This document shows positions 1-52,646 of a DNA stretch of 52,646 nt, one piece after another. The stretch spans positions 1 through 52,646 of the forward strand of contig JASJDQ010000003.1 of the NCBI GenBank assembly GCA_030065075.1. Reading direction: 5' to 3'. Under the pieces are notes generated by a model that saw only the letters and a list, made by a program, of their open reading frames with translations, did not search any database and was not told the DNA's origin. How positions within the stretch are numbered: the stretch's first letter is position 1; each line of letters starts with the position of its first letter. The position numbers and the translations under genes are program-made. The DNA is from Paracoccaceae bacterium. Its GTDB lineage: Bacteria > Pseudomonadota > Alphaproteobacteria > Rhodobacterales > Rhodobacteraceae.

Positions 1-846
1 GCCGGGATCGGTTTCTTTCTTGAGTATCGCGGGATTGGTTTTCACACCGAAACATTGAGCCGGTTGGCGATGATGATCGGCACTCCGTGTCTGGTGTTTT
101 CTTCGCTGACCAGCACGGCCTTGCCAGACGATTCACTTCTCCGCATCGTCGTCATAGCACTTGCCGCAGTCGTCGTTGGCGGGGCGTTGTCGGGCACCGC
201 GCTTTTGCTGTTGCGCCTGCCTTTGCGGACGTTCATCTCCTCGCTGTCGCTGCCAAATGCAGGCAACGCAGGCCTTCCCCTTGTCTTTTTTGCCTTTGCC
301 GAGCCTGGGCTGACCATTGGAGCGGCGTTCTTCTTCATCATCGCGTTGGTGCAATATACGGTCGTTCCGGGGATCGTGTCGGGGAATCCCGGGCTTCGCA
401 AACTTTTGCGTGAACCGCTGATCTGGGCCATCGTCGCGGTGATCCTGTTTCGGGTCACTGAACTGCCGATCCCGACGGTTGTCGCCGATTCCACAGCGCT
501 TCTGGGCGGGATTATGATCCCCATCATGCTGATCTTGCTGGGTGGCGCACTTGCACGCCTGAAGGTCGGTGACGTCAAAACCAGTGTCTTTCTGGCTATC
601 CTGCGGCTGGCCATAGGAGTGGCAACCGGATTTGCCATGGTGACGTTCTTCAAGTTGGACGGGGTCGAGGCCGGCGCGATCTTTCTTCTGTGTTCCATGC
701 CGTCAGCGCTAATCACCTATGTGATCGCACAGCACTACGGACGCAGCCCCGAACGTGTGGCTGGATTTGTCGTCAGTTCGACGGTTTTGAATTTCGCTTG
801 CTTGCCGCTTCTGATCTCGGCGGCACTCTATCTGGCCGCTCTTTAG
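1..846 (+). CDS. AEC-family (auxin efflux carrier type) transporter, 5' end cut by window edge
   Basis: The frame is open from base 1 to the TAG at 844-846, so the gene begins left of the window; a TTG at 55 is only an internal codon. The visible 281 residues are very hydrophobic with several membrane spans, including the family-typical stretch near MMIGTPCLVFSSL, a following loop with NAGNAGLPLV (the broken-helix proline/asparagine region of AEC carriers), and a final span with STVLNFACLPLL. AEC proteins are secondary carriers of organic anions such as malonate or malate. It converges with the next gene with only two bases between stops. A second AEC carrier lies at 38058-38987. Confidence 0.85.
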   Translation, partial: AGIGFFLEYRGIGFHTETLSRLAMMIGTPCLVFSSLTSTALPDDSLLRIVVIALAAVVVGGALSGTALLLLRLPLRTFISSLSLPNAGNAGLPLVFFAFAEPGLTIGAAFFFIIALVQYTVVPGIVSGNPGLRKLLREPLIWAIVAVILFRVTELPIPTVVADSTALLGGIMIPIMLILLGGALARLKVGDVKTSVFLAILRLAIGVATGFAMVTFFKLDGVEAGAIFLLCSMPSALITYVIAQHYGRSPERVAGFVVSSTVLNFACLPLLISAALYLAAL

Positions 847-848
847 GA

Positions 849-1709
849 TCAGGTCTTCGCCATCCGCGAGATGGCCAGCAACACAGCCGAATTATCCAGG
901 TCGCCCTCGCCCACCTGTACGGCATTTGCCATCAACTCAAGATAGCACGCGACCATCGGCAAGCTTCCATGCCCGTTACGCGCCGCCATTTCGCGGATAA
1001 GCTTGAAGTCCTTCTGCGACTGCGTGATCCGCCCAAGCGGCACAAAATCCCGCACGACCATCATCGGGCCTTTTACCCCCATGACCTCTGACCGCGCCGC
1101 GGACCGCAGAGCTGTTTGCAGGAAGACTTCCGGGTCGAGACCAAGCGCCTCTGCAAAAACAAGACCTTCTGCAACCGCTGCACGGTTCAATCCCAAAATG
1201 CAGTTGATCGCCAGTTTGGTTTTGTTTCCATCCCCTATGGCGCCCACGCGCTCACTGTTGGGCGAAATCGCATCGGCGATGCCTTCAAAAGCGTCCAGGC
1301 CAAGCGGATCCCCCGCCAGCAACAAGAGTGCTGTGCCCTGCTGAACCTGCTTGCTAGTTCCCGAAATCGGGGCCTCCACGAGCGTTATAGATTTGGCGCG
1401 GGCCGTGGATTCAAGCGCGGCAACTTCGTCCGGGTCGCAGGTGCTCATGGTCACCAGGACCTTGCCGACGCCGTCGGGTGCCTCCGCAATGATAGCGGCC
1501 AGTTGGTCGGTGCTGAAAACCGCCGAGAGCAGGATATCGGTGTCCCAGAGGGTTGCCGGATCGGCAGCCTCGCCGCCTTTCTTCTTGAGAAGCGCCCCAC
1601 GTTCCGTATCGGGGTCGAAACCGACCACCTTGTGACCGGCATCGAGCAGACGGTCGGCCAAAGCCATACCGATCAACCCCAGCCCAAAAATGCCAACGGT
1701 CTTGGTCAT
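849..1709 (-). CDS. NAD(P)-dependent beta-hydroxyacid dehydrogenase (3-hydroxyisobutyrate dehydrogenase family)
   Basis: A 286-residue protein, the usual family length. The N-terminus has the Rossmann loop GLGLIG (about residues 9-14). The substrate-binding segment VEAPISGTSKQ (about 118-128) is a variant of the DxPVSGG motif. The catalytic lysine is in GNKTKLAIN (about 162-170). The family interconverts 3-hydroxyacids and semialdehydes (3-hydroxyisobutyrate, tartronate semialdehyde, glucuronate and others); the substrate here is unknown. It is the last gene of the minus-strand cluster, 6 bases after the Gfo/Idh gene. The ATG at 1709 is preceded by AGGGGC. Three paralogues lie at 22042, 29367 and 30960. 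Confidence 0.88.
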   Translation of the reverse strand: MTKTVGIFGLGLIGMALADRLLDAGHKVVGFDPDTERGALLKKKGGEAADPATLWDTDILLSAVFSTDQLAAIIAEAPDGVGKVLVTMSTCDPDEVAALESTARAKSITLVEAPISGTSKQVQQGTALLLLAGDPLGLDAFEGIADAISPNSERVGAIGDGNKTKLAINCILGLNRAAVAEGLVFAEALGLDPEVFLQTALRSAARSEVMGVKGPMMVVRDFVPLGRITQSQKDFKLIREMAARNGHGSLPMVACYLELMANAVQVGEGDLDNSAVLLAISRMAKT

Positions 1710-1715
1710 GGGCCC

Positions 1716-2789
1716 CTATTCCGCCGCCTTCATGTCGGCCAATCGCGCGATTGCGTGGTTCGACAATGGCAGCGACACGACCTCGCCCGTCTCGGCCGAG
1801 AGGTCGGCGGCCGAATAGGTCTCCATCACCATGCGGGCATGAGTTGGGTCCACCATCACAGGACGGTCTAGTAGACAGTCTTCAAGAAAGTGGATCGTTT
1901 CGGGTCCCATCTGGCCTGCAAAGACATGATCGACGTGCTCGCCGGGCATGGTCGACATCGGATATTGCGTGCCATCTGACACCGTGTTCAGCCAATGGTC
2001 GCGCGCCGTGTCGTCGAGAATGAGTGCCCCTTCGGTGCCGGTGATTTCGATCCACGTGCCGCAATAATTCGGATAGCTGGGCGGCAGGTTCCAACCGCCG
2101 CCGACGACGACAAGCGTGCCGTCCTCCATGGTGACTGTCGACCACATGCAATCGTAGGAACCGTTGAGTTCCTTCATGTAGCCATAGGCGCCCTGGCTGT
2201 AGATTTTGGCGGGCTTTGTGTGGTCCAAAAGCCAGAAGACGAAGTCGAGATCATGCGTGGATTCCATGGCTGCGGGTGAAAGTTTCACCCGGTTTGCAAT
2301 CTTCTTGCCAAGATTGCGCGACAAGTGGCGACTGACCATGACGTTGACGATCTTGCCCAGCTTGCCATCGGCGATGGATTTCTTGGCATAGGCAATCTTG
2401 GGGTTGAAGCGCTGTGAATAACCGATGGTGAATTTGAGATTGTTCTGCTTGGACAGCGCGATGAGTTCATCGGCTTCCCAAAACTCCAGCGCAATGGGTT
2501 TTTCCAGGAGCACGTGTTTACCCGCTTTCAGGCAGTCGCAGGCGAGCGGATAATGGGTCTGTTCCGGCGTGGTAGAGATGTAGACGACCGAGACATTCGG
2601 ATTGGCGACAATATCCTGGTAGTCCAGCGTAGCGGAGGCGGGATTGGTCAGCGCCCGGACTTCCTCCAGTCGCTCGGGTTTGATCTCGCAAATATGCAGC
2701 GCATCGACCAGCGCCGACTTCGCCAGGCTTTCGGCACGGATACCCCCGCACCAGCCGGTTCCGATCACTGCGACTTCCGTTTTCGCCAT
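1716..2789 (-). CDS. Gfo/Idh/MocA-family NAD(P)-dependent oxidoreductase
   Basis: 357 residues. The N-terminal Rossmann motif is GTGWCG (about residues 11-16). The family hallmark EKPIA (about 95-99) holds the catalytic lysine, and the segment STHDLDFVFWLL (about 176-187) supplies the conserved HD(x)xD of the active site. Members oxidise or reduce sugars, inositols and related polyols or chlorinated products. The gene sits between an SLC13 carrier and a beta-hydroxyacid dehydrogenase in the same direction, so it probably acts on the imported substrate. A second Gfo/Idh protein at 16176 is divergent in sequence, so the two are not a recent duplication. Confidence 0.88.
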   Translation of the reverse strand: MAKTEVAVIGTGWCGGIRAESLAKSALVDALHICEIKPERLEEVRALTNPASATLDYQDIVANPNVSVVYISTTPEQTHYPLACDCLKAGKHVLLEKPIALEFWEADELIALSKQNNLKFTIGYSQRFNPKIAYAKKSIADGKLGKIVNVMVSRHLSRNLGKKIANRVKLSPAAMESTHDLDFVFWLLDHTKPAKIYSQGAYGYMKELNGSYDCMWSTVTMEDGTLVVVGGGWNLPPSYPNYCGTWIEITGTEGALILDDTARDHWLNTVSDGTQYPMSTMPGEHVDHVFAGQMGPETIHFLEDCLLDRPVMVDPTHARMVMETYSAADLSAETGEVVSLPLSNHAIARLADMKAAE

Positions 2790-2865
2790 GCCATTCTCCC
2801 GTCCTTCTTGGCTCAGTTAGCGTGGAGCTTGGTCGTCTGCCAACAATTATTCCTGATGCCAGGCA

Positions 2866-4239
2866 TCAAACAAAACCAATAGCTTGCCACCAAAAAAACG
2901 TTATGGGAACGCCGATCACCGTGACGGTGAAGGCCAGCCAGAGGCATAGGCGCAAGAAGACCGCGTTCGGCACTTTCGAGATCGACATCGCGACAATCAA
3001 GGGCGGTGCCTGATAGGGAATGGCGGGGGTCGAGATTCCAAGGATCTGCGTCATCGAGACGGCTTCGAGCGAAAGGCCGGTCGCCTGTGCCAGGGGTTCG
3101 GCGAAAGGCACAAGCACGGCCGGCGCCGCGGGCGCTGTGGTCAGATGCGACAGGATCAGCGAGAAACCATAGACACCATAAATCGATGACAACCCGCCGC
3201 CGCCGAGGGGCAGTTTCTCAATAACGAAATCGGCAAGGATCTGGTCCAGACCCGCGCCACGAGCGGTCGCGACAACGGTGACGATCGAGGCGAAGAAGAT
3301 CGCCGGCGTAAGGTCAATTTGTTCCTTCATCGCCGTCGGTTTCAGCATGCCGAAGCGGGGCCAGATCACAAAGGCGGCGGCAGTAAGCGCGACCCATGCC
3401 GGAGGAATGCCATGGGCGAAATCGGTCATCCAAAGCAAGATCGCAGCCCCCAAAACCAGGATAAGGCGACGTTGTTCGGGTTTCACCGGCTCGGCTTCAG
3501 TGTCGGCAGCCGGTTTAGGTGCAATGGTTTCGCCTGTGAAGCCAACCATCAGGAGGACCAGCAGGGCAAAACGCAGGACGTTCACTGGTAGCTGCTGCAA
3601 TAGGTACTCGGAATAGATGCTTTGAACACCGTAAAGCTGGTCCATCGTCCCGACGTGTACGATTGTCGGCAGATTCGCGGTGAGGATCGCATATGTCGGC
3701 AGAAGCGTTGCGGTGGCCGCGGTGGCGACAAGCCCGATGGCTCCTCTTCCGTCAGATGCAAGGCCAAGGCGCTCGGCAAGCGCGGCGGCAATCGGGATCA
3801 TCACGACGATCCGAGGCATGGTCGATGGGATCAGGATGCCAAGCGCCATGCCCGCCGCCGCGATAATGAAGATCGCACGCGGATAGGAGGGGCCGGTGAA
3901 GTCGATCAGCCGTTCCGAAATGCGCGCCGCCAACCCGGTCGTGGTGATCGCGACACCAAGAATGATGCCCGAAACGAGAAGCCAGAAGCCGCTGGACATG
4001 AACCCCGAGAAGACGAGCTCGCGGGGGATCACGCCAAGAGCAAGAGCCGAAAGGAAGATACCAAAAGCGGTGACGATTTCGGGCACCGCGCGCGTCGCAA
4101 AAAGCGTGAGTGCGGCGCAACCAATGCCCGCGGCTTTCCAGATGTCGCCCGCCCCGCCCAGCGACACACCATAAAGGGCAAGACCCGCGCCCGCGGCGAT
4201 GCCGACGGCTGCGACGCTATTGCCTGTCAGCGCTGCCAA
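2866..4239 (-). CDS. SLC13/DASS-type anion permease
   Basis: 457 residues with about 11-12 hydrophobic spans and no soluble domain. The segment MALGILIPSTMPRIVVMIPI (two thirds into the first half) and the late stretch ISTPAIPYQAPPLIVAMSI match the paired hairpin/SNT-like regions of divalent anion:sodium symporters. Likely substrates are di- or monocarboxylates or sulfate; the sequence does not decide. The in-frame start is a TTG at 4239, 10 bases after the quinone oxidoreductase stop. No in-frame ATG exists nearby and the ribosome site is weak, so translation may depend on coupling. A small inverted repeat (TGATGCC-A-GGCATCA, 2854-2868) overlaps its stop codon. Confidence 0.82.
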   Translation of the reverse strand: MAALTGNSVAAVGIAAGAGLALYGVSLGGAGDIWKAAGIGCAALTLFATRAVPEIVTAFGIFLSALALGVIPRELVFSGFMSSGFWLLVSGIILGVAITTTGLAARISERLIDFTGPSYPRAIFIIAAAGMALGILIPSTMPRIVVMIPIAAALAERLGLASDGRGAIGLVATAATATLLPTYAILTANLPTIVHVGTMDQLYGVQSIYSEYLLQQLPVNVLRFALLVLLMVGFTGETIAPKPAADTEAEPVKPEQRRLILVLGAAILLWMTDFAHGIPPAWVALTAAAFVIWPRFGMLKPTAMKEQIDLTPAIFFASIVTVVATARGAGLDQILADFVIEKLPLGGGGLSSIYGVYGFSLILSHLTTAPAAPAVLVPFAEPLAQATGLSLEAVSMTQILGISTPAIPYQAPPLIVAMSISKVPNAVFLRLCLWLAFTVTVIGVPITFFWWQAIGFV

Positions 4240-4249
4240 GGATCATGTC

Positions 4250-5221
4250 TCACGGCAAAAGGATCGTCGAGCCGGTTGTCGTGCCCGCCTCTAGATCGGT
4301 GTGAGCAGCGGCAACCTCGGCCAGCGGGCGGCGCTGGTTGATGTTGACCGTGACGTGACCGGCCAGAATCATTTCGAACACGCGACCTGCCGAATGCTCC
4401 AGATCAGCGCGCGCGCCAACGTAGTTGGCAAGCGTAGGGCGAGTGAAATAGAGCGAGCCTCCGTGCTGCAATTCACTTGGCTTCACGGCGGGCGCTTCGC
4501 CAGTCGTCGCACCGAATGAGACGAACATGCCATAGGTGGCCAGACAGGCCATGGAGGTTTCATAGGTGGCCTTACCGATGCTGTCATAGACGACGGGCAC
4601 CCCTGCCCCGCCGGTGATTTCCTTCACCCGCGCGGCGATGTCCTCAGTCTTGCGGTCGATGGCATGCGCATAGCCTTGCTCTAACGCGCGGGCGCAATTC
4701 TCGGGGCCGGAGGTCACGCCTATAATTTCGGCGCCCAAGTGTTTGCCCCACTGCCCGGCGATCTGTCCCACGCCGCCCGACGCCGCATAGAACAGCACCT
4801 TGTCGCCCGGCTGAACCTTGTATGTCCGCTCAAGCAGATACTCTACCGTCATGCCTTTCATCAACGCGGCGGCTGCAACATCGTCCGAGATGCCATCGGG
4901 GATCTTGAGCACGCGCGCGGCGGGTGCATTCCGCTCGCTGGCATAGGCTCCCAGGACGCCGCCATAAACGACCCGGTCTCCAACTGACAGCCCGGTGACC
5001 CCGTCGCCGATGGCTGCGATTATGCCTGCGGCTTCCAGTCCAAGCGGGCTTGGCGTCTCCATCGGGTAATACCCAGAGCGCTGGTAGACATCCATGTAGT
5101 TGAGGCCGATAGCGGTTTGCCTGATCTGCACCTCGCCCTCACCTGGCGGAGCCAGATCAACTTCTTCGATCTGCATTACCCCGGGCGCGCCCGTTTCCTT
5201 GATGATTACTCGTTGTGCCAT
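4250..5221 (-). CDS. Quinone oxidoreductase (zeta-crystallin/Qor type, MDR superfamily)
   Basis: 323 residues from the ATG at 5221, chosen because GAGAGGAAG lies just upstream; an in-frame TTG at 5236 would overlap the previous stop. The protein has a GroES-like N-terminal half with GLNYMDVYQRSGYY (Qor signature region) and the cofactor-binding motif AASGGVGQIAGQWGKHLGA (about residues 143-161), typical of NADPH-dependent one-electron quinone reductases. It lacks the structural zinc cysteine cluster, unlike the alcohol dehydrogenase at 9586. It is in the minus-strand operon between DUF1330 and SLC13 genes; a role in handling enone or quinone intermediates is inference. Confidence 0.88.
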   Translation of the reverse strand: MAQRVIIKETGAPGVMQIEEVDLAPPGEGEVQIRQTAIGLNYMDVYQRSGYYPMETPSPLGLEAAGIIAAIGDGVTGLSVGDRVVYGGVLGAYASERNAPAARVLKIPDGISDDVAAAALMKGMTVEYLLERTYKVQPGDKVLFYAASGGVGQIAGQWGKHLGAEIIGVTSGPENCARALEQGYAHAIDRKTEDIAARVKEITGGAGVPVVYDSIGKATYETSMACLATYGMFVSFGATTGEAPAVKPSELQHGGSLYFTRPTLANYVGARADLEHSAGRVFEMILAGHVTVNINQRRPLAEVAAAHTDLEAGTTTGSTILLP

Positions 5222-5232
5222 CTCGCTTCCTC

Positions 5233-5538
5233 TCAAACAGTCGCGTCACCGCTTTCCACAACCACGGTCTGAACCTCGCCCGCACCATTTGCCCGGCGGA
5301 AGGCCGCCGCTTCGTTGTACTCGTCAGACCTAAAGCAGGCCGTGCCGTCTTCCAGGGTGGGAAATTCGATCACCACGAACCGGTGGAAATGCTCAGGGCC
5401 TTCCATGATCTCGTACTTGCCGCCACGGGCCAATACCTTGCCACCATACTTCGCGATGATGTCGGGTACGAGGTCGGTGTATTTCTTGTATTCGACGGGG
5501 TCGTTGATCTTGGCTCGTGCGATCCAATAGGCGGGCAT
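5233..5538 (-). CDS. DUF1330 domain protein (small dimeric alpha/beta-barrel type)
   Basis: 101 residues with the DUF1330 pattern: MPAYWIARAKINDPVEYKKY at the start, a central KYGGKVLARGGKYEIMEG, and VVIEFPTLEDGTACFRSDEY. The fold is a ferredoxin-like dimeric barrel; members accompany catabolic enzymes and some probably bind or isomerise small ligands, but no general function is established. It lies 9 bases after dctM and slightly upstream of the quinone oxidoreductase, so it is part of the same transcript. Confidence 0.85.
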   Translation of the reverse strand: MPAYWIARAKINDPVEYKKYTDLVPDIIAKYGGKVLARGGKYEIMEGPEHFHRFVVIEFPTLEDGTACFRSDEYNEAAAFRRANGAGEVQTVVVESGDATV

Positions 5539-5547
5539 AGGGGCTCC

Positions 5548-6903
5548 TTACATCAGAAGATTCGGCAGCCAGTTGGCAATGCCGGGGAACATGACGATCA
5601 GAAGCACGGCAAAGAGCATCACGAACCAATAGGGGATTGAGGAATAGAAGATGTTCTGCACGCCCACTTTGTCGTCGTTTATGGCGGCTTTGACCGTATA
5701 GACCAGCAATCCGAAAGGCGGGGTCAGGAGCCCCGCCTCGATGGCTATGATGCCGACGATGGCGAATGAGAGCTGATCGAAGCCGAACGCCAGCGCCACG
5801 GGTTCCAGGATTGGCACGGTCAAAAGCATGATCGAGATGCTGTCGATGATCATGCCAAGGATGAACCAGATCAGGATGATGATGGCCAACACCATGAAAG
5901 GCTCGAAGCCACTGTTGACGAAAAACTCGCGGATGGCGTTTGTGACACCGGTCATTGCCAGCGTTCTCGAATAAAGCGCGGCAGCAAACAGCAGGATCAT
6001 GATCGGCGCGGCGGTTTTGCCGACTGCATAGATCGCGTCGCGAAACGCATTCCAACGCATCCCCTTTATCACGGCGAGGATCAGGGCCAGTGCGGCCCCT
6101 GCGCCGGCACCTTCAGTGGGCGTAAAAATTCCAAACCAGATGCCGCCCAGAACAGCGCCGATAATGCCGAAAACACCAATCATTGAGGTCAGCAACTGGC
6201 CCATTGGAAGCTCGACCTGCGTACTGTCGAAACCGTCTTCGACACGGATCTTCTCGTGATCGACATGGGCCGTCCCTTCGCCCACCAATTCGGGTTTCAT
6301 CAGCGCGCGGGCGACGATGTAAATGACGAACAGCGTTGCCAGAAGGATGCCAGGCAGAACACCGGCCAGAAACAGGCGGCCGATGGATTGCTCGGTCAGG
6401 ATGCCCCAGACAATCATCAGGACCGAGGGCGGGATCAGCATGCCAAGGCAGCTCGATCCGGCGATGGCGCCCAGCGAAAAGCCGCGGTCGTAGTTGTGCG
6501 CCTTCATCTCGGGGTAGGCGATCCGGCTGAAGGCGGCGGCTGAGGCGATGGACACACCGGTGACGAAGGAAAAGACGGTATTGCCCAGAACAGTGGCGAT
6601 GGCGAGCCGGGCGGGAATTTTCTTCAAGCCCCGGTTGATGGCGACGTATATGTCGGTGATCGCGCCGGATCGCCCTATGAATTCCCCCATCAGCATGAAA
6701 AGCGGGATCACCGCGAATGTGAAATCGCGCAAAGCTTCGGCAGCGGTCGAGGCTATCGTCGCCTCGACGATGCGCATTTTGCCGGTGACCAGATAGATGC
6801 CGACCAGGCTTGTCACGCCAAGCGCGACGGCCACGTGGACGCCAAGAAGAACCAGTCCCATGAGAAGGGCTATGATCAACCCAGCGGTTCCGAAATCGAA
6901 CAT
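5548..6903 (-). CDS. dctM: TRAP transporter large permease DctM
   Basis: 451 residues from the ATG at 6903, which follows the dctQ stop by 4 bases (TGA AGCA ATG); the longer reading frame runs back into dctQ and is not used. About 12 membrane spans. Family landmarks are VIPLFMLMGEFIGRSG, TVFSFVTGVSIASAAAFSRI and SSCLGMLIPPSVLMIVWG (the DctM proline-rich region), plus LTPPFGLLVYTVKAAI near the C-terminus. It forms the sodium-coupled channel of a TRAP importer with the small subunit (6908-7408) and the binding protein (7474-8535). Its closest relative in the window is the DctM at 33911. Confidence 0.93.
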   Translation of the reverse strand: MFDFGTAGLIIALLMGLVLLGVHVAVALGVTSLVGIYLVTGKMRIVEATIASTAAEALRDFTFAVIPLFMLMGEFIGRSGAITDIYVAINRGLKKIPARLAIATVLGNTVFSFVTGVSIASAAAFSRIAYPEMKAHNYDRGFSLGAIAGSSCLGMLIPPSVLMIVWGILTEQSIGRLFLAGVLPGILLATLFVIYIVARALMKPELVGEGTAHVDHEKIRVEDGFDSTQVELPMGQLLTSMIGVFGIIGAVLGGIWFGIFTPTEGAGAGAALALILAVIKGMRWNAFRDAIYAVGKTAAPIMILLFAAALYSRTLAMTGVTNAIREFFVNSGFEPFMVLAIIILIWFILGMIIDSISIMLLTVPILEPVALAFGFDQLSFAIVGIIAIEAGLLTPPFGLLVYTVKAAINDDKVGVQNIFYSSIPYWFVMLFAVLLIVMFPGIANWLPNLLM

Positions 6904-6907
6904 TGCT

Positions 6908-7408
6908 TCAGAGTTCCATGCGTTCGACACGCAGGTCGAAGATTTCGACAATCGCCAGCAGGACATAGTTGATGCCCGCCAGCCCGGCCCCGAAGATGAT
7001 CATCCAACGGGTTGGCCAGACCGGAACGCGCAAGGCACCCTCACCATCAAATTCCCAGTTCACGAAGGACCGGACCGCGGGCTTGATCCCGGCTTTAAGC
7101 AGGAAGAAGAAAAGCGCTGCACCAAGAGCGAAAGCGAATATCAACAGCAGCTTCTGAACCGGCCTTGGCATTGTCGCGACCAGGAAGTCCGCGCGCAGCA
7201 TAGAGTTCGAGCGAACGGCATAGCCGATTTGCAGGAAAACAATCATCACCACAGAATTGGCCACGATCTCCTTCGTACCAGAAATCGGCATGTTCAAAGC
7301 TCGGGTGATGATGTCGGCCAGGATGAAGAAACAGAGGAAGAACGCCCAGACCGCGCCAAGGATCATCAGGAACTTGGTAAGCCGGTCGCTCAGTCGAACC
7401 AGTGCCAT
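6908..7408 (-). CDS. dctQ: TRAP transporter small permease DctQ
   Basis: 166 residues with four hydrophobic spans, and the DctQ pattern of ILADIITRALNMPISGTKEIV (about residues 27-47) followed by QIGYAVRSNSMLRADFLV. The start at 7408 has AGAGG five bases upstream. It lies between dctP, from which it is separated by 65 bases containing a strong RNA hairpin, and dctM, separated by 4 bases. The spacing shows dctQ and dctM are coupled to each other but not to dctP. Confidence 0.9.
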   Translation of the reverse strand: MALVRLSDRLTKFLMILGAVWAFFLCFFILADIITRALNMPISGTKEIVANSVVMIVFLQIGYAVRSNSMLRADFLVATMPRPVQKLLLIFAFALGAALFFFLLKAGIKPAVRSFVNWEFDGEGALRVPVWPTRWMIIFGAGLAGINYVLLAIVEIFDLRVERMEL

Positions 7409-7432
7409 GGCGGCCTCTGCGTTTGGGGGTGC

Positions 7433-7460
7433 GGACGCCTCGCCTAAAGGCGAAGCGTCC
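7433..7460 (-). ncRNA. RNA hairpin after dctP, between dctP and dctQ
   Basis: On the minus-strand transcript this is a 12-bp stem with a UUUA loop. The arms are GGACGCUUCGCC and GGCGAGGCGUCC, with a single U-G wobble. On the plus strand the same position would be a C-A mismatch, so the structure belongs to the dctP transcript. It starts 13 bases after the dctP stop and no U-run follows. It is therefore more likely a 3' stabiliser or partial attenuator than a full terminator. Confidence 0.7.
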
Positions 7461-7473
7461 TATCTATTCGAGA

Positions 7474-8535
7474 TTACTCGACCTTGTAGCGCACAGGCCA
7501 TTCGTAGCCGTTGGCCTCGGCCCGGTCGAGCACCAGGTTCAGGACCTGAGTGGCGGGAAGCCCCTGAGCATCAAGCTCGTCCGCCAGCGACTGCGGCCAG
7601 TCGGCCAGGCTTTCGGCCCAGGCCTTGCGAACGGCGGGGTCGATCTCGGTCACGGTGATCAGCTTGCGAAGCTCATCCACCAACCGGTCGTACTCGGACG
7701 CGTTGACGATGCCGGTCTGCTGTTCGTAGTCGGCGGCGACTTCGTGGAGGATCTCCTTAAAGTCGTCGGGCAGTTCGTCATAGGTGTCCTTATTGATCGT
7801 CAATCCGTGCCACGTCATCGAACCGAAACCGATCAGCGTGTAGTAAGGACCGGGTTCATAAAGCTTTAGGTTCACCCAAGCCGAAGGGAACATGATCCAG
7901 CCTTCATAGACATTGGTGTTCATTTCGGTATAGGCGGTCGCCAGCGAGGACTGGACTTCCGAGACACCGGCCAGCTTGAGCCAGTTCAGGTTAAGACCCG
8001 CGCCGGCGATCTTCTGGCCCTGCAGGTCGGAAAGATCTTCCCATGGGAAGGACGTGCCAAGATTATACCCACCGTCCGCGATCCGGCTGAGCAGGATCTG
8101 GTTGAACTTGTCCTCAAACACATCCGTCAGATACGGCACTTCGGCATAGACTTCCTGCGCGATCTTGAGCGACTTTTCCGGATCCATCGTACCGAATGGC
8201 ATCATGACCTGGAACGCGTGCAGCGGCAGATTTGACGGCTCGAAGCAGAAGCAGAAACCACCAATATCGATGATGCCGTCCTGCACACCTTCAAGCACCT
8301 CGGTGACCTTGACGATCGAGCCCGAGTAGCCCTCGACGAAGTTCACTGTGTGATCGGTACGCGCTTCGACCCGTTCTTTCAGTTCCTTCTGAAAGTAGTC
8401 GATCATCAGCCCGGCATAAACAACGCCCGGCGGGTGACCCGAGCCGATACGCAATGTGATATCTTCCGCCGCAGCCGCTGTCCCGAAAGACAGGGCAGCA
8501 AGCGCCGCGGCACCCGTTTTCATAAACTTGTTCAT
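7474..8535 (-). CDS. dctP: TRAP transporter solute-binding protein DctP
   Basis: 353 residues from the ATG at 8535, which has AAGGGAGGAAGAG upstream. The first 22 or so residues are a Sec signal peptide (KFMKTGAAALAALSFGTAAAAE). The mature protein starts with DITLRIGSGHPPG and has DctP-family landmarks GVQDGIIDIGG, FCFEPSNLPLHAF and GWIMFPSAW. It captures the substrate in the periplasm for the DctQM permease. It is clearly paralogous to the DctP at 35983: both share RIGSGHP, a CFEP segment, GW(I/L)MFPSA and YTLIGFG. The two TRAP systems therefore probably transport related compounds. Confidence 0.93.
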   Translation of the reverse strand: MNKFMKTGAAALAALSFGTAAAAEDITLRIGSGHPPGVVYAGLMIDYFQKELKERVEARTDHTVNFVEGYSGSIVKVTEVLEGVQDGIIDIGGFCFCFEPSNLPLHAFQVMMPFGTMDPEKSLKIAQEVYAEVPYLTDVFEDKFNQILLSRIADGGYNLGTSFPWEDLSDLQGQKIAGAGLNLNWLKLAGVSEVQSSLATAYTEMNTNVYEGWIMFPSAWVNLKLYEPGPYYTLIGFGSMTWHGLTINKDTYDELPDDFKEILHEVAADYEQQTGIVNASEYDRLVDELRKLITVTEIDPAVRKAWAESLADWPQSLADELDAQGLPATQVLNLVLDRAEANGYEWPVRYKVE

Positions 8536-8565
8536 CTCTTCCTCCCTTGGATGATCCAAATCCGA

Positions 8566-8580
8566 TTGGTGGGCCCACAA
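8566..8580. promoter_or_regulatory. Palindrome in the dctP upstream region (possible operator)
   Basis: GTGGGCCCAC (8569-8578) is a perfect 10-bp palindrome within the near-symmetric TTGGTGGGCCCACAA. It lies 31 bases upstream of the dctP start, in the 127-base gap after the lyase gene. It contains half of the ATTGGT motif seen at 10796, but its centre differs, so it may be an unrelated site. No promoter boxes could be placed with confidence. Confidence 0.35.
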
Positions 8581-8662
8581 TTATTTTGCGTGACACACCG
8601 GAAATGTTGCATTCGCTACTCTTTGATCATTCCCTTTCTGGTACCTGCCAATTCCCTTGTGC

Positions 8663-9577
8663 TCAGGCAGCTGCTGCCGAAGCCTTCAGCCCCTCGACAT
8701 CTGCCTTGAGGTTTGTCTTTTGTTCATTGCTGAGCGGCACCAATGGTGGGGCCATCCGTGTCCAACTGGCATCGCCGGTGCGCCAGGCTTCCATTTGTTT
8801 CATGGCCGCCATCAGGGGGTATTTGGACGCAATCGCACGGGCATCTTTCACAAGTGCAAAGGCCTCGCTTTCCGGTCCGTCCGCGCGCGCTTTTTGGACG
8901 TAATTCGCAAACGCATTTGTTGAGCCCGAGATGATGCCCGCGCAACCTCCATCGAGACCTTCGAACAGGAAGGCTTCGCTGGATGGATAAACATCGAAAT
9001 CACCGTCGACCCCGCCTGTGGCATCTGCAAATGCGAGCGCCTGGGCCATGTCGCCGCTGGAGTCCTTCAGCCCCGCAACCACCGGTCCGAACTCCTTTTT
9101 CAGCCGGACAGCCACATCCACCGGGATCGGCGTCGCCGACATCTGCGGGAAGTGGTAGAGGTAGACGCGTAGCCGGTCGTCGCCGACGCGTTCGATCAAT
9201 TGGGCGAAATAGCGGTATAGCCCCTCATCGCTGGGGTTCTTGTAATAGAACGGCGGCAGGACCAGTACATTCGGGAACCCGGCATCCAAAGCGGCCTTTG
9301 AAAGATCGATGGCGTCTTGAGTGGCACAAGCTCCGGTACCGAAGATGGCGCGTGCGGGGTCGAACCCGGCTTCGGCAAACGCCCCCGCCAGTTCCATCTT
9401 CTGACGGAAAGAAATCGAGTTCCCCTCCCCGGTCGTCCCGGTCGGCGCCACCCCGTCGCAGCCGCCCTTGGTCGTCAGATATTGGCAGTACTCAACCAGT
9501 TTCGCAGCGTCGAGCGACCCGTCTTCGCGAAAGGGCGAAACCGCTGCTGCATAAATTCCTCTGACTGCTTTCGACAT
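8663..9577 (-). CDS. Dihydrodipicolinate synthase/N-acetylneuraminate lyase-family aldolase or dehydratase
   Basis: 304 residues, one TIM-barrel domain. Visible catalytic features are the GTTGE motif (PTGTTGEGN, about 42-50), the conserved tyrosine in YLYHFPQM (about 139-146) and the Schiff-base lysine in AGLKDSSGD (about 168-176). The family includes lysine-pathway DHDPS and also KDG, hydroxyproline and other pyruvate-forming aldolases. Clustering with a TRAP importer and dehydrogenases, not with lysine genes, argues for a catabolic member. RBS AAGGAAG precedes the ATG. It is 8 bases after the alcohol dehydrogenase. Confidence 0.88.
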   Translation of the reverse strand: MSKAVRGIYAAAVSPFREDGSLDAAKLVEYCQYLTTKGGCDGVAPTGTTGEGNSISFRQKMELAGAFAEAGFDPARAIFGTGACATQDAIDLSKAALDAGFPNVLVLPPFYYKNPSDEGLYRYFAQLIERVGDDRLRVYLYHFPQMSATPIPVDVAVRLKKEFGPVVAGLKDSSGDMAQALAFADATGGVDGDFDVYPSSEAFLFEGLDGGCAGIISGSTNAFANYVQKARADGPESEAFALVKDARAIASKYPLMAAMKQMEAWRTGDASWTRMAPPLVPLSNEQKTNLKADVEGLKASAAAA

Positions 9578-9585
9578 TGTCTTCC

Positions 9586-10749
9586 TTATTCTGCGGCAGC
9601 TGACGTGGCGGCGGTTTCCTTGTTCGACACAACCACCTTTATGGCATCATCGACCCGTTCGCGCGCGTAACGCAGCGCTTCGGGAAGGTCTTGCATCGGG
9701 AAGGTATGGGTATGGACCTTCGTGGCGTCGAAGCGCTTTTCGGCCATGAAAGCCATGGCGCGGTGCGTGGCCGATTTGCCTTCGCCGCGGATACCGTAAA
9801 GATAGATATTATTTACGGCGAGATAGCCAAGATCGAACTCGACCGGCTTTTTCGGGAAAGCAGCGAGGCAGACCTTGCCACCCCGATTGGTCATGTGAAC
9901 CGCCTGGTTGACGGTCGTCTCGCTGCCCGCGCAATCGATGACATAGTCGGCACCCTTCGGTCCAACAAGTTCCTTTACGCGCTCCATCACGTCTTCATTG
10001 CGGGCGTCGATAGTGGCGTCCGCGCCCAGTTCCAGGCCGATCTTGTTGCGATTCTCGCGTGTACCGACCAGCACCACGGGGCTGGCGCCCAGAGACTTCG
10101 CCACCGCAACGGCCAACAGGCCAATCGGACCAGGGCCAATAACCACAACACTTTCCCCCGCAACGAGACCGCCCAACTCGGTCAGCCCATACATCGAGGT
10201 GCCTGCGGTCACGACCAGCGTCGCCTCGGCGTCCGACATGTCGTCGGGAACCTTGATCATCGTGTTGATGTTGTTGATCGCGTATTCGGCAAAGCCGCCG
10301 TTGGTGGTAAACCCGTTGGCGCGGTGCCCCTTGTTCATATCACCGTAGTTCAGGCCGTAGTTGTGACAGGAGGTGTACATGCCCATCCTGCAGCGCTTGC
10401 ACTGCCCGCAACCGGCGTGAATTTCGACCGTGACACGATCGCCGATTTCGAACTCATCGACGCCGGGACCAAGGGCAGCGATCGTGCCCATGTATTCGTG
10501 GCCCGGTGTGAAGTTCTTGTTGAACGGCGGCCCGCCTTCGAAAATCGCGGGCGTGCCGTAGCTGATGACTTCCAAGTCGGTTGCGCAAATAGCAACGGCA
10601 TCAATTCGCACCAGCGCCTCTGCCCACCCCGGCGTCGGGACAACCTTATCGATCAGTTTCAGTTCATCGGGATCGCCCAGCACCCAAGCCTTCATCTTTT
10701 CCGGCACCGGCATCGAGCTTGCGTATTTCACGCCCTCGGCATTGCGCAT
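9586..10749 (-). CDS. Zinc-dependent medium-chain alcohol/polyol dehydrogenase
   Basis: 387 residues from the ATG at 10749; an in-frame TTG at 10794 abuts the operator and has no ribosome site, so it is less likely. Catalytic zinc ligands are the cysteine in AICATDLE and the GHE of PGHEYMG. The structural zinc cluster is complete (CGQCKRCRMGMYTSC). The NAD-binding loop is GPGPIG. The enzyme oxidises an alcohol or sugar acid to the keto compound; the substrate is unknown. It is the first gene of the minus-strand cluster and is probably controlled by the operators at 10796-10951. Confidence 0.88.
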   Translation of the reverse strand: MRNAEGVKYASSMPVPEKMKAWVLGDPDELKLIDKVVPTPGWAEALVRIDAVAICATDLEVISYGTPAIFEGGPPFNKNFTPGHEYMGTIAALGPGVDEFEIGDRVTVEIHAGCGQCKRCRMGMYTSCHNYGLNYGDMNKGHRANGFTTNGGFAEYAINNINTMIKVPDDMSDAEATLVVTAGTSMYGLTELGGLVAGESVVVIGPGPIGLLAVAVAKSLGASPVVLVGTRENRNKIGLELGADATIDARNEDVMERVKELVGPKGADYVIDCAGSETTVNQAVHMTNRGGKVCLAAFPKKPVEFDLGYLAVNNIYLYGIRGEGKSATHRAMAFMAEKRFDATKVHTHTFPMQDLPEALRYARERVDDAIKVVVSNKETAATSAAAE

Positions 10750-10795
10750 GATCTCGGCAGGCCTCCCCAGTTCAGCAGGCGTCAAAGTCGACAAT

Positions 10796-10809
10796 ATTGG
10801 TTAACCAAT
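10796..10809. promoter_or_regulatory. Operator palindrome ATTGGTTAACCAAT (alcohol dehydrogenase side)
   Basis: A perfect 14-bp palindrome ending the upstream region of the minus-strand cluster. An identical copy lies at 10938-10951. The even-spaced TGGT-NN-ACCA layout is that of FadR-subfamily GntR sites such as those of UxuR/ExuR, and a GntR gene starts in this same intergenic region. Binding would sit at or just upstream of the 5' end of the dehydrogenase gene and is expected to repress it. Confidence 0.75.
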
Positions 10810-10874
10810 GTGATGGCAGGTCAACCAAATTGGTCATCAATTGTTAATGCTTAGCCTGACATCCCGCCTGCGTA

Positions 10875-10890
10875 AACAAATTTATTTGTT
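10875..10890. promoter_or_regulatory. Inverted repeat AACAAAT-TT-ATTTGTT between divergent genes
   Basis: Seven-base perfect arms with a two-base centre, in an AT-rich patch midway between the two ATTGGTTAACCAAT sites. A further imperfect copy, ACCAA-A-TTGGT, is at about 10824-10834. This may be a weaker auxiliary site or a site for another regulator. A TTGACT at 10889-10894 could be a -35 box for the GntR gene, but no good -10 follows. Confidence 0.4.
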
Positions 10891-10937
10891 GACTTGTTGG
10901 CCTCGCTGCCTTTTTGGTTAAGGCACTCTTGGGAATT

Positions 10938-10951
10938 ATTGGTTAACCAAT
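10938..10951. promoter_or_regulatory. Operator palindrome ATTGGTTAACCAAT overlapping the GntR start codon
   Basis: Identical to the 14-mer at 10796-10809. Its last two bases are the A and T of the regulator's ATG (10950-10952). No Shine-Dalgarno sequence is visible before this ATG, and the upstream GGGAATTATTGG is poor, so the gene may be read from a near-leaderless transcript. A repressor bound here would block its own initiation. Confidence 0.75.
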
Positions 10952-11636
10952 GAACTACCTTAGCGCATCTGCAGACTCCCGCGACGCATTGGCGAACTGG
11001 CTTGCAACGTCAGGCGCGGCACCTGGCGACAGGTTGCCGCCTGAGCGTCAACTGTCCGAGCGCCTTGGCATTTCACGCGGCGAGTTGCGCAAAGCGATGA
11101 CGGTTCTGGAAGCTGAAGGCATCGTCGAACGCCACGTAGGACGCGGCACGTTTCTGCGTGCTCCTTCCGCCGATGGCCGAAGCAGCGAGACCCTTGTGCT
11201 GCAGCTTGCCGAGATCACAAGCCCTCACGCCGCCATGATGGCGCGCCTGTCGCTGGAGCCGGAATTGGCTGGCCATGCCGCCATTCACGCCGCTCCACTT
11301 CATCTGACCGAGGCGCGCAGTCTGGCCGACGGGATGCGAAAGGCTGCCGACTGGGCGGAATACGAACAGCTTGACGCGCGTTTGCACGAGTTAATCGCTG
11401 TAGCTTCGGGCAATCCTCTTCTGGCCGAGTTGCACCGGATCGTGAACGCGGTCCGGGTGTCGGTCGTGTGGTCCAATCTGGAACTCCCACGGGGTGGACC
11501 ACCGACTGACTACCACTCATTCGCCGAACATGACGCGATAATCGAAGCCCTTGAACGCCGGGATCGTGTGGCCGCTCACGCAGCCATGCGAGACCACCTG
11601 AAATCTGTGCGCGCAACTCTTCTGAAGGACGACTGA
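10950..11636 (+). CDS. GntR-family transcriptional regulator with FCD ligand-binding domain (FadR subfamily)
   Basis: 228 residues. The N-terminal winged helix (about 16-75) shows LPPERQLSERLGISRGELRKAMTVLEAEGIVERHVGRGTFLR in consecutive segments, the GntR pattern. The all-helical C-terminal half has the FCD features EPELAGHAAIHA, the DARLHELIAVASGNPLLAEL core (histidines likely bind metal) and a final AHAAMRDHLKSV. FCD regulators sense organic acids. The gene is divergent from the alcohol dehydrogenase cluster and heads the + strand operon with GST and TTT genes, so it probably controls both arms. Confidence 0.9.
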   Translation: MNYLSASADSRDALANWLATSGAAPGDRLPPERQLSERLGISRGELRKAMTVLEAEGIVERHVGRGTFLRAPSADGRSSETLVLQLAEITSPHAAMMARLSLEPELAGHAAIHAAPLHLTEARSLADGMRKAADWAEYEQLDARLHELIAVASGNPLLAELHRIVNAVRVSVVWSNLELPRGGPPTDYHSFAEHDAIIEALERRDRVAAHAAMRDHLKSVRATLLKDD

Positions 11637-11639
11637 CAC

Positions 11640-12281
11640 GTGATCGATCTGTATACCTGGACCACACCGAACGGCCGCAAGGTCTCGATTATGCTCGAAG
11701 AATTGGGCGTCGATTACAACGTGCATTCCATCGACATCTCGAAGGACGAACAGTTCGATCCCGAGTTTCTGAGGATCGCACCCAACAACCGCATCCCTGC
11801 CATCGTCGATCACGAGGCGGGCATTCAGATGATGGAGACAGGCGCGATCTTACTTTATCTGGCCGAGAAGTATGGAAAGTTCATGCCCAAAGGCGAAAAG
11901 GACCGATGGGCGGCGATCGAATGGCTGATGTGGCAAATGGGCGGCATCGGTCCGATGCTGGGCCAGGTCCACCACTTCGTGAAGTACAACCCCGGCAAAT
12001 CCGAATACGCGGAAGAGCGGTATTCGAAAGAGGCGCGTCGGCTCTACGGCGTGCTCGACAGACGACTGGCGGGCCGTGACTTCATGGCAGGTTCGGATCG
12101 TGGCGAGTACTCGATCACCGACATGGCCACCTTTCCCTGGATCGCGCGGCATGACTGGCAGCAGATCGATTTGAACGAATATCCGAATGTTCGCGACTGG
12201 TATGTGCGGATCGCCGAACGCCCAGCCGTGCAGCGCGGATATCACATCCCGAAACACACAACCGATATCCCGATGCCCTGA
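11640..12281 (+). CDS. Glutathione S-transferase (YfcG/Nu-like)
   Basis: 213 residues with a GTG start preceded by GAAGGA. The thioredoxin-like N-terminal domain has LYTWTTPNGRKVSIMLEE (the TxNGxKV glutathione-activating region of YfcG-like enzymes), the cis-proline RIPAIVD and the glutathione-binding ETGAILLYLAEKYGKF. The all-helical C-terminal domain follows. Three bases separate it from the GntR gene. It could remove or isomerise a reactive intermediate of the encoded pathway. Another GST of a different subgroup is at 45539. Confidence 0.88.
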   Translation: MIDLYTWTTPNGRKVSIMLEELGVDYNVHSIDISKDEQFDPEFLRIAPNNRIPAIVDHEAGIQMMETGAILLYLAEKYGKFMPKGEKDRWAAIEWLMWQMGGIGPMLGQVHHFVKYNPGKSEYAEERYSKEARRLYGVLDRRLAGRDFMAGSDRGEYSITDMATFPWIARHDWQQIDLNEYPNVRDWYVRIAERPAVQRGYHIPKHTTDIPMP

Positions 12282-12299
12282 CCGACAGGAGAACGCACA

Positions 12300-12893
12300 A
12301 TGCCCCATATCGCACCGGTTGATCTGACAGCCTCCGAAGAGGCGAAGGCGGACATCGAGTGGTTGGCCTCGGCCACGGGCTTTGTTGCGAACTCGATGCT
12401 GACCCTGTCGCACCGTCCGGAAATCGCGAAGGCGGTGCTTGGGTTGATCCGTGCCGTCGTGCGCTCTCCCGGAACGGTCGATCCGGCGCTGCGATGGATG
12501 GTGGCGCATGTGACGAGCCTGGCGAACGGATGCCAATATTGCTCGGCCCATACGTTCAAGAATGGGGCCGATAATGGTGTGCCGGAAGACAAGTTGGAAG
12601 CACTGTGGGAGTTCGAGACCAGCCCCGTGTTTACGGACGCCGAACGCGCGGCGCTTCGGGTAGCGGTCACGGGCGGACAATGCCCTTCGTTTGCCACGCC
12701 CGAAGACATGGCCGAACTGCGCAGACATTTCGCGCCCGAACAGGTTGTCGAGATCGGCGCAGTTATTGCGCTCTTTGGTTTCAACAACCGTTGGAACGCC
12801 CTGATGGAAACGGACATCGAGGACAGCGTGACCTCATTCGTGAAGTCCAAGAATTACAAAGGACCCGAGGCGCTGACCAAGGGCCGCACCTGA
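12300..12893 (+). CDS. AhpD-like/carboxymuconolactone decarboxylase-family protein (peroxidase-related)
   Basis: 197 residues with the AhpD-type redox motif NGCQYCSAHT (about residues 75-84), in which two cysteines and a histidine form the peroxidatic or proton-relay centre. A strong AGGAGAA precedes the ATG. It lies between GST and tctC in the same direction, which suggests protection against peroxides or electrophiles produced in the pathway. A decarboxylase role is less likely because of the CxxC centre. Confidence 0.82.
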   Translation: MPHIAPVDLTASEEAKADIEWLASATGFVANSMLTLSHRPEIAKAVLGLIRAVVRSPGTVDPALRWMVAHVTSLANGCQYCSAHTFKNGADNGVPEDKLEALWEFETSPVFTDAERAALRVAVTGGQCPSFATPEDMAELRRHFAPEQVVEIGAVIALFGFNNRWNALMETDIEDSVTSFVKSKNYKGPEALTKGRT

Positions 12894-12925
12894 TCCTGAG
12901 CAAGATCACAACCTGGGAGGAGAGA

Positions 12926-14035
12926 ATGTCTGAGAAGAAAGGATCCAATCGGAGGTCATTTATCGGAGGAGCCGCTGCCGGATTTGGAGCACTTCAAATC
13001 ACCATGCCATCGGCCGCGTTCGCACAAAACTATCCAGAACGCCCGATCAACATCGTGGTGATGTACGCCGCTGGTGGCGGCACGGACACGATCATGCGCA
13101 AGCTCGCAGAGGAAATGGGCAAGGCGAAGGGCTGGACGATTAACGTCCTGAACAAACCCGGCGCCGTCGGCGGTGTCGCCACGCAGTTCGTCGGTGCTTC
13201 CCCATCCGATGGCTATACCATTCTTGGCGGTGCAAACTACAACCGTTTCGTGCGTGTCATGGGACATGCCGAATTCACGCCTTGGAAAGACTGGCTTCCA
13301 TTCAAGGCGGGTGCGGCCTCGGCGTCCTGGTCGGTCCGAAAAGACAGTCCGTTCCAGACCATCGACGACGTCATTGCCGCGGCCAAGGCTAACCCAGGGA
13401 CCGTGTCGATTTCGACGTCGGGCACAGGGGGTGTCTGGCACGAGTTGGCGCTGATTATTGCAAATGCAGCAGGCGTCGAATTGAAATACGTGCCTTACAA
13501 GGGTGGCAAGCCCGCCACGTTGGCCGGCCTGCAGGGTGAAACCGACATAGCCGGCGGAGGGCTTCACGAGCACATCGACCTGATCCGCTCGGGCGAACTA
13601 CGCAACCTGCTTCAGACGTCTGGCGAAGACATTACGCTGGACGACGGCACGGTTCTGCCAACTCTGGGCACGGCCATCCCGGCTGCTGCCGGACTGCCGG
13701 TTGGCGCGACCTACAACTTCCTGGTCAAGCGCGACCTGCCGCCGGAAGTTCTGCAGGAAATCGCTGACGCCTTCGTTGCAGCCGCGAAATCCGATGGGTT
13801 CCTCGAAATGCTCGATTCGAAGTTCTTCATTTCGGATGTGAAAATCGGAGAAGAGGCAGATCGCGAGGGCGCACTGATGGAGGCGATCACCACCGAGATC
13901 TTCAACAAGTTCCAGGATCAGATCGGAGCAGAGGTGAAGACGGCCGACGAACTGGGCCTTCCGGCCCCTGCGGATTTCGACACATGGTGGCCGCCCGAAG
14001 GCTATGTCGCACCGCCGATCAGTTCGAGTTCGTGA
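12926..14035 (+). CDS. tctC: TTT-family solute-binding protein TctC/Bug with Tat-type signal
   Basis: 369 residues from the ATG at 12926, which follows GGGAGGAGAG. The N-terminus SNRRSFIGGAAAGFGALQ has a twin-arginine motif followed by a hydrophobic stretch and AFAQ cleavage region, so export by Tat is likely. The mature part has the Bug-family pattern YPERPINIVVMYAAGGGTD, then FVGASPSDGYTI and VPYKGGKPATLAGLQGETDI. It delivers a carboxylated substrate to the TctAB permease. A strong hairpin follows the stop codon (14042-14072). Confidence 0.9.
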   Translation: MSEKKGSNRRSFIGGAAAGFGALQITMPSAAFAQNYPERPINIVVMYAAGGGTDTIMRKLAEEMGKAKGWTINVLNKPGAVGGVATQFVGASPSDGYTILGGANYNRFVRVMGHAEFTPWKDWLPFKAGAASASWSVRKDSPFQTIDDVIAAAKANPGTVSISTSGTGGVWHELALIIANAAGVELKYVPYKGGKPATLAGLQGETDIAGGGLHEHIDLIRSGELRNLLQTSGEDITLDDGTVLPTLGTAIPAAAGLPVGATYNFLVKRDLPPEVLQEIADAFVAAAKSDGFLEMLDSKFFISDVKIGEEADREGALMEAITTEIFNKFQDQIGAEVKTADELGLPAPADFDTWWPPEGYVAPPISSSS

Positions 14036-14041
14036 TGCAGC

Positions 14042-14072
14042 GACCGAAGCCCGCCTTGCGCGGGTTTCGGTC
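14042..14072 (+). ncRNA. RNA hairpin between tctC and tctB
   Basis: A 13-bp stem with one G-U pair and a 5-base loop: arms GACCGAAGCCCGC and GCGGGTTTCGGTC. It begins 6 bases after the tctC stop. No U-tract follows and tctB starts 19 bases later, so it is likely an mRNA stabiliser or partial terminator that raises binding-protein output. Confidence 0.72.
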
Positions 14073-14090
14073 AACCTTTGACGCATCGAC

Positions 14091-14657
14091 ATGGCGAACC
14101 CTGAAAACCAAGAGGTCAAGTTCGAGGGCGAAGAGGCTGGTGCCGGCTTCGCCTCGCCCACGCTCGACCTGATCGCATCCGCTATCCTGATCGCGATAGC
14201 GGTCGCCATGATGGCCGCATCCGTCGCATTGCCCATGCCCGGCGCAATACACACCGCGCCTGGGCTTTTGCCGTTCCTCGTCGCCGCGTCGCTTCTACTG
14301 ATGGCGCTCGGCCTTGCCGGGTCGGCCATAGCACGGCGCCGCTCGGGCATTCATTTGCCGATCTTTGCCGACCGGGATGTCTCGACCGATATGCGCTCGC
14401 TCCTGCTGGCCGCCGCTGTCGCGGTCTATGTCTCCGCGCTACACGTGATGGCCTTTCAACAGAACACTTCGGTCTTCGGCATCAATCTTCGCCTTTCCGC
14501 TTTTGAACCTGCGACGATTGTGACGCTTTGCACCATAATCCACCTCAGCTGGCGCGGTCCCTTCTGGATCACTGCTGCCATTTCGATCGCTTGGACGATC
14601 ACGCTGTCGGTCGTCTTTCAGCTTGTCTTCCGCATCCCCCTGCCGGGGAGCTTTTAG
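14091..14657 (+). CDS. tctB: TTT-family small permease TctB
   Basis: 188 residues, hydrophobic with four spans after a short polar N-terminus. The pattern TLDLIASAILIAIAVAMMAA, PMPGAIHTAPGLLPFLVAA and a late GPFWITAAISIAWTITLSVVF is that of the TctB/DUF1468 subunit. No good ribosome site is visible before the ATG. The stop codon is immediately followed by the tctA ATG. Confidence 0.85.
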   Translation: MANPENQEVKFEGEEAGAGFASPTLDLIASAILIAIAVAMMAASVALPMPGAIHTAPGLLPFLVAASLLLMALGLAGSAIARRRSGIHLPIFADRDVSTDMRSLLLAAAVAVYVSALHVMAFQQNTSVFGINLRLSAFEPATIVTLCTIIHLSWRGPFWITAAISIAWTITLSVVFQLVFRIPLPGSF

Positions 14658-16160
14658 ATGATCGACGGGCTTGTGCTGGCACTTTCCCCGGCGCTACTAC
14701 TGATGACACTATCGGGTGTCTGTCTGGGGATTATTTGGGGTGCCCTGCCCGGCTTGTCGACGACGATGGCAATGGGCCTGCTAATCGGGCTGTCGGCGGG
14801 GATGAGCCAAGATGTGGCAATATCCTTTATGTTGGGGGTCTATACGGGCAGTGTTTTTGGTGGCGCGATCTCGGCCGTTTTGATCAATATCCCCGGCACG
14901 CCGGATGCCGTTCCCACCATGATCGAAGGCCACCAACTTGCCCAGAAGGGCGAAGGCGGGCAGGCTTTGGGCATGGCTATCGCGTCGAGTTTCATCGGCG
15001 GCGGCATCGGGATTATCCTTCTGGTGCTCTTCATCCCGTTGATCCTGACCTTCGCACTGAACTTCAAATCGTGGGAGATGTTCTGGCTCGCGGTTATCGG
15101 CATCATGGTCGCGGGCACAATGGCAGCGGGCTCTATGCCACTGAAGGGATGGATCGCCGGGTGGCTGGGAATGCTGGTCGCGTTTGTGGGACTGGATTCG
15201 ATCCATGCCGTGCCGCGCTTTACGTTTGGCACCTTCGCGCTGTTCGACGGCATCTCCTATGTTGCAGTGCTGATCGGCCTTTTCGGACTGGCCGAAATCC
15301 TGCGCACGCTGCCCGCAAAGGACATGCCGACTATTCCGTCCAAAGTGGGCCGTGTTGTGCCACCTTTGGGCCTACTTGCACGCTATGCGCCCGCCGCCAC
15401 ACGCTCGGGCATCCTTGGCACCTTTATCGGCGCGATCCCTGGCGCAGGTGCCAATGTTGCTTCTTTCCTCGCCTACGATATCGGACGCAGACGCGCGAAA
15501 CCGGAAGAACGCGAAAAGTGGGGCAAGGGAAGCTATCAGGCGCTGGTCTGCGCAGAGACAGCGAACAACGCAAACATCGGCGGCTCGATGCTGCCGACCC
15601 TGGCGCTCGGCATCCCCGGCAACGCCGCCGCCGCCGCCCTTTTGGCCGCGCTCACTCTGAAAAACGTTGTTGTCGGGCCGACGATCGAGATCGACCATCC
15701 CGGCTTGATTTACTTCATTTACTCGGCGCTGATCGTCGCCAATTTCATGATGTACATGGCCGCATTTGCGCTCATCGGCCCGTGCGTCAAACTCTTCAGT
15801 CTGCCGCGCGGCATCCTCATGCCACTTATCCTACCGGTCTGCGTGATCGGGGCCTTCGCTGTTAAGCTCTCACTCATCGACGTCTGGATCATGTTCGCCG
15901 CCGGCTTTGTCGGCTGGCTTTTCTCGGTCTTCAAGTTCCCGGTTGCGCCCGTGGTATTAGGAGTGATCCTGGCCCCTCTGGCCGACGAAAACATCCGGCG
16001 CGCGCTTCTGATCTTCGAGGAAAAAACTCTGAGCTTCATCCTGTCGCAATGGATCGGCACCTTCCTGATGCTGGCGGTTCTATTTGTCGTGATCGAAGGC
16101 GCAGTGCGCGTCTATCGCAGCGCGCATCGACACCCAAATCAGGCACTGTCCGAGCAATGA
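14658..16160 (+). CDS. tctA: TTT-family large permease TctA
   Basis: 500 residues with about 12 spans and the TctA signature blocks GALPGLSTTMAMGLLIGLS near the N-terminus, GGAISAVLINIPGTPDAVPT (about 72-91), and the internal repeat FIGAIPGAGANVASFLAYDI. Together with TctB and TctC it makes a complete tripartite tricarboxylate-type importer. Its ribosome site (GGGGAG) lies inside the end of tctB, so the two are coupled. Confidence 0.93.
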   Translation: MIDGLVLALSPALLLMTLSGVCLGIIWGALPGLSTTMAMGLLIGLSAGMSQDVAISFMLGVYTGSVFGGAISAVLINIPGTPDAVPTMIEGHQLAQKGEGGQALGMAIASSFIGGGIGIILLVLFIPLILTFALNFKSWEMFWLAVIGIMVAGTMAAGSMPLKGWIAGWLGMLVAFVGLDSIHAVPRFTFGTFALFDGISYVAVLIGLFGLAEILRTLPAKDMPTIPSKVGRVVPPLGLLARYAPAATRSGILGTFIGAIPGAGANVASFLAYDIGRRRAKPEEREKWGKGSYQALVCAETANNANIGGSMLPTLALGIPGNAAAAALLAALTLKNVVVGPTIEIDHPGLIYFIYSALIVANFMMYMAAFALIGPCVKLFSLPRGILMPLILPVCVIGAFAVKLSLIDVWIMFAAGFVGWLFSVFKFPVAPVVLGVILAPLADENIRRALLIFEEKTLSFILSQWIGTFLMLAVLFVVIEGAVRVYRSAHRHPNQALSEQ

Positions 16161-16175
16161 CACAAGGAATCTAGA

Positions 16176-17300
16176 ATGCAGGAACGCAAGGAAATCGGCC
16201 TCGCCGTCATCGGCTGCGGCACCATCGGACGGATCAGGGCCGAAATCGCCCGCGCGTATCCGGGTATCGGCTGGATCGGGCTTTGCGACCTGAAATCGGA
16301 TATCGGCGGCAAACTGGCCAAGGACATAGGGGCGGATTTCTTCACTAATGATTACAAGGAGTTACTCCGCCGACCCGAAGTGACGGCGGCCATCGTCGCG
16401 ACCGATGAAAACTTCCACTACGACCCGACGATGCTGGCGGTCGAGATGGGGCATAAGCTCTTCATCGAAAAGCCTCTGGCCACCGATGCACGTCAATCAG
16501 CCGAGATCAACAAGGCCATCACGGACAACGGCATCGACGCAGTCGTCGGTTACACCAACCGCTTCCGTCGTCGCTTCCTTGCGGTCAAGGAACGCCTCAT
16601 CACAGGTCAGATCGGTGACGTTCATACCGTCGTGACGCGTGCGTTCATGAACAAGATGGTGCCGATTGCCACTGTCCAAAGAACACAAGATCGCGCCACG
16701 CTGACCCCCATGGTCGTCTCAGGGACACATAGCCTCGACATGTCGCTATGGCTGATGGAGGGGAAGAACCCCGTCAGCGTTTACGCGCAATCGACCGACA
16801 AGGTGCTGGGCGAATGGGGCACGAAGGACTCGACCCTCGGCATCTTCACCATGGATGACGGCACGGTGTTTTCGATGAATATCTCGTGGGGACTGCCCGA
16901 GGTTTGGCCCGGCGCGGTTTATGGTATCGAGATCGGCATCGTCGGCAGCGAAGGCGTGATCGACATCGAGGACACGCACCGCGATCTGGTCATGGCGACC
17001 AACGTGGCGCAGGGTGCAGGCTATGCGCCCGAGGGGTACACGGCCCCGGCACGCCATGTCGAATTCCTCACGAGCTATCCGCCGGGAGACCTGCATGATG
17101 GTCAACTTTGGGGCCCGATGCGGGAGGAGACGAACTCCTGGTACCAACGCATCTACACCGGGGCCAGCACCCCCCACGCCACGGCAGCAGACGGGCATCG
17201 CAATCTTCTGATGACAATGGCAATGGACCTTTCTGCCAAGCGCGGCGTGCCCGTACCACTGCCCCCTGATCCGGCTGAATTGATGGACGAATTGACATGA
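16176..17300 (+). CDS. Gfo/Idh/MocA-family oxidoreductase
   Basis: 374 residues. The Rossmann loop GCGTIG is near residue 11, the conserved lysine motif FIEKPLATDA near residue 95, and SGTHSLDMSLWLM near residue 178 gives the catalytic histidine. The fold and length are standard. It starts 15 bases after tctA with AAGGAA upstream and its stop overlaps the next ATG (ATGA), so it is translated with the DctP-like gene. It probably oxidises or reduces what TctABC brings in. Confidence 0.87.
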   Translation: MQERKEIGLAVIGCGTIGRIRAEIARAYPGIGWIGLCDLKSDIGGKLAKDIGADFFTNDYKELLRRPEVTAAIVATDENFHYDPTMLAVEMGHKLFIEKPLATDARQSAEINKAITDNGIDAVVGYTNRFRRRFLAVKERLITGQIGDVHTVVTRAFMNKMVPIATVQRTQDRATLTPMVVSGTHSLDMSLWLMEGKNPVSVYAQSTDKVLGEWGTKDSTLGIFTMDDGTVFSMNISWGLPEVWPGAVYGIEIGIVGSEGVIDIEDTHRDLVMATNVAQGAGYAPEGYTAPARHVEFLTSYPPGDLHDGQLWGPMREETNSWYQRIYTGASTPHATAADGHRNLLMTMAMDLSAKRGVPVPLPPDPAELMDELT

Positions 17301-18223
17301 CTGTTCTGAAGTTTGGCGGCTACCAGGGCGACAAGTCCGTCCACACGCGCGGCGGCCGCGTCCTGGCCGGGGCAGTGGCGGAGGAAACGGGCGGAGCTTT
17401 GACACTCGATTTCGACGAAAGCATCGTCTCCCGAGGGCACAAGGCGGCGGACCTTTTGACGATGACTGAAAGCGGCGAGTTGGACGGCTGCTACTTCTCG
17501 TCCAGCTACCTCGCCAAGCGCGTTCCGGAACTCGGTCTCTTCGATCAGCATTTCGTTGTCCCCGACCGCCGCCGGGCCTATGCCCTTCTGGACGGCGCTT
17601 TGGGTGATCGGCTGCGGGAAGAAGTCGCGAAGGCAACAGGCTACGAAGTTCTGGGCTATTGGGACAATGGATTGCGACACATCACCAGCGCGGTGCCGAT
17701 CAAGTCTGTGGGCGACTGCAAGGGGCTGAAGCTGCGCACATTGGCCAATGTGGATCATCAACGCGTCTTTCGCGCCCTTGGCTTCGAGCCACAGGCCATC
17801 GACGTACGCGACCTGCCTGATGCCGTGCGCACACGCAAGGTTGACGCGCAGGAGAACCCGCTGACCAATACGCTGAACTTCGGCATCCATGACACGCATC
17901 GCCACATCCTGCTGACCCGGCATCTTCTGGGCGTGGCCCTGGTGCTCTTCAATGCCGAACGGCTGGCCGGACTGTCCGCGGACGAACGTGCCGGATTGCA
18001 ACGTGCCGTCGACAAGGCCACCAAAGCGCAACGTCGCTTCGCCGAGGAAGATGACGACATTTGCAGCGCCGAACTGCGCGCGCAGGGCGTCGAGATCATG
18101 GAGCTCAGCGAAGCCGACCGCGTTGCCTTCCGCGAAGCGACCCGCACCGAAGTGGACATAACCAGGGCGAGTTTCTCGCCCGAGCTGCGAGAGCTTTTTG
18201 ACAAAGAACTGAGTGCCGCCTGA
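17297..18223 (+). CDS. DctP-like TRAP binding-protein homologue without signal peptide
   Basis: 308 residues recognisable as a DctP fold: LKFGGYQGDKSVHTRGG at the start, LTMTESGELDGCYFSSSYL, GYWDNGLRHITS followed by the KGLKLRTLANVDH block containing the DctP arginine region, and the C-terminal EFREATR-like helix. The start overlaps the preceding stop and no hydrophobic leader is present or possible in frame, so the protein should remain in the cytoplasm. No cognate DctQM lies next to it; its neighbours are TctABC and Gfo/Idh. It could be a cytoplasmic binding or sensing protein or an enzyme on the periplasmic-binding-protein fold. Function unknown. Confidence 0.75.
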   Translation: MTVLKFGGYQGDKSVHTRGGRVLAGAVAEETGGALTLDFDESIVSRGHKAADLLTMTESGELDGCYFSSSYLAKRVPELGLFDQHFVVPDRRRAYALLDGALGDRLREEVAKATGYEVLGYWDNGLRHITSAVPIKSVGDCKGLKLRTLANVDHQRVFRALGFEPQAIDVRDLPDAVRTRKVDAQENPLTNTLNFGIHDTHRHILLTRHLLGVALVLFNAERLAGLSADERAGLQRAVDKATKAQRRFAEEDDDICSAELRAQGVEIMELSEADRVAFREATRTEVDITRASFSPELRELFDKELSAA

Positions 18224-18240
18224 CGCGCGAAAGGAAGACC

Positions 18241-19491
18241 ATGACCCAAGACCTGCCCACCCCGGATTACGCATACAATATGAAGTTGCTCGGCTACTCC
18301 GACCAGGGCGGGCGGCCGGATGGCGTACAAATCATGGTGAACAAGGGCCACGCAATTGTCGGGCACATGTTCTCGGACGGGTTCAGTGTCATCGATTGCA
18401 CCGACCCACGCGCGCCGAAGCCGGTGGCCTATGTCCCTGCCCCGCCGAACACCTGGAACATCCACCTTCAAAGCCACGAAGACCTGCTTCTGGTGATCAA
18501 CGCCAAGAACATGTTCGCGTCGGAGGAATTCCAGAACGAAGAGGAATACTACAAAGGCAAGCTGGGAAAAAAGGTCGGCACGGCCGATGCCAGCCGCAAG
18601 CGAGATTGGACCGCGGGGATGGCGGTCTACGACATCTCGAACCCGGCTGAACCGAAGAAGATCGGCTTCATGGATGTCGAAGGCGGTGGCGTGCATCGAA
18701 TCTGGTATGTGGGCGGTCGCTGGGCCTATGCCTCGGTCCTGCTGGACGGGTTCACGGACTACATCTTCGTCACCATCGACATGGCCGATCCCACCAATCC
18801 GAAAGAAGCCGGGCGGTATTGGTTGCCGGGCATGAACGCGGCCGCCGGCGAGGAACTGGGCGAAGATCAGGCTCGTGCCGGACTGCACCACGCGATTGTG
18901 CATGGTGACACGGCCTACGGGGCGTGGCGCGACGGCGGTCTGGTCATCATGGACGTCAAAGACCGAACGAACCCCGAGTTGATCGTCCATCGCAACTGGT
19001 CCCCACCTTTCGGCGGCGGCACCCACAACGCTCTGCCGCTGCCCAACCGAGATTTGCTGGTGGTGGCAGACGAGGCGGTGCTGGACAACTGCGCAGACGG
19101 GATCAAGCATATCTGGCTCTTCGACATCCGCGAGCCTTCGAATCCCGTCAGCATCTCGACCGTGCCGATCCCCGACGACGCGGACTACGTGAACAAGGGC
19201 GCGCATTTCGGCCCGCACAACATCCACGAGAACCGCCCAGACAGCATGGTCAGCGATCAGTTGATCTTTGCCACGCAGCAAAATGCCGGTGTGCGTGTTT
19301 ATGACATCTCCAACGAATACCAACCGAAAGAGGTTGCCGCCTTCGTGCCGCCTCAACCCGCGAAACTGATGGACAAACGACCGAACAGGGTGAACGTGAT
19401 CCAGTCCTGCGACATCTGGGTGTCGAAGGAGGGGCTCTGTTACATCTCTGACTACAATGCCGGGCTGTATATCTTGGAGTATGGGGGTTAA
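18241..19491 (+). CDS. LVIVD-repeat beta-propeller protein
   Basis: 416 residues, no signal peptide. It has at least four LVIVD-type blade repeats: FSVIDCTDPRAPKPVAYV, MAVYDISNPAEPKKIGFM, LVIMDVKDRTNPELIVH and VRVYDISNEYQPKEVAAF, each with the D-x-(S/T)-N/D-P-x-x-P pattern. GAHFGPHNIHENRP gives a histidine-rich surface. The propeller may bind ligand or be a non-redox hydrolase; no activity can be assigned. RBS AAAGGAAG. It ends the + strand operon, 38 bases before a convergent gene. Confidence 0.75.
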   Translation: MTQDLPTPDYAYNMKLLGYSDQGGRPDGVQIMVNKGHAIVGHMFSDGFSVIDCTDPRAPKPVAYVPAPPNTWNIHLQSHEDLLLVINAKNMFASEEFQNEEEYYKGKLGKKVGTADASRKRDWTAGMAVYDISNPAEPKKIGFMDVEGGGVHRIWYVGGRWAYASVLLDGFTDYIFVTIDMADPTNPKEAGRYWLPGMNAAAGEELGEDQARAGLHHAIVHGDTAYGAWRDGGLVIMDVKDRTNPELIVHRNWSPPFGGGTHNALPLPNRDLLVVADEAVLDNCADGIKHIWLFDIREPSNPVSISTVPIPDDADYVNKGAHFGPHNIHENRPDSMVSDQLIFATQQNAGVRVYDISNEYQPKEVAAFVPPQPAKLMDKRPNRVNVIQSCDIWVSKEGLCYISDYNAGLYILEYGG

Positions 19492-19529
19492 CGCTGCTGG
19501 AGCGAAGTAGCTGCAATTCTTAGCACAAT

Positions 19530-20036
19530 TCACATGAGGGATGCCTGATCGTATGCCTCGACTGCAGCGATAATCCTGGCGACATCCGTTTGAACAACGT
19601 CCTTTGGCAACGCTGATGGGTCGAAGCTCAAAACGCTTTCGGCCGGATCATCCACTTCGAGATAATGCACTAACGAAATCTCGCGTCCTCTCGTGATTTG
19701 CTCAAAAAAGTGCGCAACAAAAACAGGCGCGGAACGAATAGTGATCTCCGACAATTCCGTTGCAACCAATCTCGCATACACGGCGTCAAGATCATTGTCC
19801 GTGGCCAACAATATCTTGCCGGGCGCATGCAGCATGCCTGCATATTGTGAGTCGTCGGCTGCCCGGCGTGTCAGAACAATGCGTGTGCGATCAGCCCGGC
19901 GGAAAACCGGAATGACTACGAAAGTCGGGGTAGCCACAAGTCTTGCAATAGCCTCGAAGACCGGTTCCGGGAGGCGACCGCGCGCCAACTTATCAAGCTG
20001 CTTAACAAGCTCAGAATTCTGAAAACTGTCCGGCAC
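19530..20036 (-). CDS. Hypothetical protein with degenerate Nudix-like domain
   Basis: 168 residues, GTG start with GGGGGAA upstream. The order of VIPVFRRADRTRIVLTRRA, YAGMLHAPGKILLATDNDLDAVYARLVATEL and later strand-forming segments resembles a Nudix fold, with the Nudix box at PGK...TEL. The box has lost most of the catalytic glutamates (position E is D, RE is AR, EE is TE). It is likely inactive as a pyrophosphatase and may be a ligand sensor. It stands alone and is less GC-rich than its neighbours. Confidence 0.55.
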   Translation of the reverse strand: MPDSFQNSELVKQLDKLARGRLPEPVFEAIARLVATPTFVVIPVFRRADRTRIVLTRRAADDSQYAGMLHAPGKILLATDNDLDAVYARLVATELSEITIRSAPVFVAHFFEQITRGREISLVHYLEVDDPAESVLSFDPSALPKDVVQTDVARIIAAVEAYDQASLM

Positions 20037-20157
20037 CCGTTTCCCCCGAAGCAGGCGGTTGTCCTACCACACCCTCTGGAACAGATCCCGAAGTCAACGC
20101 CTTTGACGGGCTTATTGCTGACTTGCATCGCAATGACATTGTCTCATGGATTAAGCC

Positions 20158-21087
20158 TCACCCTAAGACGCGCCGCACGTTTTCCGCCGCGACTTCTGCA
20201 ATGCGCCTGTTCGACTCTTTGGTGACCCCCGCGACATGCGGTGTCAGGATCAGGTTGTCGATCCCCTCGAACAGTGCTCCGACTTCGGGCATGATCGGTT
20301 CCACATCCAGCGTGTCAAGCGCCGCGCCCGCGATCTGGCCTGATCTCAAGGCTTCGGCGCAATCCGCCTCGTTCACAATTCCGCCGCGGGCGGAGTTGAT
20401 AAGCACAGCCTCAGGTTTCATCCGTCCGAACTGGCGTTTGTCAATCAGGTTGATGGTTTCGGGCAGTTTGGGGCAATGAAGCGAGATGACATCCGCCTCG
20501 GCAACCAAATCATCCAACTCGACACGCCGCGCCTGACCCCAAGCCGGATGATCGTCCGGCATCATTGCATCATAAGCGATTACCTCCATCCCCATGCCGC
20601 GCGCCTTTTCTCCCACGACCTGTCCGATGGAGCCGAACCCGATGATGCCCATCACTCGCCCGGCGATCTCGGTCGAGCCTGCGAACTTTGGCCGGTCCCA
20701 AGTCCCGGCAACGACATCCGGCGTCGCGAAATAAGTGGGGCCCCGCAAGAGAACCATGGCCGTCGCAATCACGTACTCTGCCACGGAAACCGCATTCGCG
20801 CCAATCGATGGGCAAACTTCAATCCCACGGGCCTTGCAAGCCTCGACGTCGATCGTGTCCAGACCAACCCCCATCCGCGCCACCACCTTCAGTTTGGGCG
20901 CGGCGTCCAGAAGCTCCTCGTCCACCAAAGTGCCATTCCGCACGACAATGGCTTTCGCATCGGCAATCTTAACCTTCAATTCATCCCGCTTACTCCAAAG
21001 ATCCGGGTCCCAATGGGTGTCGAAATCGGCGATCAGGCCTTCGGCCACGCCCCTGTCCATGAACTCGCTGATCAGAACGTCGGCCAT
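20158..21087 (-). CDS. D-isomer-specific 2-hydroxyacid dehydrogenase (SerA/CtBP type)
   Basis: 309 residues. NAD-binding loop GFGSIG (about 153-158), catalytic arginine region NSARGGIVNE (about 231-240), glutamate in DVEP and catalytic histidine in LTPHVAG are all present. The segment VVARMGVGLDTID is the family's substrate-loop motif. It reduces 2-ketoacids or oxidises D-2-hydroxyacids. Its ATG overlaps by one base with the stop of the cytochrome b561 gene (TAATG), so the two are translationally coupled. Confidence 0.88.
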   Translation of the reverse strand: MADVLISEFMDRGVAEGLIADFDTHWDPDLWSKRDELKVKIADAKAIVVRNGTLVDEELLDAAPKLKVVARMGVGLDTIDVEACKARGIEVCPSIGANAVSVAEYVIATAMVLLRGPTYFATPDVVAGTWDRPKFAGSTEIAGRVMGIIGFGSIGQVVGEKARGMGMEVIAYDAMMPDDHPAWGQARRVELDDLVAEADVISLHCPKLPETINLIDKRQFGRMKPEAVLINSARGGIVNEADCAEALRSGQIAGAALDTLDVEPIMPEVGALFEGIDNLILTPHVAGVTKESNRRIAEVAAENVRRVLG

Positions 21088-21803
21088 TACAGGAACTCGC
21101 GTTCTTTGTTGTAGGGATGTTCCATGCCATAGCCATGCACCGCCCGGTATCCGTCGTAGCGGCGCTCGAAAAACTCCATGACGACCCAGAAGGCGAGGAA
21201 AAGAAACGGGATGACGAAGACGATCCGGGCGAGGACAGGCATCGGGTATTGCATCAGCCCCGAGCCAATGGCGCCCACCGCGCAGAACAGGGTGAAGTAA
21301 CCGGCGGTCTTGTGATACGCCTCGAATATCCGACGTCGTGTGGTCCGGCTATAGTGATCGCCGTGCCATGTCGACGGGTCATTGTCTTCGTTGAACTTAT
21401 AGTATTTGCCGCCATGCGTGCCGCGCAGCATCCCGAACAGCAATTGAATGATCCCAAGCGCCACGGTCAAGCTTCCAAGAATGGCGTGAACCGATCCACT
21501 GAACCCCTGACTGACAACAAGCGCCACGCCAACCCCGGCCAGCGACAAAAGCACGGCGAAGGACAGTCCGTATTTGTGCGTGCTGAACCACCACCACTCG
21601 ATGTGCTTGAAATGCACTTGTCGCTGCAGACCCTTCTCAGTCGGGCGCGGCTTTCCATAGCGGATAATGGTGATGCAGAGAGGGACCAAAACCAGCCAGA
21701 TGCTGACCATCAGGATTGCGTGGTAATTCCAGTGAATGTCGACCGTGCGCCCCAGGAATTCGAGATAAACCTCTTCCTTGATATGGGGCATTTTTTCGAA
21801 CAT
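21087..21803 (-). CDS. Cytochrome b561-like membrane protein
   Basis: 238 residues from the ATG at 21803, which has GAGGGAG six bases upstream (a longer form would start at 21842). Five or so spans carry candidate haem histidines: DIHWNYHAILM, FSTHKYGLSF, GSVHAILGSL and EAYHKTAGYF. The pairing of a KHIEWWWF segment, SVHAILG and the later YHKTAGY histidine fits the b561 core that shuttles electrons across the membrane. It is upstream of and coupled to the D-hydroxyacid dehydrogenase. Electron coupling of the two is inference. Confidence 0.78.
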   Translation of the reverse strand: MFEKMPHIKEEVYLEFLGRTVDIHWNYHAILMVSIWLVLVPLCITIIRYGKPRPTEKGLQRQVHFKHIEWWWFSTHKYGLSFAVLLSLAGVGVALVVSQGFSGSVHAILGSLTVALGIIQLLFGMLRGTHGGKYYKFNEDNDPSTWHGDHYSRTTRRRIFEAYHKTAGYFTLFCAVGAIGSGLMQYPMPVLARIVFVIPFLFLAFWVVMEFFERRYDGYRAVHGYGMEHPYNKEREFL

Positions 21804-21949
21804 CAGGAACTCCCTCAGCGGCGCACGCATGGGTCGAACCATCGGCGCCTTTTGTCGGCCTGACAGGACCGAAAACTTGACTAAACCTTATCGATCATGA
21901 ACTGTTTTTGCAACGGGAGGCCGAGAGGAAAGTCTTGTTTTTAAGGGAA

Positions 21950-21963
21950 ATTGGTCAACCAAT
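21950..21963. promoter_or_regulatory. Operator-like site ATTGGTCAACCAAT
   Basis: Matches 13 of 14 bases of the perfect palindromes at 10796 and 10938; only the centre differs (CA for TA). It lies in the 238-base gap between the divergent cytochrome b561 gene and the 22042 dehydrogenase, 79 bases upstream of the latter. It is the best evidence that this segment shares a GntR regulon with the 10.9-kb promoter region. Confidence 0.7.
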
Positions 21964-22041
21964 TCGAGATTGACGGCCGCTCCTCTTCTCCTGTTCTCGC
22001 AAGCCGGATCTTCGGCACTGGTCTTGGAATGGGAGGACCGA

Positions 22042-22911
22042 ATGACCAAAACCGTCGGCGTAATTGGCCTCGGCAATATGGGTCGAGGTATCGCAAAAAA
22101 TATTGCGAGAGCAGGCTACGATTTGTTGGTCTGGGATGTTTCCGAAAAGGCGCGAGATGCCTTTGCGAATTCCGCGAGGATCGCACCCCCGTCCGCGATG
22201 GCCGCGTCGGCAGATATGGCGATCTTTGTCGTCCCCGGGTCGAAGGAAATTGACGGTGTGCTGGACGATATGCTTGCCGAAGCCGGTCCGGGTTTGATCC
22301 TGTGGGACTTCACCACTTCCGATCCGGTCTATACCAAAAAGCTTGCCGCACGCGCGTCGGAAGCGGGGGTGCCTTACATGGATGCGGGAATGACCGGCGG
22401 CGGGGCAAAGGGCGCCGACGACGGGACAATGACATTGATGATCGGCGGCGATGCGGAAGTGCTGGAAAAGTCCCGCCCGGTTCTCGATGCCTGCGCGGGA
22501 AAGCTGATCCATCTTGGCCCCTCCGGCGCGGGGCATACGATGAAGGTCGTGCACAACTTGATCACGCACACCAACTTCCTTGCATGCTCGGAAGCCGGTC
22601 GACTGGCTGAAGCTGCCGGCATTGATCTTGCCGATATGATCAAGGTTTTTAACGCGGGAAATGCCCGCAGCTTCATTTCGGAACGGCGATTTCCCGACCA
22701 TATTCTTTCGGGAACATGGGATGGTCGATCGCGCATTTTCAATCTCAGAAAAGACGTCGGCATGGCTGTCGCCCTCGCCGAGGAACTGGGCAGTCCGATG
22801 CGGATCGGGCATCAGACACTCGCTTGGATACAAGCCGCCGTTGACGCCGGCATGGAAGACGAAGACTTCACCAGACTATACCCGGCGCTGGACAAACTGG
22901 CGGATAACTGA
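22042..22911 (+). CDS. NAD(P)-dependent beta-hydroxyacid dehydrogenase (3-hydroxyisobutyrate dehydrogenase family)
   Basis: 289 residues from the ATG at 22042 with GGGAGGA upstream. GLGNMG (about 9-14), YMDAGMTGGGAKGADDGT (a D-x-x-V/M-S/T-GG block, about 113-130) and the catalytic lysine in HTMKVVHN (about 169-176) are present. It is followed 24 bases later by the metallo-beta-lactamase-fold gene. Its substrate is a short hydroxyacid or semialdehyde, not determinable here. Confidence 0.88.
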   Translation: MTKTVGVIGLGNMGRGIAKNIARAGYDLLVWDVSEKARDAFANSARIAPPSAMAASADMAIFVVPGSKEIDGVLDDMLAEAGPGLILWDFTTSDPVYTKKLAARASEAGVPYMDAGMTGGGAKGADDGTMTLMIGGDAEVLEKSRPVLDACAGKLIHLGPSGAGHTMKVVHNLITHTNFLACSEAGRLAEAAGIDLADMIKVFNAGNARSFISERRFPDHILSGTWDGRSRIFNLRKDVGMAVALAEELGSPMRIGHQTLAWIQAAVDAGMEDEDFTRLYPALDKLADN

Positions 22912-22935
22912 CGCAAAACTGAAGGAGAGGCCGAC

Positions 22936-23817
22936 ATGACGGCGGAACTGCTTGGGGCTCTTCGCGCGCCCGTTCACCGGTTCGTTCTCGGCGAGGCCGA
23001 AATCACTTCCATCCTTGATGGTGCAATCCCGATGGGGATCAGTCCACCGTTCTTGCTGAACGAAAACGATGATGAGATTTCGGCAATCGCGCGCGCGGCG
23101 AACTTGCCGACGGACCGGTTGGAAAACAACTTTGTGCCCGTTTTGGTGAACACCGGCGATGAACTCGTCCTGATCGACACAGGCTGCGGGCATTACCGTC
23201 GCGCGAACGGGGCTGGGTTCCTTCGCGACCGACTGTCGGAAGCCGGGTACACGCCTGAAGACGTTGACATCGTCGCGCTGACCCACGTGCACCCCGACCA
23301 TATCGGCGGGCTGTGGGAGGATGGGGCACTCGCATTTCCAAACGCGCAGCTCATGATCGGACGTCGTGAGTTCGACGCTTGGAAATCGGGCGATGACATC
23401 CCGTCCCAGCGCGAGCAGAACCGCGAGATGTTCCTCGAGATCGTCGCCCCGCTAGAGGACAGGTTTCGGTTCCTGGAAGACGGCGACCGGATTGCAACCG
23501 GCATCACGGCCGAAGCCGCCTTCGGACATTCCGCCGGACACATGATGTTCCGGGTGGAAAGCGCAAGCAAGCAAGCCCTAATCTGGGCAGACGTTGCAAA
23601 TCACTACGTTTTCTCTGTGGAACACCCCGACAGCATGGTCGGTTTCGACGACGACAAGGATATGGCGATTGCGACCCGCAACCGCGTCCTGTCCGAAACA
23701 GCCGATAGCGGCGTGCTTGTGGTTGGCCACCACATGCCCTTCCCCGCGGTCGGTTTCGTCGAACGTGTCGGTGAGCGTTATCGCTGGGTGCCGGCAACTT
23801 ATCAGTTGCGCCTATGA
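22936..23817 (+). CDS. Metallo-beta-lactamase-fold hydrolase
   Basis: 293 residues with the metal motif THVHPDHIGG (HxHxDH, about 115-124), the LIDTGCG strand before it, and later GHSAGHMMF and VVGHHMPF histidine segments. The family includes glyoxalase II, lactonases and sulfatases. AGGAGAGG precedes the ATG. Position after a hydroxyacid dehydrogenase and before an FCD-GntR regulator suggests hydrolysis of an ester or lactone of the same pathway. Confidence 0.87.
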   Translation: MTAELLGALRAPVHRFVLGEAEITSILDGAIPMGISPPFLLNENDDEISAIARAANLPTDRLENNFVPVLVNTGDELVLIDTGCGHYRRANGAGFLRDRLSEAGYTPEDVDIVALTHVHPDHIGGLWEDGALAFPNAQLMIGRREFDAWKSGDDIPSQREQNREMFLEIVAPLEDRFRFLEDGDRIATGITAEAAFGHSAGHMMFRVESASKQALIWADVANHYVFSVEHPDSMVGFDDDKDMAIATRNRVLSETADSGVLVVGHHMPFPAVGFVERVGERYRWVPATYQLRL

Positions 23818-23876
23818 GCTGATCCCTTGACGCAATTGCGCCACTTTGCAATCCTAGCCGTGATATATCAGGGTGG

Positions 23877-24536
23877 ATGATGAAGGACGGTCTGATACGC
23901 CACAAGGTTTATGATCGGCTGCGTGCCGACATCCTGTCTTGTACCCTTCCACCCGGGCAGGAATTCCGCGAAAGCGACCTGGCAAAGAAATTCGGGGTTT
24001 CGAAATCTCCGATCCGCGACGCCCTGCAACGCCTCGAATTGGAAGGCCTCGTCGAGATCGAGCCCCGCCGCGGGCACCGTGTTGCCCCGATCTCAATTGC
24101 CGATGCCGAAGACATTTTGGGACTTCGCGAAGTTCTCGAAGCCGGGGCCGTCCGCATGATCATCTCTAACGCAAGCGACGAAGACCTCGCCGGTCTTGAT
24201 CGTCTGCGCAAGGCAGATACGTCGGATTTAAAGGCGTTTGCGGCTTATAATCGCGACTTCCATCAGACAATCTGCGCCGCGACAGGCAATCGCCGATTGG
24301 CGGCTTCGGCCGAGGGATTGATGGAGGCATACGACCGGCTTTGCATCGTGTCGCTCTCTTCGACAGGTCTGCCCGAGGTCATGAGCATGTCCGAGGCATT
24401 GAATGACCATAACGCCATAATCGACGCACTTCAGGCGCGCAACGCAACTGCTGCGGTTCGCGCGTCATCACGCCACGTGAAGAAGTCCCGCCACAGCATC
24501 ATGCGCGGTCTTCAGGCCCGTCCAATCGTCGCATGA
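23877..24536 (+). CDS. GntR-family transcriptional regulator with FCD domain
   Basis: 219 residues. The winged helix is clear (LRADILSCTLPPGQEF, then DLAKKFGVSKSPIRDALQRLE, then GLVEIEPRRGHRVAPI). The FCD domain has LREVLEAGAVRMI, FHQTICAATGNRRLA and the closing AAVRASSRHVKKSR. The recognition helix (SKSPIRDAL) differs from that of the GntR at 10950 (SRGELRKAM), so the two may not read the same sites. It closes the small operon that starts at 22042 and precedes the ABC importer. Confidence 0.9.
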   Translation: MMKDGLIRHKVYDRLRADILSCTLPPGQEFRESDLAKKFGVSKSPIRDALQRLELEGLVEIEPRRGHRVAPISIADAEDILGLREVLEAGAVRMIISNASDEDLAGLDRLRKADTSDLKAFAAYNRDFHQTICAATGNRRLAASAEGLMEAYDRLCIVSLSSTGLPEVMSMSEALNDHNAIIDALQARNATAAVRASSRHVKKSRHSIMRGLQARPIVA

Positions 24537-24575
24537 AGAAAACCAGAATGGCTGTGAAATATCACGAGTGACAGA

Positions 24576-24589
24576 ATTGGTTAACAAGG
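24576..24589. promoter_or_regulatory. Partial operator ATTGGTTAACAAGG upstream of the ABC operon
   Basis: 11 of 14 bases match ATTGGTTAACCAAT; the left half is complete and the right half decayed. It lies 29 bases before the ATPase ATG in the 82-base gap after the GntR gene. Weaker than the other three sites. Confidence 0.45.
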
Positions 24590-24618
24590 AGATCACTTAA
24601 AGCTGCTTCAGGGGGAGC

Positions 24619-25407
24619 ATGGAACAGCAAGCGATCATTGAGGCGAACGATCCAGGCACCGCGGTTGTCGCGGGCTCGAACGTCGGAAAGACCTTTGCGA
24701 ACGGTACGGTGGTTGCGTTGGACAATGCGGAATTCACCATTCCCAAAGGCAAGTTCGTTTCTCTTGTCGGCCCGTCTGGGTGCGGGAAGTCCACCCTGCT
24801 GCGCCTGATCGCGGGGCTAATCGCACCGACAAGCGGACATCTGCACGTTCACGGGACACAGGTCGCCGGCCCCCGACAGGACGTCGCCATGATGTTCCAA
24901 CGCGCCACGCTCCTCGAATGGCGCACAGCCATCGAAAACGTCCTGCTCCCGACCGAGATCGCGGGCAATGTTGAAGACGCCGACCGTGAGCGGGCTATGG
25001 AGCTTCTGCACCTCGTTGGCCTCGGTGATTTCGCCTTTTCCTTTCCGGCGCAATTGTCCGGCGGCATGCAGCAACGTGTCGCGCTGGCCCGTCTGCTGCA
25101 GACCGGAGCCGATGTGATCCTGCTCGACGAACCCTTCGGCGCATTGGACGAATTCACGCGCGAACGCCTGAACGTCGAATTGCTGCGCATTGTGGCCGAG
25201 GTCGGCGCCACTACGGTTTTCGTCACGCACAACATCGCCGAGGCGATATTCCTGGCTGACGAAGTCTATGTGATGACCCCAAGGCCCGGCCGAATTGCAA
25301 AGGTCATCGACGTTCCACTTGAACGGCCTCGGGAACTGGCGATTCAGACGTCGCCGGAATTCAACCACCTCGTCGACGAGGCGCGCGACGTCCTGGGGGC
25401 GCACTGA
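24619..25407 (+). CDS. ABC transporter ATP-binding protein (nitrate/sulfonate/taurine family)
   Basis: 262 residues with Walker A GPSGCGKST (51-59), signature LSGGMQQR, Walker B VILLDEPFGALDE and switch histidine VTHN, all intact. The Q-loop is MMFQRATLLEW. The family (SsuB/TauB/NrtD) energises importers of sulfonates, nitrate, aliphatic amines or thiamine precursors. The last base overlaps the first of the next gene. Confidence 0.92.
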   Translation: MEQQAIIEANDPGTAVVAGSNVGKTFANGTVVALDNAEFTIPKGKFVSLVGPSGCGKSTLLRLIAGLIAPTSGHLHVHGTQVAGPRQDVAMMFQRATLLEWRTAIENVLLPTEIAGNVEDADRERAMELLHLVGLGDFAFSFPAQLSGGMQQRVALARLLQTGADVILLDEPFGALDEFTRERLNVELLRIVAEVGATTVFVTHNIAEAIFLADEVYVMTPRPGRIAKVIDVPLERPRELAIQTSPEFNHLVDEARDVLGAH

Positions 25408-26276
25408 TGGCGGACACCGTGGCCCAATCGACAATGAACCAACGCGCGGGCATGTCGCTCAGAACCCGGCGCATACTTACCCATGCGGGCATTTTCGCAC
25501 TACTCCTGCTCGCGTGGGAGATCGGATCCCGAACCGGACTTTTGGACCCGCTCTTTTACCCCCGCCCCACAGACATCCTTGCTTCGTTCTGGCGGGTCTA
25601 TGTCACGCAGGGCAATATCTGGTTTCATCTTTACGCCAGCCTCGGCCTTGTCCTTGCGGGCTTTGTTGCGGGCTCGATCATGGGCATTGGTCTGGGTGCG
25701 CTGGTTGGCTTCAATCCGCTCGTGCGGCGCTTCATCAAACCTTACGTCATAGTCCTGGAAGCGACCCCGCGCATTGCGGTGGCTCCGCTTCTGATCGCCG
25801 CGCTCGGCTTTGGTGCGCAATCGAAAATCGCGATCATCATGCTTGTCTGTTTCTTCGCACCTTTCATCAACACCTTGTCCGGTGTCGTAAACGTCAACGA
25901 GGAAAAACTGGAGCTGTTCAAGTCGCTCGGCGCATCGAAAATGCAGACCTTGCGAAAACTGGTTCTGCCCGAAGCCGTCCCGGTCATCATGGCGGGCGAA
26001 CGGCTGGCACTGACGGCGGCGCTGTCTGGCGTTCTGGTTGCCGAGTTCATTCAGCGGGATCAGGGCATCGGGTCTTTGATCCTCACCTATACGCGCAATC
26101 TGAACATGGCCTCGGCCTTCGCTTGTATCTTCACGCTGACGATAATCGGCTTCCTGATCTTCCGGTTCATGGAGTGGCTCGATCACCGGATCGCCTTCTG
26201 GAACCACGAGGACGGGCTGAACCGAAACGCCCAAAAGCGGCAGGCGCGGTGGTCGAAAAAGTTGGCGACGGCATGA
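25407..26276 (+). CDS. ABC transporter permease 1 (SsuC/TauC type)
   Basis: 289 residues, six spans and the EAA loop EKLELFKSLGASKMQTLRKL (about 168-187) that docks with the ATPase. It overlaps the ATPase by 1 base and permease 2 by 4 bases (ATGA). Confidence 0.9.
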   Translation: MADTVAQSTMNQRAGMSLRTRRILTHAGIFALLLLAWEIGSRTGLLDPLFYPRPTDILASFWRVYVTQGNIWFHLYASLGLVLAGFVAGSIMGIGLGALVGFNPLVRRFIKPYVIVLEATPRIAVAPLLIAALGFGAQSKIAIIMLVCFFAPFINTLSGVVNVNEEKLELFKSLGASKMQTLRKLVLPEAVPVIMAGERLALTAALSGVLVAEFIQRDQGIGSLILTYTRNLNMASAFACIFTLTIIGFLIFRFMEWLDHRIAFWNHEDGLNRNAQKRQARWSKKLATA

Positions 26277-27142
26277 TGGATCCACCGAAGTCAAATCGAC
26301 CGAATGCACTTTGGCTGATGTCGCGATTCGCGCCGCATTTGGCTCTTTTCGGCGTCCTGATCATCATTTGGGAGCTGTTGGTGCGCACCGGAGTGATCAC
26401 CACGATCATGATTCCCAAGCCCTCGTCCATCGGTGCCTCGATCATCGATCTGTACTTCGTATCCGGCACCATCTGGCCACACTTCTTCATCACGCTGACA
26501 GAAGCGGTTCTGGGCTTCTGCATAGGTGCGGCGATCGCCATCGCGCTTGCGGTCGGGTCCTCTCTTTCCGATCCGTTCCGGCGCTACGTCATGCCCTATG
26601 CCATCGTGATGAACGTCACGCCGGGCATCGCCCTTACCCCCGTGATCATCGCCTGGTTCGGCTTCGGTATGGGGTCGAAAATCGCGCTTGCCGCCGTGAT
26701 CAGCTTCTTCCCGATTTTCGTGAACACGCTGACCGGTCTTATGCAGGTCGACAACGAACGCGAGGAGCTTTTTACCTCGCTCGGGGCCAACCGGTTTCAG
26801 ATCTTCACCCGCCTGCGCGTGCCCGCTGCCCTGCCCTTGCTGTTCGCGGGTCTCAAGATCGGGCTGACAACCGCCCTGATCGGCGCAGTTGTCGCCGAAT
26901 TCGCACAGGCAACGGCCGGTGTCGGTGTGCTGATGAACAGGTTTTCGTTTCAGCTCAATATGGGTGCCTCGCTGGCAACGCTGCTCAGCATGACGCTGAT
27001 CGGCCTGATCCTTTTCTATTCCATGGAATTCCTCGACGACCGGCTGGTGTTTTGGCGTCGGGAAGAGCGCAGAGAAGCTGTCTCGCGCAAACGTGCCCGC
27101 GCCTGGAAGCGGCGGGCGGAAACATCTGGGAGGACAAGATGA
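26273..27142 (+). CDS. ABC transporter permease 2 (SsuC/TauC type)
   Basis: 289 residues from the ATG at 26273, which overlaps permease 1 (ATGATGG). EAA loop EREELFTSLGANRFQIFTRL. It has the same length and topology as permease 1 but is clearly different in sequence, so the importer is probably a heterodimer. The longer open frame upstream lies inside permease 1 and is not used. The C-terminus has an arginine-rich tail. Confidence 0.9.
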   Translation: MMDPPKSNRPNALWLMSRFAPHLALFGVLIIIWELLVRTGVITTIMIPKPSSIGASIIDLYFVSGTIWPHFFITLTEAVLGFCIGAAIAIALAVGSSLSDPFRRYVMPYAIVMNVTPGIALTPVIIAWFGFGMGSKIALAAVISFFPIFVNTLTGLMQVDNEREELFTSLGANRFQIFTRLRVPAALPLLFAGLKIGLTTALIGAVVAEFAQATAGVGVLMNRFSFQLNMGASLATLLSMTLIGLILFYSMEFLDDRLVFWRREERREAVSRKRARAWKRRAETSGRTR

Positions 27143-28167
27143 AACTTTTGAGAACGATGACTTTGACCGCCGCAATGGTAGTAACCGCAGGCGCGGCGCT
27201 GGCGCAGATCACGGTCAACATGATCAACCCCGTGCCTCGGTCGGCCGTGTTCTATCCACTCGTAGTGGGCGAGGCGCTTGGGTACTTCGAAGAAGAAGGC
27301 GTGACTGTGAACCTTCTGCCATCGGATACCTCGATCCCTTACGTTGCCTTCGTCCAGAATGGCCAAGCCGATCTTGCCATGCTCGACCAGAACGAAACAC
27401 TGTCCGCTGTTCTGGCCGGCGCCAACATCAACACCGTCTACGAGGTGATGCAGAACGCACCCGAAGGCATCGCTGTTCTGGCCGATGGCGGGGCCGCCGA
27501 CATGGGTGCCTTGAAGGGCACGACCGTCGGTCTGGTCTCGGACCGCGACCGAGCTTTTCTGCAAGCGGCGATGGCCATCGAAGGGCATTCCATCGACGAC
27601 GTCGAAACGGTGATCCTCGGCGAAAGCGGACCGGTTCTGGCCCGCGCCATCACCAATGGTGACGTCTCGGCGATTGCCGGTTCGGTCTTTGACTGGGCGG
27701 GTTTGCAGGCTGCCGGGGTCAAGTTGAACCTGATCACGCCGGAAGGCCTTTTGGCAGCGCCGGCCAACACTTTCGCGATCGACACGGCGATGATCGACGA
27801 AAAGCGCGACGCAATGGAAGGCTTCCTGCGCGCCTGGTCGAAGGGCATCCATGTCTCGACACTGCGGCCCGACGTTGTGGAAAAGATGCTGCGCATGGCC
27901 GTGCCGGAAGAGTGGGAAGACGAAGCCGCAGGCAAGGCCCTTCTGGAAGGCGTCATGCCGATGAACATCTCGACGACCGAACGCTATGGCGATGTCCAGC
28001 GGGATGTCTGGACCAATATCCAACCGCGGATGATTGAGGCCGGTGCCATCACGGAACCGGTGGATGTCAGCACCTTCCTGAACGACACCTACATCGCCGC
28101 CGCGAATGACTTCGACCGCGACGAGGTCGCCGCCGAGGTGGAGGCCTGGGCCGCCGAGAATATGTGA
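27139..28167 (+). CDS. ABC transporter solute-binding protein (NMT1/SsuA-like)
   Basis: 342 residues from the ATG at 27139 with GGGAGGACAAG upstream, overlapping permease 2 by 4 bases. Sec signal peptide (MTLTAAMVVTAGAALAQ) of about 23 residues. Mature part has GEALGYFEEEGVTVNLLPSD, an NMT1/ThiY-like start, followed by QNGQADLAMLDQNE and KGTTVGLVSDRD. It binds the substrate for the two permeases. A GC-rich hairpin follows the stop. Confidence 0.9.
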   Translation: MKLLRTMTLTAAMVVTAGAALAQITVNMINPVPRSAVFYPLVVGEALGYFEEEGVTVNLLPSDTSIPYVAFVQNGQADLAMLDQNETLSAVLAGANINTVYEVMQNAPEGIAVLADGGAADMGALKGTTVGLVSDRDRAFLQAAMAIEGHSIDDVETVILGESGPVLARAITNGDVSAIAGSVFDWAGLQAAGVKLNLITPEGLLAAPANTFAIDTAMIDEKRDAMEGFLRAWSKGIHVSTLRPDVVEKMLRMAVPEEWEDEAAGKALLEGVMPMNISTTERYGDVQRDVWTNIQPRMIEAGAITEPVDVSTFLNDTYIAAANDFDRDEVAAEVEAWAAENM

Positions 28168-28173
28168 GCTAGC

Positions 28174-28201
28174 GCGCGGCGAGCCCACTGGCTCGCTGCG
28201 C
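28174..28201 (+). ncRNA. RNA hairpin after the ABC binding-protein gene
   Basis: A 12-bp stem with a CACT loop: arms GCGCGGCGAGCC and GGCTCGCTGCGC, one G-U pair, 6 bases after the stop codon. No U-run follows. It would allow the mRNA end to be stabilised, or some read-through into the amidohydrolase gene to be limited. Confidence 0.7.
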
Positions 28202-28271
28202 AATACCTGAACTCCGAAAAACTGGCAGGACATGCGACCTGCCCCACCCGAACGACAAGACGAGGTTGGAC

Positions 28272-29363
28272 ATGAGCCATTCGACGATCGATACTGGACA
28301 ACTTGGCGACGCACTCAATCGGTACGGCCCGACAGCCGCAAGGTCACACCCGGAGACGCCCGCGCGCCTCGAAAGCACCACCGTCGACATCCATGCCCAT
28401 GTTCATATACCTGCAGCGACCGAATACATGACACCGCATGTGGACCCGATGCGGATCGCCATGGTCAAACACGCCAATGACGAAACGCGCGCGGTGAACA
28501 AGAAACAGGACGATGACCGGATGCCCGTCGCGATGGCCGACGTGGCGGATCGTGTTGCAGTGCTCGAAACGCAGGGCATTGATTGGCAAGTCGTCGCCCC
28601 ACCTCCTCCGCAATGCTATTACCAGTCCCCGATCGAACACGCGATCAAAGGCAGCCAGCTGGTCAATGATGGTATGGCCGAATGGGTCGGACAGCGGCCC
28701 GACAAGTTCGCCGGCCTTGGCACCGTTCCCCTTCAATCGCCTGACGACGCGGTTGCCGAACTGGACCGTTGCGTCAACCAGCTTGGCCTGAAGGGCGTGA
28801 TGATCCTGACCAATGTCGACGGCGAGGAGGTAGGAGACGCCCGGTTCGAGCCGTTCTGGCGCAAGGCCGAGGAATTGGGCGCATTGGTGATGATCCACCC
28901 CAACGGCTTTACCGAGGGTGCTCGGTTCCACGAGTATTACTTCTCCAATGTGATTGGAAACCCGCTCGAGACGGCGACGGCTCTGCACTATCTTATCTTC
29001 AACGGCGTGTTGGAACGGATGCCCGACCTGCGCATTTTGGGCGTCCACGGCGGCGGCTTTCTGCCCGCCTATTCCGGGCGCATCGATCACGCATGGGGCG
29101 CCCGCAAGGACTGCCACGCCGGGCTACCGAAACCGCCTACCGAGTACCTCCGGAAAATCTTTTTTGACAACGTCGTCTTCACCCATCACCAGCTTGAATA
29201 CCTAGTGCAGGTCTTTGGCGCGGACCAGATCGTCATGGGCTCGGATTATCCTTTCGACATGGCGGACTACGACCCTGTCGGCCATATCGCCACCTCCAAC
29301 CTTTCGGACGCCGACAAGGCAAAGGTGGGTGGCGAAAACGCCGTCCGACTATTGGGACTTTAG
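28272..29363 (+). CDS. ACMSD-like amidohydrolase (amidohydrolase 2 family)
   Basis: 363 residues from the ATG at 28272. Metal and active-site features of the family are present in order: VDIHAHVHI (HxH), LVMIHPNG, GVHGGGFLPAYSGRIDHAW and MGSDYPFDMADY (catalytic aspartate). Members are non-oxidative decarboxylases (ACMSD, gamma-resorcylate and isophthalate decarboxylases) or hydrolases. It follows the ABC importer by 104 bases and precedes a beta-hydroxyacid dehydrogenase by 3 bases. The first 36 residues are polar and not conserved-looking. Confidence 0.87.
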   Translation: MSHSTIDTGQLGDALNRYGPTAARSHPETPARLESTTVDIHAHVHIPAATEYMTPHVDPMRIAMVKHANDETRAVNKKQDDDRMPVAMADVADRVAVLETQGIDWQVVAPPPPQCYYQSPIEHAIKGSQLVNDGMAEWVGQRPDKFAGLGTVPLQSPDDAVAELDRCVNQLGLKGVMILTNVDGEEVGDARFEPFWRKAEELGALVMIHPNGFTEGARFHEYYFSNVIGNPLETATALHYLIFNGVLERMPDLRILGVHGGGFLPAYSGRIDHAWGARKDCHAGLPKPPTEYLRKIFFDNVVFTHHQLEYLVQVFGADQIVMGSDYPFDMADYDPVGHIATSNLSDADKAKVGGENAVRLLGL

Positions 29364-29366
29364 GTC

Positions 29367-30233
29367 ATGGAGACCGTTGGAATTGTCGGGCTCGGCATCA
29401 TGGGCTCAGCTTATGCCAAGAACCTGATTGCCGGTGGCATCCATGTTGAAGGTGTCGACCCATCGGCAGAAGCCCGACAAAGGCTGTCAGACCTTGGCGG
29501 CAAGCCGCACGAAAACTCGGGCCCATGGCTGGCCGAGTGCGACCTGGTCATCCTGGCCCTGATCTCTCCCGTTGTTCTTCGAGAGGTGTGCGGCCAGTTG
29601 AAGGACCTGCTGCGCGCCGGACAGGTCGTAATGGAAACCGGCACTTTCGCCCTGGCCGACAAGGAAGCGGCACGCGACACGTTGGCCGCCAGCGGCATTC
29701 ACCTCCTCGATTGTCCCGTCAGCGGCACTGGCGCTCAAGCGCGCGAGGCAGATATCGTCATGATGGCGTCAGGCGAAGCCGAGGCGATCTCGCACGCCAA
29801 ACCATTCATGGGACATTTCACCAAAAAGGTGATCGAGGCCGGAGAGTTCGGCATGGGCAGCCGACTGAAATACGTCGCCAATCACGCCGTCGCGCTGCAC
29901 AATGCCGCTGCCGCCGAGACACTGGCCTATGCGGATGCGCTCGGGCTGGACCGGCAGACAACCTATGACATGCTCACATCGGGCGCAGGTCAATCCAAGA
30001 TGTCCGACCTCAGAATGCCGCTAATGATATCGGGCGAATACGATCCTCCTACAGCAAGTCTGAAGATGTTCGAAAAAGACCTTTCAGTTATCGGCGACGA
30101 TCTCCGTCGCCTCGGGTTGAAAGTGCCGCTCTTCAACGCCGTCGATGCCCTTTACAGGACGGCTTCGGCAAGCCTACCGGAAACCCACGACACGGCGTCG
30201 GTCTTCGAAGTATACCGGAACGACAAACAGTGA
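29367..30233 (+). CDS. NAD(P)-dependent beta-hydroxyacid dehydrogenase (3-hydroxyisobutyrate dehydrogenase family)
   Basis: 288 residues. GLGIMG (about 8-13), DCPVSGTGAQAREADIVM (about 115-132; the classic PVSG block) and SRLKYVANHAVAL (catalytic lysine, about 168) are clear. The start follows the amidohydrolase stop by three bases, and the stop overlaps the next start (GTGA), so three genes are coupled. It probably acts on the same compound as the amidohydrolase. Confidence 0.88.
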   Translation: METVGIVGLGIMGSAYAKNLIAGGIHVEGVDPSAEARQRLSDLGGKPHENSGPWLAECDLVILALISPVVLREVCGQLKDLLRAGQVVMETGTFALADKEAARDTLAASGIHLLDCPVSGTGAQAREADIVMMASGEAEAISHAKPFMGHFTKKVIEAGEFGMGSRLKYVANHAVALHNAAAAETLAYADALGLDRQTTYDMLTSGAGQSKMSDLRMPLMISGEYDPPTASLKMFEKDLSVIGDDLRRLGLKVPLFNAVDALYRTASASLPETHDTASVFEVYRNDKQ

Positions 30234-30976
30234 TCTCGGCGTTCCCCGAGACCACGACCTTTCTGACCATACTCGCGATCTTTTTGCTGGCGGGAACCGT
30301 GAAGGGTTCGCTTGGGATCGGGTTTCCAGCCATCGTGATGTCGATCCTGCCGATCATCGTCGAGCCTGCCCTTGGGGTGGCGCTGCTCGCGATCCCGATC
30401 TTTGTGACAAATGGTGCGCAATTCCTGACGGTGACCGGGTGGCCCGCCATCACGCGTCGGTTTTTGATCGCCGGTATCAGCGTGGCGGTCACCATATTTG
30501 TTGTCGTGCAATTCGTGGATGACGTGCCCTCGCGCTGGATCAATATCGCCGTCGGCGTGTCCCTTGTATTGTTCGCCCTCACCTCGCTTCTCAAACTCGA
30601 GCTTCGGATGACCGAGCATCCGGCATGGCAATTCGTGGCCGGGATCACGTCCGGTTTGATCGGTGGTCTTTCCGCAGTGAAGGCCCCGATCATGATCTAC
30701 ACGGTCGGCTTGAAGCTCCCGCGCGAGGAATTCATCTGCGCCGCCGGGTTCCTGTTTTTCATGGGCGGGATCGGTTTGACTTTGGGCACGCTGAGCGCGT
30801 CGCTGCTGAACGGGGTTACGACGCTTTTTTCACTGATCTGCTGCGCCGTCGCGCTTGTCGGCTTTCGGATCGGCGCGATGATCCGAAAACGTCTATCGGA
30901 CAAGGTCTTCCGAACGACGATCTTGTGGGTGATCCTCGCTCTTGGCCTTCGATTGATTTTTACGAACGTCCTTTAA
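30230..30976 (+). CDS. TSUP-family (TauE/SafE) membrane transporter
   Basis: 248 residues with about 7-8 spans and a GTG start overlapping the upstream stop by four bases. Two TSUP half-repeats are visible: LLAGTVKGSLGIGFPAIVMS (about 18-37) and ITSGLIGGLSAVKAPIMI. The family moves sulfite, sulfoacetate, taurine-derived or related anions, usually outward. Together with the SsuABC-like importer it gives a faint hint of organosulfur metabolism, but no desulfonating enzyme is present. It overlaps the convergent gene by 17 bases. Confidence 0.85.
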   Translation: MISAFPETTTFLTILAIFLLAGTVKGSLGIGFPAIVMSILPIIVEPALGVALLAIPIFVTNGAQFLTVTGWPAITRRFLIAGISVAVTIFVVVQFVDDVPSRWINIAVGVSLVLFALTSLLKLELRMTEHPAWQFVAGITSGLIGGLSAVKAPIMIYTVGLKLPREEFICAAGFLFFMGGIGLTLGTLSASLLNGVTTLFSLICCAVALVGFRIGAMIRKRLSDKVFRTTILWVILALGLRLIFTNVL

Positions 30977-31838
30977 CCGTGTTCTCGTAGGCAGCTGTCA
31001 GCGAGGCATCGCGATCGCTCCAGCCATCCACTGAAGCCCGTGCTGCGCGCGCCATGGCGGCCGAGATGACTTCCGAATGAACCCCATGCGCCTTCGCCAG
31101 CGCGATCATCTCTCCCATATCCTTCAACGCGGTTTGCAGTGCGAAATTCACGCCGCCCGGATCGCCATTGACGACCATCTCGCGAATGGGCGGCACACGC
31201 GCCTTAGCCGCACCGATCGCGCCGGAGCTGTCGGCCAGAATATCGAGCGCAAGCGTCGGATCAACATTTTCTGCCATGGCAAGACCCAAAGCCTCGCCCA
31301 ATGCGCTCCAATACACCATGAGCGGCAGGTTGATGGCGAGCTTCATCGCCGATCCACTGCCCACCGGCCCCACATGTTCCAGTCGCCGGGTCAGTTTCTC
31401 CAACGTCGGGCGAGCGGCCTCGAACGCAGTGGTTTGCCCCCCTGCCAATCCCAGCAGCGCACCCTTCTCCGCAGGACCGATCGTGCCGCCAACGGGGCAC
31501 TCAAGGAACGCACCGCCCGCGTCTGTCACACGCTTTTCCAGTTCGCGTGCCTTGTTTGGCGACATGGTACAGAAGTCCACCACCGTCCTACCGGTAAGGT
31601 CTGCCGACAGTATCCCACGCTCGCCACCGTAGACGGCATCGATAGCCGCGTCGTCGGAAAGAACGGACAGGATCAGTTCGGCACGCTCACAAAGTACGCC
31701 TGGCGTCGGCAAGACCTCCGCGGTCAGCCCATCTGCACGACCTGCCGTGCGGTTCCAGACAACAATCGTCTCGCCAATCGCTTCAAGCCGCCCAGCAATT
31801 GCGCGGCCCATTTTGCCCAGTCCGATGACGCCGATCAT
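30960..31838 (-). CDS. NAD(P)-dependent beta-hydroxyacid dehydrogenase (3-hydroxyisobutyrate dehydrogenase family)
   Basis: 292 residues from the ATG at 31838, chosen because GGAGGG is 7 bases upstream; the TTG at 31844 would touch that sequence. GLGKMG, ECPVGGTIGPAEKGALLGLAGG and the lysine in SAMKLAINL define the family. The PVGG block deviates slightly from PVSGG. It converges with the TSUP gene and is the last gene of the minus-strand alpha/beta hydrolase-LLM set. Confidence 0.88.
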   Translation of the reverse strand: MIGVIGLGKMGRAIAGRLEAIGETIVVWNRTAGRADGLTAEVLPTPGVLCERAELILSVLSDDAAIDAVYGGERGILSADLTGRTVVDFCTMSPNKARELEKRVTDAGGAFLECPVGGTIGPAEKGALLGLAGGQTTAFEAARPTLEKLTRRLEHVGPVGSGSAMKLAINLPLMVYWSALGEALGLAMAENVDPTLALDILADSSGAIGAAKARVPPIREMVVNGDPGGVNFALQTALKDMGEMIALAKAHGVHSEVISAAMARAARASVDGWSDRDASLTAAYENTVKGRS

Positions 31839-31871
31839 GGTCAACCCTCCGAATGTGCCCCGCGCCAGAGG

Positions 31872-32666
31872 TTACAAGTCCAGGAACCCCGCCACGGCGT
31901 CATTGAACGCCTTGGGCTGATTGATGTTCGCGACATGCGCCGCATCCGGCACCTCGTGAAACTTTCCGCCGGGCGTCGCCGCGGCCATGGCGCGCATCAC
32001 CTCGGGTGCCGCACCCTTGTCCTCGCTTCCGCCCACGTACAGGACCGGGATCGTAACGTCGCCTAGGCGCCGCAGATAATCCAGCCGCTTTAGAGCCTGA
32101 CAGCAAGCGGTATAGCCCGCCGGATCATTTCCCAGCACCATGGACCGAACCTCGGCAAGTTTGTCCGGGTTGGCCTCGCGCCAAGCCTCGGTGAACCAGG
32201 TCGCAAGGGTGCCGTCGACGATCCCGGCCAAGCCGTGCTCTCCCACAGCCGCCATACGTTGATCCCACATGGCGCGAAACGGCTCCGGCGCATCGGCACG
32301 TCCATCGGCACACACAACGCGTGACACTCGGTCGGGATGATCCAGTGCCAGACCAAGGCCGGTCATACCGCCCATCGACAACCCCATGAAGGCGGCGCTT
32401 TCGATGTCATGCGCATCCATAAGCGCGATGACATCCGCAACCAATCCGGCAAAATCATAAGGACCCTCCGGCACATCGCTGCCACCATGACCGCGTGTGT
32501 CATACCGAAGCACTCGGTACTTCGTCGTCAGCACATCGATCTGCGGGTCCCACATCGACAGGTTCGCGCCAAGCGAGTTCGACAGAACAATCCAGGGATT
32601 GCCCTTATCTCCATCAATGGCCGTATTCAGCGTCAAGCCGGGCGAAAGCGCGACCTTGTCGCTCAT
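31872..32666 (-). CDS. Alpha/beta hydrolase (3-oxoadipate enol-lactonase/RutD-like)
   Basis: 264 residues with nucleophile elbow GLSMGG (about 95-100), the oxyanion segment LSNSLGAN and RYDTRGHGGSD, an aspartate in VGGSEDKGAAP and a late histidine in PDAAHVANI, giving a complete catalytic triad. It most resembles PcaD-type lactonases and the RutD aminoacrylate hydrolase. The ATG overlaps the stop of the LLM monooxygenase (ATGA), so the two work together. Confidence 0.85.
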   Translation of the reverse strand: MSDKVALSPGLTLNTAIDGDKGNPWIVLSNSLGANLSMWDPQIDVLTTKYRVLRYDTRGHGGSDVPEGPYDFAGLVADVIALMDAHDIESAAFMGLSMGGMTGLGLALDHPDRVSRVVCADGRADAPEPFRAMWDQRMAAVGEHGLAGIVDGTLATWFTEAWREANPDKLAEVRSMVLGNDPAGYTACCQALKRLDYLRRLGDVTIPVLYVGGSEDKGAAPEVMRAMAAATPGGKFHEVPDAAHVANINQPKAFNDAVAGFLDL

Positions 32667-33772
32667 TCCGCCGCCTGTGGCTTGGCCGCTTCCGCGCTAT
32701 TGACAGCAGGCTTCACTTTTTCGGCCAGCAAGACCATCGAACGCCGGGCCAATTCCGGATCCGCCCAGTCCTTGCCCGCATAAAGCAGCGTGCCGAATTC
32801 GCCGGTTTCTTCACGAAGGGCCAACAGTTCATCGGTTACCTTGTCCGGCGTTCCCCAGATGATCAGGCGATCGCAGACGTGTTCCAGCGTGACTTCATCG
32901 TCCGGCTGATCCTTGTATTCCTTGAACAGGTTGGCTCGACCATGTTTCACCAGTTTGGTGAACAGCTGTTTGTAATAGAACACGTAAGGGCTGTCGGGAT
33001 TGGTCGCATAAGCCCGAGCCGTGTCCAAATCATCCGCCACGAAAACGGACTTTGCGACGCGCCAATTCGCCAGGTCAGCGGGCCGTCCAGCCCGTTCGCA
33101 ACCCTCGACGTACTTCGGCCAGTGCGATGCGACCCATTGTGGCATCAGGAAGTTGGCACTGATCGGCTCCCACCCCCGAGCGGCGGCTTCGGTCACACCC
33201 TTGGAAAACGGAGCCACTGCGGTGACGACAATCGGCGGATGCGGTTGTTGCAGGGGTTTGGGCATGATCCCCTGCCCGATCTCGGGCATCTGCGCCTTCT
33301 CGGTGGTTATGCGCCCGAAATACTCGGTGTCAATGGAATAGGGAACCTCGCTTTCCCAGATTTTCAGCACCGTGTTGATGCATTCCAAAAACATCGCATT
33401 GCGATCTTTTTCGAGGTTACCGAACACCTCGGCATCCGTGGCCAGACCCCCCGGTGATATTCCGAAATTGAACTTCCCATCCAGCATATGGTCCAGCATC
33501 GCGATATCCGCCGCGATCTTGGCGGGATGCAGGTTCGGCATATTCACCGTACCTGTGCCAAGGCGGATGTTTTTGACGGCGGACGCAAGTGAGGCGATGA
33601 ACATCATGCAGTTCGTGATATTCTCGGCCTTGTCGGTCACATGCTCGCCCACATACGCTTCCACGAAGCCCAGTTCGTCGGCTAGCAGGAACGCTTCCCG
33701 ATCCTCTGCTAGACACTTCCGCCAATCCTTGTCCAGCGGGTGAATGGGCATCGTAAAGAAGCCAAGTTCCAT
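32663..33772 (-). CDS. LLM-class flavin-dependent monooxygenase (bacterial luciferase-like)
   Basis: 369 residues from the ATG at 33772, with GAGGAG eight bases upstream; an alternative ATG at 33778 is too close to that site and the much longer frame is not coding. TIM-barrel features: ELGFFTMPIHP, YVGEHVTDKAENITN, RLGTGTVNMPNLHP, GKFNFGISPGG and a later PPIVVTAVAPFSKG. The family uses FMNH2 supplied by a separate reductase to hydroxylate or cleave its substrate. A reductase is at 47842. The operator-like site at 33784 lies just upstream. Confidence 0.87.
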   Translation of the reverse strand: MELGFFTMPIHPLDKDWRKCLAEDREAFLLADELGFVEAYVGEHVTDKAENITNCMMFIASLASAVKNIRLGTGTVNMPNLHPAKIAADIAMLDHMLDGKFNFGISPGGLATDAEVFGNLEKDRNAMFLECINTVLKIWESEVPYSIDTEYFGRITTEKAQMPEIGQGIMPKPLQQPHPPIVVTAVAPFSKGVTEAAARGWEPISANFLMPQWVASHWPKYVEGCERAGRPADLANWRVAKSVFVADDLDTARAYATNPDSPYVFYYKQLFTKLVKHGRANLFKEYKDQPDDEVTLEHVCDRLIIWGTPDKVTDELLALREETGEFGTLLYAGKDWADPELARRSMVLLAEKVKPAVNSAEAAKPQAAE

Positions 33773-33783
33773 GTGCATCACTC

Positions 33784-33801
33784 CTCGTTTGAACGATAAA
33801 T
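33784..33801. promoter_or_regulatory. Putative TetR-regulon site, weak (reverse: ATTTATCGTTCAAACGAG)
   Basis: Read on the minus strand the left half ATTTATCG is complete and identical to that at 42730 and 47385; the right half is degraded. It lies 12 bases before the LLM monooxygenase start. Confidence 0.4.
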
Positions 33802-33910
33802 AGCGCGGTCGATGCTGTTCCCAACATAATAAATTACGACGGTTTCCATTAATAATTTTGATGGCGAGCGAGGCATCTGCCGCACCGCCAACACCTGCGC
33901 CCACCGCGGC

Positions 33911-35227
33911 TCAAAGCATGTAACTCGGCAACCAATTCGCGAGGCCGGGGACGAAAAGCACGATCAGCGCCGCCAGCAGGATCAACAGGAAGTAGGGCGT
34001 CGAACCGGCGAAAATCTTGCCAAGCGTCGCAGTTGGATCCGTTACCGACCCGCGAACCGTATAGACCAGCAAGCCAAATGGCGGTGTCAAAAGACCGGCC
34101 TCAATCACCAGGATGCCGAAGATCGCAAAGGCAAGCGGATCGACCCCCAACGTCAGCGCGATCGGCACGAAGATCGGCACGGTCAGCAGGATGATCGACA
34201 CGCTGTCGATCAACATGCCAAGGACGATCCAGATCAGCATCATCAAGGCAATCAGCATCCACGGCTCAAGCCCGGCCCCGATGAACAAGCCCTGAATGAA
34301 ATTCACGGCACCGCCGAGTGCCAGAAGCCGCGAATACATCTGCGCCGTGATCAGAAGGAACATGATCGGCGCCGTCGTCTTCCCGGCCTGGAAAATGGCG
34401 CTCACGATGTCGCGCCACCGCATGCCCTTCGCCACGCCGATGATCAGCGCGCCAATCGCGCCGAAGCCCGCCGCCTCGGTCGGCGTGAACAGACCCGCCC
34501 AGATACCGCCAATCACCAAAAGGATCAGAAGCAGAATGCCGATTCCGCCGATCAACTCCGCGCGCAGTTCCTCGCGGGTAAGCGGCACGAGCGGCTCTTC
34601 AAAGGCCGGTGCGATCTCGGGCTTCAGCATCGCCGCGATGATGACATAGGCGGAAAACAACACCGCCAGCAGGATGCCCGGTATGACGCCAGCCATGAAC
34701 AAGGCGCCTACGCTCATCTCGGTCAAGATGGCCCAGACGATCAATAAAACGGATGGCGGGATCAGCATGCCCAGGCAAGCCGAGCCGGCCACCGCGCCAA
34801 GCGCAAATGTCTGCTTGTATCCGACCTTCCTCATCTCCGGATAAGCAATGCGCGAAAACGCAGCTGCGGCGGCAATCGACACCCCCGTAACCGCGGCGAA
34901 TACGGTGTTTCCGGCGATCGTCGCAATCGCCAAACGCCCCGGCAGTCGCTTCAGCCAGCGGTCGCATATGCGATACAGATCCGACGCCGCGCCCGAACGG
35001 GATATGAAATCCCCCATCAAGACGAACAGCGGAATGACCGCAAAAACATCCTTGCGGACGGCCTCGTAAGCCGTGTTGCCAAGGATCGAGACCGCCGCCT
35101 CGAAACTGCCCAGCATCAGCCAGACACCAAGACCAGAGCAGATCGCAAGCGCGATACCGATATGTGTGCCCGTCAGGATCAGCAGGATCAGCAGGCCCAG
35201 CATCCAGAGGACGATATCTCCACCCAT
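33911..35227 (-). CDS. dctM: TRAP transporter large permease DctM
   Basis: 438 residues, about 12 spans, with VIPLFVLMGDFISRSG, TVFAAVTGVSIAAAAAFSRI, SACLGMLIPPSVLLIVWA and LTPPFGLLVYTVRGSV. It is closely similar to the DctM at 5548. It follows dctQ by 11 bases. The stop is separated by 138 bases from the LLM monooxygenase start region, which includes the weak operator. Confidence 0.93.
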   Translation of the reverse strand: MGGDIVLWMLGLLILLILTGTHIGIALAICSGLGVWLMLGSFEAAVSILGNTAYEAVRKDVFAVIPLFVLMGDFISRSGAASDLYRICDRWLKRLPGRLAIATIAGNTVFAAVTGVSIAAAAAFSRIAYPEMRKVGYKQTFALGAVAGSACLGMLIPPSVLLIVWAILTEMSVGALFMAGVIPGILLAVLFSAYVIIAAMLKPEIAPAFEEPLVPLTREELRAELIGGIGILLLILLVIGGIWAGLFTPTEAAGFGAIGALIIGVAKGMRWRDIVSAIFQAGKTTAPIMFLLITAQMYSRLLALGGAVNFIQGLFIGAGLEPWMLIALMMLIWIVLGMLIDSVSIILLTVPIFVPIALTLGVDPLAFAIFGILVIEAGLLTPPFGLLVYTVRGSVTDPTATLGKIFAGSTPYFLLILLAALIVLFVPGLANWLPSYML

Positions 35228-35238
35228 CGCGTCCGCCC

Positions 35239-35748
35239 TCAGTCCATGTCCAGCGCGGTACCCGGCGCGCTGACTTCGTCAATCAACTGACCGCGCCAGT
35301 CGAGGATGATCATCGAGATGTAAGCCCACGCACCGAAGAACGACATGACCAGAACCGTACCGCGCACCGGCCATGTCGGCACACGGAGCGCACCCTCGCC
35401 TTCGTACTCACCAATCCGATAGGCATCCGCGAAGGACGGCCACGTGCTCCAGATCAGCCCTACGAAAAACACCAGCCCCAACAAGGCACCAAATGTCCGC
35501 AGAAGCCTCCGCACGACAAGCGGAACCGCATCGGCGAAAATCGATGTGCGCAACATCGCTCCCGAATAGATCGCCAGGGGGAGCTGCAAGAATGTAATGG
35601 CGACGACCGAGTTTTGGATGATCTCTTTCGTGCCGGGGATCGGTTGGTTCAGCAGGCTGCGCCCCAGGACGTCACCGAATATCAGGAATGCCAGAGCAAG
35701 CGTCCAGAAAGCCGAGAACAGATGAATGGCGCGCGTAACCTTGATCAC
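35239..35748 (-). CDS. dctQ: TRAP transporter small permease DctQ
   Basis: 169 residues if started at the GTG at 35748 (GGGGGAGGG upstream, spacing long). A TTG at 35817 would add 23 polar residues and starts 6 bases from the operator, without a ribosome site. Spans and motifs fit DctQ: IFGDVLGRSLLNQPIPGTKEI and LPLAIYSGAMLRTSIFADAVP. It is divergent from dctP (35983), unlike the first TRAP locus. Confidence 0.82.
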   Translation of the reverse strand: MIKVTRAIHLFSAFWTLALAFLIFGDVLGRSLLNQPIPGTKEIIQNSVVAITFLQLPLAIYSGAMLRTSIFADAVPLVVRRLLRTFGALLGLVFFVGLIWSTWPSFADAYRIGEYEGEGALRVPTWPVRGTVLVMSFFGAWAYISMIILDWRGQLIDEVSAPGTALDMD

Positions 35749-35823
35749 AGCGACGATGGCCCTCCCCCGTCCATTCCCGCGTCCATCAAACGGTATCCGA
35801 GACGGTTCCGCGGTCAAGGCGAA

Positions 35824-35841
35824 AGTTAGCAGTTGATAAAT
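35824..35841. promoter_or_regulatory. Putative TetR-regulon site 1 in the dctQM/dctP promoter region
   Basis: On the minus strand the site reads ATTTATCAACTGCTAACT: left half ATTTATC plus right arm GCTAA. It lies just upstream of the dctQ gene and 77 bases from the second site. Confidence 0.6.
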
Positions 35842-35900
35842 AAGACGGTCTGAAATGCCATCGAGTGCTTGACCAACAAGTCCCGGCTCTTAAGATCGGT

Positions 35901-35918
35901 ATTTAGCGAGCGATAAAT
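35901..35918. promoter_or_regulatory. Putative TetR-regulon site 2 in the dctQM/dctP promoter region
   Basis: Plus strand ATTTAGCGAGCGATAAAT; the two arms ATTTA and TAAAT are exact inverted repeats around GCG-AG-CG-A. On the minus strand it reads ATTTATCGCTCGCTAAAT. It is 65 bases upstream of the dctP ATG. Confidence 0.68.
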
Positions 35919-35982
35919 AAGCGTATGCGATGGCCACAAGCGGCAGTAAGACCGAGGGCCAGTATTGATGGGAGGAAACCAG

Positions 35983-37044
35983 ATGAACATCACCAAAACG
36001 ACCGTGCTGTCTGCCGTGGCGGCACTGACAGCCAGCGCCTCATTCGCGGAGAACTTCACATTCCGGATCGGATCGGGTCATCCGAACCCAGCCGCAGTCT
36101 ATGTGGCGGATGTGGCCGACTTCTTCGTGCCCGAGGTCAAGAAACGCGCCGAAGCCGCGGGGCACACGGTGGAATTCGTCGAGGGCTACGGCGGTGCGAT
36201 TGCGGGCGTGGCTGAAACGCTGGAAAGCGTGCAGAACGGCATCCTGGACATCGGCGCCTATTGCATCTGCTTCGAACCGGCCAAGCTCTTCCTGCACAAC
36301 TTCCCGTACTACACGCCCTTTGGCCCGCAGGACTCGGCCGAGGCGATGACGGCGGTGCGCGCCACCTATGACGCGGTGCCCTGGCTGACCGCGCAGTTTG
36401 ACAGCGAATACGGCCAGGTGCTTCTCGGTCTTCATGGCTGGGACAATTATCATCTTGGCACGACTGATCCCTGGGATACGGTCGAGGACCTCAAGGGCGT
36501 TAAGATCGGGGGCGCGGGTCCGAACCTGCCTTGGCTGGAATTCGCCGGGGCCGTGCCGGTCCAATCGACCCTGCCTGATGGATATCTTTCGCTTCAAACT
36601 GGGGTCTACAACGGCTGGCTGATGTTCCCGTCGGCCTATTTGGGCTTCAAATTCTACGAACCCTCGCCACACTACACGCTGATCGGCTTCGGTGCGATGC
36701 CGGTCAATGCGCTGACCATGAACAAGCGCAAGTTCGACAGCTTGCCCGAGGACATGCAGCAAATCCTGATGGACGTTGGCCGCGCCTATGAGGACCAGTC
36801 CGGTGCCTCGCTCAACGGACGTCAGGAAGGCGGCCTGAAGGGCCTGAAGGAAGTCGGTGCACAAATTAAGGAACTGCCAGAAGAAGCCCGCGCTGGTTGG
36901 GCGCAAAGCCTGGCCTCGTTCCCGAACCAGCAAGCGAAGGAAGCCGATGGTCGCGGCATGCCAGGCAGCGAGGTGCTAAAGACGTACCTCAAGGCAGTAG
37001 CCAACACTGGATATACGATGCCCGTCGACTACGTCATCGAGTGA
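35983..37044 (+). CDS. dctP: TRAP transporter solute-binding protein DctP
   Basis: 353 residues from the ATG at 35983 (GGGAGGAAACCAG upstream). Sec signal peptide, cleaved after SASFAE region. The mature protein contains FRIGSGHPNPAAVY, CICFEPAKLFLHNF, GWLMFPSAYLGF and YTLIGFGAM. It is paralogous with the DctP at 7474. It is transcribed divergently from its permeases, with the operators at 35824 and 35901 in between. Confidence 0.93.
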   Translation: MNITKTTVLSAVAALTASASFAENFTFRIGSGHPNPAAVYVADVADFFVPEVKKRAEAAGHTVEFVEGYGGAIAGVAETLESVQNGILDIGAYCICFEPAKLFLHNFPYYTPFGPQDSAEAMTAVRATYDAVPWLTAQFDSEYGQVLLGLHGWDNYHLGTTDPWDTVEDLKGVKIGGAGPNLPWLEFAGAVPVQSTLPDGYLSLQTGVYNGWLMFPSAYLGFKFYEPSPHYTLIGFGAMPVNALTMNKRKFDSLPEDMQQILMDVGRAYEDQSGASLNGRQEGGLKGLKEVGAQIKELPEEARAGWAQSLASFPNQQAKEADGRGMPGSEVLKTYLKAVANTGYTMPVDYVIE

Positions 37045-37051
37045 CATGATC

Positions 37052-37078
37052 AGGGCGGCCTTCAGGGGTCGCCCTTTT
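37052..37078 (+). terminator. Terminator-like hairpin after dctP
   Basis: 9-bp stem (AGGGCGGCC with GGTCGCCCT, one G-U pair), 6-base loop, then TTTTCC. Starts 7 bases after the dctP stop. It is the only one of the four post-binding-protein hairpins followed by a short T-run, so partial termination is likely. Confidence 0.65.
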
Positions 37079-37092
37079 CCTTGGCGAAGCCC

Positions 37093-37968
37093 ATGGCACT
37101 TTCGGACCGAATTCCCTATCAGGCCATCGTCGATCGCCCGCGTCTTACATTGCCCGACGGCAAGCGGCTAGCGGTCTGGGTCATTCTGAATGCCGAGGAA
37201 TGGCGCATCGAAAACGCTATGCCGCGCACCGTCCTGCCCCCGCCAATGGGTCAACCGCTTCTGCCGGATGTGCCCAACTGGTCCTGGCATGAATACGGTA
37301 TGCGCTCGGGCTTCTGGCGGCAATGGAAAGCGCTGACCGACCGCAACATCCCGACAACCTTCGCCGTTAACGGCAGCATCTGCGAAACCTATCCGCGGGT
37401 CGCAAGTGCCGGATTGGACGCCGGATGGGAGTTCATGGGCCACGGCTTCTTGCAAGGCCCGATGCACAGGCTAAAGGATCAAGATCGCGCGATCGCCAAG
37501 GCACTCGACGCCATCGAGGCCTTTTGCGGCAGTCGCCCCCGCTCGTGGGAAAGCCCTGGCCTGACCGAAACCGAAGAAACGCTCGATCTTCTGCGCAAGC
37601 ATGGTGTCGAATACGTCGCCGATTGGGTGATCGACGATCTGCCACAAGCGATCGGTACGCCGTTCGGAGATATCACAACCATCCCCTATACCGTTGAAAC
37701 GAATGACATCACGGTCTACGCCCTGCAAGGCCACGAGTCGGACGTGTTCCTGAAGCGCGGACACGATCAGTTCGACCGCCTCTATGCCGAAGGTGCCGAC
37801 AATGCCCGCGTTATGGCAATTTCGATCCATCCCTACATCACTGGTGCGCCGCACCGCATCCGCTATCTTGAAGAACTGCTTGACTACGTTGGCGAACACG
37901 ATGGCGTTGCGTGGATGACGGCCAGCGAAATTGGGGACTGGTACACTTCGCAGATGAAGGCGGCCTAG
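37093..37968 (+). CDS. PuuE-like polysaccharide deacetylase-family protein
   Basis: 291 residues from the ATG at 37093 (a TTG at 37081 overlaps the hairpin tail). Features of the PuuE (allantoinase) branch of the NodB superfamily: ILNAEEWRIENAMPR, RSGFWRQWKALTDRNIP, GWEFMGHGFLQGPMHRL (metal histidines), SWESPGLTETEETLDLL and ISIHPYITGAPHRI. Members hydrolyse cyclic or linear amides as well as acetyl groups. It directly follows dctP and so probably acts on the imported compound. The ribosome site is weak. Confidence 0.82.
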   Translation: MALSDRIPYQAIVDRPRLTLPDGKRLAVWVILNAEEWRIENAMPRTVLPPPMGQPLLPDVPNWSWHEYGMRSGFWRQWKALTDRNIPTTFAVNGSICETYPRVASAGLDAGWEFMGHGFLQGPMHRLKDQDRAIAKALDAIEAFCGSRPRSWESPGLTETEETLDLLRKHGVEYVADWVIDDLPQAIGTPFGDITTIPYTVETNDITVYALQGHESDVFLKRGHDQFDRLYAEGADNARVMAISIHPYITGAPHRIRYLEELLDYVGEHDGVAWMTASEIGDWYTSQMKAA

Positions 37969-38057
37969 TCGGCTTCAGTTTCGTCATACGATATCTCGCA
38001 CTCACTACCGTCGATCCCTTGGCTTTCCTGGCAACAAGTGGGACAAGTTGAGCGAGA

Positions 38058-38987
38058 ATGCAGGCGCTCTTCGACATCATCCTTCCAGTCTTTGTCGTCA
38101 TCGGCTTTGGCTACGTCGTCGCCTGGCGCGGCTTATTCAGCGAAGCCGGTGTCGATGGTCTGGTGAAATTCACCCAGAACTTCGCCATTCCGTGTCTTTT
38201 GTTTCGCGCCATATCCCAGATCGACCTTGGGGCAAGCGTCAGTGCGCCATTGATCCTCAGCTACTATATCGGAGCGTTTGCCAGTTTCTTTGCCGGATAC
38301 TTCGGTGCGCGTGTCTTCTTCGAACGAAACGCGGTCGATGCGGTCGCGATCGGGTTTTGCTGCCTGTTTTCGAACACCGTCCTTCTAGGATTGCCAATCA
38401 CCGAGCGTGCCTATGGACCAGAGGCGCTCTCGGCCAATTTCGCTATCATCTCGTTTCACGCCCCGCTCTGCTACATGCTGGGCGTCACGGCGATGGAAAT
38501 TGCGCGTAGCCGCGCGTCCGCCGTTACTCAAAAAGCGCGGCGCGTCGTCAGTGCGATGTTCCACAACCCATTTGTCATCGCAATTTTGCTGGGCCTTTTT
38601 GCCAACATCACCGACTTGCCGCTACCAATTCCCCTGTTGGGCGGCATCGACTTGATGGCAAGTGCCGCCTTGCCAGCCGCGCTGTTCAGCCTTGGCGGCA
38701 TCCTTTACCGCTATCGTCCCGAAGGCGACATGAAGGCCATTCTGATGGTTTGCGCTATTTCTCTGGCGCTACATCCCACCATTGTTTTCGGCGCGGGAAA
38801 GATGGCCGCTCTGGATCAGACCGCGCTGCGTTCCGCCGTTCTGACCGCTGCCATGGCACCCGGGGTCAACGCCTATGTCTTTGCCCATATGTACGGCGCG
38901 GCCCGGCGTGTCGCCGCCTCGTCGGTCCTGATTGCGACCGCGGGGTCGATCATCACGATCTGGCTCTGGCTACTGATCCTGCCCTAG
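38058..38987 (+). CDS. AEC-family transporter
   Basis: 309 residues, about 10 spans. It begins MQALFDIILPVFVVIGFGYV (typical AEC N-terminus) followed by GLVKFTQNFAIPCLLFRAI. The middle NTVLLGLPITERAYGP is the conserved broken-helix region and the end has TAAMAPGVNAYVFAHMYGA. 89 bases separate it from the deacetylase gene. It is complete, unlike the AEC carrier at the left edge. It may export or import an organic acid of the pathway. Confidence 0.87.
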   Translation: MQALFDIILPVFVVIGFGYVVAWRGLFSEAGVDGLVKFTQNFAIPCLLFRAISQIDLGASVSAPLILSYYIGAFASFFAGYFGARVFFERNAVDAVAIGFCCLFSNTVLLGLPITERAYGPEALSANFAIISFHAPLCYMLGVTAMEIARSRASAVTQKARRVVSAMFHNPFVIAILLGLFANITDLPLPIPLLGGIDLMASAALPAALFSLGGILYRYRPEGDMKAILMVCAISLALHPTIVFGAGKMAALDQTALRSAVLTAAMAPGVNAYVFAHMYGAARRVAASSVLIATAGSIITIWLWLLILP

Positions 38988-38991
38988 ACGA

Positions 38992-41367
38992 TCACACAAC
39001 GCCCAGTGCCTTCAGCACGCGCTCGGGGGTCATCGGCATCTGCCAGATCGAAGCGCCAAGCGGACGCAACGCATCGTTGACCGCATTCATCACCGCTGCC
39101 GGCGCGCCGCCTGTTCCAGCCTCTCCCGCGCCCTTGGCACCAAGTACGCTCGTCTTGGTGGGTGTTTCGATATGCGCGACGTGGATGTCCGGCATCTCGG
39201 CGGCCATCGGCACAAGGTAATCGGCCATCGAGGCGTTCAGCATTTGACCGTCTTCCGAATAGAGGCACTCTTCGAAAAGTGCGCCGCCGATTCCCTGCAC
39301 GACGCCACCCCGGATTTGTTCGTCGACCAGAAGCGGGTTCAGAACCCGGCCACAATCCTCGACCGCCCAGAAGTCCAGCACACGCACGATGCCCGTTTCT
39401 GTATCCACTTCGACATGCGCAGCCATCGCCCCGTTTGTGAAAACGAAGGGGAACTCGGTCACGCGGTAATGCCGGGTGGCGATCAGTTCCGGCTTCAGAT
39501 CGGGCGGCAATTCGTTGCCACGGTAATATACCGTTCGGGCCAGATCCATGAGCGACATCCGTTCGGCCCCGTCCAGATCGGTGACATGCCCGTCGCGAAT
39601 GTCCAGCTTGTCAGGAGACGACTGCAAAATGGCGGCCGCAACCTCCAGCACCTGATCCTTCAACGCCACCGCCGCCTGCAACATTGCCTCACCGCCGATC
39701 CCGGCTCCGCGCGAGGCCCAGGTTCCGCCGCCATAAGGCGTGGCTTCCGTGTCGCCGGTCTTGACGCGCACGCGGTCGATATCGACGCCGAAGACACCGG
39801 CTGCGATCTGGGCAAGGATAGTATTCGTACCCTGCCCCTGTTCGGTCACAGACGACGCGATCTGTAGCCCGCCGCCCGCATCGAGCCGAACCGTTGCCCC
39901 GTCCTGGCTGGCAATCGGCGCTCCGCCGACGCCATAGAACATGGGCGATGGATTGGTGACCTCCACCATCGAACAGAAACCAATGCCACGGTACACACCC
40001 GCGTCACGAAGTTTCGCCTGATCGTCACGAAGCGCGTCGTAGCCCATCAATTCCGTCAGTTTCACGATGGCCTTATGATGCGACAGGTCATCCAACTTCA
40101 TGCCCGCAGCACTCGCGCGTGGGTAGCTGTCGTCGCCCATGAGATTGCGACGCCGCATCTCGACCGGGTCCATGCCGATGGCGGCGGCCGCATCCTCCAA
40201 CAACCCGTCACATACCGCCATGGCAATCGGATGCCCCACAGCACGGTATTGGCACATCATGTTCTTGTTCTGAAAGACGACCCGTGCCCGGGCGCGATAG
40301 TTCTCTATCTCGTAGGGCGCACCGGTCAGGTTCAGAACCTGGTTGGCCTCGATGGCGGACGTCCGGGGATACATCGAATAGGGCCCGATCCCGGTGATAT
40401 CGTCAAACTCAAGGGCCGCGATCATGCCCTCGCCGGTCACCGCCATCCGGGCGCGGATGATATGATCGCGTGCATGAATGTCGCTCACGAAACTCTCGTT
40501 GCGGTCTGCCACGAACTTCACGGGTCGCTTCAAAAGTTTCGCGGCGGCGGCGGTCGCAACTTCATCGCCATAGGTGTGGATCTTGATCCCGAACGAGCCG
40601 CCCACGTCTTCGGCCACGATGCGCACATTCTCTTCCGGCAAACCAAGATGCTTGGCGAAGATGAACTGCATCATGTGGGGCGCCTGCCCCGAATAGTGAA
40701 AGGTCAGACGATCTTCGGCCGGGTCGTACTCCGCCAGGGCGGTGCGGGCCTCCAGCGTCACGCCGGTATGGCGCCCGAAACGGAACTCCCGCTCAACCGT
40801 TGTCACTCCGTCCAGCTGAAAGGCCGCGTCGACGTCACCGACATCGACGGTGCGCTCCCACGCCAGATTGCTATCGAATTCGGCATGAAGACGCGGTGCA
40901 TCTGGTGCAAGCGCCGCCTCCGGATCGGTCAGCGCGGGCAATTCTTCGTAGTCAACGATGATCTTTTCTGCGGCGTCCTCGGCGGCAGCGCGCGAGGTCG
41001 CAACCACCATCGCCACTGGTTCGCCCTGCCAGCGCACACGATCTACCGCGATCGGATGCTGCGGCGGCGACCTTAGTCCCGCAAGGTGGGTGAGTACGCC
41101 CACATATGGCTCAACATGCGGAACCAGATCAGCACCGGTGAAAACGGCGACAACGCCAGCCGATGTCGCGGCATCCGACGCATCCAGCTTAGTGATCTTC
41201 GCATGGGCGTATGGCGAACGCAGAAAAGCGGCGTGCACCATGCGGGGAAGCTGCTTGTCGTCGACGAAGCGGCCCCGGCCCTCGGCCAGCCGCCGCGCGT
41301 CGGGTCGGGGGACGGTTTTGCCGATATAGGAATTCGGCTTGTCGAATATCGTCAGTGGTCCGGTCAT
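38992..41367 (-). CDS. Molybdenum hydroxylase large subunit (CoxL/XdhB-like aldehyde oxidase family)
   Basis: 791 residues. N-terminal (a+b hammerhead) RFVDDKQLPRMVHAAFLRSPYAHA and the two Mo-cofactor domains are clear: EDVGGSFGIKI, RAVGHPIAMAVCDGLLEDA and the C-terminal GAKGAGEAGTGGAPAAV, with the catalytic glutamate in GAGEAG. The active-site loop reads QYRAVGHP, unlike AYxCSFR (form I CO dehydrogenase) or AYRGAGR (form II), so it is not a CO dehydrogenase. The family hydroxylates aldehydes or N-heteroaromatic rings using water. ATGA overlap with the iron-sulfur subunit. Confidence 0.9.
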   Translation of the reverse strand: MTGPLTIFDKPNSYIGKTVPRPDARRLAEGRGRFVDDKQLPRMVHAAFLRSPYAHAKITKLDASDAATSAGVVAVFTGADLVPHVEPYVGVLTHLAGLRSPPQHPIAVDRVRWQGEPVAMVVATSRAAAEDAAEKIIVDYEELPALTDPEAALAPDAPRLHAEFDSNLAWERTVDVGDVDAAFQLDGVTTVEREFRFGRHTGVTLEARTALAEYDPAEDRLTFHYSGQAPHMMQFIFAKHLGLPEENVRIVAEDVGGSFGIKIHTYGDEVATAAAAKLLKRPVKFVADRNESFVSDIHARDHIIRARMAVTGEGMIAALEFDDITGIGPYSMYPRTSAIEANQVLNLTGAPYEIENYRARARVVFQNKNMMCQYRAVGHPIAMAVCDGLLEDAAAAIGMDPVEMRRRNLMGDDSYPRASAAGMKLDDLSHHKAIVKLTELMGYDALRDDQAKLRDAGVYRGIGFCSMVEVTNPSPMFYGVGGAPIASQDGATVRLDAGGGLQIASSVTEQGQGTNTILAQIAAGVFGVDIDRVRVKTGDTEATPYGGGTWASRGAGIGGEAMLQAAVALKDQVLEVAAAILQSSPDKLDIRDGHVTDLDGAERMSLMDLARTVYYRGNELPPDLKPELIATRHYRVTEFPFVFTNGAMAAHVEVDTETGIVRVLDFWAVEDCGRVLNPLLVDEQIRGGVVQGIGGALFEECLYSEDGQMLNASMADYLVPMAAEMPDIHVAHIETPTKTSVLGAKGAGEAGTGGAPAAVMNAVNDALRPLGASIWQMPMTPERVLKALGVV

Positions 41368-41843
41368 GCGTCCACCTCACCCGAAATGACATCGGAAATG
41401 GCCTCAACGATGGACTGATACCCCGTGCAACGGCAGTAATTGCCGGACAGGTGCGCACGGATCGCATCGCGATCGGCGGTGCCGCCCGCCTCGACATACT
41501 CCAGCGCGCTTGCCAACATGCCGGGCGTACAATAGCCGCATTGAAGCGCGTTGCGTTCGGCAAAGGCCGCGCGAATGGCGTCGGACCGGCCGCTATCGGC
41601 CAGCCCTTCGACCGTAGTGACTGTTGCGCCATCAGCCTGCACGGCCAGCATCAGACACCCCCGCACCATGGCCCCGTTCACCTCCAAAGTGCAGGCCCCG
41701 CACACACCGTGCTCACACCCGACATGACTGCCGGTCAGGCCAAGGTCTTCCCGCAGGAAGTCCACAAGGTGCTTTCGCACGGAAACGGTCGCCGTTACCG
41801 CCTCACCGTTCACCGTCAGTGACACCGATTGCATCTTGCTCAT
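41364..41843 (-). CDS. Molybdenum hydroxylase iron-sulfur subunit (CoxS-like)
   Basis: 159 residues from the ATG at 41843, which overlaps the medium-subunit stop (ATGA). Two [2Fe-2S] clusters: the plant-ferredoxin type GCEHGVCGACTLEVNG plus a later Cys, and the helical type CGYCTPGM ... GNYCRCTGY. All eight cysteines are present. It passes electrons from the Mo centre to FAD. Confidence 0.92.
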   Translation of the reverse strand: MSKMQSVSLTVNGEAVTATVSVRKHLVDFLREDLGLTGSHVGCEHGVCGACTLEVNGAMVRGCLMLAVQADGATVTTVEGLADSGRSDAIRAAFAERNALQCGYCTPGMLASALEYVEAGGTADRDAIRAHLSGNYCRCTGYQSIVEAISDVISGEVDA

Positions 41844-42676
41844 GCCATGACCTCTGCCCATGCGCGTCGCAAGGCGACGCCCGCCAAATGCCGTTTTGTA
41901 TGGGTGCTTGCATTCATGTCCCCTGCAAAGTCGATCTCGCTCAATGCGGCGACGGCGTTCTCCAACTCAGCTTTACCGCCTGACGTGCCGGCAAGAGCAG
42001 CCTCTGCAGCCCTTGCGCGGACCGCGCGATCGGAGACTGCGAAGAACGCGATCCGGACTTCTGACAGATCTTCCGTCGCAACGATTGCGCATCCCGCCAT
42101 GGCATAGTCACCATGGCGGCGCGTGATCTCGTGAAAACCGATGCGCTGGCGCTTGCTTGCGACAGGCAATTGAATGGCGACTACAAGTTCGTCGTCTTCA
42201 CGGGCCGTTTCATAAAGACCAAGAAAGAACTCGTCCGCGGCGACGCTGCGTGCGCCTTTCACATTCTGTAGATGGACCTCTGCCCCAAGCGCAAGCAAGA
42301 GCGCGGGCATCTCGGCCGCAGGATCAGCAAGCGCACAACTGCCGCCAATGGTGCCGCGGTTGCGGATTGCGGGGTGGGCGATATACGGCAACGCCGTTGA
42401 GACAAGCGGTGCGTGCTCGGCCACTTCGCCCGACGCTTCAAGCGCGGCATAGCGTGTCATGGCCCCGATCGTTAGCCGCTGATCCTCGATCCGGACCCCC
42501 GCCAAACCATCGACAGCGTTCAGATCGACTAGAGCCTCCGGCGCGGTAAGGCGCAAATTCATCATCGGCATCAGGCTTTGCCCACCGGCCAACGCAAAGG
42601 CGTCTTCTTCGGCCATCAGCGCCAGGGCCGCCTCCAGCGTTTCCGCTCGGTGATAGTCGAAATCCGGTGCTTTCAC
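41840..42676 (-). CDS. Molybdenum hydroxylase FAD-binding subunit (CoxM-like)
   Basis: 278 residues, GTG start with GGGGGAGGA upstream. The FAD motifs AGGQSLMP (about 31-38) and RNRGTIGGSCALADPAAE (about 102-120) are both intact. It is the first gene of the M-S-L operon. Operator 42730 lies 53 bases upstream. Confidence 0.92.
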   Translation of the reverse strand: MKAPDFDYHRAETLEAALALMAEEDAFALAGGQSLMPMMNLRLTAPEALVDLNAVDGLAGVRIEDQRLTIGAMTRYAALEASGEVAEHAPLVSTALPYIAHPAIRNRGTIGGSCALADPAAEMPALLLALGAEVHLQNVKGARSVAADEFFLGLYETAREDDELVVAIQLPVASKRQRIGFHEITRRHGDYAMAGCAIVATEDLSEVRIAFFAVSDRAVRARAAEAALAGTSGGKAELENAVAALSEIDFAGDMNASTHTKRHLAGVALRRAWAEVMA

Positions 42677-42729
42677 CTGGTCCTCCCCCTTACAAGCCTT
42701 GTGCTTGCCGCATCTTGGCTTATGACACT

Positions 42730-42747
42730 ATTTATCGATCTATAAAT
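42730..42747. promoter_or_regulatory. Putative TetR-regulon site ATTTATCGATCTATAAAT
   Basis: A near-perfect palindrome (16 of 18 positions symmetric). The identical 18-mer occurs at 47385-47402. It lies in the 154-base gap between the divergent molybdenum hydroxylase and peroxiredoxin-like genes. Confidence 0.78.
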
Positions 42748-42830
42748 TAACTCAAGTGCGACGTCGACAGTCCCAGCCAAGCGACACTGGGAAAACCGGG
42801 GCCTTGAATCCGCTTTGAAAGGAAAACCAC

Positions 42831-43349
42831 ATGAGCGCGAAACCAATGCCGGGCACCCCGGCACCTGCACTAACCTTGCCGCTGGCCGGCGGGGGAACAT
42901 TCGATCTGTCCACGCAATCGCCCGAAGCCGCTACGATGGTGATCTTTTACCGCGGTCTGCACTGCCCGGTCTGCGAAATCTATCTGACGAAGGTCAAGGA
43001 CAAGGCCGCAGCCTTTGCCGAAGCAGGTATGCCGATCGTTTTGGTTTCGATGGATGGGCAAGAGCGCGCAGAGAAAGCCAAGTCGGACTGGGGCCTGGAT
43101 GACCTGCCCGTGGCTTATGGCCTGACCGAGGCACAGGCCCGCGATTGGGGTCTTTATATCTCGACCTCGATCAAAGAGGTCGAGCCGCAGACCTTCTGCG
43201 AGCCGGGATGCTTCTGGATCCTGCCTGACGGCACACAGTACCTGATCGATATCGCCACAATGCCCTTCGCGCGGCCCGACCTTGACATCCTTCTGTCAAG
43301 GGTCGTCGCGATCGGCAATGGCTATCCGCCTCGCGGCACAAGCGCCTGA
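42831..43349 (+). CDS. Peroxiredoxin-like (AhpC/TSA family) thiol protein
   Basis: 172 residues, thioredoxin fold with GTPAPALTLPLAGGGTFDL at the start and the redox motif FYRGLHCPVCEIYL (CxxC, about 44-47) in place of a single peroxidatic cysteine, followed by IVLVSMDGQERAEKAK. It is probably a thiol peroxidase or disulfide reductase. GAAAGGA precedes the ATG. It shares the promoter region with the molybdenum hydroxylase, which makes peroxide from O2 when its electrons leak. Confidence 0.83.
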   Translation: MSAKPMPGTPAPALTLPLAGGGTFDLSTQSPEAATMVIFYRGLHCPVCEIYLTKVKDKAAAFAEAGMPIVLVSMDGQERAEKAKSDWGLDDLPVAYGLTEAQARDWGLYISTSIKEVEPQTFCEPGCFWILPDGTQYLIDIATMPFARPDLDILLSRVVAIGNGYPPRGTSA

Positions 43350-43355
43350 AAAACA

Positions 43356-43382
43356 GCACGCGGTGTCACGGACGCCGCGTGC
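43356..43382 (-). terminator. Terminator hairpin for the osmC-tetR transcript
   Basis: A 12-bp stem with a 3-base loop between GCACGCGGCGTC and GACACCGCGTGC (minus strand, one wobble pair), followed by TGTTTTTCAGG. It overlaps the end of the tetR frame. The convergent peroxiredoxin-like gene ends 6 bases away. Confidence 0.65.
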
Positions 43383-44013
43383 CTTCGTGAAACCGGTCGA
43401 GCCCCGAAAGCAGGCTGTCGATCGAAGTCTCGATCACGAAATTCAAATCCTTGATTGGAATTTGTCCGTAAATCTCGGTCCGCACCCCGTAGTAATAAAT
43501 GCCGCCATGCACCGACCATGCCAATTCGGTCTCGTCATCGGTGACTTGTCCAGCGAAAAGCCCGTTCTCATGCCGGTACTCGCGAATGATCGGCTCCAGG
43601 ATACGATCGCGGACACGGTCGATGTATCGTCGGTTGATCGCACCGCCCTTCAGACCAGCGAAAAGAAAAATCCGCATCCAGTCGCGCTGGAACACAACCA
43701 TTGCGTACGCATGATAGAAGCGAACAAGCCGATCACGTAGCGGCACAGTCCGATCGGCCAGCATCTCGTCCCATTCGCTGCGCCATCGCCGAACATAGAC
43801 GGCCTTATAGACCTCGGCGATCAGATCGTCCTTGGAGTCGAAATAGCGGTAAAGCAGTGGCTGCGTTACGCCAAGCCGCTTGGCCAGTTCGCGGGTCGAA
43901 CTGTCAAAGCCTTCTTCGGCGAAGAACTCGATGGCCTTTTGCACGAATTCCTCGCGCCGCTCTTCCGATGGAAGGCGCTTGCGTTTTTCATTTGCTGCGC
44001 TGGCGTCGGTCAC
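43366..44013 (-). CDS. TetR-family transcriptional regulator
   Basis: 215 residues with the TetR helix-turn-helix STRELAKRLGVTQPLLYRYF (about 37-56) and flanking FFAEEGFDS. The C-terminal ligand domain is divergent. Its ATG overlaps the osmC stop (ATGA), so both come from one promoter, which carries the site at 44515. It is the only stand-alone regulator gene between 31 and 49 kb and so the best candidate to bind the ATTTATC sites. Confidence 0.9.
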   Translation of the reverse strand: MTDASAANEKRKRLPSEERREEFVQKAIEFFAEEGFDSSTRELAKRLGVTQPLLYRYFDSKDDLIAEVYKAVYVRRWRSEWDEMLADRTVPLRDRLVRFYHAYAMVVFQRDWMRIFLFAGLKGGAINRRYIDRVRDRILEPIIREYRHENGLFAGQVTDDETELAWSVHGGIYYYGVRTEIYGQIPIKDLNFVIETSIDSLLSGLDRFHEGTRRP

Positions 44014-44489
44014 GCATCCTCCCAGGACCCGTTTATGCGAAGGCGATGGTCCACGATAAGCCCCTTGGCCAAGGTCTGTTCAAGGAAACATCCCTTCTTC
44101 GCGGCGTCCAACAAGCGCCGCTGATCCTCGGCCGACGCGTCGCTGTCAAGCGACACATCAAGGCCGAAACCAACCGGGTTCGTTACATAGGGCTCGTTGC
44201 CTTCCTGCTCGCCTTCCCAGTGCAGGCGCGCACGCACCTCGACGTCACGGACTTCGATTTTCAATCGCTTCGAAAATGCTCGGATCTGCGTCATGAGGCA
44301 TCCGGTCAGGGCCGCGGTGAAAAGCGCCAGCGGTGGCGGCGCGGTGCCGTCCCCACCATGAAAGGCGCCTTCATCTGTCGCCAGTTCGAAGCTTTCCTTC
44401 TGGGCCGGCCAATCGACCGAAATATCGTTGCGCATTTTGCCGCTGGATCGCCCAACGCCTTCGAAAATCACATCGAACCGTTTCTTCAT
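44010..44489 (-). CDS. OsmC/Ohr-family peroxidase-like protein
   Basis: 159 residues with LALFTAALTGCLMTQIRAF (first conserved cysteine) and a second at KKGCFLEQTL (equivalent to the CPV..TL motif). OsmC proteins reduce organic hydroperoxides. Its pairing with tetR suggests that the same inducer controls a protective function. Confidence 0.85.
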   Translation of the reverse strand: MKKRFDVIFEGVGRSSGKMRNDISVDWPAQKESFELATDEGAFHGGDGTAPPPLALFTAALTGCLMTQIRAFSKRLKIEVRDVEVRARLHWEGEQEGNEPYVTNPVGFGLDVSLDSDASAEDQRRLLDAAKKGCFLEQTLAKGLIVDHRLRINGSWEDA

Positions 44490-44514
44490 TGCAAACCTTC
44501 CGAAAGCTGGGGCA

Positions 44515-44532
44515 AATTATCAATCGATAACT
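44515..44532. promoter_or_regulatory. Putative TetR-regulon site in the osmC-tetR/cyclase promoter region
   Basis: AATTATCAATCGATAACT. Core TTATC-AATC-GATAA is an exact inverted repeat of TTATC. It lies 26 bases from the osmC start and 54 from the cyclase start, so it is an autoregulatory position for tetR. Confidence 0.68.
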
Positions 44533-44585
44533 AAACATGACCGGGACGACCCGGCAAGACAAGCGAACACATGGGAGGAAAGCGG

Positions 44586-45542
44586 ATGGCCAAGCTCACC
44601 CGTGAGGATATCTATCGTACCGCCAAAGAACTTTCGAACTGGGGTCGTTGGGGCGACGACGACCAGATCGGGACGCTCAACAACATCTCTCCGCAAGACA
44701 TCGTTTCTGCAGCGGGGCTTGTGAAGCAGGGCAAAGTGTTTGGCTTGGGTCTCGACCTCAAACAGAAAATTCAGTCCGGGCTGTTTGGTGGGCGTTGGAA
44801 CCTGATTCACCAGATGCTCGCCACGGGCACCGACGCCGTTAGCGGCGAACAGGATGGCGACGGCAATGCTTATCTGCGCTACGCCGACGATGCGATCAAC
44901 GTGCCGTGCCAGGGATCGACGCAATGGGACGCGCTCTGCCACATCTTCCTCGATGACAAGATGTATAACGGGTTTTCTGCGACCGATGTGACGGTAAACG
45001 GCGCCAAGAAACTGGGGATCGAGAACTACCGCGACAAGATGGTCGGACGAGGTGTGTTGCTGGACATCGCACGCTGGAAAGGCGTCGACAGCCTGGACGA
45101 TGGTTACGCGATCACAAATGCCGACCTCGACGCCTGCGCCGCGGCGCAGGGGGTGGAGATCCGCAAGGGCGACTTCGTCATCTTCCGCACCGGCCACCAG
45201 GAACGCTGCCTCGCCAGCGGCGACTGGGAAGGCTATGCAGGCGGCGACGCGCCGGGGCTTGCCTTCGAAACCGCCTACTGGATCAAGGAGCATGACATCG
45301 CCGGCATCTGCGCCGACACCTGGGGATGCGAGGTGCGCCCGAACGAGACGGACGAGGCAAACCAGCCCTGGCACTGGGTCGTGATCCCGGCGATCGGTAT
45401 AGCAATGGGGGAAATCTTTTATCTCAAGGAGCTGGCCGCCGACTGTGCCGAGGATGGCGTCTATGAGTTCCTTTTCACCGCACCGCCACTACACCTGCCC
45501 GGCGGGGCGGGATCTCCCATTAACCCTCAGGCCATCAAGTGA
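44586..45542 (+). CDS. Cyclase-family hydrolase (kynurenine formamidase-like), long form
   Basis: 318 residues from the ATG at 44586 with GGGAGGAAAGCGG upstream. The fold is recognised by the order of WNLIHQMLATGTDA, the pocket VPCQGSTQWDALCHIF, GVLLDIARWKGVDSL and the late AGICADTWGCEVRP. In the metal motif HxGTHxDxxxH the first two histidines are C and Q here, while D and the last H are kept. It is thus a variant member. Likely substrates are amides or lactams; function not assigned. Its stop overlaps the GST start (GTGA). Confidence 0.8.
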   Translation: MAKLTREDIYRTAKELSNWGRWGDDDQIGTLNNISPQDIVSAAGLVKQGKVFGLGLDLKQKIQSGLFGGRWNLIHQMLATGTDAVSGEQDGDGNAYLRYADDAINVPCQGSTQWDALCHIFLDDKMYNGFSATDVTVNGAKKLGIENYRDKMVGRGVLLDIARWKGVDSLDDGYAITNADLDACAAAQGVEIRKGDFVIFRTGHQERCLASGDWEGYAGGDAPGLAFETAYWIKEHDIAGICADTWGCEVRPNETDEANQPWHWVVIPAIGIAMGEIFYLKELAADCAEDGVYEFLFTAPPLHLPGGAGSPINPQAIK

Positions 45543-46174
45543 CACCGGTTCTCTGGGGCCGCGCGAGTTCCGTCAATGTCCAAAAGATCATGTGGGCGCT
45601 GGAGGAATGCGGCATCGCCCACAGGCGCATCGACGCGGGCGGCAGGTACGGGCAAACGGACACTGCCGAATTCGCTGAGATGAACCCGATGCGGCGCGTG
45701 CCGGTCTGGCAAGAAGACGGGCTGACGCTTTGGGAAAGCCACGCGATCCTGCGCCATCTGGCCCGTGGCCCCGGCGCAGCGCTTTGGCCGAAAACCCGCA
45801 ACGAACAAGCCATCGCCGACCAATGGATCGAGTTCACGACGACGACGCTTTTGCCGCCGCTTATCGGCGTTTTCTTCGAAACCGTGCGCCTGCCGCCCAA
45901 CGAGCGATCGCCTGAGATGCTGTCAAAGCATCTCGGCGCGCTCGACGCTGCGCTCGACATTCTGGATGGACGGATATCCCAAAGTCCATGGTTGGCCGGG
46001 AAACACTTCGGCATTGCCGATATTGCCGCCGGATCGCCCCTGTATCGGTATTTCACGATGGACATTCGACGCCCCGCCAGAGCCGCGCTGGACGACTGGT
46101 ATGGCCGCCTGACCGAACGCCCTGCATATGTGAAGACCGTCATGACCTCATATGAAGAACTCCGCGGCGCCTGA
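45539..46174 (+). CDS. Glutathione S-transferase (GSTA-like)
   Basis: 211 residues, GTG start overlapping the cyclase stop. N-terminal thioredoxin domain with LWGRASSVNVQKIMWALEE, RVPVWQEDG and LWESHAILRHLAR (glutathione site). C-terminal helical domain ends FTMDIRRPARAALDDWY. It could be a maleylpyruvate or maleamate-type isomerase in the pathway. It belongs to a different subgroup from the GST at 11640. Confidence 0.87.
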   Translation: MTPVLWGRASSVNVQKIMWALEECGIAHRRIDAGGRYGQTDTAEFAEMNPMRRVPVWQEDGLTLWESHAILRHLARGPGAALWPKTRNEQAIADQWIEFTTTTLLPPLIGVFFETVRLPPNERSPEMLSKHLGALDAALDILDGRISQSPWLAGKHFGIADIAAGSPLYRYFTMDIRRPARAALDDWYGRLTERPAYVKTVMTSYEELRGA

Positions 46175-46180
46175 GATTGA

Positions 46181-47365
46181 TCACGTCACGGGAACAGCAG
46201 TTTCTTTCATGATCTCATCAAGCTTCGGATTGCTGCGTCCGTCCTGATTGACGGTCCGATCCGTGTCGAAGATCAAGGAGCCAAGGTGCCGGGCCTGCAT
46301 GTAGGCGCGACGCGCCTTTGGCACACGCTCGTGGGAATAAGCAGCAAGCGCTTCCGAAAGGGGCGCGCTTGACACATGCGCCGCAAGCGCAAGTGCGTCT
46401 TCCGCCGCCTTGGTGACACCCATACCCACGTGCGGGCGCGCAACACAGGCAGCATCGCCCGCTAAAGCCACGCGACCCTCGCCGAAAACCGGACTGTAAT
46501 GGTCGTAGATGGGCGTGAAGAATGGGCGACCGCTTCTTTGGATGATTTCAACGAAGGGCGCCGGCAGGCGTTTCGCCGCGTCCGCCTCCATCCCGGCCAG
46601 AACGTCGTCCCGAACCAAGGGCGGCGGGATCGAGACGGGGTGATACGTGCCTTCGGCGTCGGTCAGCATATCCCGCAACTCATCCGTGGTGGTAGCGCTG
46701 TACCACACGAAATTATAGCGCCTATGTCCGGGGCGCAGGTCGTTCTTTATCCCCGCAATCGGATACCCAACGATCTGCGTGCCGTTTGGGGCAAAGAACC
46801 CGAAATCACGGAAGATACCTTCCGGGACAACGCATTCATCGGCCAGCGCGCGCCAGACGACGTATCCGGAATATTGAGGCTGAACCTCAGGCAACATTTG
46901 TCCTCGGATGGCCGAGCGAAACCCGTCCGCCCCAACGATCAGATCCGCCTCTTCACGGCTGCCGTCCTCGAATTCAGCCAGCACGCCGGATTCCGTCTCC
47001 TGATAACCCGTGATACCGCGACCAAGACGGTAGGTGCCCTCGGGCATCAACACGCGCAAGATCCGGTGAATGCGGTCCCATGACGTCACCACCTGAGGAT
47101 AGGGCAAACGTTTGACGAGAGCACCGGTGATATCGAAAGCAATACGGTCTTCGACCGCCACACCAAGATCCTCGGTCGATGCGCCCACCCTGTGGAACGC
47201 GTCGATCAGCCGTTTATGCGTAACGATTCCGGCCCCTCGCCCCGCCAGTTCTACAGCGGTTCGTTCGAAGACCCGAACCGACCACCCGGCGTTCAGCAAG
47301 GCCGCGGCAGCGAAAAGCCCGCCGATCGAGCCACCCGCAACAATGGCCGTCCCTGTTCTTTGCAT
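46181..47365 (-). CDS. FAD-dependent aromatic hydroxylase (2,6-dihydroxypyridine 3-monooxygenase-like)
   Basis: 394 residues from the ATG at 47365 with GGGAAG upstream. Three FAD/NAD motifs are intact: AGGSIGG (about 11-17), DLIVGADGFRSAIRG and GRVALAGDAACVARPHVGMGVTKAAEDA. The last block and the GRGAGIVTHKRL segment look most like DhpH-type pyridine hydroxylases rather than salicylate hydroxylase. It inserts one oxygen into an electron-rich ring with NAD(P)H. The operator at 47385 lies 20 bases upstream. Six bases separate the convergent GST. Confidence 0.85.
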   Translation of the reverse strand: MQRTGTAIVAGGSIGGLFAAAALLNAGWSVRVFERTAVELAGRGAGIVTHKRLIDAFHRVGASTEDLGVAVEDRIAFDITGALVKRLPYPQVVTSWDRIHRILRVLMPEGTYRLGRGITGYQETESGVLAEFEDGSREEADLIVGADGFRSAIRGQMLPEVQPQYSGYVVWRALADECVVPEGIFRDFGFFAPNGTQIVGYPIAGIKNDLRPGHRRYNFVWYSATTTDELRDMLTDAEGTYHPVSIPPPLVRDDVLAGMEADAAKRLPAPFVEIIQRSGRPFFTPIYDHYSPVFGEGRVALAGDAACVARPHVGMGVTKAAEDALALAAHVSSAPLSEALAAYSHERVPKARRAYMQARHLGSLIFDTDRTVNQDGRSNPKLDEIMKETAVPVT

Positions 47366-47384
47366 TCGGGCACTTCCCAAGCTA

Positions 47385-47402
47385 ATTTATCGATCTATAA
47401 AT
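47385..47402. promoter_or_regulatory. Putative TetR-regulon site ATTTATCGATCTATAAAT
   Basis: Exactly the same 18-mer as at 42730-42747. It lies in the 62-base gap between the divergent FAD hydroxylase and cupin genes, where it can control both. Confidence 0.78.
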
Positions 47403-47427
47403 AAGCCATATAGCGGAAGGCGAAGCC

Positions 47428-47832
47428 ATGGCAATGACAGAGTCCTCACCACAGGCATTCACCGGCCCCCATTGGACGGAAGGACTGCTGGATGAACTGC
47501 GAGCGACCGGAAACAACGGTCAGGTCGGCTCACGGATCGTCAGCGAGACCGAGCGGGTGCGGGTCTGGTTGATCGAAATGCAACCCGGCGATCGGCTGCC
47601 CTTTCACACGCATGTGCTGGATTATTTCTGGACGGCAACCACCCCTGGTAAGGCGCGTTCCCGATACTCGGATGGCAAGGTCGTCGAGGCTGACTATGCA
47701 ACTGGCGATACCAAACATTTCCACTTCGCCGCCGGAGAGCAGATGACCCACGATCTGGAGAACATCGGCGACTCGGTTCTGTGCTTTACGACTGTCGAAT
47801 TTCTCGACAGCGCGAACCGCCCGCTATTGTAA
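47428..47832 (+). CDS. Cupin-domain protein
   Basis: 134 residues. Cupin motif 1 reads PGDRLPFHTHVLDYFW (HTH plus D instead of E) and motif 2 GEQMTHDLENIGD. Metal ligands HTH and H are present, so a mononuclear metal site is likely. It is short for a ring-cleaving dioxygenase but could assist or regulate. RBS GGAAGG. Divergent from the FAD hydroxylase and convergent with the flavin reductase, 9 bases apart. Confidence 0.78.
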   Translation: MAMTESSPQAFTGPHWTEGLLDELRATGNNGQVGSRIVSETERVRVWLIEMQPGDRLPFHTHVLDYFWTATTPGKARSRYSDGKVVEADYATGDTKHFHFAAGEQMTHDLENIGDSVLCFTTVEFLDSANRPLL

Positions 47833-47841
47833 GGGTCTGTA

Positions 47842-48789
47842 TCAGGTATCCGGGTCGATCAGCTTGCGCAGCATGGTCGTGAAACCCTCCACTTCGGCAT
47901 CCGAAAAGGGGGCGAAGGTCTCTTGGGCATGAGCTTCTGCGACGGCCCAGCACCGACTGGCCTTGTGTTGCCCTTCGTCTGTCAGACTGTAACCACCGTC
48001 CTGGGACACCACAAATCCTCGATTTTCCAATGTACCAAGTGCGGCCCTCGCCTCGGCCATGGGCGTGTGCAAAAGTTGGACCAATTCGTCTGCGGCCATT
48101 CCCGACAGATCGTTCAGCATCAAGAGGATCCGCGCCTCGATCAGGCTGAGGTCCAGCGTCTCGATCTTGGGTTGATAGCGCTCCTGGTAGGCTCGCACGG
48201 CCCGAAGCATCAAAAAGAACGCATGATTGCCCGTGCGTCCCCAATCGTCATTCTGCGGTTTTTCCTTCTCGACACCGGGAAAGGTGTCGGGGTGGCTATA
48301 TACCATGGCATAAGAGCCTTGGTGAAAACAAAGCGGCGACCGGCCGAAATCGTCGAAATCGACGACTTTGCCTACGAAAATCCAGTGGTCACCACCTTCG
48401 AGTTTGTCGTACGTCTCGCATTGAAACCGGCCCGCGCAATTGGGAAAGATCGGCGCGCCGCCGATCCCTTCCTGCCAGTCGACGCCCGCAAACTTGTCCT
48501 CTTGCTGACGGGCGAAATGGTTCGACATCTCCAACTGATCCGCGGCCAGGATATTGACGGCGAAATGGGATGCCGTCTCGAAAATTGCACAGCTTCGCGC
48601 ATCCTTCTTGCTGCTCCAAAGGATGAGTGGCGGGTCAAGCGACAATGAGTTGAAGCTGCTGGCCGTGACCCCTACCCTTGTGCCATCGGTGCCTTTGGCG
48701 GTGATTATCGTAACCCCGGTCGCAAAATTGCCCAGCGCCCGGCGGAGTGCCCTTGGGTCGATTTCTGTGGGTTTCGTCGCGACAGTCAA
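47842..48789 (-). CDS. Flavin reductase fused to a MarR-like domain (HPAH C1-type)
   Basis: 315 residues. N-terminal half is a flavin reductase (LGNFATGVTIITA, VTASSFNSLSLDPPLILW, HFAVNILAADQLEMSNHFA), and the C-terminal half is a winged helix of the MarR type (LSLIEARILLMLNDLSGMAADELVQLLHTPMAEARAALGTLENRG FVV in consecutive segments). This architecture and length match the reductase component (C1) of Acinetobacter 4-hydroxyphenylacetate hydroxylase, in which the MarR domain binds substrate and controls activity. It starts with TTG at 48789 preceded by GGAG. It probably serves the LLM monooxygenase at 32663 or another oxygenase. Confidence 0.88.
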   Translation of the reverse strand: MTVATKPTEIDPRALRRALGNFATGVTIITAKGTDGTRVGVTASSFNSLSLDPPLILWSSKKDARSCAIFETASHFAVNILAADQLEMSNHFARQQEDKFAGVDWQEGIGGAPIFPNCAGRFQCETYDKLEGGDHWIFVGKVVDFDDFGRSPLCFHQGSYAMVYSHPDTFPGVEKEKPQNDDWGRTGNHAFFLMLRAVRAYQERYQPKIETLDLSLIEARILLMLNDLSGMAADELVQLLHTPMAEARAALGTLENRGFVVSQDGGYSLTDEGQHKASRCWAVAEAHAQETFAPFSDAEVEGFTTMLRKLIDPDT

Positions 48790-48917
48790 ATTGCGGCTCC
48801 GGGAATAATGCCAATCACGCTATCCAGTTATCATAAGTGCGGTGGCTGTCCTAGGAGCGACGCTGACAGATCAAGGCTGGCCGGTTCTTGTTCGCATCCT
48901 TTCTGTTATCAGACCCC

Positions 48918-49817
48918 ATGCGCCTGACATACCAAGACACAGCCTTGGCAGTTCTTGCCGCCCTGATCTGGGGCGCGACGTTTCCGATCTCGGCGATCGC
49001 GCTGGAAGACACGCCACCCATCTTCTTCACCTTTCTCAGATTCCTGTGCGCCGCTGGCTTCGTCCTTCTCGTGCCGCGCCCACGGATGGCCTGGACAAAA
49101 CTGGCCACGCTGGGCCTGCTGTTGGGTGCGGGTCAATATGGGCTCATGTTTGTTGCCATGTCGCAGGGTATGCCGGCGGGAATGGCTGCCGTTCTTGTCC
49201 ATACCCAAGCTGTCTTCACTGTCCTGATCGCAATCGTATTTCTCGGCGAACGACCGACGATGCGAACACATCTTACACTGGCTTTGGCAACAGTAGGGCT
49301 CGCGTGCTTGCTTGTTGATCAAGCGCAGGGCGGTGCGGTGCTGGGGTTCGTCTTGATGATCCTCGCGGCACTCTCTGCTGCCGCTGGCAACATCATCTTG
49401 AAGAGCGCAGGGAAGGTCGAAATGATCCGTTTGGCGGTTTGGATGAGCCTCGCACCTCTCCTGCCGCTGGCCTTGCTGAGCAGATACCTGGAAGGCAGCG
49501 GATCTGTTGTCGAACTTCTCGATACGATGACGTGGACCACCTTGGCCGCGGTCGGCTACTCGGCAGTCCTGTCCACAGTTGTGGCTTATGCCATATGGGG
49601 TAGGCTTTTGGTGACCTACACGGCCGCGCAAGTCGCCCCCTTTTTTCTGTTCGTCCCAGCGTTCGGCCTGGCCCTGTCTGCACTGGTTTTGGGTGAGACG
49701 TTGTCCGCGTTCCAGCTTTCCGGCTCGGCCTTGATCTTTGTCGGGCTAATTGTTTCGATCCTCCAAATTGAGCGACCGGCATCCAACGACGGCCGGCAGA
49801 GCGAGGAAACCGAATGA
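48918..49817 (+). CDS. EamA (DMT)-family transporter
   Basis: 299 residues from the ATG at 48918 (the TTG at 48888 adds ten residues). Ten spans in two EamA repeats: ALAVLAALIWGATFPISAIA at the start and VLIAIVFLGERPT, then a second repeat ending SALVLGETLSAFQLSGSALI. It likely exports a metabolite or amino acid. It overlaps the next gene (ATGA). Confidence 0.88.
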   Translation: MRLTYQDTALAVLAALIWGATFPISAIALEDTPPIFFTFLRFLCAAGFVLLVPRPRMAWTKLATLGLLLGAGQYGLMFVAMSQGMPAGMAAVLVHTQAVFTVLIAIVFLGERPTMRTHLTLALATVGLACLLVDQAQGGAVLGFVLMILAALSAAAGNIILKSAGKVEMIRLAVWMSLAPLLPLALLSRYLEGSGSVVELLDTMTWTTLAAVGYSAVLSTVVAYAIWGRLLVTYTAAQVAPFFLFVPAFGLALSALVLGETLSAFQLSGSALIFVGLIVSILQIERPASNDGRQSEETE

Positions 49818-50782
49818 CCAGCGACGACCTATTCCCTAACGGCTGGAGCCCGACGACCCGGTACCCGGACCCCGCGGTGCAATCGATCGATCCCGCTTTC
49901 GACAAGTATCGCCTTCCGCTCGCCGGGGTCGAACGTCTGGCGACTGGGATGCGCTGGTGCGAGGGTCCGGTTTGGTTCGGCGATGCGCGCCACCTGTTAT
50001 GGAGCGACATTCCCAACAACAGGATCATGCGCTGGAACGAGGAAACGGGCGAGGTCAGCGAGTTCAGGTCGCCATCCAATTTCGCGAATGGGCATACGCG
50101 GGATCGCCAGGGTCGCCTCGTCTCTTGCGAACACGGCGGGCGTCGGATCACTCGAACAGAATATGACGGCACGATCACCACGCTTATGGACAGCTTTGAG
50201 GGAAAACGACTGAATTCGCCCAACGATGTTATCGTGAAATCCGACGGCAGCGTGTGGTTTTCCGACCCGGTGTTCGGGATTCTTGGCAACTATGAAGGCC
50301 ACAAGTCCGAGCCCGAACTTGGCCAGAACGTCTATTGCCTAGACCCAGAAACAGGCGAGGCGATTGTCGTCGCCGACGACATCCTCGGACCGAACGGTCT
50401 TTGCTTCTCGCCGGATGAGCGCATTCTCTACATCGTCGAGTCGCGCGGTGAACCGAATCGCAAAATACTGGCCTATGACGTTGCAGAAGACGGGCGCAGC
50501 TTGTCGAACAAGCGTGTAATTATCGACGCCGGTCCAGGCACCCCCGACGGGATGCGCTGTGATGTCGATGGCAACTTGTGGTGCGGCTGGGGCATGGGGG
50601 ACCCTGATCTGGACGGCGTTATGGTTTTTGCACCAGACGGCAAACCCATCGGGCGCATCATCTTGCCCGAGCGTTGCGCCAATGTCTGCTTTGGTGGGCG
50701 GTCCAACAGCCGTCTATTCATGGCGGCGTCCCAGTCAGTTTATGCTCTGTACGTGAATGTGGCAGGTGTGTCGGGCGGGTGA
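49814..50782 (+). CDS. SMP-30/gluconolactonase-like protein
   Basis: 322 residues, six-bladed propeller of the SMP-30/Gnl family. Metal and active-site features: RWCEGPVWF (Glu), FEGKRLNSPNDVIVKSDGSVWFSDPVFG (Asn, Asp) and DDILGPNGLCFSPDE. Likely hydrolyses a lactone such as an aldonolactone. Coupled by ATGA overlap to the EamA gene. Confidence 0.87.
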   Translation: MTSDDLFPNGWSPTTRYPDPAVQSIDPAFDKYRLPLAGVERLATGMRWCEGPVWFGDARHLLWSDIPNNRIMRWNEETGEVSEFRSPSNFANGHTRDRQGRLVSCEHGGRRITRTEYDGTITTLMDSFEGKRLNSPNDVIVKSDGSVWFSDPVFGILGNYEGHKSEPELGQNVYCLDPETGEAIVVADDILGPNGLCFSPDERILYIVESRGEPNRKILAYDVAEDGRSLSNKRVIIDAGPGTPDGMRCDVDGNLWCGWGMGDPDLDGVMVFAPDGKPIGRIILPERCANVCFGGRSNSRLFMAASQSVYALYVNVAGVSGG

Positions 50783-50896
50783 TCAGATTTATGGGCTAGA
50801 AGGCGCCAGACCCAACGCAATGTTCATCGATTGAGCCCACACGGCGCGTCTTGACCGCGCACCGTCCGGTCAGCTTGAGGGGCGCGCCATTTAGCA

Positions 50897-51292
50897 TCAC
50901 GCGGTTGATCCCGCGTCGTATTCTGCGCTTTCGAAATCGATATGGATATGGTTGCCATCGGGGTCGTGCAAGTTGATCTGCACCACCGGAATGCCCGGCA
51001 CAGGATCGATCGAATAGGCCACGCCACGATCTTCGAGGCGCGACCGCATCGCGCCCATGTCCGATGCGCGAAACGCGAAATGCTCCAGAGTGACGTTGCC
51101 GCCCGCCTGAGGTGGATCAGACACTTCGACTAGGTGGATCACCGCTTGATCGCCCATGTAGAGCCAGGCGCCATCAAAGGGGAAATCCGGACGCGGTCCG
51201 GTGGGGAAACCCAAGATATCGCCGTACCACTCGATCATGGTCGAGAGGTTTGCGGTGCGGATGTTGACGTGGTCGAAAGATTGGATCGGCAT
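50897..51292 (-). CDS. VOC-family (glyoxalase/dioxygenase superfamily) protein
   Basis: 131 residues from the ATG at 51292; a longer TTG form at 51355 is unlikely, and the ribosome site is weak either way. SFDHVNIRTANLSTMIEWYGDILGF at the start, VIHLVEVS and LEHFAFRASD in the middle, and the final INLHDPDGNHIHIDFE with the conserved Glu, define a single VOC module. Metal ligands H, H and E are in place. Substrate unknown. Confidence 0.83.
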   Translation of the reverse strand: MPIQSFDHVNIRTANLSTMIEWYGDILGFPTGPRPDFPFDGAWLYMGDQAVIHLVEVSDPPQAGGNVTLEHFAFRASDMGAMRSRLEDRGVAYSIDPVPGIPVVQINLHDPDGNHIHIDFESAEYDAGSTA

Positions 51293-51378
51293 GAGGATGA
51301 TGCTACCGGCGCCAAGCCTTCCGGTCCAGCGGGAAGGACATATGTCCTTGGCCAACGCCCGGCGTTGCGCCTGAATTC

Positions 51379-52356
51379 CTAAGCCGGCAATGGCGGCAGA
51401 CGGTTCTCAGATGCAAGCTGCTTGAACGCGCGATAGGTTGCCGCGATGCCCTCCTCGAGGCTGACTTTTGCATATGCCGGAACATGCGCTCGCAGCGCGG
51501 CCTCATCGAGGTCCGGAGGAAAGGGGAATTCGTCGCCCTCTGCACTGACTTGGACCATATTCTCAAGGCCTTGCAGGATAGAAAGACTTTTCTCGATGGT
51601 TTCGCAGCGACCATTGAGATCGAAGACATGGGCGCCAGCGCCATCCTGAGAGACCGCCGCAATGAACGCGGCTGCAGCCTCACCTGCATAGAGCCAGCTA
51701 TAGGGTCCCGTGTAGGGAATCTCGAAGTCCTGTACCAAGGCCGCGGCATGGATCGCGGCCGTTGTTAATGAACTCATGCCCTGGTCCCGCCCAACGCCAT
51801 AGACAACGTTCGGCCTTAGCCCAACAGCAGGCACCCCCCAGTCATCCCAATAGATGCGGGCGGTTTGCTCGTTGGCGAGTTTGTAAGCCCCATAGAGCGT
51901 AGCTTTATAGCGATCTCCTTCGGTCAGTGCGACGGACGCCACGGACGAGGCATAGACGGTCCGCTTGATCCCTGCATTGCGGGCGGCTTGAAAAATGTTG
52001 ATCGTGCCCTCGACATTGACTCTCGCTCCAAGCGCAGGATTTGCCGCACAGAATGGCACCTGAAGTCCTGCAAGGTGGATGATCGCCCGTATTCCGTGCC
52101 GATCTGCCAAGGCCCCGACAGCTGCGCCGTCGGTAACGTCACAAGTCTCCCAATCAAGCGCGGCAGACGCGTCTTCGCCCAGGATCAGGGCAGGTCTGGC
52201 GCGGTTGTCGTGCAAATCGGCGGCTACGCATTGAACTCCCGAACGGGTCAAGACAGAAACCACCCATGCTCCGATGCAACCGCCTGCACCGGTCACAAGC
52301 ACCGGCCCGTCAAAGCGATGCGGAGACACAAGAAACGGGTCGGTCAAGAAATCCAT
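51379..52356 (-). CDS. NAD(P)-dependent epimerase/dehydratase (extended SDR)
   Basis: 325 residues. GAGGCIG (about 22-28) is the nucleotide loop, IIHLAGLQVPF and the YGAYKLANEQ (YxxxK, about 179-183) give the active site. Members include uronate dehydrogenases and nucleotide-sugar epimerases. It precedes the VOC gene by 86 bases on the same strand. With the gluconolactonase nearby, a sugar-acid role is possible but unproven. Confidence 0.86.
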   Translation of the reverse strand: MDFLTDPFLVSPHRFDGPVLVTGAGGCIGAWVVSVLTRSGVQCVAADLHDNRARPALILGEDASAALDWETCDVTDGAAVGALADRHGIRAIIHLAGLQVPFCAANPALGARVNVEGTINIFQAARNAGIKRTVYASSVASVALTEGDRYKATLYGAYKLANEQTARIYWDDWGVPAVGLRPNVVYGVGRDQGMSSLTTAAIHAAALVQDFEIPYTGPYSWLYAGEAAAAFIAAVSQDGAGAHVFDLNGRCETIEKSLSILQGLENMVQVSAEGDEFPFPPDLDEAALRAHVPAYAKVSLEEGIAATYRAFKQLASENRLPPLPA

Positions 52357-52484
52357 AGGGGCTCTCCAATAAGGTGCCGGTCAGAATGCCAAAGCAATGG
52401 TTTCTGAAAAGATGCCTTTCCGCAACCAGTCACTGACATGGCAAGAATGAAGCTCCGCGCGCGATGGCTCGTTTCTGCAAGTCG

Positions 52485-52646
52485 TCACTGGGCGCTGGCG
52501 TCAGAAAAATTCGAACCAGTCTCTGCCAGGACAGCGGGCGTGTACAATTCCGCGCAAAGAGCGCGCCATTCGGTCAGAGAAGCGGTTCTGTTCAGCTTGA
52601 TGAGGTGTCGAGAAGAGAGACTGCGTTCTTGGTTGAAGTGGTTTGA
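52485..52646 (-). CDS. Possible 3' end of an unidentified gene, cut by the window edge
   Basis: On the minus strand a frame is open from the last base for 53 codons to a TGA at 52485-52487; the predicted end contains SLTEWRALCAELYTPAVLAE. Third positions are moderately GC-rich, which favours coding, but the fragment is short and not recognised. The overlapping plus-strand frame (52464-52646) looks less protein-like. The remaining 128 bases to the epimerase start hold nothing clear. Confidence 0.3.
   Translation of the reverse strand, partial: SNHFNQERSLSSRHLIKLNRTASLTEWRALCAELYTPAVLAETGSNFSDASAQ

Follow-up and report, generated by a model that had tools for sequence, protein, structure and literature searches.

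The probable catabolic gene cluster

The window, a stretch of 52,646 nucleotides of DNA from a Paracoccaceae bacterium that was analysed at its full length, carries one contiguous gene cluster at about 31.9–47.8 kb. The cluster is largely conserved in relatives, and the earlier description of its genes as looking scattered is therefore overstated. The genes and features of the cluster are as follows.

31872..33772, minus strand: alpha/beta hydrolase and LLM monooxygenase, without a site of their own
33911..35817, minus strand: dctQ and dctM, TRAP transporter (named by reading the open reading frames; homologues in relatives)
35983..37968, plus strand: dctP (named by reading) and a PuuE-like gene of the polysaccharide-deacetylase fold
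38992..42676, minus strand: coxM-coxS-coxL, three-subunit molybdenum hydroxylase (Pfam; small and medium subunits named by reading)
42831..43349, plus strand: peroxiredoxin-like (AhpC-TSA) gene (PF00578)
43366..44013, minus strand: TetR-family regulator, the proposed binder (PF00440, E = 2.2e-14; helix/half-site covariation)
43840..43866, minus strand: recognition helix of the regulator, codons 50–58 (TQPLLYRYF, including P52; helix 51–57 in the model)
44010..44489, minus strand: OsmC-family gene (PF02566; above the cut-off of NF041052), overlapping the start of tetR
44571..46174, plus strand: cyclase (PF04199) and GST (probable cyclase start at 44586, by reading)
46181..47380, minus strand: FAD monooxygenase (probable start at 47365, by reading)
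47428..47832, plus strand: small cupin-like gene (name from the earlier note)

The solved structure nearest to the large subunit CoxL is quinoline 2-oxidoreductase (1t3q), while the FAD monooxygenase is nearest to 2,6-dihydroxypyridine hydroxylase (2vou, E = 1.1e-40; next match 1.5e-18), and these two neighbours suggest an N-heteroaromatic substrate. No NCBIfam equivalog cut-off for an N-heteroaromatic molybdenum or FAD hydroxylase was reached, and Pfam and NCBIfam searches with the cupin-like gene gave no match. A literature search for the substrate found no cluster with a matching gene set, and the cluster appears to mark a conserved catabolic pathway that is undescribed in the literature searched. 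A ring opening of the trigonelline or pyridine type by the LLM monooxygenase and a flavin reductase may be among its reactions.

Operator sites in the cluster and its relatives

The window contains one 18-bp palindrome, ATTTATC-N4-GATAAAT, in five copies. All five 18-mers are dyad-symmetric around a 4-bp centre, and each is intergenic and flanked by divergent genes (5/5). They are given here with a half-site that we rejected.

35824..35841: operator 1 of the dctQ/dctP pair, AGTTAGCAGTTGATAAAT (matrix score 23.6)
35901..35918: operator 2 of the dctQ/dctP pair, ATTTAGCGAGCGATAAAT (pattern and matrix scans)
42730..42747: operator between coxM and the peroxiredoxin-like gene, ATTTATCGATCTATAAAT (pattern and matrix scans)
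44515..44532: operator between osmC-tetR and cyclase-GST, in an autoregulatory position, AATTATCAATCGATAACT (matrix scan)
47385..47402: operator between the FAD monooxygenase and the cupin-like gene, ATTTATCGATCTATAAAT, the same sequence as at 42730 (pattern and matrix scans)
33784..33801: half-site, rejected as an operator (matrix score 5.0)

Allowing up to three mismatches, ATTTATCGATCTATAAAT has six matches in the window (three places on both strands) against 0.05 expected from shuffles. A symmetrised matrix built from the five sites and run along the plus strand scores these sites at 23.6–30.8, and nothing else in the 52.6-kb window reaches 11. The bare half-site GATAAAT is uninformative, with 6 occurrences in the window against 3.35 expected. 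The earlier note had listed six sites with a shared motif; five stand, as true palindromes and better than described, and the weak sixth, before the LLM monooxygenase at 33784, is a half-site only. The minus strand carries a perfect half, ATTTATCG, and we rejected the site because the second arm is missing and a counterpart is absent from all 10 relatives whose sequence extends upstream of the LLM gene. Expression of the LLM gene more likely follows dctQ-dctM, which lies on the same strand with dctM ending 138 bp before it, and the alpha/beta hydrolase and LLM genes are probably read on from dctQM as an operon.

In the bacterium's own 3.92-Mb genome (assembly 83% complete), ATTTATCGATCTATAAAT at up to three mismatches occurs in three places, all inside the cluster, and a reversed control pattern gave 0 matches. 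The weaker sites at 35824 and 44515 exceed the three-mismatch limit, so this genome-wide uniqueness covers the strong form only. The first genome pattern, ATTTATCGNNNNNGATAA, which had the wrong spacing, gave 25 scattered matches at up to two mismatches and was abandoned when the spacing proved to be N4. Across a family sample of 295 genomes, the motif is present in all 12 with the TetR protein (presence cut-off at least 50% identity) and in 15 of the 283 others (Fisher p = 2.4e-14). Both scans thus speak against a motif that is common genome-wide and unrelated to these genes, a prospect that the earlier note had itself raised.

Counted across 16 relative regions, with the window left out, the palindrome recurs at the same promoters. 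It precedes coxM in 14/14 rows (13/13 regions, as the gene of G184 is split in two pieces), cyc in 13/13, osmC in 10/10, the cupin-like gene in 9/10, and dctP and dctQ in 10/12 each; operators 1 and 2 have counterparts in all 10 regions with a close dctQ|dctP pair. The site before fmo is found in 8/13 relatives and missing in 5/13, and that before prx (peroxiredoxin-like) is missing in 7/12. Upstream positions at mapped cluster genes account for 61 of the 64 matches in relatives, with 50 column-permuted matrices giving a mean of 1.06 hits and a maximum of 4. Sites stay with their promoters even after rearrangement or a move to another contig: in G284 the fmo|cupin pair lies on a different contig and retains its site, and in G065 a 56% cupin homologue has a site in front of it, about 384 kb from tetR. 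In G199, an additional strong site lies elsewhere, beside a 32% coxS relative, and is unexplained. The autoregulatory site that had been placed before osmC-tetR is borne out by the 44515 palindrome and its counterparts before osmC, and the single regulon proposed over these units gains support from sites that are restricted to the cluster and conserved at the same promoters.

The TetR-family regulator and the half-site classes

The protein encoded at 43366–44013 has an N-terminal TetR_N helix-turn-helix (PF00440, 53.4 bits against a cut-off of 24), and its predicted model displays the all-helical family fold with ten helices and a mean pLDDT of 85.1. The best PDB matches listed are TetR-type regulators, with TM up to 0.68 (to CecR); the structure search of the model returned general TetR relatives only, with no ligand clue.

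Half-site classes, called by hand, were compared with the protein in 35 of 44 tree rows, a called site being required within 330 bp upstream of tetR; for G165 and G151, where no site was seen directly before tetR, the class was taken from sites at other cluster promoters. The class search contributed 12 of its 22 loci to the tree. Residue 52 (Pro, Ser or Ala) corresponds one-to-one with the half-site class (TTATC, TGAKC, that is TGATC or TGAGC, or TGACC) in these 35 homologues, a match that no other of the 201 columns shows; the class can also be read from column 117, through seven different residues. Residue 52 lies within helix 51–57 of the predicted model, and the class also shifts with the TetR helix in L044 and in homologues that belong to other families (L148, L151). 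Mixed sites are present in G243 (AATTATCACTTGATCACT, before tetR) and G084 (AATGATCGATCGATAAAT, before cyc|osmC). There are only about two class shifts, so that kinship may account for part of the covariation.

Nine rows had no called site. L149, with a near match TTTTATCACCAGATTAAT and Pro52, and L159, with a TGATC palindrome and Ser52, agree with the residue-52 rule. The Pro52 rows L147, L152, L156, L158 and L163, as well as L153 (Ser52) and L157 (Ala-type helix), have no such N4 palindrome within 330 bp upstream of tetR. G284b, with an Ala-type helix and an imperfect site, was excluded from the second tree and the covariation for its long branch and lack of a one-mismatch site, and it yielded no class.

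The covariation is the best evidence that this TetR protein is the likely binder, as the earlier note had supposed. At slightly less than even odds, a TetR subfamily so far uncharacterised and present in several alphaproteobacterial families controls an N-heteroaromatic pathway not yet described, its operator specificity having changed stepwise (TTATC, TGAKC, TGACC alongside Pro, Ser, Ala) with residue 52 as the main switch. If true, these shifts, which form an unusually clean natural series, would offer a ready-made recognition-code series for TetR proteins.

Mode of control and comparison with known systems

We propose, with a probability of roughly 0.78, that the TetR protein represses one catabolic regulon through the five operators and that a pathway ligand induces all units together. 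A TetR dimer would bind the 18-bp operators and repress dctQM (and probably, by read-through, LLM and hydrolase), dctP and the PuuE-like gene, coxMSL, the peroxiredoxin-like gene, osmC-tetR, cyclase-GST, the FAD monooxygenase and the cupin-like gene. The TRAP transporter would take up the substrate, probably an N-heteroaromatic compound, and the substrate or an intermediate would bind the TetR C-terminal domain, causing release and joint induction. The computation itself establishes the sites, their recurrence at corresponding promoters, their confinement to the cluster and their covariation with the recognition helix; binding, repression, inducer and substrate are what we infer.

The promoters bear on the mode of control. 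In the window and 7/13 relatives the coxM operator lies on the spacer and -10, since a CTTG box begins 9–10 bp in front of it; at cyc, 7/13 relatives have a TTGAC box that begins 14–20 bp ahead of the nearer operator. Both operators thus appear to occupy repressor positions, and the overlap with core promoter elements in relatives makes relief of repression by a pathway metabolite the most likely mode. The window's own cyc promoter showed no TTGAC box, and a scan of 42600–42900 found no sigma-70-like promoter. At dctQ, the TTGAC box begins 5–8 bp beyond operator 1 in 11/11 pair-bearing regions (window included), so the operator is upstream of the -35, an unusual place for a simple repressor, and the paired operators are 59–96 bp apart. 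These features would suit partial activation by the same TetR protein, or looping between paired operators, chiefly at dctQ/dctP, which we consider improbable given the repressor positions at coxM and cyc.

Still less probable is that the motif is bound by another regulator (LysR, GntR or the flavin reductase through its winged-helix tail) while the TetR protein does otherwise. Two GntR-like genes lie in the window, at 10950 and 23877 (by reading), and a LysR-type gene (by reading) is found in 9/15 regions, several times between dctM and LLM. In the remaining 6/15, window included, no LysR gene was seen although sites are present (open reading frames up to 16 kb from tetR; the stretches from G133 and HLUCCA12 are short), and LysR was rejected as the binder; moreover, the half-site class tracks the TetR helix, also in the three homologues above. 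That the sites represent chance or AT-rich promoter sequence is very improbable. The near-chance frequency of bare GATAAAT, and operator arms that may in part double as -10 boxes, would fit such a reading, but it is already contradicted by the own-genome, family-sample and relatives' promoter scans, in which strong-form full palindromes are absent elsewhere in the genome and are kept at the same promoters of relatives.

The proposed repression by the TetR protein would be a new case of a familiar kind of gene control, and this placement is well supported. The outcome is a defined regulon, a named candidate binder and a testable residue–base rule, with an inducer of the pathway that a simple reporter screen could reveal.

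The solved structures nearest to the two hydroxylases point to nicotine/2,6-dihydroxypyridine clusters (FAD monooxygenase) and quinoline degradation clusters (molybdenum hydroxylase), whereas the set of TRAP, LLM, PuuE-like, cyclase and OsmC genes was unmatched in the literature search. The tetO half-site core is TATC/GATA, as in these operators, its centre spacing differs from N4, and P39 of TetR probably corresponds to P52 of the 43366–44013 protein. The recognition helix starts with Gln-Pro in both proteins, and residue 39 shares in operator specificity: a change including P39K alters it (PMC6515661) and P39K abolishes operator recognition (PMC6570905). TetR controls efflux, whereas the window's regulator would control catabolism, and it scores 35.3 bits on the NCBIfam TetR model (cut-off 265). 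For IclR regulators, a comparative regulon reconstruction correlates helix-turn-helix residues with operator bases (PMC8222616); the evidence here is of the same kind in another family, with few shifts and a correlation drawn from sequence.

The AcuR equivalog NF051457 gives the window's TetR protein 34.7 bits, below its cut-off of 247. Rhodobacter sphaeroides, the source of AcuR, presumably belongs to the same order as the window's bacterium. AcuR is a TetR-family acrylate repressor, autoregulated, with a palindromic operator overlapping a TTGATT/TATTAT promoter (PMC3017554). The likeness lies in a TetR-family repressor of a catabolic unit with a palindromic operator and autoregulation; AcuR acts on one operon through TAATAGAC-N6-GTCTATTA, whereas ATTTATC-N4-GATAAAT lies here at no fewer than five promoters.

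The catabolic cluster and its predicted operators

The catabolic cluster spans about 31.9–47.8 kb of the window, which is contig C148 in a draft genome of 3.92 Mb (276 contigs, 83% complete). The dct, AEC, coxS, coxM and cupin names below come from reading, and the cupin-like protein had no match in Pfam or NCBIfam.

Genes of the cluster, with strand
minus strand: alpha/beta hydrolase, LLM monooxygenase, dctM, dctQ
+ strand: dctP, PuuE-like gene, AEC-type carrier
minus strand: coxL-coxS-coxM molybdenum hydroxylase
+ strand: peroxiredoxin-like gene
minus strand: tetR (43366-44013) and osmC
+ strand: cyclase and GST
minus strand: FAD monooxygenase
+ strand: cupin-like gene
47842-48789, - strand: C1-type flavin reductase, after the cupin-like gene

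Positions 1-30000 hold more catabolic and transport sets, and two GntR-like genes lie at 10950 and 23877, all named from reading ORFs.

A single 18-bp palindrome with a 4-bp centre fits five of the six sites named in the earlier note (35824, 35901, 42730, 44515 and 47385), with 42730 and 47385 identical in sequence. A symmetrised matrix built from these five scores them at 23.6–30.8 and finds no further place scoring at least 11 in the window, where six pattern matches compare with 0.05 expected. In the whole draft genome, the strongest site at up to three mismatches occurs at three places, every one in the cluster, while the reversed control pattern gave zero matches; this uniqueness covers the strong form only, as the weaker sites 35824 and 44515 exceed the three-mismatch limit. 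The earlier note rightly spotted what is, judged from sequence, a real, conserved TetR regulon with five predicted operators. Its sixth site, 33784 before the LLM gene, scores 5.0 in the window scan and was rejected, with a site upstream of LLM in 0/10 relatives.

Conservation among relatives and across the family

Cluster genes were mapped by tblastn in regions from relatives, with a site defined as a score of at least 15 within 300 bp upstream. Such sites precede coxM in 14/14 rows (13 regions), the cyclase gene in 13/13 relatives, osmC in 10/10, the cupin-like gene in 9/10, dctP and dctQ in 10/12 each, the FAD monooxygenase gene in 8/13 and the peroxiredoxin-like gene in 5/12. The two dctP misses, G199 and HLUCCA12, carry weaker sites (11.8 and 14.4). 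By the same definition, none precedes the PuuE-like gene (0/11), flavin reductase or alpha/beta hydrolase (0/9 each), dctM (0/12), gst (0/8), coxL (0/13) or hibadh (0/4), and few lie directly before tetR (3/14) because osmC mostly precedes it. Across 499 kb of these regions, 61 of the 64 matrix matches are found upstream of mapped cluster genes, at a distance of 330 bp or less. With 50 column-permuted matrices the average was 1.06 matches and the maximum 4.

Sites could merely have hitch-hiked with their neighbours, but in G284 the FAD monooxygenase–cupin pair sits on a separate contig with its site retained, and a G065 site some 384 kb away from tetR lies upstream of a 56% cupin homologue, which argues for regulation in trans. 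One strong site on another contig of G199, adjoining a 32% coxS relative, is left unexplained.

In the window and relatives, one arm departs from the palindrome in a conserved, promoter-specific way: TTAGC in 20/22 dctQ/dctP sites, TTATA in 11/14 coxM and 9/9 FAD monooxygenase sites (counted by eye, window included), and TTTTC in many cyclase sites. These deviations may fix -10 boxes or grade affinity.

We searched 295 sampled genomes of the family for TetR homologues, finding one at E 1e-20 in 30 and at no less than 50% identity in 12 (own genome included). ATTTATCRNNYGATAAAT, at one mismatch, is present in 27 of the 295: 12/12 genomes with the closer TetR versus 15/283 others (Fisher p 2.4e-14), a restriction test more than an independent discovery, since the pattern was written after the sites had been seen in those relatives. 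Three of the 15 (G151, G232, G243) have a 40–43% TetR and sites beside dctQ/dctP, and two of them also at gst/tetR. These three carry a variant cluster of dctPQM, LLM, GST and TetR with TTATC operators; coxMSL, cyclase and FAD monooxygenase are absent from the stretch read. Among the remaining 12, the 11 inspected (all but G059) showed no close cluster homologue near the motif, with matches of at most 30% identity in a 20-kb stretch, or none. Occurrence in these genomes is roughly what the reversed control gives, with matches in 10/295 (counted from the table).

Recognition helix and half-site

TetR homologues with the helix TQPLLYRYF, or near it, go with TTATC-N4-GATAA, those with TQSLLF(K/N/R)YF with TGATC or TGAGC half-sites (TGAKC) at the tetR|coxM promoter, and those with SHAVIYRHF with TGACC-N4-GGTCA. 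For 35 homologues with a called site (TTATC 21, TGAKC 11, TGACC 3; a further nine rows of the tree lacked a callable site), class is readable from two of 201 columns: residue 52, one-to-one as Pro, Ser and Ala, and residue 117, by way of seven different amino acids. Columns 51, 53, 57 and 13 separate just the three TGACC proteins. Were mere kinship the driver, many other positions of the protein should track class equally well; instead, the one-to-one column lies inside the recognition helix (51–57 in the model). The Pro52–TTATC pairing is likewise seen in L044 (Actibacterium), L148 and L151; the tree places these three beyond the clade of the window, on long branches and weakly supported. There are only some two shifts of class, and G243 and G084 have mixed sites. 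We take P39 of TetR to correspond to P52 here. In TetR, V36F/E37A/P39K is reported to alter operator specificity (PMC6515661), and with P39K recognition of the operator is lost (PMC6570905).

A sister unit, tetR|coxMSL-dctPQM with TGAKC operators, occurs in G279, G035, G241, G262, G152, G067, G083, G006 and G074, and as a second copy in G084; it shares only the molybdenum hydroxylase and TRAP transporter with the cluster.

Promoter control, pathway and known systems

Repression by predicted operator binding is the best reading. At coxM, a CTTG box begins 9 bp (window) or 10 bp (7/13 relatives) before the operator, which would thus cover the spacer and -10. A consensus scan at this site found no promoter. 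A TTGAC box begins 14–20 bp before the nearer cyclase operator in 7/13 relatives; none was seen in the window's own cyclase promoter. The dct pair (operators 1 and 2, 35824 and 35901 in the window; spacing 59–96 bp) differs: the dctQ TTGAC box begins 5–8 bp beyond operator 1 in 11/11 regions with the pair, window included, and dctQ may be subject to looping or activation. The dctP box begins 26–42 bp before operator 2 in 10/11 regions and was not found in G142.

Two further genes, named by reading, were seen in relatives and not in the window. A LysR-type gene (9/15 regions, e.g. L042 19541-20455 and G142), in several regions oriented divergently from LLM and lying between it and dctM, may drive LLM in those relatives; a second OsmC-like gene lies between the peroxiredoxin-like gene and coxM in G084, G142, G168, L042 and G199.

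The nearest solved structures are quinoline 2-oxidoreductase for the molybdenum hydroxylase, 2,6-dihydroxypyridine hydroxylase for the FAD monooxygenase (E 1.1e-40; next 1.5e-18), PuuE allantoinase for the PuuE-like protein, 3-oxoadipate enol-lactonase for the alpha/beta hydrolase, 3,6-diketocamphane 1,6-monooxygenase for the LLM protein and an uncharacterised protein for the cyclase. The flavin reductase, the sole one of ten proteins at an equivalog cut-off (it exceeds its NCBIfam cut-off), has the p-hydroxyphenylacetate 3-hydroxylase reductase as its nearest solved structure, matched over its full length, and is likely the partner of the LLM protein; it bears a winged-helix-like tail. The most economical guess for the predicted pathway is an N-heteroaromatic substrate that would first be hydroxylated and subsequently opened to yield an acid.

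No matching pathway was found in the literature searched, with coverage mostly outside subscription journals, and within that coverage this is one distinction of the system. As a kind, a TetR regulon is familiar: AcuR (PMC3017554) has the operator TAATAGAC-N6-GTCTATTA. The other distinction is a natural series of specificity shifts linked to one helix position.
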